64,000 bases of DNA from Arctopsyche grandis (lineage: Eukaryota; Arthropoda; Insecta; Trichoptera; Hydropsychidae): contig NC_135358.1 in assembly GCF_051622035.1 (NCBI RefSeq), positions 24,308,501 to 24,372,500 on the forward strand, written 5' to 3'. Below, piece by piece: positions 1-64,000 of the stretch. Position numbers and translations under genes: made by a program. Position 1 is the first letter of the stretch. The number at the start of each line of letters is the position of its first letter. The notes beneath the pieces were generated by a model. That model made no database searches, was not told where the DNA came from, and saw only the letters and a program-made list of their open reading frames with translations.

Positions 1-1931
1 CAATTGCAATAAATTTAATAATTGAAAAATAGCCTTTAGTTTGTGGAGTGTAATATTAAAATTTCCAATTATAAACAAGAGAGTCAAAATGAAACAATAA
101 TGTTTAAGTATATCATATTTAAAAATGCAATAGTAAATAATCAGCAATAATATTATATCTAGTCAGTTTGATTGAAAAGGAAGATTCAATAAATTTCCTT
201 TTAGGTTTACTTCAGTAGCGTAAATTCTTTAATCGTTTTTGTAATCATCAGTTTTTGCATATTGTTTCCATTCAACTAAAATTATTTATGCATGTGATAG
301 GTTCATACATGTATTTTGTGACATTTGTTCATTAAGACCACTTGGCATTCAGTTCATTAAGACCAATGACTTGGCATTGTCTATACTATGTTAACCATGA
401 AATAAATCCTTATTAAATGAATTCGACTTTTTTCCTTATAGTACCTACCCTCTTAGAGCTGGCTTTTCGGGATTTTATCCTGGGTCCTGTGCTTTGAAAT
501 AGTGTCATACAAAAATAAGATTTTGAATATTCAGCTTGTATTCTCTATGCCAGTATGTAAATAAAACGGTAATGTGAAAATATCATTAATATGGCTTAAC
601 TATTTTTATCAAACTCTTAATTGTTGCATAAAGTTTTATGCAAAGCACTTGTTTCGTGAAATTTTCAGTTTGTTAATTTTGTTAGAATAATAAAGATATA
701 TAATGCTTACTCCGAAACTATTGATTTTAAGACTTTCTAAGAAACTATGATTTGATTTAAATTGAATTCTATTTTTCAAAGTATTTGATATCTATAATCA
801 GATAATTCCTTTGATTTTTGAACATGAATTACACAAATTATTATAATTACACAAAGGCTGCAGTATTCAAAGAGATTTACAGTATTCCTGTTTTTTAACA
901 CCACTATCTATCGAAAATTTGAAGGAGCATTTTAGGAAGTTAAACATCAAGTTTCGCTTTCGCCAATTTAATTTTTTATTTGCCATAAGGGGTTAATTGC
1001 CTTTTCCCCGAGGCCTTGTGGAGCCCCCGGTCGGCTCTGCTCACACTTCTTCTTTATTGTGTAAATATCTGTAATTTTTGGAATAAAAAAAAGTGTAAGT
1101 TGTGACGTATTGAATGTTGGATAATTAAATTAAACAATGTTGGATAATTAAATTATCAAATTTTTGTATGAAATAATAGAAAATACTGTTTTATTGGCAA
1201 TATTTTTTTTAAAGGCATCATTTTGGTTAACAATAAATGCAAAAAAGAAAATGTCCTAATGGAAGATCAATAGAAATAATACTCAGAGTGGTACATTAAT
1301 ACTTGACTGACTATTTGTTTTGGTGTGTCAAATTTTAATAAAAGTTCATTTTAATATTTACTTTGGATTGGTCTGTTTTTGGCACTCGTTTAGTAAAAAT
1401 TTGAACTTTGGTAGATTAAATTACATATTAAGTAAGACAAAAATATCATAGTAAGTACAATAAAAGGCACGCAAAATTATTCAAATGCATATGTATGTTT
1501 GCAGGTTGATTTAAAACGCTGAGCATTGATTTAAAAAATGTGCCATAAAATGTGTGATTCTCAATACACAATAATTTCATTGTGAAAAAGTCAATAGATT
1601 CAGGCTTTTAGAATTATAAAAATATATTATATATTATATACATTAAAATAACAAAAATAATTTCAATTAAATAATATCAGCGTATAGATAATATTGTCAT
1701 TATTAGTTTAAAATACAAAATTGACACAGATCAACAGGGAATACAATCAACTTCGAGCGACTAAGACTAGGTTCTAAATCTATATTTCAAAATTCATAAT
1801 ACTCTCTGTTGATCATCTTCACTAAAAACTCAAATGTGAGTTTAATACCGAAAGCAAAATTCCAGTGCGATAAAAACTATTTAAAATTAAAAACTAACAA
1901 CAGTCGTAAATTAAATTACATACAAAAGATT
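1..1931. other. AT-rich flank with no recognised gene
   Basis: I see no coding sequence here on either strand. The region lies downstream of Wsck and should hold its 3' untranslated region. Two imperfect tandem duplications are visible: units of about 25 bases at 327-351 and 352-378 (sharing GTTCATTAAGACCA and CTTGGCATT), and units of about 20 bases at 1113-1132 and 1136-1155 (AATGTTGGATAATTAAATTA). A short GC-richer patch at about 990-1050 has no recognised identity. Confidence 0.5.
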
Positions 1932-4124
1932 TCAGTTCAACAGTTCAAGCTCAGGATTATAAACTTCGTAATTGAAATCATTAAAGTAAAGAAAACTCAA
2001 CAAGTCTGGCATCGGATTACTGGCGAGAGATTCTAGAGTAGCATAAATTTCTGAGAAAGTCGGTCTCTCGTCAAGATCCAATTGCCAGCAATGCAGGGAC
2101 ATTTGATAGAGTTCGTCATCTACGTATAGCAGCTGAGCTGGACGCATACCCTTTATAACTCTGATTGGTACATCTCTGTTAGCGACGTGACCATATAATG
2201 TTCCACCTAATGATAGTATCTCCCAGAGCAAGCATCCAAATGACCAAACATCACTCTTCATGACGTAAATATTCTGCTTGAACATTTCTTGTGCCGTCCA
2301 TCTCGCATAGTCAGGCTTTTCATTATTGGGCGAAATGTGGCTTAGACCGAATCCACTGATCTTCGGCGTCATCCCATCACCCATAACAATATTACGACAG
2401 CACAATTTCTTATGTAAAATTTTTTTGCTGCATAAATATTCCATACCTTTGGCAATAGCTACAGCTATTTGTAATATTTTATTCTCATTAATGAGACTGA
2501 ATTTGTTAGTTTGAAAATCTCGGTGCCTGGACGATAATAGTAATTCTTTAAGTGTATGTCTCGTATCTTCCAATACGACATAGAGTGTATCAGGCAATTC
2601 GCATATTCCTATAAGCGCTATTATGTTTTCATGTCCGTTTGATTTAATAAGCATATCTAATTCACCCAACATTGTCTTCTTGTCCGGCTTAGTCAAATCT
2701 CCATCGTTTACAGTCTGAACCAAAGAAGGTTTAAGCATACCTTGATGTTGTACACGTCCTCGGACAAACTGTCCAAAGTTTCCAACACCGACTACAGAAG
2801 TATTATCGACTTCTAAGAAATTCCTCGGAATATTCCATAGCTGTCGTTTTAAATTAACGTAGTGATCTACACGTTCTTCTTCATCCGGAATAAATCCAGT
2901 GTTTTCGATTTCGATACAGGGTCCACTGAGAGCCATAGATTGTGTCAAACGTTGCCTACGATTAAGACCGACTCTTCGACGTAATACAATAACGGCTCCA
3001 ATCCCGATAATCAACAGGACAAAGCCGATAGCGACAGCCACACCCAAAGCCATAACCGGTCCGGGGGTTGGCTCATCTTCGGAAACATTCAAAATCATAA
3101 CGTCACCCGTATGAGCGTACCGCACTTTTGTCACACCTTTTTTGCTACTAACGACGCCAATCGAAATCCCAATATCTTTCGATTGTGGCAATGGTGCGTT
3201 GAAATATCCATTATATGTTTTTTTATCACCAACGATGAAGTCATGCTGAACTTCGTACGGATCTAATTCAGCCGTTATATAGTAAGGAATACCATCCTTA
3301 CTAGCTTCATAGTATGGATTTAAATAATCTGGAAGGAAACCTTGTTGATATTCTTCGTTGATTACAACGACTCTGTAATTAGAAACAGGACCGTTATAGT
3401 TAATGGCCTTTGGAATTCGTATCACCATGCGATCTGAGTGTTTTTCGACGACGGTAGCCTGAGGCGGAGACGGATCTGGTTCTCCGATGATCGTTTCCAC
3501 TTCGGCATGAGTCTCAGCACCAGAGCCTTGTGAAGATAGCGCACATATTGTCAAGTTATAAACGGTGCCAGGATGTAAGTTTGTCAGACGAGTATCGAAT
3601 GTATTGTTAGAGAAGATCCAATCTAACGGTTTCAAAACGTCATTAGAGTATGTGAATACAATTTCACTGTGTATTTTATAGCCCGTTAATGAGGTGTAGG
3701 CGTCAGGTTTTTGCCACCATACGTGTATTGACGTTTCGGTCAGGTTTGTGATGCTGATGTTAGTGGGCGGTCCGGGTACTAGGACTCCAGTGCGATAGAC
3801 GCTGAAAGCTTGCGGGCCACCACAAGGATCCGAGCCTCCGCAGAACGATGAGCAAGATTCATCTCCTATAGGAGGAAGAGGAGGTGAACTGCTACACCGA
3901 CATGCAGTTCCATTGGTAAGCAAAGCAAGTCCGTACCAAAGTTGAGTACATGATATGATGCAAGTGCGGACGGAAGCTCCAGCTCCAGGTAGTTCGATTC
4001 CCACTGGCGTGTCTGGACTTACGGTGAAGCATCCGAGAAGGTCCAGGTTTGTGGCGGTGGCTCTGACCACACCGGCTCCGGCCAATACAGAGTATATATG
4101 TAAAAGTAGGAGTGGGAGTTTCAT
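1932..4124 (-). CDS. Wsck: Wsck, WSC/FN3 receptor with inactive tyrosine-kinase domain
   Basis: Single-exon gene of about 730 aa. The start chosen is the ATG at 4124, which opens directly on a signal peptide (MKLPLLLLHIYSVLAGAG). An upstream in-frame ATG at 4175 would add 17 residues before it. In order the protein shows a cysteine-rich WSC domain (about residues 28-110), one or two fibronectin type III segments (about 115-330), a membrane helix (about 355-382, followed by the stop-transfer residues RRR) and a tyrosine-kinase-like domain (about 440-705). The kinase domain has lost its catalytic residues: the HRD loop reads HKKLCCRN, DFG reads GFG, and no clear VAIK lysine is visible. It is therefore a pseudokinase, as known for Drosophila Wsck. 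The domain order WSC-FN3-TM-kinase is diagnostic. The role is probably cell-surface signalling; the ligand cannot be inferred. Confidence 0.93.
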   Translation of the reverse strand: MKLPLLLLHIYSVLAGAGVVRATATNLDLLGCFTVSPDTPVGIELPGAGASVRTCIISCTQLWYGLALLTNGTACRCSSSPPLPPIGDESCSSFCGGSDPCGGPQAFSVYRTGVLVPGPPTNISITNLTETSIHVWWQKPDAYTSLTGYKIHSEIVFTYSNDVLKPLDWIFSNNTFDTRLTNLHPGTVYNLTICALSSQGSGAETHAEVETIIGEPDPSPPQATVVEKHSDRMVIRIPKAINYNGPVSNYRVVVINEEYQQGFLPDYLNPYYEASKDGIPYYITAELDPYEVQHDFIVGDKKTYNGYFNAPLPQSKDIGISIGVVSSKKGVTKVRYAHTGDVMILNVSEDEPTPGPVMALGVAVAIGFVLLIIGIGAVIVLRRRVGLNRRQRLTQSMALSGPCIEIENTGFIPDEEERVDHYVNLKRQLWNIPRNFLEVDNTSVVGVGNFGQFVRGRVQHQGMLKPSLVQTVNDGDLTKPDKKTMLGELDMLIKSNGHENIIALIGICELPDTLYVVLEDTRHTLKELLLSSRHRDFQTNKFSLINENKILQIAVAIAKGMEYLCSKKILHKKLCCRNIVMGDGMTPKISGFGLSHISPNNEKPDYARWTAQEMFKQNIYVMKSDVWSFGCLLWEILSLGGTLYGHVANRDVPIRVIKGMRPAQLLYVDDELYQMSLHCWQLDLDERPTFSEIYATLESLASNPMPDLLSFLYFNDFNYEVYNPELELLN

Positions 4125-4474
4125 GGTGAGAGGGTGTCGTGGAGCGTCAGCCCCAGTCGGGGGGCGCAGACCCAATTCTCACCGGTATTATTACTCATGC
4201 GTAAACAGCGGACAACAGTCACACTGACACAATTACTACTACCAGTTGCCACTCCTACTCAACAGTGAGCTCACGCTTGACTGATTTGAGCAAAGCGTCG
4301 GTTGCACAATCCTACTATTTTGACTACATATTGTGCAATATCACAACGGCTTTTCTTCTCACTTCAGAATTGGCGATTTCAGTGACATGATAATATAGCG
4401 ATTTCCTCGACTATATCTATATAGTATATGAAATTAATACAGTAGTCCCTCGTTTTCTTCGGGGGGTTTTGTGT

Positions 4475-4750
4475 TGACCAGTTTTCTCGTGACCAGTTTC
4501 AGCGTGTGACCAGTTTTCTCGTGACCAGTTTTAGCGTGTGACTAGTTTTCTCGTGACCAGTTTTAGCGTGTGACTAGTTTTCTCGTGACCAGTTTTAGCG
4601 TGTGACTAGTTTTCTCGTGACCAGTTTTAGCGTGTGACTAGTTTTCTCGTGACCAGTTTTAGCGTGACGGATGATCACGAGTGACCGATCTAGAGCGACC
4701 AGTTGTCCTGTGACAGGTTCACATTTGACTAGTAATCACCGAACCGTCTA
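4475..4750. repeat. Tandem array of GACCAGTTTT-type units ending in a fold-back half element
   Basis: About five tandem copies of a roughly 34-base unit, each combining GACCAGTTTTCTCGT and GACCAGTTTTAGCGTGT, lie at about 4475-4670. They are followed by a tail (4671-4750) containing CGATCTAGAGCGACCAG and TTGACTAGTAATCAC. The same tail ends the inverted repeat at 11668-11952, so this is a single arm of that family with an expanded internal unit. Confidence 0.8.
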
Positions 4751-4752
4751 CC

Positions 4753-5112
4753 TCACGGGCCGGAATGTGAAATGCCGGAAAACGCAAATATCGGAAGGCA
4801 AAGATCGAAAATCGAAAGATAAAAAAGAGGGTGCATGGTAAACGGTACATACTCACTTAATTTGCGCGAGCAGGATACAACAGGAACAAGAGGAACAGGC
4901 TTTTCCTCCCGTATTAATGTGCGCGCGCAGAATACGGGAGGAAAAGCCTGTTCCTCTTGTTCCTGTTGTATCCTGCTCGCGCAAATTAAGTGAGTATGTA
5001 CCGTTTACCATGCACCCTTTTTTTTGATCTTTCGACTTAAGATCTTTCGATTTTCGATCTTTGCATTCCGATATTTGCGTTTTCCGGCATTTCACATTCC
5101 GGCCCGTCACGG
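4753..5112. repeat. Long near-perfect palindrome (arms about 165-180 bp, 15-nt spacer)
   Basis: The left arm (about 4753-4915) and right arm (about 4931-5112) are reverse complements over nearly their whole length, separated by 15 bases at 4916-4930 (AATGTGCGCGCGCAG). The right arm carries about 14 extra bases near 5035-5050. The outer arm is built of short CCGGAA/CGGAA-containing phrases. A transcript through it would fold into a very long hairpin. A minus-strand reading frame across this region (4853-5266) is a by-product of the repeat and is not called as a gene. Confidence 0.9.
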
Positions 5113-5560
5113 AGACCGCATTCGGGTATGCATTTGGACCGAAGGTTGACATAAAAAACCTATCTGGATAAAATATAAATAACAAAATTTTAAGTTCGGG
5201 AAGCACCACTGGATAATCAGATATAACCATAGAAGTAGGATGCATAGAATCGCTCTCAGCCTCCAAAAAATGTTGCTACAAAAACTCTGCGCGGCAGAGT
5301 TTGTTCATTGTTTGTTAAACTTCGTCTCTCTCTTCTGACTTTCCGTCTCTCTCTTCAATGACTCGTTTTTAGACAATACTTTTGTTAACAATGACCATTC
5401 TATGCATTCTACTGCTATGGATATGACTCACCATTGGCGCCGTCCACACACACGATATCTACATATCCAGTTCCCATATTGCAACCTGTGGTTGCTATTT
5501 AGGAACTGGTTATGGAAAATTGACCAAGGAGAACAAACTTTTAGTATAAAAAGCTATCTG
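5113..5560. other. Spacer without a firm gene
   Basis: This stretch between the palindrome and the Etfb promoter region has several short open frames on both strands but none with a convincing start, splice sites and family match. On the plus strand a 34-codon frame rich in Pro, Ser and Thr (about 5400-5505) is interrupted by a stop and could be a decayed exon. I did not recognise it. Confidence 0.3.
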
Positions 5561-5955
5561 CTAACTAATAAAACTACAAAGAGGCTCAAGCGAAGAGACC
5601 CCTGGATCTGGTGAAGTGCCAACCACAAGCCAAGAGGAAAGAGAACAAACGTGATAAATGTTCTAAAAAGGACAGAAGTATCATAAAACAAGATGAATTG
5701 CGGAAACAAACAAAGCAATTTGAATATAAACGTTTTGATTCACTAATTTAACAAATAAAAGCAAATTACCTTAGATATCATTACGCTACGAAGTTGTTTT
5801 TTGAAGATAATGTCTGATTGTAGATCTGTATGCACTTTTGGAAAATTTTCACACATTTTCATTTGTGGTGGCAACATTTTTATGAGAGTAGGTGTGGCCA
5901 CACTAGCTGTCATTTGCTGTGGAGAGTTGGAAGTAGGTGTGTGGTGTTGATTCAT
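5561..5955 (-). CDS. Possible two-exon small gene divergent from Etfb (uncertain)
   Basis: A minus-strand exon runs from an ATG at 5955 to 5770 (62 codons) and ends at a good donor (AAG/GTAATTT). A pyrimidine-rich acceptor (CTGTCCTTTTTAG) places a second exon at 5662-5561 in the same phase, giving 95 aa in all. The N-terminus is rich in Thr, Ser, Pro and Gln; there is no signal peptide or known domain that I recognise. Its ATG lies only 15 bases from the Etfb ATG on the other strand, so both genes would share a very compact promoter and overlap each other's 5' leaders. The second exon is weak, because the opposite strand is also open there. It could simply be the Etfb promoter with a chance frame. 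Confidence 0.28.
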
Positions 5956-5970
5956 CTTTGAGGCTTGAAA

Positions 5971-7826
5971 ATGTCACGTGTGTTGGTCGGTGTCAAACGA
6001 GTCATTGATTATGCAGTCAAGGTATATATTTACACCTTTCAAATTATATATTAAATTACGATTTTCACTCACATTTCTTCAGATATTACGTCTGGGTTCA
6101 AAGGTTGTTACCATTGTTTGCTTCAGTTTTTATGTAACAATTTAATATTTTGATTGCTTCGATTCATGTTGTGCAACCAATCTGTAATAATTACAATTGA
6201 AGCCACTTGGTCGATCGTTTTAAATTTGTTTAAGTTCCCATTAATTGAATATGTAATAGTTTTTGTATATATTCCGGCCACTGGAATAATTAGTTTTACT
6301 TCATTTAATATTAGGTCATACTATGACCTTTTAAATTACATTACATTATTTATTTTATATTATATTACTATATACATTGTTTTTGTTTAAGGTCCGTGTT
6401 AAGCCAGATAAGACTGGCGTTGTCACCGATGGAGTTAAACATTCCATGAATCCTTTCGATGAAATCGCCATAGAAGAAGCGATACGCATGAAGGAAAAGA
6501 AGTTAGTGTCTGAGATAATTGCAGTTTCGTGCGGTCCAGCCCAAGCTCAGGTAAAAATTGTCGTAAGGTTTTGTTATAGAAATGCAAAATTTAACTATGT
6601 AGTATTTAATATATGAAATAAATAATAAACTAACAGATATACCTGGCGTTGATCTAGTTTATAGTAATTTTGGGTGTTTAAAGGTGGAAAAGCTCTTGTT
6701 TCTTTAATAACTTTCCATGATCGTGATGAATCCATCGATACATATAGTTGTTTTGATTAACATGTAAATACATTTATAAAAAGTTTATATTTATAAGATA
6801 GATCTAACAGATTGTAATGACCTCAATTATTACATAGCTTGTATGCTGGTGTAATTTATGAAATGTTAGTCTGTAATATTAACATGATAAGAATAATTGT
6901 ATATATGTACATATGTATAGTTTCTTTGATAAGCGATATCTGTTGAACTTTTTTTATAATTTGACTTTTTTTTATTATTTGTGAGATATACGCATAATAC
7001 ATACAAATGAGTGATATAAAAAACATTATATTTATTAACCCTTTTGATAATTTAAGGACACCATTCGAACAGCTTTGGCAATGGGAGCTGATAAAGGCAT
7101 TCACGTAGAGATTTCGGGAAGCGATTATGATACTTTACAACCTATTCATGTCTCTAAAATACTTGCTAAGCTCGCTCAAGATGAAAAAGCCGATTTGGTA
7201 ATCGTCGGCAAGCAGGTAATTTGATTATTATTCACGGATTGTTGTTTGTTGTAAATGGTATGTTTTAACCATTCTTTTCTGTATAGGCTATTGACGATGA
7301 CTCCAACCAAACTGCACAAATGACCGCAGCTTTATTGGATTGGCCCCAAGCTACTTTTGCATCAAAAGTAAATATTTGTTCTATTAAAAGTTTAACAAAT
7401 TATTATGATATAAATATTTGTAATAATAAATACTTTGTAGGTAGACAAAACTGATAGTGGATTAACGGTCACTAGAGAAATCGACGGCGGACTTGAAACA
7501 ATTAAATGTAAAATGCCTGCTGTTATCAGTGCAGATTTGCGGTTGAATGAGCCAAGATATGCCACTCTTCCCAACATTATGGTATTTTTAATACTTAAAT
7601 GTTAATATGATGTATGGTTTATAATGGATTTTAATAAAATATTTTTATCGAACAGAAAGCTAAGAAAAAACCTATCAAGAAAATCACAGCCAAGGATCTA
7701 GGAGTAGATACTACTGCTCGTATAAGAGTTGTTTCTGTAGAAGAACCACCAGTAAGACAAGCAGGATCGATTGTTCCTGATGTGGATACCCTCATCGCTA
7801 AGTTGAAAGAAGGAGGTCATGTGTAA
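5971..7826 (+). CDS. Etfb: Electron transfer flavoprotein subunit beta
   Basis: Six exons join with GT-AG introns, all in phase 0: 5971-6021, 6392-6550, 7057-7215, 7287-7367, 7441-7581, 7656-7826 (stop TAA at 7824). The product is 253 aa, against about 255 in human ETFB, so the gene looks complete. It starts [20 protein letters not shown] and contains the family signature with [20 protein letters not shown] and VSCGPAQAQ (FAD/AMP-binding fold). In mitochondria the ETFA-ETFB dimer accepts electrons from acyl-CoA and other flavin dehydrogenases and passes them to ETF-ubiquinone oxidoreductase. No cleavable presequence is visible, as usual for the beta subunit. The 3' end faces the DCAF10 homologue. 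Confidence 0.97.
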
Positions 7827-8584
7827 ATTTTTTAGTGTAAAATTTGCAGAGATTATAATTCAATAATTAAAAAGTTTAACATAATGTACATTGGAATATT
7901 TTGCAGTGTATGCATGTACATATAAAATTTATTTTGGTTACTAAATGTTGATTTAATATTTTTTACATTGTTTTTATTTCGTTATTTATCTGAACTGTAT
8001 CTGCCCTTATAGTATAAATGTAAATATCAAATACATTGTTTTGTGGTTATGTACTGAATAATAAGAAAAGTTAAAGAATTATTCTTTGTGTTTGTGATAG
8101 TCGGGAACATTATGTTATAGATATGATAAAACAAATGTTCAGTACAAATTAAAATTTATTACAATAAATATTATAAAACAAAAAATCGCTTCAAAAAGAT
8201 CAATGGAAACAATAACTTATTAATAATTTAGGATATTTGCGTGATTATTTTAAATGTTTAGTACCCATATGTATGTATGTACATACATTATATAAATGTT
8301 TTCACCATAATTTAATTTTAAAGTGACCCATACAGCTATATAAATGGTTTCCGTAACTTAATAGTTATTTTGAGGCTTACATTGTAAATATTTAATAAAA
8401 AAATCTTAAACCATAAGTAATTATTTGATACATTGCAAAGAAAAAAATGAATCGAATATGAATAATTACTAAATTTAAAATTGATCTTTAATGCAATAAA
8501 AAAAGGAAGCATCAGAATGAATATAAAGACGCATCATACATAGGTTACAATAATGATGAAATATTTTCAATATACTTTTTAAAA
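7827..8584. other. Convergent 3' ends of Etfb and the DCAF10 homologue
   Basis: This gap of about 760 bases should hold both 3' untranslated regions. An AATAAA lies on the plus strand at 8163-8168 (candidate for Etfb) and another on the minus strand at 8155-8160 (candidate for the DCAF10 homologue), so the two transcripts may end almost back to back or overlap. No gene was seen. Confidence 0.45.
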
Positions 8585-11210
8585 TTAAGCACGAGGTTGA
8601 TACCAAATAATCCTTCCGCTGAGACATCCAGTAGCCAACATGAAATGTCTGGGACTAAATTTGGCAGTTACAACATAATCGTCGTGGTAAATACTTTTCC
8701 ATAATTCCGTTAGTGCTACTGGATTGTTGGTTTTTGGAACGCATGTTGGCAACTCTGAACAATTATCTGTGAAACTCAACAATCGTACTCCGTAACCGTA
8801 TGGCGAGCAAACGAGACGACCATCAGCCGAGAAACATAATTCCTGAAATAAATCGCCAAGTACAAGGTATATTACAGTTATTGTTTTGATATGCAATACC
8901 TAGTATATTGGATTACTACCTTTATGAAACCTTTTCCAACGTTAGGTTCTTGAATATAATACAGCAATCTTTTTTTGTTTTGTAAAACATTTCGTCTGGT
9001 TTTAACTTGGTTATTTTCGCTTGGAATGCCGTCATATTCGACCACGAGAGAATTGTCGTTGGACGAATTAGATGAACTGGATGAACTGCGAGAAGGTTGT
9101 GCAACCCTGGAAAAGATTTTTTTTTTTTGTACACTTCAATAACAATTATAAACAAGTGAATCGATTTTAAGAGTCAATACAAAAATAATTTGAGAATTTG
9201 GTGATAGATAAATTTTTTATTTAAATCGTTTGAAATTTGACCACAAATAAATTAAGTTGAATCCAGGTAAATGTTTGTTTCAGTTACCTATCGCGATTCG
9301 ACAGGAAAGGTGGAACGTTTGATAAAGAATCATTGTCTAATGGTATACTAATACCGGAACTGATTCCCGTGATATGTTGCATATTGAAACCTCTATTCGT
9401 TTCACCTCTATAATTAAAAAAAAATGGGAGATATATCAAACACACATTTTAGATTGAAATATTGATTAAAATTTTCATGAAAAATTACCTGAATGATAAA
9501 TCTAACCGGACTCTTTGCTGCCTTACAGATAACAAGGCTTCCCATACGTCATTTTGACTTACCACAGATGATGCCTGAAATACATAGTTAACATAGTTTT
9601 TAATCTTAATTTTCTGTGTACACAACAGATTAATCAATAAATTACATACCCTTCGACTAGTATTAGATGAAGGCGAATTTCTAGTGTTGACATTTCTTCT
9701 AGGACGAATCGGCCTAGCAGGTAATTGCCTAGTATTAGTTTGTCCTGAAGTGTTCTGAGCTGCAGCTCTCCCCCTGGCAGCTGCTCGTGTAGTTCTACGA
9801 GTAATTCTACTTGATGTACGGACTACTACTTCTTCTGATTCGTTGTCTGAATTATCACCCTCTTGTATGTCGTGAATACATGTCCACTATGAAGCATATT
9901 AATAAACCATTAATTTAAATCAATGCTAATAAGAGTATTTAAATTTATTCTAATCATTAGTTATGTATTTATTATTAATCTATACCTCAGATTTATCACC
10001 TTGGCTAATATTTCGACTCAGTGCACACCATCCTTGTGGATGGATCTTAAAAAATAACACTTTTTTAAAAAAATATACATAAAAATGTCTTATTATATAC
10101 AGAAGATAAATTTGAGTTTACATACCTGTAGAGAACTAACAACTTGTGCATCATTATTTTTCGGAAAATCGCTGATGAATTCAACTCTGTTTCTTTTCCT
10201 ATTTGAATCAAACAAATGGTCATACATTGCAGCTATTGGAAGATGTTGCTTTGTCATTTGCATTAGTCGATACATATTAGGCTAAATGAAAAATACATCG
10301 TATCATTATACATATGTACATAAATGATCTATGCATACACGTTTCAATATATGCACAAGTGCTATTTACTTTAAATCCATGCAAATCTTGAGCCATAGTC
10401 GACAGATTTAATTTGTGAATTATTATTATGAGTCCACCGGTAGTACACATTACGAGTTGGCTAGCATCGGGAGATATACGACACCTCATCAATCCTGGTG
10501 CATGAAACACTCTTTGGTAAACGAAGCCCCATTCTGTGTACGAGTTGATGTCCCACGTGTAAATACTACCATCAAGCCCAGACGTAACGAGTAATTTATC
10601 TTTAACTGAGTATTCTATATTTTTCACCCAATTTGAATGACCTTGTAGAGTTCGTATTGGGCCTTGTAAATTTCGTGCGTCCCAAAGGGCAACTGTTGTA
10701 TCGTCCGAGCATGTTGCGAATGTTCTCGTGTCTAAAAATCTAGTACAAAACAATTTTTTTTATCTGAATAATATTTGTTTTATTATGGTGTAATATGAAA
10801 TACTCACTTTACATAGTTAACACAATCCGAATGAGCATTGTTAACATAATAAACTTTTTTGTATGTTAATGGATCTATAGTAAGTATGGAATTTTTTTCA
10901 CATGCTGCTACTAAGAGAGACCTAAATTTGAGATTTGAAATGATTTTTTTGCCCAAGGTATAACATAAACAATATATAAATTAATCTCATTAAAAAATTA
11001 CCCATCCGGAGAGAATTCCAGATTGAAAACACCACCATGCATGAGTCCGTCCGAATCTTTCAAAGCATCCCACTGTGCACACAGGCTCATAGAAGAATAT
11101 AGACTCTTTGCGAAAGTGTCTCCAGCTCCAATTGGCGGAGCGAATCCGAGTTCGCGTTGATAAGCCCATAGGGCATTATAAGCGCCATAGTCCTTGGCTA
11201 ACAGTCTCAT
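8585..11210 (-). CDS. DCAF10: DDB1- and CUL4-associated factor 10 homologue (WD40, WDR32)
   Basis: Ten coding exons on the minus strand: 11210-11002, 10921-10808, 10739-10370, 10281-10126, 10045-9986, 9886-9650, 9574-9489, 9407-9288, 9106-8920, 8842-8585. All junctions keep frame and give about 598 aa. WD40 repeats fill about residues 55-235 (NAHSDCVNYVK, FATCSDDTTVALWDARNL, GHSNWVKNIEYS, TSGLDGSIYTWDIN). A low-complexity Arg/Ser/Thr-rich middle (about 300-490) follows, then a C-terminal propeller blade (PNVGKGFIKELCFSADGR, GCLSGRIIWYQP). This split-propeller pattern matches DCAF10, a substrate receptor of the CUL4-DDB1 ubiquitin ligase. The start is the first in-frame ATG (11210). The frame stays open upstream to a stop at 11246-11244, so an upstream exon cannot be excluded. 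Confidence 0.9.
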
Positions 11211-11667
11211 ATTGGTTTTTTCGTTCACATGCAGTCGTATCTGCTACGTATGTTGATTCTGGTAATGCACATTTTTTTTATATTCAGATGACAAAATAAA
11301 TTTGTACAAATGTAATTGGCATATAGAACAATATAAAGGAGATAAATAAATTACAAACTCATCCAAATGCGAATTGCAGATCTCAATAAACGATAACAAC
11401 AATAACGTGAAATATACGAGCGTACGTAAATGTCAAAAACAATGTTGCTAGTGTCATATCCAAACTGCTGCCAACATAGGATTAATTTTTATTACTGATC
11501 TGTTTTAAATAAACTTGAAATAGGACAACGATTGCACAAGAACATCATTTGGGTAGAGGGGGGGAGGGGGGCATTTTTCCCCCTTAGATTTGACCAGGTC
11601 AGGAACATGCATGTCATTTGATGAAATACTGTGAATCCTAATTAAATCGATTATTCGTTACTAAAAG
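11211..11667. other. Upstream region of the DCAF10 homologue
   Basis: This region must contain the 5' leader and promoter of the minus-strand DCAF10 homologue. A G-run (GGGGGGGAGGGGGG type) lies near 11556-11572. No other gene or clear promoter motif was identified. Confidence 0.3.
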
Positions 11668-11952
11668 GGTGAACGGACTACTAGTCATATGTGAACCAGT
11701 CACAGGACAACCGGTCGCTGTAGATCGGTTACACGTGATCATCCGTCCCACTAAAACTGGTCACGCGAAAACTGGTCACACCCTAAAATCGGTCACGAGA
11801 AAACTGGTTAACCGATTTTAGGGTGTGACCAGTTTACTTGTGACCAGTTTTCTCGTGACCAGTTTTAGTGTGACGGGTGATCTCGTGTGACCGATCTAGA
11901 GCGACCGGTTGTCCTGTGACCGGTTCACATTTGACTAGTAATCACTGAACCA
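11668..11952. repeat. Fold-back repeat of the GACCAGTTTT family
   Basis: The two halves (about 11668-11806 and 11812-11952) are imperfect reverse complements meeting at GGTTAACC near 11807. Each arm reads outward from units such as GACCAGTTTTCTCGT and ends with CGATCTAGAGCGACCGGTTGT and TTGACTAGTAATCAC. The same outer arm is found at 4671-4750, which makes this an interspersed family. Confidence 0.85.
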
Positions 11953-12107
11953 CTAAGAGCTTAGCCCAGGAGAAGCTGTAACAACGCCCTCACGTTTTAT
12001 GCCGGTCTCCCTGTTGGCGCATGCACACTTTATCTCAGTAACTAGTTAGCTTCTAAGTCAGAAGGTCGATATTGCATAGATATTGTGGAGATCTTGTCGT
12101 CACTAAC

Positions 12108-12230
12108 TGAGGGGTGCGGGGGGTTTAACTAGCGGGGAAGTTGGGAAAAAAAACGACGACCGCTGCGTCGTAGGGAAAAAACCAATTTTTTTCCCAACTT
12201 CCCCGCTAGTTAAACCCCCCGCACCCCTCA
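12108..12230. repeat. Perfect 44-bp inverted repeat
   Basis: Arms 12108-12151 and 12187-12230 are exact reverse complements, beginning TGAGGGGTGCGGGGGG and ending at runs of A/T. They are separated by 35 bases containing CGACGACCGCTGCGTCG, which is itself partly self-complementary. The element lies between the DCAF10 homologue and Gcn2. The exact match implies either recent origin or ongoing arm homogenisation. Confidence 0.85.
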
Positions 12231-12767
12231 ATTAATGAAGACAATATCTCAGACCAAAAGCAGGCGTCAGGGCCCATCTATGTATTATATATCTATGGTA
12301 ACAACTTCAAAATGTTGATCAGACGCTTCTTCCAAAAAATTAAAAATTGACCAACTTTTACCCCTCGAAAAAAGTTAAAATGAGGTCCCTGCGATTGCAT
12401 CGAATAAAAATTGATGATAAAATATTATATCGCTATTAATTAGTCGTCAACAAAAGCACCATCAAGGGCATTATACTATCTTCCCAGAAATGTTCTGGGA
12501 TTATTTTTTTTTACTTTGAAACCCAAGTGGACACCGATCAATGACTGTTGTATGACTAAGCGACTGTAAATAACTAAAGCCAAAGGAAAACATTCGGTGA
12601 AGCGAAGTCGCAGCAGTAGTGAGAATTGTTTCCATGCGGCATATGGCCATGTTTGGTAAGATTAGGGGAGCTGTCACTATCCCGACCGCATTTAGTACTG
12701 GGAAGTGAGTGGGAGTGCTGTATAGTGAGGGTAGTGTTTACGCGAACAGGTGTTGTTGTTGTCTGCT

Positions 12768-22574
<9,807 letters not shown>

Positions 22575-23059
22575 TCTGTAATTTTCTATTTTTATTTTTA
22601 GATTTTCTTTTAAGTTTTTTTAAATAATAAATTTAATTTTCCTTTTAAAAGTGCCATTGATTAAATATGCATTTATTTGAAATTAAATATGTTCTGATAT
22701 TTATTTGTTGATTATGTGTGTAAAATTGTTTTATGATTTTTTTTTAATATGTGTGTATTTTTGTTACGTTATTGTTAAGTTTAACGTTCCTAAAACATTT
22801 TAATTGAATGTCAAAAAGGAAATGGAGGTGCTTCTAAACAAAGACATTTATTATAGAAATACTTTTTCATAGTGAAATATTTTTGTAAAACAATATATGT
22901 ATGTACCTAAGTATATTATTGATGTTTGAAACATAAATTTATTTTTTATTTATTTAATGTATTGTAAGATGTATGAATAAACAATGAAGCTTTATTGTGG
23001 TCTATGGTTGGTTTTTAGCAATATAATTTTTATGTTACTTTAGTGCACCAGAGTGGTCG
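22575..23059. other. Tail-to-tail 3' ends of Gcn2 and the SLC3A2_N-like gene
   Basis: AATAAA on the plus strand at 22976-22981 is the best polyadenylation signal for Gcn2, about 400 bases after its stop. AATAAA on the minus strand at 22991-22996 lies 64 bases after the stop of the small minus-strand gene. The two transcripts therefore probably end within a few tens of bases of each other or overlap. No further exon is visible here. Confidence 0.55.
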
Positions 23060-23455
23060 TCATTGACTTAAATGACTCGGATACAATACAGCTTTATCAA
23101 AAAAATTATCAGTCACCACGGTTTTGTTAGACGGGGTGCATTGTGGCGTGATTACAATTATCATGCCAGCACCTACAAACATCGTCAAAAGGAGCAACCA
23201 AAAAGTGAAAGCAAGGATCCCTCTGAGCCATTTCCAGAATGGGTCATTTTCTAGAAATAGTAATTCTTCCTTAGTGAGGCCAGGCGGTCGTCGAATTTTA
23301 TCTCTAGAAATTATGTATATTTAAAATAATTTTATTTGATTTTAAGTGTGTGAAAATATTTTTATATTGACTGACCTTGTATTTGGGATAGTATAGCAGT
23401 TTGCTATATCCGAATTTTTATTAACAAGGAGTGGAATACTCTCGTGGGTGATCAT
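23060..23455 (-). CDS. Two-exon 107-aa membrane protein, SLC3A2_N (CD98hc N-terminus) only
   Basis: Exon 1 is 23455-23376, starting ATG ATC ACC and ending at the donor AAG/GTCAGT. Exon 2 is 23303-23060, after the acceptor TTTCTAG, ending in TGA. The junction keeps frame and gives 107 aa. Residues about 35-83 align with the conserved N-terminal segment of CD98hc/SLC3A2: PPGLTKEELL, then NDPFW, one hydrophobic helix (AFTFWLLLLTMFVGAGMIIV) and a juxtamembrane cysteine in ITPQC. In human CD98hc the equivalent cysteine forms the disulfide with the amino-acid-transporter light chain. Normally about 400 residues of glucosidase-like ectodomain follow; here the protein stops 24 residues after the cysteine, and only 485 bases remain before Gcn2. 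It is either a stand-alone stub gene or a truncated paralogue with intact splicing. The frame is open for about 30 codons upstream of the ATG, so a longer N-terminus is possible. Confidence 0.72.
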
Positions 23456-23959
23456 TTCAGTGCACCAATATTTCGAGTGTTGATGGTTGAAATTCGACAC
23501 GTTTGTGAATCGAGTCCTATATGAACGAAAAGATACATTGAAATCTTAATCATAGCTTGAAGCACCTGACCTTTACTCTTAATTTTTTTTCCTTTAAGAT
23601 ATCACGTATTTATTTGCTTACTAAACATTTGCGTTTAAATCAATATTTAAGCCTAGTTTTATATCTAAATTCAAATTGACTGAATAGCTTATTGTTTATA
23701 TGATTAAAAAAATGTAAATACATATACGTATACAAAGCATTTTGAACAATGAAGCAGAAATATCGCGTAAAACAAAGGGATTTGATATTCTGAAATTGAT
23801 TTATTTAATAACATACATACATACATATAATATGTATGCCTTTTATCAGTCAAGGCTGTCTCATCTATCAGTTAGTCTGATTTTTGGCATTAAGTGACCC
23901 AGGAAATGAATATTCACATCTGATGTAAACAGAAGTACACAATTTGTCAAATGGTTTCA

Positions 23960-24489
23960 TTAACCGGCGTTGATCGGAGTTTTGCCAATAAGTTCATGGG
24001 CCTGAAAAACGACGATAGGCGTTGTATTTTGAGCACGTACAAAGTAAACTAGAATACTACCCGCTAAGCCTTTCTAGGCAGCATTAAAAAATCGTGTAAT
24101 TCATGTAATTCATTTGTCAACGTTTATAAAGACTGGTTTACACCGGAATTTCTAAATTTATAACCAGAGCAGAATTTCTCGATGGAAATCCCTAACTGCC
24201 GAGTATTTTAGATTGTGGCTTGGCATTTAGATTGTGAGCATTACATTTTAATGACAATGAAGAAGATGGAACTAGTTTTGGAAAAATACATTCATTAATA
24301 GACTTGTTTTGTTTATCTTATATTGTTGCAAGATATATTAGAGAGTCTATAACACACCTTTACAAAATTCGAAATCTTCGGCGGTAGTTATGTAGGGTTT
24401 TTTTGGATTAGCTACAATTTTTATTTCTAAATTTCTAAATAATTCTAGTTGGAAATGTTTGCAAAAAACGTCAGCACTCAAAGGGTTAA
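23960..24489. mobile_element. Possible piggyBac-like MITE (one good end)
   Basis: The right boundary reads, on the minus strand, TTAACCCTTTGAGTGCTGACG, a TTAA followed by a CCC-starting end as in piggyBac elements. A left TTAA at 23960-23963 is followed by CCGGCGTTGATCGGAGTTTTGC, which resembles the other end only loosely. There is no coding frame inside. The size of about 530 bp is inferred from this pairing. Confidence 0.35.
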
Positions 24490-24690
24490 CACTATATTTA
24501 AAGTGTTTTTTTTTTTTTTTTTTAAACTGATTTTCTGTTGATATGTACACTATGTAACAATAAAAAAGTCATGTACATTTATAAATAGTTAAATTTATTA
24601 ATAATAAATAACAAAATAACATATTATGATCAACATCAATATATAATATGCTCATTCGGTATTATATACACATGTATATATACATGTATA

Positions 24691-24692
<2 letters not shown>

Positions 24693-24767
<75 letters not shown>
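24693..24767. repeat. (TA)n microsatellite
   Basis: An uninterrupted TA run of about 75 bases, flanked by ATGTATATA variants. Confidence 0.95.
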
Positions 24768-24775
<8 letters not shown>

Positions 24776-26974
24776 GTACATATATATAGTGCAATTGCAA
24801 CCAATATATTATCGCACTGCATTCTTTGCAAGCGGTATCTAACAAGAGGGATGATTTTATTTTAATACAAAATAATAGATTCATACGAAAAAAAATTAAT
24901 TAATGTGATCAATAAACAAAAAAAAAATAAAACAAGCACTCTTAAAAACACAAAATGGTAAATACAATATTCAATATAAACATAAATAAATAATTACATT
25001 CTCCAATAGGCCTCATCGATAATAATAAAAATTAAAAATTAAAAAAACGTATTATTTATATATACATGGGAGATTATGTGTATTGGTTTTCAGTTGCATA
25101 TATGATTTTTACAAACATATACATACAATGGATAATATTACACCGATCTTGACCGACAGGCCGGAGTGACATTGAAAACAAAACCGCTTGCTTTCTCTCA
25201 ATTATTCTTTCATCTCTCATAATAGTACTCACAAACCAACACGCATCGTAGCCTTTTTTTTTCAAAAATACACTTTTATTATTCATTTCAAAAGTAAATC
25301 TCTAACAAATTTGTAAATAACAATATAATAATAGTTAAAAGAAAAATAAGAATGCATAACCTATATACAAGTTTTATTAGATTTGTTCAGACATTGTTAC
25401 AATCGTTTTATATTTTTTATTTGTTTGACCTCGAATAAGTTTCTTTAGTATGATACGGATCTCATATTTCTTCAGATGTCTAAAGTTAATATGTATGTAT
25501 TTGGTTTGGTTTAGGTAAGATTAGTAAAAATGTTCAAATACATTGAGTCATAAAACATTTACTGCTATATTAATTATTGTAATTTCACACAATTTCTGAA
25601 TAGTGTATGATTGGATAAATTGATCAGCGTCTTAAAATGTTTTATAAATTATGGATTAGTTTAGAAAATATGAAAAGAAAATTAAGGATAACGGAAGTCC
25701 ACTATTCTTCATTATGAGAGATATATCTCGCAAAACATTAAATATAATGTTTTGCGTTTTACAATATTTAAAAAATACTCATGGCCTGTTTATTTAAGTT
25801 TATTAAAAGAAGTGAATTAAAAGAGTTTGAAATATTGATCCGTAGTGAATATAAGTTTTGAAAAAAAGAATAAAACAAATCATTGTTAGACATTGTCTGA
25901 ATAAATCTTGAACACATCTCTTAAGCTATTTTGACTAGCCACCGCCCGGCGGATGGAAGAATAGCTGTTAGTTTTTGGATTTTTTCGATCATCAACTCGG
26001 CACACACTCGAACATGCATATTCTACAATGCGGACGGCAATAGTTCCATCTTCGAAGCATCAACGCTTAAAAACTTCAGTCAAGTTAAGTTGAGAGCGAA
26101 AGAAACGTATCGACGAGCGCATCGTATAAAGTCATGTAGTCGTGTAGTGTCATACATATATTTATAAATATGTAAATCATTTTTATCAAATAAATAACAT
26201 CTATTCTACTGATACATAAAATTATGGCATTACTTTACAAATCGTTACAATAAATTATACTTTAATTAACGATTTTTATATATGTATATGGTTTATATCA
26301 TATAACAATAAAACAAACATGAGCGGGGAATCGAGGAATAAGACAGGACGAAGAGAGGAAAAAATAGATTTTACACATCGGAATCGCTGCACAATTGTAT
26401 CGAAGGCGTTCAATGGTTGGAATGCGCAAACTCTGCAAGATTATTATAATTATACAATTGCATTTTTTGATTGATTTCGTCTATCGAGAAAGGTATGTTT
26501 AGCAGCCATGCCCATATGTTGTGAATACAAATATCACTTAGAAATTAACATTATAGAAAACTATCGTAAAATCGAGGATAAAATGCACGGGTCGTAAAAT
26601 TACAATAAAAATAAAAATATATAGATAAAAGCTTCGCGGTGTGATGTTGTTACAACCTTTCCATAAATATTTGATAAGGTAAACATAAAAAAATTAAAAA
26701 ACGAACACATTTAAATGTGAGAAAAATAATTGGACGGAAAATCGTCATTTGTGTGCGAAAGATTTATATGTATCAATATAATAACTTTTGTATTAAATTC
26801 GAAATATACATACATGTTTCTTTATGGAAAGGCAAACAACAATATCTACGTTGTGATTATTAATAATATAAAATCAAAGCACAATAGTAATAATATAATA
26901 TTAAAAAAAACCTTATTTACAATCACGCTTGATAATCATTGCGATTTCACAGTAACATTCTGGTGTCTTTTCGC

Positions 26975-26978
<4 letters not shown>

Positions 26979-27047
<69 letters not shown>
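26979..27047. repeat. (TA)n microsatellite
   Basis: An uninterrupted TA run of about 69 bases. Confidence 0.95.
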
Positions 27048-27050
<3 letters not shown>

Positions 27051-27195
27051 ATATCTACATTATGAAGTTAGTATGTAATAGGATTAAAATAACGATAGCA
27101 GATACATTACAGATATACAGTGAAACCCTTAACGTAGGTTCGGTTTAAACACTGTACGCTTGAGCGCTAAAATTAAATGTCACTGAACGTATTAC

Positions 27196-27374
<179 letters not shown>

Positions 27375-27451
27375 CATACATAACAGAAATTTAAACATTA
27401 AAATATTCATTATATTTTTAATAATATTTATGGAAAGTCTAAAACATTTAA

Positions 27452-27454
<3 letters not shown>

Positions 27455-27521
<67 letters not shown>

Positions 27522-27535
27522 CTTCATTACATATA
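27455..27535. repeat. (AT)n microsatellite
   Basis: An AT run of about 70 bases followed by ACATATAC and ATATATG variants. Confidence 0.95.
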
Positions 27536-27699
27536 TGTATATATGTACATATAAAAATAATGTAGTATGAAGTGTGTTATGTTTCAATTAGTTTTTTTTT
27601 CTTGAAGGTGTGTTAAGCTTGTTTGTGAATCTTATTTAACAATACACATATATGTATACATATGTAATTGCTTTTAATTATTCATTTAAATTATATATG

Positions 27700-27790
27700 T
27701 GCCCATAATTATGAAAGTGGTCTTTAAGCGATATTAAACGATAAAATCGACTTTTTTTCTTGACTTAGACCACTTTCATAATTATGGGCA
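27700..27790. mobile_element. 91-bp MITE-like inverted repeat
   Basis: Perfect 24-bp arms: 27700-27723 (TGCCCATAATTATGAAAGTG then GTCT) and its reverse complement at 27767-27790, separated by 43 AT-rich bases. The flanks are TA-rich, so a TA target duplication cannot be shown. Size and arms suit a very short MITE of Tc1/mariner type, which is inference. Confidence 0.6.
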
Positions 27791-29789
27791 TATATATATG
27801 TATATATGTATAGTAGTATGTATGCTATAATTAGTTACAAGAGTACTTAAGAAGTTTGAAGATAGATATACATACAAGCAACGTACAATGCTAACGAATG
27901 ATTTGCTATAAGATGTAATTTCAAAAAACTATTATTCTATACAAAAAATTGGTACTTGACAATGATTTTGGTTTTTTAATTTACTTTTAATTTGATTCTA
28001 AGTATATGCATATGTAAATAAATACATACATACATATATGTATATTTTTCAATACTTTGAGACATCTAGTTTAAAATTGTGATACACATGTTGAGATCTA
28101 TACAGAAAGAGATATCTATAGAAATACATAGAGACTGGTCAAGATGTGTGAAGACTACAGCATTTGTATTTTGAATAATTATTTGGTTACAATTAAATGT
28201 AGTTTCGAATTAGTATTAATGCGAGAAGTATTGTTTAGAAAGGTAATACAATAACAATAATAATATAATAGCCAAGTATTTAAAATCACTAATTTAGTTT
28301 TGGGATTAACATTATCACAGTACACATAATTGAAATTGCAGTTTTCGATCAATTTCGCACAGTTCCGTACATATATTTTTGAAATCTCTTTCCGATTGCA
28401 GTTCTTTATTTTATTACTTCTTTGTTTAAAAAGATTACACAATTTTTTAGTTTTGTACAATTATAGAACCAAGACTTAATGGTAAAAAAACTATTGTAGT
28501 GTAAATTTTAAAAATTGTTCGTTTTTTTAACTCTTCCTTGCGTTACGTTTATTTATTTGTAGGACGTACATACGAGTCCCAAATTACTAAACTCTAATGT
28601 GTCATTGTATATTACTCGTTTTTAATTATTAATAAAAATTATTCATCGCGCTAACCTCGAAATGTGGCCGAGATATTATATTTTATTATTTTTGTGTCAA
28701 AATCAGTCGAAATACAATAATACATGTATGTATTTTATTTTTATTATTTAATTATTTTTTTTAATTTCGGAATAAATCTAACTACGTCTAATAAAAACCA
28801 TACAAATACTACGGTATTTGTAAACTTTTCCAAAAAATTCAATATTCAATAAAAGAAAACGTAACAAGTAATAATAATTAAATAATGAAGAGGTTCCAAA
28901 TGTGATTTTTAATACCTGCCTTTTGTTCGACCAATGAAGTGAGTCTGTATATTATTTTGATTGGTTTTATGTGAAATAAAATAATTCTGATGATATATTT
29001 GTATTTCAATAGTAACGTTTATACATACATATGTAAATTAAAATATATGTATATAACACTTTGCACCATAGCCATGGCTGTGTTCTTTGCACGAGATGTA
29101 AGCAAGTGCAGGACAGTTAATCCCCTAATAATTTCACATACATATTCAAATATATATTCTATTTTTTTTATATCAATGTGTCATTCATAATCTCTTTTTA
29201 TTTATTTTTGCAATTAATTACATACTTCTTTACATTTTCTGGTCAAATCTTCTTCATTTTCACTTGGTCAATACGATTCACCACGTTTATTCTTTGAAGA
29301 GACGGGTCCCTCGCGATGATATGTGGATTTTTAGATCGCACGTTTTACACATATACACATAAATCTAATATTTGTTAAACCGCCGGCGAGTAAAGTGTTC
29401 CTGAAAAGTAATGTATAAAAAAATACATTTTTAAAAGCAAATAACCAATCGGACTATAAGTAGCCAGTATAATGTCTCAAGTGCAATAAAATAAATTTAA
29501 TTGTCGAATTAACAATTTTTACGCTGAAACACTTCGTCGACGTTGACCAAATCTGAAGTTCAAATATGACACACTTGATTTTATATGATGGATATAATTT
29601 TAATCGAATAAATTCGATTTAAATTAAGTAAAATGGTAACTAATCCATTCAAGAGTTTTTGATATTAAATATTACATCGGTATGATTACAAAAGAAAAAA
29701 AAAACGATAAATTATAATTTTAATATTATTTTAAATATGTTGCTTTTTCTTTTATTATAATATATCATACATATATATATGTAGGTACT

Positions 29790-32700
29790 TTAGAATCCTT
29801 CGATGTAATCGTAGGCCTCCAATGTAGACAGGATCAGGTAGATAAGCCAAAGGCCGAACATGAACGCAGCCGTTATGTACTTAAGTGTGACGTCTCCTCC
29901 GAGCTCACCACCAATGGATTTGTGCCTTCTAAGTAGCAGTATACAAATTGTGACCATTGCTTCTGAGCAGAAAATGGTCACTGAAAATGCGAGGCTGAAA
30001 ACATATATTTCAAGTTTAGGTGGTGGATATCTTTACTGTAACATTGAATTTGACCAAATAAATATTATATATGTGGTATGTACTCACTTTCCGGGATCAA
30101 TGAGGAACTTATTTCCGTGAGCGTTGTGATAGATAGCAGCTATGGACCAAGCGATACCGATGCCCAAGAAGACGTTGACGGCATTACTGCCTGTTACGTT
30201 ACCCACTGAAGCATCTGCGTATTTGTCTTGAATGGCGGCAACTTTGCTAGCAAACGTATCTATTGGAACAAATACATTATGTAATGAAATTAAATGTTGC
30301 TATTAAATATAATTATAATTTCATAGTGCATAACATTATAGAATAAATTAAATTGAAAGTATCTAATTTAGATTATAAATATTGAAGGATTATATTTATT
30401 AAAATGTAAATAAAATTTCAATGGCAATGTTAATATTATATATGGTTCTTTTGTGTCTTCTTCTTCTATCGAATATATACAGATAAACGTTTGTTTGTTG
30501 GTTTGTCTGCTATGCACATCTACAGCTTTTAATTTAGAATCATCATACATACATATATCCATATTTGTTATTCTCGATACTCTAACTTAGTCCATTTTCA
30601 ATCTTTTACAACCTTCATATAGTACTATAATTTACTAGCCGGTGTTGCTTGGGCTGATAATATTAAAAGGAAAAACCTTTCTAAGAGTTGCAAACCCTTC
30701 CAAATACCGTTTACAGTCTAAGTTAGGCTATAATATACCAAATTTGGTAGATCGAAGTTGAAAATTGTAGATTTTCAATATGGATACACAAACATTCATT
30801 TTTAGATATTATTAAAATGATTTGGATATAATAAAATTTATATTTTTCATTGGTACCCTTAAGGGTTGCCTCTGAGTGGCACCTATGGTACAAAAATTGT
30901 ACATATAAAAATTTATGGATTTATAAATTTTGAAATTATATTCAAATATTGGATGGTTTAGTCAATTTGATGAGGAATCGTTTCAATAATGAAATCAGAT
31001 ACATTGGCAAACTCTGATAGGAAACGATCGACTTTTAGTCTTTTAGTCACAAATATCCAAGTCTGACCAGCAGCACTACATAAATTATTCCAAATAAATT
31101 CTTTTCAATCCAGGTCAACCCAAGTCTTGAACCCGGGGACCTCACAGTGGTTAGGATTAACGAAACCACTGAGCTATACTGCTGGCTAATAAATGGGGAA
31201 TTATTTAATATATTATACATATATTATTGATTTTGGTTAGTATAAATATTTTAATAAATTAGTCAGTATATGGAAGTTAGGTTGGTTTACCAAAGACACT
31301 AACCAAATAAATATTTACCTGATAAAATTATATAAACATAATCGCATCAACCAAACAATATTTATGACAGAAAAAAATTATTCTCAACAGCAATATCGGC
31401 CATTCATTTTTGTAGACACTTGGGGGAAATGTGGGTTGTTGTTAGTTTGGCTATAGGAATACGAGTTGGATTGGTGCCCATACTTTATAATCTTATAATA
31501 ATTGAGCTCAGACCTGGGATACTGGTGCCGAGGGCCACGAAGACGATGGCCGTTACTGAGTCCTTAATGCCTAAGGTGCAGCCAAAGTGTGATGCAACAT
31601 CACCGATGATGGCCGTCACCACACCGATAGACAGGATAGACACAACGAAGCAGAGATACCCACCGGCAATATCTGAAATTTAAAATATTTATTAATATCA
31701 TTATAATTTTACCCTTACATGATATATTGTACATATGTATATGCACGTACATAAATATATCAAATAAGATTTTCTTAAATACCACATCTAGTAGGTAGAT
31801 ACATATGCACATATGTATGTATATGCATATTGAACTGGGAACATTTGTGCTATACACAGATATTGCAGATATAAAATGTTATATCAGCGCTCCTCGAAGA
31901 AGAAATATGGAAATAAATGGAAAAAAAGCATCCTCTGGCATTCGGTGCAGAAAGTGTGGAAGTCGGAAACTTTCGTGTCGAGAAAACTCAATTCGAACGT
32001 ACATATCATATACATATGTACATATGGTCGTTTTTTTTTTCTGAAAAGCGAGCTTCGTTTTGGTGAGTCGAATCCAATATCGACATTCGCATGGGAATCC
32101 AATCACCGAATCTGATCAGAGATTGGATTCCCAATTTATATGTTTATATAATATAATATACATATAAATATGTATGTAATATACGTACATATATTAAAAA
32201 GATTTCATATCCCAATAGTGAGTTAGTTTAATTGCTTTATATAATGAATTTATGTTGTTAGTAGGCTATATTCTCTTCAATTCGGTATTAGGCAAGCTTC
32301 GAGAATGTCAATAGAAATTACTTATGGACATTTAATATGAATGAAATTATTTTCTTATACAATTTCATCATTTTTTTTTACATTCCAAGGTTTTTATATG
32401 AAATCAATATATTATATTCGGGTCGTTGAATAAACTCTTTGTTTCTGTACTTGTCTCGTCGGTTTGGTACTGGAAGTATTTGAAAAATGTATAATTCATT
32501 CAAATGAATTAAAAACACAATATATGCAATTAGCTGTTATAAATAGAGGTAGGACCGGAAGCGTGCTTTTTCCAGGAATTAGAGTGTTTTGGGTCTATTT
32601 ACAGAGCTAGAGTGCAAACAAAAGGTTCATCATAAAAATGAACAAAGCACGGCGAACAATTAACGGTGAACGGAACGCTCCCGGTCCTACCTCTAGTTAT

Positions 32701-35700
32701 AAGCATAAAATTATAAATCTTATTCAAAATTGATGACAAATTATATGAAGTAAAGAAACGGAGAGTTCATTTAACGAGAATTGGTGAAACCAGGCCTTCC
32801 GATTGCATTCATAGTATGATTATAGCATTGCATTCATGGTGTCAAAAAATTGAAAAAATATTAAAGTTCATTAATATCGTAACTTAATGAATTTCAATAT
32901 TTTTAATACAATTTAAATGTGCATTGAAAAAATAATTTTGCTCCTAAAAACGAATTATTTGTGGATTTAGAATAAAAGAAAATACGCTTGATTTCTAGTG
33001 CATTAAAAATTATTTCCAAAAAAAGATTTATTTGCATTATTTATGAAAAATATACAATATTTTTAATGCAAACTTGTTTTATTTAATACACATTTAAAGT
33101 GTCCCCTATATAAAATATATTTAAGTGTAAAAGCAATCGCATTATATTTACGAAACAATAGTTTAAAATTTGCATTTTTTCATCATTCGAATTTTAATTT
33201 ATTTCTGTCTATAAATTTTTTAAATTTAAAAAGTAGAATAAAATATATATTTTTTTAAAATCCTCATCTAAAACATAGTTCGAGTCATACTCGAAACCGG
33301 GCTAAAACGATACTCAAATAAACGAAAAAATATATTCAATGATTATTTCATATTTGTATGTAATTATACATACATATACAGTATACACGTATACTTTATT
33401 TTTAATGAATTGGTATTCCGTTTCTTATGCAGAGAGAAACATTTCAGTAATGCAATGAAGCTTTATTAACGAATACAAAACAAATTCTGGAGACGACAGA
33501 ATGTGAAGTGGTAAAAATAGATAGAGAAATTTTCTCCGGAATCGTCATCACAATCGAGTCGTATAAAATTGGTAAATATTGACGGGAAACGGGTAGAGTT
33601 GAAGCTATTATGAGTCCATTTAAATCTATTAAGTATTTAAAGACATTTCACTGACAACATACGAATGTACATATGTAATAATAGTGAGTTCAGTTACGTA
33701 ATTAATCGGCTGTATACACAATTTGTGACATATTGACGCGATTGCCATGCAAATGTCGTCGACACGCATATGGTGTAATGGCCAATGTATGTAAATAAAG
33801 CGGGCTGGAAACAATTGGCCCGCAAGCTCTGCATTAATAATAAGGTTGATTAATTAATTACCTAATCGTTTGAGCGCCACCTGAACCACCGCGTTAAATT
33901 GACACGTGTGGTTTAAACGTTACGACGCGTAAAGTTAGGCTCTGAAATAATTTCAATTATAAATCGCATAGAAAATATACATAAGCCTCAATCGAAAATT
34001 TTCCACATCTTCAGTGATAGCGTAGCTCTTCTGAGTGTGTTTTCTGAGTACGCTATATAATGAAAACATGACGAGGAACATGGGGCTCGTTGTTTACAGA
34101 CGTCTGTTTATTTTCAGCACTTCAGCTGGATTTATTCGTCGACAGGCGACACGGAATTTAATTCGTTCGAACCGATGCACTGAAGCGTGAGTAGGATATC
34201 TTCAACATTAGTCTGATGGTGATTAATCTATTGATGGTTAAGAACGGACAATGCGAAAATTTCAGTCGAAAAATCTCTTCACAAATACATCCACTTGTTC
34301 AAAAAGAGAAAGTAAAAGCTTTCATTAAATAGTTGAAGTTATGGAAATCAAATTTACAAAATAATGAGTTGGATATGTTTTCACTTTCCAAAGATTTCTG
34401 GGCCACAGCCAATATTGAAGCAAGTAAAAATCTTTTTACTGACCACTTGGATGGTTTAGTGCTGCATTTTTCCAATTATTTCAAAGACCTTGATTTCTCA
34501 AAGTTTTTGTGGATACAGAATCCATTTAACTACAATGAAAAAGAAGAATTCGAGCTGACAACGATCGAAAAAGAAAAATTGATAGAATTATCACGCGGTA
34601 GCTCACTAAAATAAAAGTTTCAAAATGAAACCATAATCAAATTTTGGATGAATCTTAGTGGAGAGTATGAATCTTTGTATTGCAAAGCAATGCAAGTGCT
34701 TCTACCGTTTGTAACGTCTTATTTATGCGAAACGGGCTTTTCGGCACTAGCTGCAATGAAAACCAAAGTCATCGAGCCAGGTAAAGGAAAGTCGAAAAGG
34801 AGTTACGAGTGGCACTCTCTATATTGCCCCCAAGATTTGATAAACTTTGTGCCAATAAACAACAACATCCTGTGCGTTAAATTTTGATGTGTTAGATGTA
34901 GTTTAATTAGTAATTTAATATAAAAATAAATATACGTGTTCGTATAAATGTTATAAAAAACCTTTTTATTATTCTGTCTATTGTAGTGTTCAGTATTTTC
35001 TTTTTAAATAAAGGTTTATTATTTAAAACGTGTCTATTAAAAAATAAAAGGCAGGGAGGCGTGGAAAAAAAAAATTTTTTTAGGGAGGCGTAGTAGCATA
35101 AATTTTGGAAACCGCTGGTATAGTGTATAGTGCAGTAGCGTATAGATAATTGAAAATCAATATAAATTGAATATTATGTACATCGGTAAGAAAATTTGTA
35201 AAAATGGAACCGAGCTCTCATCTTGACTATATGTACTTTATGCTATACACCTATCAGCTCGCCCTCATTAAAATGTGATATTTTTGATGAATTTAAACAA
35301 TAAAAATTTTCATTCGGCCAAATATCCGTCGGCCTAGTATCCGTTCGGCTAAGTGTCCATTTGGCTAGATGTCCGTCGGCCTAATGTCCGTTCGGCCAAG
35401 CGTCCGTTGGCCCAGTGTTGCTATATTTCGGAAAACAAAACGTACTTCTATGGATAGCATATTTTAACGGTGAAAGTGAATGCAACGGCAAATAAGCATC
35501 GGAATTTCAAGAATAAACAGAACAATTTTCATCTGCGGCGTTAAATATAATATAATTGGCTAAACATAATTATTGTAAATCTGAGTTTTTATTAAATTTA
35601 ATTGACACTTATTTTTGCACAAGATTTTATTTTTATAAATCCATAAATCATGGTATGGGCTTCAATTTAGCGTCGAAAGTCGGAGTCCCCTCTATTTTGT

Positions 35701-38700
35701 GAGCGGTTCTATGAATAAGGAAAAGTACTTAAAAGTCTTAAAAGATACTTTTTTTTTACCTTTTTTGTATATTTATTTTGTAAATAAACTATGTAACAAC
35801 AAAAATACCTATTTGTTTTAAATTCGTACTTCTGTACGAATACCTGTACTTCTGATAATAAACCATTAAATATAGAATACGTGAAATTTGCGCGCTGTCC
35901 CCAATTCACTGGTCAGGGACTGTATATACATATTTATATAGGTGCCACTTTAGTTTACCTTCACATATCTACTTTAGTATGCGATCTACCTTCACGTTTT
36001 TACTTTAATATGCGGTATCACTGTCTCAGTTCTCGCGTGTGACAGTGAGACTGAATAATACCGACCGTAACAACATAATCTTAAATGAATACGGCCAACC
36101 CTAACTTAACCTAATCTAACCTGACCCTTAAATAAATAGTTGTTGGCTGCTAAAATATGTTTTTTTTTTAAATATGTATTGAAAATATTGATGAAATAAA
36201 ACTTAAAAAAAAAAAATATCTTAGCAGCCAACACCTATTTAATTAAGGGTTAGGTTAGGTTAGGTTAAGTTAGGGTTGGCCCTATTCATTTAAGATTAGG
36301 TAGTTAGGGTCGTTATTTTCTTCGCTGCTGACGATATTTTAATAGTAATGCTTCGACAACATTATGGGGCGGCAAGAAAAAACAAAAAATATAATAAACA
36401 GGTCATTGCTACGATACAAATAAAAAAAAAATAGTCGACTCCGATTCAAAAGTAGATCGCTTGCTTAGGCAGACCGCATACCAAAGTAGCACCTATGTAT
36501 ATGTATTTCATTTTGAAAGTTGCAGTACCCACATGTTTTCTAAGTCACTAATTCACTAATTCACAAAAACTTGTTTTTAAAAAAAATAAATTATGTTTAT
36601 AAAATAAAATAAAACGGGTATATGTAGTAAATTTTCACATTCAAAATTGAATATTTTAATGTTTAACTGTTGCGGTCGTTTTTACTTTCTTTGAAATATC
36701 AATATATCCGCTTAAATATAATTAATATAACACAATATACACATTATTAACATTGTGTTTATTTTATATGTATTGTAATCTAATGTTCATCTAATTATTG
36801 GAATATAAAAGTTTCAACCTGAAAAGGTAATAAAATACACAAAAGCTTGACATTTAAATTACGTATACCTTAATACATACCATGCCTACGAGTATATATG
36901 TATGTAGTATGTATGTTAAAAAAGTAAAAATTGAAATAGGAAAATTTCATACCTACTCTGTGTAATAAATGTCGAGACATTTGAAAAGCGTCAACTAAAA
37001 AAAAAGCAACGAACGGGGAGATATGGCAAAAATTTATTTTTATTACTGAAAACTTTTACACTCAGGAACGTTTTCATTTTGGAAAATTGAAAATACCCAT
37101 AGTAATAAGGACAAGCGCGAGTGTTAGTGTTCTTTCAGATGATAAAGTTTTATATATAATACATACATATATTTTTATTTTATAATGAGTACATGGCAGA
37201 AAATTTTATAAATAATGAACTCATGAAATGAAAGTACATACATAAATACTGATTTAAGTGAAATATTATATTTGGATGTTGAAATAATGTACGTATGTAT
37301 GTATAAAAATAAAATAATATGTGTTCGGTTAAATATCATAGACATACCTGTCGGTGGTACGAATGCGAATATGACTTTCCAAAATACAGTTAGAATGTGC
37401 AGGAAATAATCAAAACAGGAAGGTTTCTTCGGTTCACCATCTTCGTCTTCTTCGCCTGAAATAGAAAAGAAAATGGAATATATTTTTAGCGAAGTTCCTT
37501 AATGATACGTAAAGGGAAAACTCTATTCGCAAAGACCAACTACTACTATTTTTGCAATTCGATATTTCTTTCATTATGGGGCCTCTCTCCCTCATAAAGC
37601 TTTATTTTGAAAGCTTTCTCGAGCTTAAAATCGTTTTCTTTGAATGTAACAAACTGAGCGTAAAACATTTCATACATTGGCGCTGCGGAAGTTAGTATAA
37701 ACCTTTTCGCTTCAGATGTCGATCAAATGAATCGGGATGGCACATACCGGTCGAATTGATTTTATTGATTGTAGACGTTTGGCAGAATCACAAGACGGTT
37801 AATTTATTCAAATTAATTGCGTCGTTTTATAGCGGAGATAGCGTTTCATTTGAATGAGATCAATGAACAATTTTTCCGGATCGGAAATAAACTTGCTCGG
37901 CTGCGGAAAAACGAATTATTTTCCATTTAATCGGCGATGCGACGACTTTTTCCGAGGGCGTCACACGTTCGGTTTGAAAATTCAACGGGGAAATTCCTAT
38001 GTAAATTTTCTAGTGAAGTATAAATTTTTTGAAGTTTTTGAGTTGAAGTAAATTTGTATAAAAAATAATCTAACCATCCAACAAGAAGATTTAGAGTTAA
38101 GTCAAACGGAATCGATTTTAAATTTAACGCTTCTATTTTAATTAATGAAATTTAAGCGAGTACCTAGATATTTGAATTTGTAAAATTTGATTTTAATCAA
38201 AAATATTATTATTAAAAGCGTTCGAAAATTATTTACTTTTAAACGTTTAGCTGCCACTCTCGAAATATTTGATTTTTACCTGCACACCAGCAAAGCTTAA
38301 AGTTGAGCATTGAATACCGAAAAACTCAAATCATTTTTAAATTTTTATAACCAGGTTAGTTCAAATACGGTGCTTGTAAAACCATTTTAAACGTTAAATA
38401 TTGTACGTTTAGGAAGAGAAATTGACGTGACCCACCCGTGAGACGTTAGCGTTCAAGAGAATTAATGCGTGACTCACGGGTCGCCGGTGTACTAATGAAG
38501 TATTTTTTTGTTTATAAATTTTAATGCATGTATTCTGCACTTTAAAAGCTAGAGTAAATCAAATGAAAACAAATGTAACGATTTGATAAACATCTTATTT
38601 TAGTTTTTGCAAAAGTATTGGAAGTCATTTTTAATTTTAATAAAAATTTTGCTATTATTTACTATTTATTGAGTCATCAAAGAAAATTTAAGAAAAACAT

Positions 38701-41700
38701 TTGCAACGAAAGAATTGAACCAAAATTCAATCATTACGCTAAGATTTGCCAATCCATTGATCGAATGTATGCATGTAATTATCATTTTATAGGTATATAC
38801 ATATATCATTCAAATGCTTTTATAAAATACGTGATCAAGAAAATATAAGTAGTATTAATGTTCATGGCAGAGAGGATAATCCGAAAGTCATAATTAAAGA
38901 TCCAGGGGTCTTCCACGTCTATAATAATTATTTGAGTCGAATGAGCAGGTCGGGGACTTATAATTTACCCACAGATGATATTAAAATTTAAAAACCCACA
39001 TAAGGGTAAACTTTCACTTTTCAAAATTGCCACTGGAGCATTCGGGCAGTAATCTCTTTGGAGTCGATCCGAAATGGGATTTCACAGAGACTTATCGGAG
39101 TATTTTAAAACGTTGGCAAATTTCGCACGACGTCGGCGCCAAAAGCGCGCCCCATCTTTAATTCATGAAGTGCTAAAATCGATAACAGCCACTGAAAAGC
39201 GAAAGAGGACCTCGGTGGATCTCTCTCGAGGATTATGTACCTGTTCACTTTGAAATGTATGGATACGTGCGTGCCGATTTATAATTAATTACCTGAGCTG
39301 ACAGTTAGCGCTTCGACGAACTGCTCTTTCCACGACGATGTGCCGATGAGTATCGAAGCGTTTGCTCTCTGGACCAATTTGTCCACAGTATTCTGAAACA
39401 AAATTAAATATTTATCATTAGACCGAGTTTTTTGCTTTCAACAAAGTCCAATAATGCCATTTAGCTTGTCGAATTAAAATATATGCATTGTATTGATAAA
39501 AATAGATAATTTTATTTTATTTATTTAATCATTTTATGTCTATATACACCTAATGTTCAATAGTTATTGCATGCCTGATAGCATTTCATTAGATGATAAA
39601 CCGGTAGAAGTAGTAAGTATTTTTTTATATTTAGGTCAAATAATTGACATGTCCCGTAGTAAAGAAGAAGAAGAAATAAATAAATAAAGAGTATTAAATT
39701 AAGATGGAGTGAATTTGGACGAAAGAATGCGGTTTTTTAATCAAAAATGCCACTTTGCCCGAAGAAAAGATTTTCGATCAATGTGTTTTGCCAGTGATGA
39801 CTAGAGCACGGATAGAGACCGTGCTTTTTCCAGGAATCGGGGCGGTTTGGATCTATTTACAAAGCAAAGTGCAAAAAAAAAAGGTTCGGCGATCCTTTAA
39901 CAATGCATTTACAACAATTGAACAATGAACGGTGCGCTCTGGCTCCGCTCTTTAGTGATGACGTATGGCTGTGAAACTTGGACATTGAACGCCAAGTTGC
40001 TACACAAAGTCCAATGCATTCAAAGAAGTATATAACATTGTATGCTTGGCATAACGAGGAAAAACAGGAAACGGAATACGTGGATGAGAAGTATGACAAG
40101 GGTTGTGGATATAGTGGATAGAGTGAAGAGATTGAAATGACAATGGGCGAATGAAATGACCTGGCTAGAAGAATGGACGAAAGGTGGACAAAATAAATGC
40201 TAGAATGGTACCCCAGAGAATGCAAAAGTGTAAAAGGAAGACCGCAGGGAAGATGGGTAGACGAAATTAGGAAAATGTGTGGAGTGAGATGCATGAGAGT
40301 TGCGCAAAACAGAGACGAGTGGAAGCATATTGGAGAGGCCTTCATCCAGCAGTGGATGGTGAATAGCTGTAGATGATGATGGATATATGTACAGGTACAT
40401 TGAAATTAATCTATCAAAATTTTAATAAGTAATATTTTTAGATAGGTATGTATGCATTCAAGTAAGCAATAACATAAAATAGATTACTCTTATGAAAATC
40501 TTTTGTACCAAAATTGCCAATATTATACCTGTTAGAACCTCTCAAACTATATTTCATTTCGGCAAAGCACTCTAGCACACAGATAATATAATCACTATCA
40601 ACTTTTCTCATCTTACGCTGAAAGTTAGCCGTCCAATTGAAACTTAATGAAAATTTTCCCATACACCGACACACGCGTCTAGCTTTTATATTCGCGAACT
40701 AATAATGCATAAATTAAGCAACTTTGAAAGCTCCAAATGGAAACTATATACATAAATAGGTTAGTGAACGTAAAAAAATCTGTATTGTATTATTATATCT
40801 AATTAAAATGAATACGAACGCAATTTGGTAATAGACTGTGAATCGTAATGAATTAACGCTTTTATATTTTGGGGAATTTACGACCAACCTCTCTTGAGGG
40901 GATTTATATTTATTTTATACCTATATAATAATTTCTTTTCACGGTAAATATTCCCCCGATGCTGGATGATGGATGATTTACGATCGCCGGTCAGAGAGTT
41001 CGCACAAAGCGATTGTGTTTCCGGTTAAAGGGTCCCAAAACTGGTGACCGCTACCTTATGCGTTTGTGTACAATTAATTATGTCCTGTCGATAAAGGACA
41101 GCTCACAACGTGTTGCCCCATTTTCCGGACGTCAATACGGGTACAAATTGAAAGGCAGAAACCACAAAAAGGCGACTATTGTATTGAGGAATACGTCTAT
41201 ATTAGTACTTTAGGTGTATGTATGTATTCCGAGTACCAATTCATATGAACATATAATATACCAATATATTCTTCTAAGAGAAAAGTTGATCCGATTGAGC
41301 GATCTCAAGGTTTTATATATACATACATATGTACATATGTATATATCTGCACAATGTATTATATTTATTTTGTTTGCTACTAAGCTTCATACAATTCTGA
41401 TACAATTTATTCAGTAGTACAATATGGGAAAGTGTTTTTTTTTTGCTATAGTTTATATTAATACAAATATAGCTATCACAAATAGTATACTTATATAATA
41501 TATTATAATAAAATATCATAAGCTTATTTCGTGGGTAGGAAAGAAATATTACGTGTTATTTTTCGGAAGATGTACATATATAATGTAATGCTTTCAACTG
41601 AGTGGTCATGAGTTCATTCCGTGGCCCGGTGTTGCTGGCCAACCCTTGAATATGTGAATCCAGGTCTATTGTTTCCTATCAGAGTTTGCCAATTTATCTG

Positions 41701-44700
41701 ATTTCATTAAAACGGTTCCAAAAAATTTGAAACCTTTCCCATCTCTTGCAAAAAATCAAGTTTATAACATCTCGAATATATAAAATACTAAAATAAATGC
41801 TGTAAAATGTTTGTAAATATTTTTTCGATGTTTGTAATAGAGCACGCATTGGGGTTTGTCTGGTTGGCCTTTCTGGTATATGTAAAAATAAAATAAAATG
41901 ATGCCGGAGCGAAAAACGCGAATTTTGAATTTATTGCAAAACCTCTGTCGTATCACGGGAACGTAAAATAAAAAAAATATCGATTTAAAAAAAATTACCT
42001 GTGTCTCCAACTAATCGATTTAACTCAAAAATTTTTTCTTCATGTTATGTATGTTTTTTTTTAATAAAATAAAGCATCTAAAAGTCACCTATTGCAGTTA
42101 TATGTAAAGAAAGCATATATGTAAAAGGCACCTATTGAAAACCGAAAAACCAGTCATAATCGAGTCGATTATGACTGGTTTTGAATGATTAACGAGAATT
42201 CAAATCGATTTTTTGCCAAAATCTCCCATACAAAGTGCGCTACGCTCACAACGGCCATTTGTATGGCGGAAATAGTAAAAAAAAGGTTTTTTTTTCGTCA
42301 TTATTATTAAAATAAAATTTTTTGAGAGCTTCCTTGGGTTTTATCTTTATTTTAAATACAACTATTTAAACTTGAAAATATATTGTATAATATAATACAA
42401 TGAAAAATAAAAAAAATATATGTATTTACCAGTGGCGTGCAATTTAAATGACGAATCGGAAGACATCGATAAATAATAAAGACTAACGGAAATAAATTAA
42501 CATTAAGATAAAGAAATATCACACAAAATAACGTATAATAAAAATCTCTTCTGTATAAAAGACGACAACCGAATCGATTACCTTGATCGACACCAACGTT
42601 GTTCCGAGTCTCTACTTAAGCCCTTCTTGTGAGCCTCTTTATACTGAATTTCTAAGTGATCTGGACTTTTAGTAAAAGTGTCTATTCATTTCTCTTAGTC
42701 CATTGACTGTACTTTTATATACACTTGAATAAACCGTATCAATCTTTAAACAAAGTGATATTTTATTAAGTAAACATAAAAGTGTTCATCTTGTTTACTT
42801 TTAGATCAAACACCGATCTGTTTATGAATCAGGTATTATTTTAATTTTTTTTTGTATCTCCAGTCGAATTGAAAATTTTCTATAATACCGAAATAGCATT
42901 TTTTACTGGAATTTTTTAATTATTAAAATCAATTTAACTAAAACTGTTTCAGTAATATCTTAATAAAATCAATACCGTGGCTTGAATTTTCGAAATTTGT
43001 ACACCTATAGCTACTACTTGAAAGATTTCTCGGAAATCTTAAATTATTATTCGTGTTCGAATTTTCTAGTTAAAATACACGTTGTATATATATTTCGCCG
43101 TCGAATTCGATCGAAACTGTGCAAAACTAAGAAGATAAAAAAGTAACGGCGGATATATTTTTTCATTTTGTCGCACAATGGTCGATGAAAGTGTCAAGAG
43201 AGCATGGAGCCATAATATAAAAACACATAGAAGAAATGTGGCGTCGGTTTTGGACCCTTTTCATCGACGTGTCACAAACACTGTATTACAGCTGGAGTTG
43301 TAACCAGATTTATGTATAACCTATATATGTACTCGTTCGTGGCTAGAAGAGCTCACACACTATCGATATAGCTTGTAATCTACTGATTGCTAATCAAAAA
43401 ATGTGAAAAAAATCATAATGTTATAGGATCAATATGATTTATTATCTCTAAAGGATATTTACACTTAATTATACACTTAACATAGCTTGTTAATGTGTAT
43501 TGATTTATGTATTACGTACAGTATACGTGCTAGTTTGTCTGGTAAAAAGTCCACTGGGAAATCTAATTCCTTTCAATCAAATTTTAATGTACAAATATGT
43601 ACATACATACATATACATATATGTACATAAATATATAATAATAATATATAACAGATGAAACACCAAGACAAACCGAATTCGAATTTTATAAAACCATGAT
43701 TTTTATTACAAGTGCCTTTAAACTAGTAGAATAGACTAGTGGTCAGCATGTAATGCTTTGAGCGGAGTGGTCACGGGTTCAAATCCCACTGGTTTCTGCT
43801 GGCTGACTCCAGGTCAATCGTTTCCTATCAGAGTTTGCCAATTTTCATTGAAACAGTTCCAGAAAATTGGCAACCTTACCCATTTTCTCGCAAAATCTCG
43901 AACTTCGCTGAATTTCGCTTTGGATGATATTTATTTATGTACGTACTTTGTATAATACTGATAATATTTGTATCAAATGAAAAATGTTTCTGGCCAGGAA
44001 GGCGCATTGGGGTTACCTGTTAGGCCTTTCTGGTTTAAATTAAAGATAAAATAAAATAAAATAAAGATTATTAAAAAAATCCAGTGTCTCGGTTTCAATG
44101 GTACACGTGTGTTATTTAAGTAATATAAATTGGTACGTTGTTTTTTCAAACCCACACACCTATTTATAACCAAGAAGGGTGGAAAGCCGAGGATAAATCT
44201 TCAGGTGTTGTTTTTCGAGTTGACCTTAGTTTCGTATTCAGTCCCAGTCCTCGCAATTTCTTTATATACAAATATATCTTCGCTGGGGTAAACATAACAC
44301 TTTATCTCAAGTCAAACGTCGTGGTGTCAGATAGGACACTATAAAAAAGGACGATTCTCAAAACTAACCACGGCTAAACTACTGAAAAACTTCGGAATCA
44401 AAATACTTAAGAAGAAAGCGAGTAAGTAAGCATTACTATGCAATACAGATACAAAATATAAAATTTGTATGCGGAAGTTGTCGTCATATTTTTGATTACC
44501 CCTAGGAAAAGATGAAAGATAAAAAAAATGATTGAAGTCGGATAAAATGGGAAAATACCGACAGAAAATGGCCAATCGGAATAATCGAAAATCACAAAAA
44601 GAATTAAATAAATTATTTGACTTTCAAAAGGTTCTGAACGACAAAGGTCTTCATATGATATTTAAATAAAAAGTTGGATAGCAAGTATCGTGTGTACAAA

Positions 44701-47700
44701 TGGACACAATTTGTGCTCGTTTTCAGATGTGCTGATTTAGCGAGCGAGAATAATTTGTTTATTATCCTTTGTTCAGAATTTGAGGACAAAAGGACGAAAC
44801 GAACTTTCAACGAGCCGCGGTCCTTGATGACAGTGTGACTCAGCTTAATTGGTATTGGATAGGACGTGAAAATGCTTCTCGTTCCACCTCCCTCTTCCTC
44901 AGGAAAGGGAAGATAGGTTGAGGAAAATGAGGCGGCGCGTACTTCCGGCGGAAATACGCTGAACAAGGATTTGTGACGTGCATCTTGAGAAGCCTCGAAA
45001 CCAATGTGAAATTAATTATAGGAGAAATTGATACGATAAACACTTGATGACTACATTTCCTCAATTTGGCTTGCGGTATGTAAATATAATGTAAATTTAA
45101 TACTGCATCTATAAATATTGTACTACAGACATACATACATATATGTACATATATATGAATGTATGAAAGTTTCAGATATTATACATATATTTATACAAAA
45201 AAATCAGTATAAACCAAGGCCTTTCTTTAGATTTTAATATCAAAATAAAATGAGTGTGTGTGACATTTTTTTTCATTAAAAGTATTTCACCATGTGTCTC
45301 TGAAGTTTTTCTATTTAAAGTTAATACCTCATATTTCATATGAAGACAAGCTTCATCGCGGAACAAGTCTGGGATATGTCTATGTTAAATTTTTAATTTT
45401 ATTAGATTAAAAGTATTTTAGTTGTATTTTTACCATAAGGGTTCAAATTTATGCACGTAAATTTTAATGGTAGATTTTGAGCTTCGTTATTAAAATTTTA
45501 CTTTGATTATTTAAGCTGCAATATTACAAATGCAATAATCATACAACTATGTATTACACTACTAATTTAAGCTCCCAAAATGCGTTGCTTGTGTAAAATT
45601 AGTTCAAAATTCTCTTATACAACAAATGTGGGATATATGTATCTATACATATACTTAATAGCACATTATAACTTTATCAATTAATATTGTTCCTACAGCT
45701 ACTGCATGATTAAACACGTAATTATGCTCACATGTGTACAGCTATCTATTATAGAATATTTAATGCGAATAACTGCATATAATTTCATCAGTTTTAGATT
45801 TGAATATTTTAAATTTTCGACAAATGCATGTTCTCTATTCAAGTTCATATCGTTCCAGGATATTATGTCGCGTCGACTGGATTCCCATTTCCTCTCGGAA
45901 ATTCTACCATTATGAAATACTCGAGATTTATCACAAGGATTTCATTGCATCTCACAAATATATATACAGAGATAACGTCAGAAATACGAAGTGTATACAT
46001 TTTAATGAGGCACATCGTATTGCAAACAAATTCAAATTAAAATAATAATAAAGTTACATCGTTACTGTTACTATTTAAAATAAAATGGTAATGAAGGTTT
46101 ACATCACATTTTGACGATAGAAAACATTTACCTGAGAGGCTCTAAAATGTTTACGACGTTCTTAAATTAGCGTTTACTTAATGTAAAAATAAAATAAACA
46201 AAATTTAGGAGTTCCGAGTGTAAGCTACATAGTAAACCATGAACTTGTTTGATCAAATGATATGTATGTACATACATACATACATATGTCGATAAGTGGT
46301 TTAGGAGCATCGTTGAAAGTTTATTAATAAATCTACCTGATTTAATATAGAATACCTCATCGCATTATAGGCCAGTTTGCGAAATGACCTTTTGGGAGTT
46401 TGCGATATCTCGTAGGTATGCATGCAAAAAGATGCCTTGATAAATAATAATTGCTTGCTGTAGTCTGTTGATTGGTTATTTTAATGCTTTACGAACTTAT
46501 AACGACTTACATGAAAAAATTTCATTGAATTGCAGCGAACTATGTATGTAGGTACATATATATGTATATAATTTTAACGAGAATTGGATCTCGAGATTGC
46601 GACAAAGTTATAAGTTTATACACATGTGTAGATACATAGATATATGTATTAATGACTCGATTCTAAAATGGCCATGTCAAAGAACTTGGTTTCGAGAAGT
46701 CGAGTTTGCATCTTAATATTTTTCGATGTTAAAAATGGTTTTTAAGTTTAGAGTATTTTTATCTTCTTTTTTTTTGGAAGATCGAGTTAGATTAAAATTT
46801 ACATATCATGTCATTGAAAATAGTTTATAAATATTATAAACTTAAAAATTTCAACGTCGAAAAGATGTAAAACTCAAATCAAAAATTAACCAACCCCATT
46901 TAGTTAAGCGATACGGAATTGTATAAGGAAGATAGATGGAAATGTGTTGTGTTATATACAGATGTATCCTTCATACTTAAATATAATTAAAATATGGTAA
47001 TAAAGACAAGGCAGAAGATGGCAAGCGATCGTTTCGTTCCCCAGAGGAGGAAGAGACAGTTTTTAAAATATGCACGTGGCAACATTTGCGCCCTAAATGA
47101 GCTTAACGACTTCCCCACGAAGTTTGGCGACCGAAAGTATACACCGGGGACAACATCTCATGATTAACTAATGAAAACCTTTCAGCATCATTGTAGACTA
47201 AGTGCGTATATTATACGCTTCGGATCGAGGAATGAATTTTCGGTTAAAATCGACTTAAATTATTGAGAGAGCTGCGACAAAAATCCACATTTTTTGATAT
47301 AAATAATAACACAATCATTATTCAGCCAAAATTAATCTAATATATAATTTCGAAAGAGACTTTGTATGTATGTAAGTTTGGGTGATAGAATCCGTGACGT
47401 TACATTTAATAGACAAACAAATGAATATTCAAATAAATTTAAATAAAATAAAACTATTCGAATAAATTTAATAAAATGTTTACTATTAGATTAGCCATGT
47501 TTAAGCGATTTTCAAAATTACAAATACCGAGCGAAGCCGTGTAAAAACACTAGTATAACATATAATACATATATTTATATAAGCAAAATGGTTTATACAA
47601 TTTACAAATTTATACTACAAACTACTGTAGAAGATACGGGAATATGTTATCCCAAAATATTCAATAACAATAAACGATGAATTGATTTATCAAATAAATA

Positions 47701-50700
47701 ATATAATGAATTTACATATGTACATATGTATGTATGTACAACATCATTCAAATTACTATATTTGGGACCGTTTAAATTTTTTATTTATATAGAGAAAATG
47801 AATATTCAACGATACATTCGTTTTACGATTTTAAATTAAATTTTAACAACTTCGCCTTGATTTGCCAAAATCGAGCGAAAATTTTAGCCCAAACTAATAC
47901 ATTTCGAAAATAATGATGAGTACATAATAATGAGAAACAAACAATCACCCTTTAAAAAAAAATCTTAATTGCATATACATACATATATGTATATGTAGGT
48001 TGGAATGTTAAAATAGATATTATATTTGCAGTAACTGATATGCAGTTAAAAATAATTTTCAGGACCGTAATTTCAGCCACGACTAATTTCGCAAATTTAC
48101 TGCCAGAAAAGGAAACTCTTAAGTGCCCTAAAGTTTTCCCGGTCTTTTGGAGTTCCGGCTACTGGTTATGGGGATTTTCAATGAAGTTCTAAACTAATCA
48201 CCGAAAGATAGTTGTATACATAGGTATAATGAAATATTAGTTGTAGAAAAATGAGAATAAATATACGAAATCGTATGAATATTTTCAAACAATATATATG
48301 AAGTGTACACATTTGAGATTCATTTAGATTTTGAGCATTTGAAAGTTTGTCAAACAACAACGCAATCAAACACTTGGAAATGATGATGTGATTAAGTCGA
48401 CCGAAAACTTCAAACAAAAGTTCAAGCTTTCGACAAATTCAACTCAAGTTTAAATTGAATCGAATACCAAAAATAGACTACACTCGGAAATAAACGCATC
48501 AAAGAGCCAACTCAGGAGAGTTTCATTTAACACGACAACAACAACAACGTGTATAACGAGAGATAAATACCTCTCGTTATACACGCGACTGCTTAACCGA
48601 ATTCACCAACACACACACACACACACACACGGGTGTAAATGTGACGTTAACGACATAACTCATTCTGACGAAGAAAACAGAAACACGCGAAAGGTTGAAC
48701 CGGTCCAATTCGGCGAGTGCGTGGAAAATGTTGCGTGAACAAAAGATTACGAAAAAAAAGACAAAAAAAGAAAGTGAAAGACATACATAACTACCCCTTC
48801 GGATGCAAACAAGGGTGGCCTCGCTTTAACACACCCCCATGTGAAATTTTCCTCGTGATATATGAGGCCTTTCCCAACCGGGCGCGAGTTGGGCGCGCAC
48901 AATCGTCGAAATTCTGCACGAGGTGGAACCGGTTAACCGTTCCGTGGCCGGGTCGTATCATCGCGAGCCGGAAACGAAGGACGGGGGAGAGTCGGATGGG
49001 GTGGATTTGGACCGAAACTGGGTCGCAGGGTTGGGCTGGCGAACCCTTTGCGAAATTCAGTATCTGGGGAGCGCTTATCACGCAATCTAACCGAGAGCGG
49101 CTAATCGACCGACAATGCAAATCTTCCCGAGACAATTACGCTTGTGGTAAATGTATATATAATATGTACAGTAATAAATATGACGATTGCTGATCTAAGT
49201 GCTCCAATGGGATATATATCTGATAACATATATCTGAATTTAAATTGTTAAATTTTACGTATAACTACGGCGACAGTTCGGAACGATTGCTTATGAAATT
49301 GCATGTACATATGAGCAGTTATATTCGAAAGTTGTGGATCAGTTCCAAAAACACTACATATTTCTGAATTCACAAACTGTTGTCACTTATTTTAATTCGA
49401 TATGTCTCCGAAAATCAAACTACACGTATTACAGACCAATAGTATTTTCAAATATTGTTAAACGCAAAACATTAAAATGCAAATGAAGAAAAGTGGACTT
49501 ATATCACTTTCAAATATAATATAACGACTCATATATATTTATATTGCTTATTCTAAGAATTTTCTATGAAAAAACGTGTTGCATTTTATACGTGGTCAAT
49601 TATGCAGTTATTTGTTACTGTCCATCTGCTCATGCGACAAATCACTCATGGACATTACAATCACTGATCACAAATCACTCACGCAACATTTCGCTCACTG
49701 AATTATTAAAATAGCGTACAAAAACGTTATTTTTTTTACACAATAATTATTCCAAAACTCAATTAAACGTATCGTGACTAATTAACACACTATACTATCA
49801 CAGATAAATAAATAAAATATACACAAACCAGTTTAATCTCAATTTATTCACAAAGTACAGATTATAAAAGTATACTTGATATTTTTTCCGATGAATTTCT
49901 GTTGACTTTTGGAGAGAGTATAAAGTAATTAAAGGAATAATTTAAAAAAGGTATGTAGTTGAGAATACCAAAGTCGATCCCAATTAAAATAATTCCCCCA
50001 AATAATTATAATTAATTAATCGAATGAAATTTTACGCTCTATAGGTCAGAATTTAAATTAATTAATTATTTTGTTAAAGTTAGATTATATTTCAATCACA
50101 GTATTATAAACAATATTCTTGTATCATAAATATATAATAGTTAACATACTTAAGACTTGTTCATAATTATTTTAGACGTTCATTCATTTTAGACGTGTGT
50201 AAGACATAATTAAGACGTGTTCGAAATTGTATCAGAAGGTCGAATTCTCATTGCAATATTTTTTTTATTAAAATACAAAATGATTGCATAAGTTCTGTTA
50301 AAAAATGTATGTATGTATATTCTGTCAAAATATATGTACATACATATGTAGTATGTGTTTATGTACATATATAAAATATTGAAAAGGGTGAAAAATAATA
50401 ATATCAACACTAATACATAACATTGAAAAAAAAATAGTAAAAAGCAATAATATACAAAATTGCACGTTCCGTTGTTTGTTATGGAGTTTTCCTGATCTCT
50501 CTTTCATACAGATCTGTTTCATATTCCGTATCTGGCGGAAGGTCGAAGAGAAACGGATCAACCTCGCATTTCCCGGCCGTGAACCATTTCCCCATTCGAT
50601 CCTATAGAGGTTTTCCCCTTGAACCAGTAACACTAAAACGGAATCATAGTTTTCACCCCGGCAGCTGTGAGTGCTACGAGCTTTCGATGTTTTACTTCAA

Positions 50701-53700
50701 TTACGTCGAATACAGAAATGAAAGAACACTATGTAAGTTTCCTTATTTTTCTTTCGCACCACAAAAGAATTTCATGGCGTAGGTGTGTATCTTTTAACCT
50801 TATTATTGTTTATTTTTTGTTTGTGGCATGAAAGGAGATTGAGTGCGTTTGTATACGAAAAGAAAATTAAGAGGACAATGCTCGGAGGATAACGTACCAA
50901 TGTTCAGAATAAAGTGTGACACTTTTTAGCCTTTGCGAACAAAAAAATAAATAAACAAGAAAGAAAAACCACACCGGAGAGCACAATGGCGGCGTCGGCA
51001 AGGACACAAAAGGTATTCTTTGTCGACACATTTCGGTCTAGACGTGCAATAGTCTATTCAGCGATGCTATCGGCTGTATGATAATAATATACGAGAATTT
51101 AAATGGGAAAATTTGAATTTTCAAAAATATACCTGCGAATGTGGGACTCTGACACAATACTATCTCATGTGTTTTGTTCAAGATTCAAGGACGAATATTC
51201 AAAAGAAGACAAACAAATTTAATATTTTTATTATAGAAGCACATTCGTATATGCATATATGTACATATGTATATAGTTATGCTATTTACAATATTACAAA
51301 CATTACAAACATTTTATATGTGAGCTTGTCATAAGCCAACGATGGTTAGTCTCAAAAGAAAAGCCCATACTAGGATTGGCCTTCCACCATATACTCCTTT
51401 TCTTACAAAATGTTGATAACTCACCGAGTTATTACGATAGTCGACATGAGTGGTCGTACTAACGTCATTCGTAGTTACGTGATATCATGTTACACTTTTT
51501 TTACGGAGATTATGCGCGAGGCTGAGGCTGAGCTTGATAAAATGCAGGCATATATGTAGGTCGGCAAGTGTTTTGTACATTTTGTATTTTTTTAAAAACA
51601 TAATAATGTGAAAAACTGAAGATGAATATAATATGGAGAATATTATAAGAAAAATTATTCACACTTACATTTATAGGAGAATGTTAAGAGGGCTGGACAC
51701 CAGCGCCTTGTCCATACAAACGTATTACACTTCTCCCTTCCTCAATTATGGCATTAGAGAAATTATTTTTTAATATGCTATGGATATCCACCATAGGCAT
51801 GTTTCTATTTTTTATTTTTTTGATTAGTTATTTTTTATAGGAGCTAGGAGCCACCAAACATCTATAAAATCGCCTCGTTCTTACACCCACTAAAAGAGTC
51901 CAGGGTGCTATTTTAACGGTTGATTTTTAAAAAAATACAAAGACGCAACTAGAAAATATCTTTCTCATACTGATGATGAAACTTTTTTTAAATTGGTCTA
52001 GTTTCGGAGGAGAAATTGGAGATTACGAAACCTCGATTTTTGTCGATTTAAAATAGGTATTATCTGGTCGAGACGCAACTGTCGCATTCACTCAATATAT
52101 GTATATATTGATATATATTGTCGCATTCACTTAATATATATGTACATTCACTCAATATACGTACATATATATCGAAGAAAGGAACGCCAACAAAATTAAG
52201 GTTTCGGGTATCCAGCCCTCTTAAGAATCTCAAATGATTTACAAATAACTACATCATAAAAGAATTTGAAATAAAAGAACAACCAGCAGATTTCGTCGAA
52301 ATAGACCGGACTGCTGCTTCTCAAATCGTAAAATTTCGAGACACTCAGAAGAGAATTGTTGGCCCATTTATTCCAAATACGCTGAAGACGATTTAAAATG
52401 TTTATAAGCCACAATCTGTGATTGCAAAATGTCGTGTAAGGAAAAAAAAAGAGAAGAGAAAAACAAGGTTTTCATAACTGCAACACTTACATAAATGCTT
52501 GTGCGATAATCTGCTGCCGAGAAAACAACACCATTTTTATTCGTATTTAGAGCCAGTGCCGTGAGGGAGAAGTGGCGTGATGGTTGCTTTCAGATTTTTT
52601 ATTTCACCAAAGCACAAAGGAAACATCTAAAATTGATATATTCGTATCTGCGTACGATGCGGTGGCGGGAAATATCCTTTTGTTCGACGCTTTCTTCATT
52701 CACAGTTTCTCAGAGACGCGAGGTGTGTGGTCTTTGTGAGGCCCTTTATCATAGAAATTCTTCAACAAATAGAGCTTCCATCCTTCCCCCAAACCTCACC
52801 CTCGAAGGGTTGAAAGATAAGAACGGATGGGCTAGAGGCATTCAAAGAATAATGTAAGCGACGCGCTTCCCTTACGGAAAACCTACGCTAGAAATGTTAC
52901 TCCGGGGTCAGAGGGGAAAACTTTTGACTTCCAATGGATCTGTCATGCGAAAGTTGGCGATAAAAAATAAGAAATACGAAGAGAAAATCCAAAATGCTCT
53001 CTTTTTAACAATTAAAAAGGACCCATGGGCTATATGCAAAAGGGTGAGTTACTTAAGTTTTTACGTGCGCAACGTACGTACATACATACATACATACCTC
53101 TGTATAATGACTATTAAAAGGCGGGTCATTCGAGTCCTGTTGAAGATAAGCTTCTGAATGAGGGTGAGATAGGATTAAAGCGACCTAATACGAAATTTTA
53201 TGCATTTCATTCTCTCCATTTCATTCTCTCAAGTCACGAAAGTTAACGTGGAAGCATTTTAAAATAAAGACTGTTTCAGTAAACATGCACGATTGTCACG
53301 ACACGTTTTGGTTGCGAAATGCAACTCAAAAATTTAAAATAAAAAATCAAATCAATCAATTTTATTTACATAAAATGAAAAGCAAAATAAAAAATTCGGA
53401 TGTGACCAACCCATGACTTTATCTATGTATTGTATTTGAGGAATATAAGAAGGTTACAAAACAAAATTCGATAATTAAACATATGTACATACACGTTCAA
53501 ACATACCGGTTATGAAAGCATTTTCAATACAAATTGAGCGCAAATGTAGGGAAACTTACACCAAGACAAATGTTCTACTTCCGGTTGTCGGATTTTGTTG
53601 GAAATTTTTTTATTACTTAAAATCATTACATTATTATAAACATTAAGAGGGCTGGACCCGAGATACCCACTATACGTAACAAATGTACATACATAAATAA

Positions 53701-56700
53701 AATCTACGTACGGTATATATTTTATACACGGATTTTAAATTGAAAAACAGTATTCGATTCGAAAGTTTAGAACTTTGAAGCGAAAGTAAACAATACCTGC
53801 AAAATACGATTTATCCATTGTGCCAGACACAAAACTCAACAAAGCGACCGAACCACTTTTCGAGATGTGTCGTAATTAGCCATTGTTTTCAAATAAAGTG
53901 GCACGCGACAATGCCCAGCTTTTAGATATAAAGAGGAAGGACAGAAAAGTCTCTCCTATTTTACGGCTAGATAACACGTGCTAGATTTAATACGAGGGGA
54001 TTGTCGTATGTATAAAGGTATATATATATACACATATGTATGTACATATATGTATCCAAGCAAGAGACCGATGAAACGCACGATATAAATATTGCGCAGT
54101 TAGACAAAGAGACAAAGACTTACCCGTTTGAAAGGGTACAATATCGGAGCTCAAAGAAAACGGCGATAGTCAAAAGTGAATCGGTGAATGACATCACCAT
54201 AATTCTATGGTGGATTTAAATCTTCGGTTGCCTATATCGAATGTATGTATACATACATATAATATGTACATATGTTAAATAGTATCGCGTGCCGTTTCGA
54301 TTTTCCGCGAACGAAATGAAATGAGTTCGTGGAAAATTTATAAATGCTATATACATACACACAATATGCATACCTATTTGGTAAATGTGTTGAAAATTTG
54401 TGCGAGAATTTCCAAGGGTTGTTAAAAAACTATAGGTAATAATAATAATTAATTATGTATATTAAAGAGTCGAGCGTAACGTTGGAGAAGTGCTCGTCTA
54501 GTGTTGACTGAGCACGCAATGTGATTTTCGAAAGGTTCAAAAATCACATTGCGTGAAAAAGACCAACACACATTTTTTTCAGATATGATTATGTATACAT
54601 ATATTATAAATGGAAAGCTTAGGAATGGATTTAAATTATGCACAACTAAACAAAAAATTGACATGATTAATTTAAAGAAAAAGTTGTTAGTTATCTGAAA
54701 GTTGGGTTAATATTATGATAATAAATATTACCCTAAGTGCCGTTTTTATACAGTTAATTAAACAACAAGTGAGTCATAATGGATCAATTTAATCCGCCAA
54801 TGAGTAGTTGTTGAACTATTAAATTAAAAACTAAAAGTTAAAATTGAAAAGCACACATGGATGAATAAAAGCTCCGATGGTCAAATGTTGCTGGATTAAT
54901 AAATTGCTCAACTATTAATGGTTTACTCTTTAAGCATATAACTATACGTTAGGGTGCATTGAAGACAGCGAATTTTGGAATTTGGAAGCAGCTTGAGTCG
55001 GAAAAGACGTTTTGTATTATGAGGAATCCGAAAAATAATATAAAAATTCTAAAATATATATTTGCACTGCCGCCAGCCAATTCAAGTTTGTGAATTTTTT
55101 TTTATTCATGCTTCCATTTAGTAGTTTATTTTTTAAAATTTATCTTATCATATATACATAAATGGAATAATTTTACATTAAAAATACCTCAAATGGGACT
55201 TTTCTTCACATTGCTAAGACAGGAAAAATAATCTGAAACTTCGTCGCGCGTCCTCAGTTCATTGTCGATGTTCCTTAAACATCGTTTCTCAAGTCTACTA
55301 TTAATAAAATATGATATAATTTTCAAATAACTTTATATTTTGATCTATTAAAAAAAAAAACCTAACAATAATTTTTCTTATAAATATAAAAAAGCACCTT
55401 TTCCAAATCAAGTTGTTTCCAAACTATGTCGCTGATTTCCAAACACAAAAGTCGCTGATTTTGATGTACCCTAATATACATACATATTTATGTATAATAT
55501 AAATATGTATATACATAATTTTCAATAAAAGTTTTACTGAACTAAAACTTACCATACAAATCTATTATACAAATAAAAAGGTTTCCTACACTCACATTCA
55601 TTAAGTATGTATATAATTAAATATACGTAGTATGTATACATACAAAACGTATATTTAATTTTTGGTATATATTATATAATGTAAATTTAGTTAATATATT
55701 TAAGCTCATGTCTTGTATGTACATATATTTTACACTTTTCAATTTAAATAAAGATAAAGAATATTTTTTTAAACACGCACTTCATATAAATATTTTATTC
55801 AATGGAATGTACAGGCAATATGTATAATATTATATTAACTCGTACAATGTATGAAAGTAACGTTATACAAAGCCATAGAAGAATTTCTTCCATGAAAATA
55901 CACAAATATAATACATATGTACCGTATTGTAACGAACATATTTTCATCGTGTTCACGTTATGGAAATAACAATTTGAATACAATACATCTACCTATTATA
56001 AGGTGTATAGTCCTTAAAAGGGGTGAATTTGCTATTTTTTGTAAACATCTAGTTAGAAAACTACAGTAAAAATCATTTTAAAGCAAAACAATAGAAAATC
56101 ACAGAACGTACGAGAAACTACCGAATTCCCAAGTATATGAAAATCTTCAGATGAAAATTTTATATATATATTGTAATATATGTATGTATATACATATATA
56201 TATAATAACACCCCAGATATCAAATGAATACATACTTGAACCGTTAACTTCAACTATGCTACGTGATATTATACATATATACGGTCACAGGGATGAGCCC
56301 TAGTTGGGCTTGGTCGTCGAGCACGATTCTGAGAAAGTCTAAATTGAAATTGGACCAAAGGCAATAATAAAATGAGCCGGTCTTTTCGTCGGAAGGGCAG
56401 TGTGCTTTTATGGGGAAAATTCTATGGGGTGTTTCGCGTGACCCAAGCGATCCATCCGGGTCCATTGTATCGCATTGGCCACCGTGTGATTAATGGCCCT
56501 TTTTTTTACTTTTTTTTTAGTGTTTCGGTCTCCGACGAAACTCATCACTCAGAACGGGGTCGTTTTATCGACCTGAGACTTATGGATTGGGGTGCGTTTA
56601 CGACCCAGTGTCGACGACGACCCCGATTCAAATCCGTTCCATTGTTTGGATGTGCAATTGTCGAGTTCTAGTAAAACAAAAATTTGAAGAGATGTACCTT

Positions 56701-57270
56701 AAAAAAAACTTATGCTATCATAATGCCATTAAATGGCTGTTGGATGAACTTTGTCGACGTGAGAAGTAGGAAGTTGCATCGTCATGTTGGCGAGTTGCTC
56801 GTTAGCAAACGTGAGCTTGTTTGTCAGTGATAAAGTTTGGGCAACTTTCAATATGGTAGGAAGTTTGATGTAGGTAATATCAACTGTCAGATAATAGATT
56901 TGAACCTTTCTTCGTCTTGGAAATGCATGGCTATTTTGTTGGAAAACATGGTTATTTTAAATTGAAATTTAAATTACGATATAAAAACACGTTAACGAAT
57001 AGCTAACGTTAGCTAAGCTAACTTTATACATCAAATAAATTTTATTTGAATCATGATGACTATTTCGGTTATAATTGTTTAAAAATACATACATATATTT
57101 AATGAAAATAAAATTAGTACTGACCTTAAATTCTTTACTTTCTTTGACTCTCATTTGTGCTCTCATGACGTCGCCGGATTTAGGTTTTCCTAATAGTGCT
57201 ACTTTTTCCTCTTCTGTTCTTTTGTCGGGATGTTTGCTTTCAGCTATCGTCGCCAGTGTTGCTATTTCAT
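29790..57270 (-). CDS. Calx: Na+/Ca2+ exchanger Calx, 3' six exons (partial)
   Basis: Six minus-strand exons with in-frame junctions: 57270-57125, 39392-39293, 37455-37348, 31672-31514, 30259-30088, 29994-29790 (stop TAA at 29792-29790). They encode the last 295 or so residues. Order: the end of the second Ca2+-binding domain region (RTEEEKVALLGKPKSGD), the linker into the membrane (NTVDKLVQRANASILIGTSS), the pre-membrane helix (PSCFDYFLHILTVFWKV), then the alpha-2 repeat (GDVASHFGC, VALGTSIPDTFASK, GNVTGSNAVNVFLGIGIAWS) and the last two helices, ending LEAYDYIEGF. This order and these motifs are specific to the NCX family, which exports Ca2+ in exchange for Na+ at the plasma membrane. The 5' exons (alpha-1 repeat, most of CBD1/CBD2) must lie beyond 64000, after an intron longer than 6.7 kb. 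Intron lengths in order of position: 93 bp, 1.25 kb, 5.7 kb, 1.8 kb and 17.7 kb. Confidence 0.95.
30635..30720 (-). mobile_element. Possible Helitron 3' end
   Basis: Read on the minus strand the segment ends CAGCCCAAGCAACACCGG then CTAGT, resembling Helitron 3' ends (a GC-rich hairpin remnant followed by CTAG and a host T). The 5' end was not found. It adjoins a minus-strand SINE copy. Confidence 0.28.
30955..31187 (-). mobile_element. tRNA-derived SINE, minus-strand copy
   Basis: On the minus strand it starts AGCCAGCAGTATAGCTCAGT and carries an RNA polymerase III B box, GGGTTCAAGAC. It then has the shared body with GATCGTTTCCTATCAGAG and TTGCCAATGTATCTGATTTC. The body matches the plus-strand copies at 41585, 43734 and 61194. 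Confidence 0.82.
32544..32695. mobile_element. 152-bp hAT-like MITE, copy 1 (Calx intron)
   Basis: Termini TAGAGGTAGGACCGG and CCGGTCCTACCTCTA are exact inverted repeats. The flanks are GTTATAAA (32536-32543) and GTTATAAG (32696-32703), an 8-bp duplication with one mismatch. The interior shares GTGCTTTTTCCAGGAAT and GGTCTATTTAC with the copy at 39802-39954. An 8-bp duplication suggests the hAT superfamily. Confidence 0.85.
34245..35117 (+). pseudogene. Broken hAT transposase fragment (ZBED5/FAM200-like)
   Basis: One plus-strand frame from about 34245 to 34887 resembles the C-terminal half of hAT transposases of the ZBED5/FAM200 type: KLWKSNLQ, a middle segment with FSNYFKDLDFSKFLW, then FWMNLSGEYESLYCKAMQVL and LLPFVTSYLCETGFSALAAM. 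In-frame stops at 34330-34332 (TAG) and 34612-34614 (TAA) break it, and the N-terminal BED and catalytic parts are missing. Downstream, TTTTGGAAACCGCTG at 35103-35117 resembles the right terminus of the hAT MITE at 14874-15419, so it may mark the end of the same element. No left end was found, so it is probably 5'-truncated. It is not a host gene. Confidence 0.8.
35308..35420. repeat. CGGCC-phrase repeat (about 16-base units)
   Basis: Seven or so diverged units such as TCGGCCTAATGTCCGT and TTCGGCCAAGCGTCCG follow one another. No opposing arm was found nearby, so this looks like one arm of a phrase fold-back family. Confidence 0.78.
35938..36496. mobile_element. 559-bp fold-back element with telomere-like core
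   Basis: The outer ends are ATAGGTGCCACTTTAG at the left and the near-complement CCAAAGTAGCACCTAT at the right. The inner arms (about 36053-36158 and 36219-36328) are also reverse complements. In the right arm they contain GGTTAGGTTAGGTTAAG and in the left arm the complementary AACCTAATCTAACC. The spacer is A/T-rich. There is no coding frame. The right inner arm matches the insect telomere unit TTAGG only as a short, imperfect run. Confidence 0.82.
39590..40380 (+). pseudogene. Broken RTE-type retrotransposon, end of the reverse-transcriptase ORF
   Basis: Plus-strand segments in shifting frames match the C-terminal part of RTE-clade non-LTR reverse-transcriptase proteins. In order: a YLGQ-like stretch (IFLYLGQIIDMSRS), CVLPVM / TYGCETW (split by an inserted MITE), MLGITRKNRKRNTW, RVVDIVDRVKRLK, QWAN, KGRPQGRWVDEIRKM, RVAQNRDEWKHIGEAF and QQW. 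It ends in a GATGATGAT-like tail near 40370, typical of RTE elements. Several stops and frameshifts make it non-functional. A long minus-strand frame at 39857-40345 is only the antisense of this. Confidence 0.82.
39802..39954. mobile_element. 153-bp hAT-like MITE, copy 2, inserted in the RTE fragment
   Basis: The insert is flanked by an exact 8-bp duplication, GTGATGAC, at 39794-39801 and 39955-39962. Removing it and one duplicate restores the reading of the RTE motif VLPVMTYG. It shares GTGCTTTTTCCAGGAAT and GGATCTATTTACA with the copy at 32544-32695. Its ends (TAGAGC and GCTCTTTA) are more diverged than in copy 1. Confidence 0.88.
41585..41900 (+). mobile_element. tRNA-derived SINE copy (diverged)
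   Basis: The head TGCTTTCAACTGAGTGGTCATG and a degraded B box (GAGTTCATTCC) are followed by the family body (GTCTATTGTTTCCTATCAGAG, TTTGCCAATTTATCTGATTTC). The 3' end is CGCATTGGGGTTTGTC and GGCCTTTCTGGTATA, then AATAAAATAAAAT. Confidence 0.8.
42146..42182. repeat. 37-nt perfect palindrome
   Basis: Arms 42146-42163 (AAAACCAGTCATAATCGA) and 42165-42182 are exact reverse complements around a single G at 42164. Confidence 0.9.
43734..44075 (+). mobile_element. tRNA-derived SINE copy (full length)
   Basis: It starts near ACTAGTGGTCAGCATG, has a B box GGTTCAAATCC (43776-43786) and the shared body (GTCAATCGTTTCCTATCAGAG). The 3' segment reads GGCCAGGAAGGCGCATTGG and TTAGGCCTTTCTGGT, and the tail is (AAATA)n. 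It is the best example linking head, body and tail. Confidence 0.85.
47336..47553 (+). mobile_element. Short non-autonomous Helitron
   Basis: The 5' end is TCTAATATATAATTTCG, preceded by A. The 3' end is ACCGAGCGAAGCCGTGT (hairpin remnant), AAAAACA, then CTAG followed by host T. The 5' TC, 3' hairpin plus CTAG and insertion between A and T are the Helitron signature. At 218 bp it has no coding capacity. Confidence 0.75.
48548..48585. repeat. Short perfect hairpin
   Basis: Arms CGTGTATAACGAGAG (48548-48562) and CTCTCGTTATACACG (48571-48585) are exact complements with an 8-nt loop, ATAAATAC. Confidence 0.9.
48609..48630. repeat. (AC)n microsatellite
   Basis: Eleven AC dinucleotides in a row, just upstream of a GC-richer patch. 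Confidence 0.9.
48680..49140. other. GC-richer, CpG-containing island in the Calx intron
   Basis: This patch is clearly richer in G, C and CpG than its surroundings (for example CCGGTTAACCGTTCCGTGGC). It is open on both strands at once (158 codons plus, 114 codons minus), which follows from composition and not from coding. It could be a conserved enhancer or an alternative promoter; there is no direct evidence for either. Confidence 0.35.
51684..52224. mobile_element. TTAA-flanked MITE, copy 2 (Calx intron)
   Basis: TTAA at 51684-51687 and 52221-52224 bounds GAGGGCTGGACACCAG at the left and GGGTATCCAGCCCTC at the right. The interior (GCGCCTTGTCCATACAAACG, GCTATGGATATCCACCAT, TAGGAGCTAGGAGCC) matches copy 1 at 12855-13380 with scattered differences. 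Confidence 0.88.
53643..53660. mobile_element. Lone terminus of the TTAA MITE family
   Basis: TTAAGAGGGCTGGACCCGAG matches the outer end of the two full copies, including the reversed 3' form (TCGGGT..CCAGCCCTC). No matching interior follows, so only one end remains. Confidence 0.55.
54500..54568. repeat. Hairpin with 16-bp perfect stem (pre-miRNA-like shape)
   Basis: CACGCAATGTGATTTT (54513-54528) pairs exactly with AAAATCACATTGCGTG (54540-54555) across an 11-nt loop. Below an internal loop, GTGTTG near 54501 pairs with CAACAC near 54564-54569. The overall length of about 70 nt would suit a miRNA precursor, but no known miRNA was recognised. Confidence 0.6.
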
Positions 57271-58138
57271 CTGTACAGTAAAATAAATCATGTTTAATAT
57301 TTTTATTTTAATAAAGGCAACCGAAAAATTTAAAGTCATCGCCGAAACGTTTTACTCTGTTAGGAAATTCAAACGAAAATACACCTCGTATAATAATAGC
57401 ACACAAAAAAGATATCCCGCGATGTTGTCGCGAATTTTCACCGTTTGTATTACGTGTCAGGCTTTGTGACTTTTCCGGGGAGAAAAAAAATATGATTTAG
57501 CGTTCGCGCATAACGTTCTAATCCGTTTTGCGGATAAGGGATTTATTTGTACAAATTGGGAAATACACGACGACTTTTCCCGCCACTGCTCTCTCGCTTC
57601 TTCCCGTTCCATTCCAGTTTATTTATTTTTTAATACTGAATAAGCTCGCATCGGAAACCTTTGAATTCAATTTTTGGCTAGCCGGAAGGCTTTTGGCGTA
57701 AACGACAATGCCAAAAGAACGTCGGAAGAAAATCGAGCATATAAAGGCAACGGGAAATATTACATGTGATATATCTGAAAATGTGGTCAACTCGGTACAG
57801 ACACAATAAATATAAATGGAAAATACATTAATTTTGATATGAGTAAGAATCACCCTGAATTTTACATACAATGAATTACAGCAATTATTCTTACATGTAT
57901 AACATATAAAAAATGCAGCATGATTGTACACACACAAAGTATTTTATTTAAATACCAATAAATAATATTTCTATACAAATTTTAAAAATCACTATAATGG
58001 GATTTAAAATATTTTGATATAAAAATGTGTTTATGAATGAAATCTTGTTTTCTATGATGGGATTTAAATATTAGTGCGATTAAATCAAATGGTAGATCTA
58101 GCCTAGATATCTTTATTAATTAATTAATTAATATATTT

Positions 58139-58170
58139 ATACCAGGAAGGCCTAACAAGTAAAAAACAAT
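58139..58170 (-). mobile_element. SINE 3' tail fragment
   Basis: ACCAGGAAGGCCTAACA is the reverse complement of the TGTTAGGCCTTCCTGGT found at the 3' end of the SINE family. Only the tail is present. Confidence 0.6.
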
Positions 58171-58964
58171 ATAAATAAGCATATCTATGGATATGTATTT
58201 TTCTTTGTGCAGTTACATAAATGAAATACAAAATATCATATTTAAATAAAAAAAGAAGACACCGTAAAAAGAATAAAACTATATTTATCAGTACATAAAC
58301 GACGATGAAAACGTTTAATATTTCAGGACGATAAAAATCGTGAAATTGATAAAAAAAAATGTGTTCAAATCACCGAAAAAGGTGCAAAATTGAAGGATTT
58401 TCACAGCGATTTCACTACGGAGTTTTTTCGTTCGTTTCCATTCCGGAAAATCCAGGTCATGGTTACGTTACACCATTACCAGTGTCACGAAAATGCTATC
58501 CAACGCAACTAGATGACTTCTCTGGATTCCGTATCCGACGACGCGTACACAGATAATTTTGTTAAATGGACCGAAGCATAGGATAAACTTTATTGGGAAA
58601 ATCTCGACCATATAAACGCACATTCAAACCACCAAAGTAAACTAATCATATCGAAAAACGTAAAAATACCCGAACGGAACCCATCACGAAAATCTTATTA
58701 CCTCCAACGTGATCGCTTTACCGAAAAAAAGCTTGAATTTCGTAACCGAGAACGGATTATAGGATGAGAAGTTGGAAATTTAGCTTGGTGCGCATACATT
58801 TTCACAGTTTACGAGTAGAAACTCTTAGATGTCGGTTATTAGAATCGTAAAGTATGCTTTAGGGTCATTACGTGATGGTTGGTTTTCCTCGCTGCTCGTA
58901 TTTTAATTAAACGGATATACGCGACCATTCAAAAGGGTCTCTTCTATGTATGTATATATTTATG

Positions 58965-59195
<231 letters not shown>

Positions 59196-61193
59196 TCGTA
59201 GTATAATAAATAAATATGTGATATTCCAAGAAAACGCATTACATAATTAGAAATTTCTTCAAGGATATGAGAAGGTTTGTCAAAATTTGATAAAATAATT
59301 TTAAAACAAAAAAATATTGGGAGTGTAAAGGTGAAAACAGAATTATAGCCTAATCGTAATCTTACATACATAGAAAATAGATTTGATGAAGCAAAAACAA
59401 GTAGACATAAATTGCCTTACTGAGCTAAAAAAATACGCTATCACTGAGCTGGACGCAAAACGTTCAGTCAAAAATGTGTGTTTTAAAATAAAATACTTCA
59501 AAATCTGTGAGGTTAATTACTGCAATTATCTATAAAAATTATTTTGTCATGTATTAAATGTCGAATAATATAAAATAATTGCAAGTAGAGAGCCTTCATT
59601 ATCACGCTTAAATGTTGAGCGCAAAGTACTGAATTCCCCCTGTGTCTCGCTTTTGTGAAGTACGTGTAACAAGGACTTCCCGTGAAAATAATTATTTACG
59701 TTGATATTGAACAATGTTTTTTTTATTTTGTAATAACATAATTAGAATCATAGAGGTTTTGATGAGGAACACAATAAATATGAGGTGCCTGCATTCAATA
59801 TATTTGGAGATATAAAATAAAATATATAGCTCCTAGTCACAGTGCGGAAAGTGCTAAGCTTTATAAAGATTTTTTTTAAATCCAAATAAAAAAATAAAAA
59901 CCAAGCATAAATAATGGGTAGCTACGACCATATCGATTAATATTGTAAGATAGATATTGGGTGCACGTCGACCACTGGTTTACCAGCATTGTTCACCTGA
60001 TCGTGCGTTCGTGCCAAAAAGGCCTCGACGTGTGAATAAGCTCATCGTCCAATATTCGGCGTGTTTGTACCGTGCTTCATTCGGAGCTGGATTGTCGACG
60101 GATCGACACGAAACTACCTCTACCAGTACTCACTGCGTCTTTACCCCGATCTAGGAAACCCCTCTTCACGTACACGCTACAACATGTATCTATACTATAA
60201 ATATATCCAAATTATGATTCCTTTGAGTATGTAATCAATCTGGCATAAAATTTTCTGGCTGTAACACTTTTATTCGGATATTATACAAAATATTTTATAT
60301 ATATTTATATGTAAAACTTTTTGTCGTTAAAATTTATCAACACCAATTTACCATAGGATTCTTTTTTAAATTTTAATTAAAACACTCGAAGCTGTTGCTT
60401 CTGTGAAATACTCATAAAGGAGTATTACCGACACGAGTGTAATTTTGGGAATTATTTGAAACGCATCGGGGGGTGAATTACCCGAGTCGTTTACTCCGAC
60501 TTGATGCGCCCCTGCGGATTGGATTAAAGCGACCGTAGTCGCCAACTTTAGGGCCTTTTACGACGAAGCACTAAGCTATTAATTTTTTTCTCATCTCTGT
60601 CTCGCAGTGATGAAGGAAAATTCGGAAGATAATCTAGCCCCTAACTGCGCACGAGGAGTGTGGGTGAAAAATAAAAAAAATTAGGTGAGGCGAACAAAGG
60701 CGCGAGTGAGTTCTTCGTGCGTAGATAAAGTTTTAAGGATTCGAATAAATTACATCCTTATTCGAAACACGTTCGTTCCGAAATGATTATGATATACGTA
60801 TGTATACGGATCGTTCTAATACAGACCGATTCATACACAAAGTTACAGCCAGTTCTCCGTCATGCATAAACTAAAATGAAATATATATATCACTAGTGGC
60901 ATGTGTACACATATGTAATTGTGCACTCGGTAAAATATTGCAATTCGGATCAACGGAATTAATAATTTAAAATTTATTTAATTTTTTTGAAAAAATATTT
61001 TGTATTTGTCGGCCACTCGCGTCTGTCTGTCACGATATGTCGCGTCTCTTTCCATGATATACGATTACAAGGGGAGAAAGAGAGACTGAGCATGGTGTTA
61101 ACAGCGATTACTTCATACACACGCACGTACGCACGCACGCCCGTATTAGACAATTATTATATAAGATAGGACTAATGTCAATATTTCTAATTC

Positions 61194-61592
61194 AGCCAGC
61201 AGTATGGCTCGGTGGTTGGGCTCTTGCTTAGCGCCGAGAGGACGCCGGGTTCGATCCCGATCGACCTCAATTGAAAAGAATTTATTCCGAGTATTTCTGT
61301 AATGCTGATGGTCAGACTTGGATATTTGTGACTCCAGGTCGATCGTTTTTTATTAGAGTTTGCCAATTTTTCTGATTTCATTGTTGAGACGGTTCCTAAT
61401 TAAATTGGCTAAAAACCTTCCTACCTACAATGTCACCACTATATGATTATATTACCATGTGGTGCTCACTGTAAATGGAATATTATATTTTTATTTATGT
61501 TTATTATTATTTTTTGTCTCATTATACAACTTTCTTTTTATATTTTATTCTGTATGTGTGCCTATTTAAATAAAATAAAAAATAAAATAAAT
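61194..61592 (+). mobile_element. tRNA-derived SINE copy with clear A and B boxes
   Basis: A tRNA-like head (AGCCAGCAGTATGGCTCGG) with an A box near 61205-61220 (TGGCTCGGTGGTTGGG) and B box GGTTCGATCCC at 61248-61258 leads into the shared body (GGTCGATCGTTTTTTATTAG, TTTGCCAATTTTTCTGATTTC). It ends in (AAATA)n at about 61565-61592. Its 3' third differs from the 43734 copy, so a second subfamily is likely. Confidence 0.85.
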
Positions 61593-61717
61593 ATACAGCA
61601 TGATTAATGTACAATAAAAAATTAGGTACAAATTCATAGATATCTCGTTAATTTCGAGTTTTCAGTGTCTCTTAATTCATCGACTTATGTAATAAAAATG
61701 CTGAATTGTTTGTAATT

Positions 61718-61770
61718 GGCCAGAAAGGCGCATTGGGGTTTACCTGTTAGGCCTTCCTGGTATATTTGTA
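61718..61770 (+). mobile_element. SINE 3' tail fragment
   Basis: GGCCAGAAAGGCGCATTGGG and TGTTAGGCCTTCCTGGTATA match the 3' segment of the 43734 copy. It lies 125 bases past the end of the 61194 copy and may be a separate truncated insertion. Confidence 0.65.
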
Positions 61771-62774
61771 TAAAACATTAAATAATGATGTTAATAATAC
61801 ACGATATATGGTCACAAATTCAATGAAAATTTCACATCCATTTTGTGGACTTTGGGCATGAAGTGCTCATTTCATTATTAAGTCTTAAAAATTAAAAAAA
61901 TAAATGTGTGGGTTGATTTTCACAATACAAGGGCCAAAAGGTCGCGCTTTGTTATGACGTTTATTAAGACGATCTATTTAAATATATACCTTCGTTGCCC
62001 ACGTGCTAATTACCGCGGAATATTAAACGCAGGGTTCGCGATTAAATTAAATCGAGTCAGTATTTTCAGAGTCAAATTTACAGATGACTTATGTTCGGTT
62101 GGGTTTCAGAGCACAACGCCTCCGGGTGCGTCCCTGCTGAACTTAATGGCTCGTAACGACTTTCAGGGCTGCCACTAAGCCGTTTGTCACCTTCGCCCAC
62201 TGTTATTAATTATTCAGTGAAGGCGGTCGCATACAGGGAACATCCATTTAAAACTCGTCTTTTTTCCATCCCACGACACTTACGAGACCTGCTCCGTACT
62301 CCGGCAATTAATTTGGATGCTGTCTACCTATTCACTAGAATTAAATTTTAGCGGGTTCAAATCGGGGTAGGAATGAAATATTAATAAATAATGTTGGAAT
62401 GAATATATTCATTTAACATATGTAATTTCAATGCGTCTAAATAGTTATGTGCGTACTAGGGAATCCAGCCGGTTTACCAGTAAATTACTGGATTTTTCAA
62501 TCTCAAAAATACTTTTATTGTACTAAATATATTTAAACAAACGCTAATAAGCATTATTTATTATATGTATACTTGGATATATTGCCCAAAAAATAAGGTA
62601 TGAGTAATGAATTCTTAATAAATTAATATTTTATATAGGACTAAATAAATATTTATTATTTTTTAAGAAAGTAAAAAAGTTTAAGAAAGTAAAAAAGTGA
62701 AGAAAACATAATGTATTTAAACTATCGTTCGATAGTTTTGATCTACTTTTTCAAGTAATTTTTCCAGTTTTATT

Positions 62775-63040
62775 TCATTTCATCAAAAAACTATTTCCTT
62801 TCTCACAATTCTGGGTGGGTTCCATTCCCAAATTGACTTCCTTTTTATTTCTAATAGGTAACTGAAGCCATTCTTTTATTGATAACACAAATTTAGTCGT
62901 AGATGGAACTAATGCAATATCATCATCGAAATCTGAAACCGATAGATTTACTACATATTCATTGTTAATCCGTTCTATCCCTTCTACTATTATTTTCATT
63001 ATTGTATATTTTTCTCCTGGATGAAACACTGGGTCGGATC
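62775..63040 (-). CDS. Unrecognised short ORF, possibly a decayed element
   Basis: A minus-strand frame of about 84-88 codons, opening after a stop near 63045 and ending at 62775. The first ATG gives about 74 aa. It is lysine- and acid-rich, with segments such as GEKYTIMKIIVEG and SDFDDDIALVPSTTK; no known domain or membrane segment was recognised. Nearby motifs TTTACCGGTAA (63105-63116, 63160-63170) and GGTTTACCAGTAAATTACTGG (62471-62491) bracket it and might be ends of a mobile element. It could also be a chance frame in AT-rich DNA. It does not resemble any NCX domain. Confidence 0.22.
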
Positions 63041-64000
63041 AGTTTTGCTAGAATATAAAATAAAAATAGGAATGTGATAAAACGCAATGAATATGTTTTA
63101 TTGATTTACCGGTAAAAGTGATAATTTGCTGATAATTCACCGAGCTATTTTTCAGGCCATTTACCGGTAATTGATGGGGATAGATTAGAACAAAATTGTA
63201 CGTTGTTTATGCATCAGGATCATCAAGTTTTTTGATCAAGTTATTATGTATATAAAAATGAGATAAAATCTTGGTAAAACAGACCGTATATTTAATGTGA
63301 GAAAATGTAGAAAAGTTCGTGAAAAGACAATGTAGTTTTGATTTTTTTCATAATATAATAACACATTGTAAATATAATGCAATCATTACACACATACATA
63401 TGTATTCAGTAAAAATATGATTTTTCCTTTCAAAATATGTAAAAAATGGGTAGAAATCAAGTAATAATATATGTACATACATATGTACTCTCAAGGTCTA
63501 CACAGGTCACATTTTCCAAACTTACTCATTCATAAGAATAAATAGCATAAAAGTGTGATCAACACTTTTTTTCATGCCAAAGATGGATAAGGGTGTTCGG
63601 TTAAATAATGCGTATGTATACGATACGGATCCATCACACTTATTTATTATACGGGATCGCATCTGTGTGTTCAAGGAAGGTATAAGAAATCAATGAAAAT
63701 TACACCGTATACGTTCAAGTACATTCATATGTATACAGAACTTATTTATAGCAAATGACTAAAAAAATTGAAAAAAAAAGGAAACGTAAACTAATCACAA
63801 TGCCATGAAAGTAAAAACGGCGATTGAGTCGATTCGCAACTGTCATAATTTGACACGTGATTGATGGATGTGTATTTCGTCAGACAGGAATTCCGACAAC
63901 AAAAGCGAGAACGATTGTCGAGAATGTGTATACATTATAAGGTATTTCAATTAATGTCGAAATGTAAAATTGTATTTTTGATATATTTATAGTAGGTATA

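Follow-up and report, generated by a model that had tools for sequence, protein, structure and literature searches.

A two-exon gene of the caddisfly Arctopsyche grandis coding for a CD98hc-type membrane anchor for which no ectodomain was found

In heteromeric amino-acid transporters the heavy chain applies its membrane helix to light-chain helix 4, and a disulfide links the two in the neck (PMC8537225). How much of the heavy chain such a pair requires is a point on which the papers disagree: human LAT1 is said not to need the ectodomain (PMC8537225), whereas PMC3125211 states that LATs in general do need it, citing work in which loss of only 68 C-terminal residues disrupts their delivery. (Truncation work on human 4F2hc enters here solely through these two papers.) According to PMC3125211, the cytoplasmic and membrane parts of mouse CD98hc are required and sufficient for association with integrin beta1; a mouse protein whose last 102 residues are replaced by a fusion is mostly intracellular, yet binds integrin beta1; and CD98hc-null ES cells are rescued by a chimera whose extracellular domain is foreign. 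Such engineered or gene-trap truncations resemble the locus described below in presenting an anchor without a complete ectodomain, and with them delivery is reported to depend on the light chain; they are, however, laboratory alleles (mouse delta-CD98hc-beta-geo, which lacks only the last 102 residues and carries the fusion, being an example), whereas the present locus would be a natural gene.

Among insects, a table in PMC9823048 gives Drosophila one SLC3 gene, and the same paper names five light chains, four of which it tests. A sandfly survey describes a single CD98hc, which has the SLC3A2 domain, and a single NBAT heavy chain, which does not (PMC8063059). The sandfly NBAT (LlNBAThc) is, like the locus considered here, a second heavy-chain-like gene, but with the reverse composition, as NBATs carry the GH13 part without the SLC3A2 domain; moreover, that survey started from GH13 genes (PMC8063059) and would miss a gene consisting of the anchor. 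Among the titles and abstract openings listed by literature searches no stand-alone SLC3A2_N gene appeared, and the Pfam name of the domain retrieved no paper; this is a weak negative for such a gene, as subscription journals lie mostly outside the literature covered. Protein databases do hold automatically named short SLC3A2_N proteins, and the gene may have been annotated earlier under a name of this sort.

Here such a gene is examined within a window of 64,000 nucleotides (C4:24308501-24372500) of an A. grandis assembly that comprises 475,669,232 bases in 189 contigs. It is confirmed that the minus strand of the window holds a two-exon, 107-residue frame encoding an SLC3A2_N anchor, for which no ectodomain was found. 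This gene (termed here the stub) is real and is probably a functional, ectodomain-less relative of CD98hc. Its features, in window coordinates, are as follows.

23455-23376, minus strand: coding part of exon 1, 80 nt, with the ATG at 23455-23453; residues 1-26 and two bases of codon 27
23375-23304, minus strand: intron, 72 nt, GT-AG (GTCAGT...TTCTAG), phase 2
23303-23060, minus strand: coding part of exon 2, 244 nt, with the TGA at 23062-23060
23120-23284 (C4:24331620-24331784), minus strand: SLC3A2_N domain, residues 34-88, Pfam 60.4 bits
23222-23224, minus strand: codon of Arg54, aligned with the arginine just before the membrane helix of human 4F2hc (183 in 6jmq_B numbering)
23150-23221, minus strand: membrane helix, residues 55-78, from hydropathy and alignment, with bounds set by eye
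23138-23140, minus strand: codon of Cys82, aligned with the juxtamembrane cysteine of CD98hc
23115-23117, minus strand: possible splice donor GTG/GTGACT, 7.04 bits, last exon base 23117, at the site of intron 2 of the full-length gene
22996-22991, minus strand: AATAAA, a possible polyadenylation signal at 64 bases from the TGA

A first-pass annotation of this DNA had described two exons with good splice sites, joined in frame. This is borne out: the joined frame of 324 nt encodes 107 residues and a TGA, in-frame stops lie upstream of the ATG, and the exon 1 donor AAG/GTCAGT scores 9.08 bits on a generic matrix of the author's own making, which also served for the other donors mentioned below and on which it exceeds eight of the nine donors of the full-length CD98hc gene of this genome. 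The intron likewise matches several introns of that gene in length (72 versus 72-77 nt). Three candidate upstream exons within 6.7 kb combine the correct phase with an ATG, at least 5 codons and a donor of at least 5 bits, the exon at 23455-23376 being both the nearest and the strongest. Translation and hydropathy likewise bring out the PPGLTKEELL and NDPFW motifs, the one membrane helix and the juxtamembrane cysteine of that annotation; a stop does follow the cysteine in frame, but after 25 residues rather than the 24 it had counted. The minus-strand AATAAA that it placed 64 bases downstream is also present, though in AT-rich DNA, and it is weak evidence for a 3' end at this position.

The identity of the domain is clear from profile comparison, the check that the annotation had proposed: Pfam SLC3A2_N (PF16028) matches residues 34-88 over profile positions 14-68 of 77, at 60.4 bits (E 1.3e-16) against a gathering cut-off of 27 bits. 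A phmmer search of solved-structure chains (E up to 1) returned 11 distinct sequences, nine of which are human 4F2hc/SLC3A2, matched over residues 34-83 at E values from 3.2e-5 to 6.6e-5; the other two are a tau chain, which aligns with a different part of the query (E 0.0036), and a pilin (E 0.93). As in SLC3A2 heavy chains, a single membrane helix follows a GLTKEEL-type cytosolic helix, and a juxtamembrane cysteine occupies the aligned position; the large GH13-like ectodomain of alpha-amylase fold that characterizes these chains is absent from the frame and was not found nearby. Only one segment of the stub is strongly hydrophobic, with its Kyte-Doolittle peak (2.38) at residues 60-79. The extracellular part of these heavy chains is N-glycosylated; the stub has one sequon, NKT at residue 86, about 8 residues beyond the membrane helix. 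In view of the Pfam E value of 1.3e-16, the single-copy status and the codon-position pattern (see below), a chance open frame or misread repeat was rejected as having next to no probability; the AT-rich surroundings are the only point in favor of that reading.

Genome-wide, a six-frame, exon-by-exon search of the 475.7 Mb with SLC3A2_N found two places: the stub and C13:10930744-10930923, which scores 106.9 bits. The latter belongs to a complete CD98hc gene with its ectodomain, which, in a model assembled by eye, has ten exons joined at GT-AG junctions and runs to 580 codons with the stop counted (579 residues). The stub DNA matches the genome once, namely to itself, and is thus single-copy; the stub protein (E up to 10) finds nothing beyond the two exons that encode it and the anchor exon on C13. 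The full-length protein gives 26 matches at E up to 1, consisting of its own exons, the stub anchor on C4 and loci on C5, C10, C12 and C13, these last loci overlapping alpha-amylase (PF00128) matches. Outside insects, pattern searches for relatives of the stub in viral contigs and prokaryote genomes gave 4 and 31 matches, respectively, and for alignment A1 gave 103 and 181, none of either set being confirmed, a result that speaks to viruses and prokaryotes only; a plasmid collection gave no match, and none of these collections bears on conservation in insects.

Within the anchor, the stub is identical to the full-length C13 gene of this genome at 25 of 49 residues and to human 4F2hc at 23 of 49. 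The full-length chain and human 4F2hc have 31 positions in common, of which the stub keeps 20 and differs at 11, including, within the 49-residue stretch, V17, R18 and W21 (the V-R pair and the tryptophan at the cytosolic end of the helix). Identity to the full-length chain varies by region: it is 14 of 20 in the cytosolic helix and 9 of 23 in the membrane helix, and of the six residues that follow two are identical. Invariant among all three chains are GLxKEEL, P.W, Arg54, FWL, GA, IIV and Cys82. For human LAT1-4F2hc, R183 of 4F2hc is reported to hold a lipid at the interface (PMC11065870); judging from the alignment, Arg54 is likely the counterpart of R183 in the 631-residue numbering of 6jmq_B, the 630-residue numbering giving the next residue. 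The stub thus shares with CD98hc/4F2hc the SLC3A2_N anchor, with its GLTKEEL helix, membrane helix and juxtamembrane cysteine; it differs from the full-length chain in having no ectodomain, another N-terminus and a 25-residue tail after the cysteine. Also different is the intron that precedes the anchor: in the stub it is in phase 2, seven full codons before GLTKEEL, whereas in the full-length gene it is in phase 0, three codons before. This difference in place and phase fits a partial duplicate with a new start.

The two anchors can be compared over 49 ungapped codons, where 25 of the 49 residues are identical, as are 25 of 49 bases at first, 37 at second and 15 at third codon positions. dN is 0.47-0.48; dS is not computable by counting and, at a likelihood estimate of 17.9, is saturated. 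Third positions look saturated while second positions are kept: by these codon patterns, the anchor was under protein-level selection for most of its history. Simulated neutral decay, in which today's full-length gene stands in for the ancestor and base frequencies and transition bias were chosen by the author, gives a similar picture. At 0.8 and 1.0 substitutions per site, none of 5000 runs each keeps 25 identical residues, and third positions are still 48 and 42% identical, respectively, versus the 31% observed; at 0.5, which places half the change on the stub, 25 residues survive in 57 of 5000 runs, and in 5 of 5000 stops are absent as well; and at 0.3, 2743 of 5000 (about 55%) keep 25 residues and about 7% (at most 549 runs) are also free of stops, but with third positions 73% identical, again versus 31%. 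Hence neither mark of a pseudogene--a disabled frame or a lack of protein-level selection--was seen, as the frame is intact and the codon-position pattern is that of a protein, although a very recent loss of function could escape both. This test averages over the whole past of the anchor, and does not discriminate between a long-established stub and a full-length paralogue truncated only lately.

No alpha-amylase-like exon, such as would extend the gene downstream of 23060, was detected. Three pieces of the window (13098-23059, 22998-32960 and 3138-13099) were searched against Pfam in three minus-strand frames each, with stops read as X; SLC3A2_N itself and, on the plus strand, the kinase and RWD domains of Gcn2 were recovered as positive controls. 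From 23059 down to 3138 in the three minus-strand frames, at E up to 1, there was no match except at a WD40 gene and a WSC/fibronectin type III gene. By tblastn, the full-length chain matches the window at the anchor (8.5e-9) and then only with E above 1, and a whole-genome search with the same protein found on contig C4 nothing but the stub anchor. Alpha-amylase (PF00128) has 36 matches in the whole genome, of which the single one on C4, at 36.28 Mb, lies 11.9 Mb from the stub and is not matched by the full-length CD98hc protein. The first-pass annotation's central claim, that of a gene coding only the CD98hc anchor, therefore holds as regards the SLC3A2_N anchor, the lack of a detected ectodomain the existence of a separate full-length gene and the mark of selection on the anchor; expression, the 3' end of the mRNA and the pairing with light chains that the annotation had proposed are putative, so that its interpretation is supported in part.

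The tail bears on how this gene is to be read. In the full-length gene the second intron (phase 2) comes right after the juxtamembrane stretch, and at the same place the stub has a donor-like GTG/GTGACT, which scores 7.04 bits versus 5.42 bits for the intron-2 donor of the full-length gene itself. Since this donor-like site stands where the full-length gene has its intron 2, the 18 codons between the donor at 23117 and the stop, that is, the last 18 residues of the stub, may be former intron turned coding. If the donor were instead in use, the anchor exon would be part of a longer gene that splices at 23117 to unrecognized exons encoding a diverged ectodomain or some other extracellular part. 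This is improbable: downstream on the minus strand as far as 3138, Pfam matches occur only at the WD40 and WSC/fibronectin genes (a wholly unrelated exon would escape such a search), Gcn2 lies there on the opposite strand with its last frame ending at 22574, and only the anchor of the full-length protein is matched on C4. The same donor-like site, at the start of the tail after residue 89, would also be expected of a recently truncated or dying gene, that is, a full-length paralogue that, after being under selection for most of its history, lost its ectodomain exons by deletion and whose relic now reads into the old intron 2. As the selection signal averages the whole history and does not date the loss, this reading keeps some weight, but we consider it unlikely: the reading frame and its start codon are undamaged, as are the splice sites and the invariant residues of the anchor, no ectodomain remnant appears in the 20 kb of minus strand downstream (Pfam) or in the window (tblastn), and the difference in upstream intron place and phase (phase 2 versus phase 0) fits a gene that was rebuilt at its 5' end and then kept.

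A different question is whether the main partner of the stub might be an integrin beta rather than a light chain, as the cytosolic part and anchor of mouse CD98hc suffice, according to PMC3125211, to bind integrin beta1 without the ectodomain. To this we assign only a slender chance, given that the stub has kept the light-chain cysteine, that what precedes its cytosolic helix is short and does not resemble the N-terminal part of the full-length chain, and that CD98hc function in Drosophila neuroblast tumours is reported to seem integrin independent (PMC9823048).

The reading that we favor, to which about an even chance may be given, is that the stub is an old partial CD98hc paralogue whose product, a heavy chain devoid of an ectodomain, has SLC7 light chains as its partners. 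As to how it arose, is expressed, ends and pairs, and to what effect, we infer from sequence the following. An old partial duplication would have left the anchor exon with a first exon and a short tail that are both new; the product would be a 107-residue type II membrane protein, whose cytosolic and membrane helices would lie against an SLC7 L-type light chain, with the usual disulfide formed through Cys82, so that the resulting transporters would lack the glucosidase-like ectodomain. The outcome would differ between light chains: the stub would either deliver its partner (as reported for human LAT1) or keep it from the full-length chain--the latter being expected for LAT2- and y+LAT2-like light chains--and would thereby tune amino-acid uptake. 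More specifically, it is conceivable, though on balance doubtful, that the stub is a natural, selected micro heavy chain, next to Gcn2, that sets amino-acid uptake by competing with the full-length chain for L-type light chains. If the favored reading is true, a natural heavy chain that has long lacked an ectodomain would reveal for which light chains the anchor is enough and offer a genetic handle on insect leucine uptake and TOR signaling; if the stub is a relic, it is ordinary.

Candidate partners exist in the genome. At least 15 matches to AA_permease_2 were found, with 27 of 41 candidates scored. A light-chain pattern for the stretch after the cysteine occurs at four of the 15 loci (L037, L041, L044 and L045), and a pattern for the cysteine itself, applied to six of the 15, matches the overlapping L044 and L045, which share one exon that reads WPACDPP, but nothing in the remaining four; L044 and L045 also show one unrelated frame each on the cysteine pattern. 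Human light chains have a cysteine at the place matching WPACDPP. A light chain with the partner cysteine is thus encoded in this genome, and a disulfide through Cys82 would be the predicted link between such a chain and the stub.

Judged from the predicted genes around it, the stub sits in a space of its own between Gcn2 and a Na/Ca-exchanger gene. Gcn2, the sensor of amino-acid starvation, is adjacent to it on the plus strand (about 13909-22574), with kinase and RWD domains over the cut-off and tRNA-synthetase-like (HisRS-like) and anticodon-binding domains below it; the frame taken to be its last exon ends at 22574, so that the two genes lie tail to tail with 485 bp between their stop codons. 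Upstream of the stub, the exons of the Na/Ca-exchanger gene (Na_Ca_ex, 50 bits; bounds by eye) are at 29790-31679 on the minus strand.

Several minor observations concern the rest of the window. Near 17.4 kb Gcn2 has roughly ten consecutive aspartates, and beside its last frames repeats around ACAAAATGTACCCGCG were seen by eye at 21600-21740 and 22160-22430. The WD40-repeat gene has exons, with bounds set by eye, at 8588-11243 on the minus strand, where WD40 matches, and plus-strand exons at 6335-7823 look by eye like the electron transfer flavoprotein beta subunit. An open frame of 748 residues (1932-4178, minus) matches WSC and fibronectin type III, and a membrane helix and a part resembling a kinase were made out in it by eye; we take it to resemble an insect WSC receptor kinase. 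Finally, a repeat-like stretch encoding CMVNGTYSLNLREQDT in one frame was seen by eye both at 4856-5275 of the window and at positions 240-440 of L001, upstream of the full-length CD98hc gene, and is probably a dispersed element.
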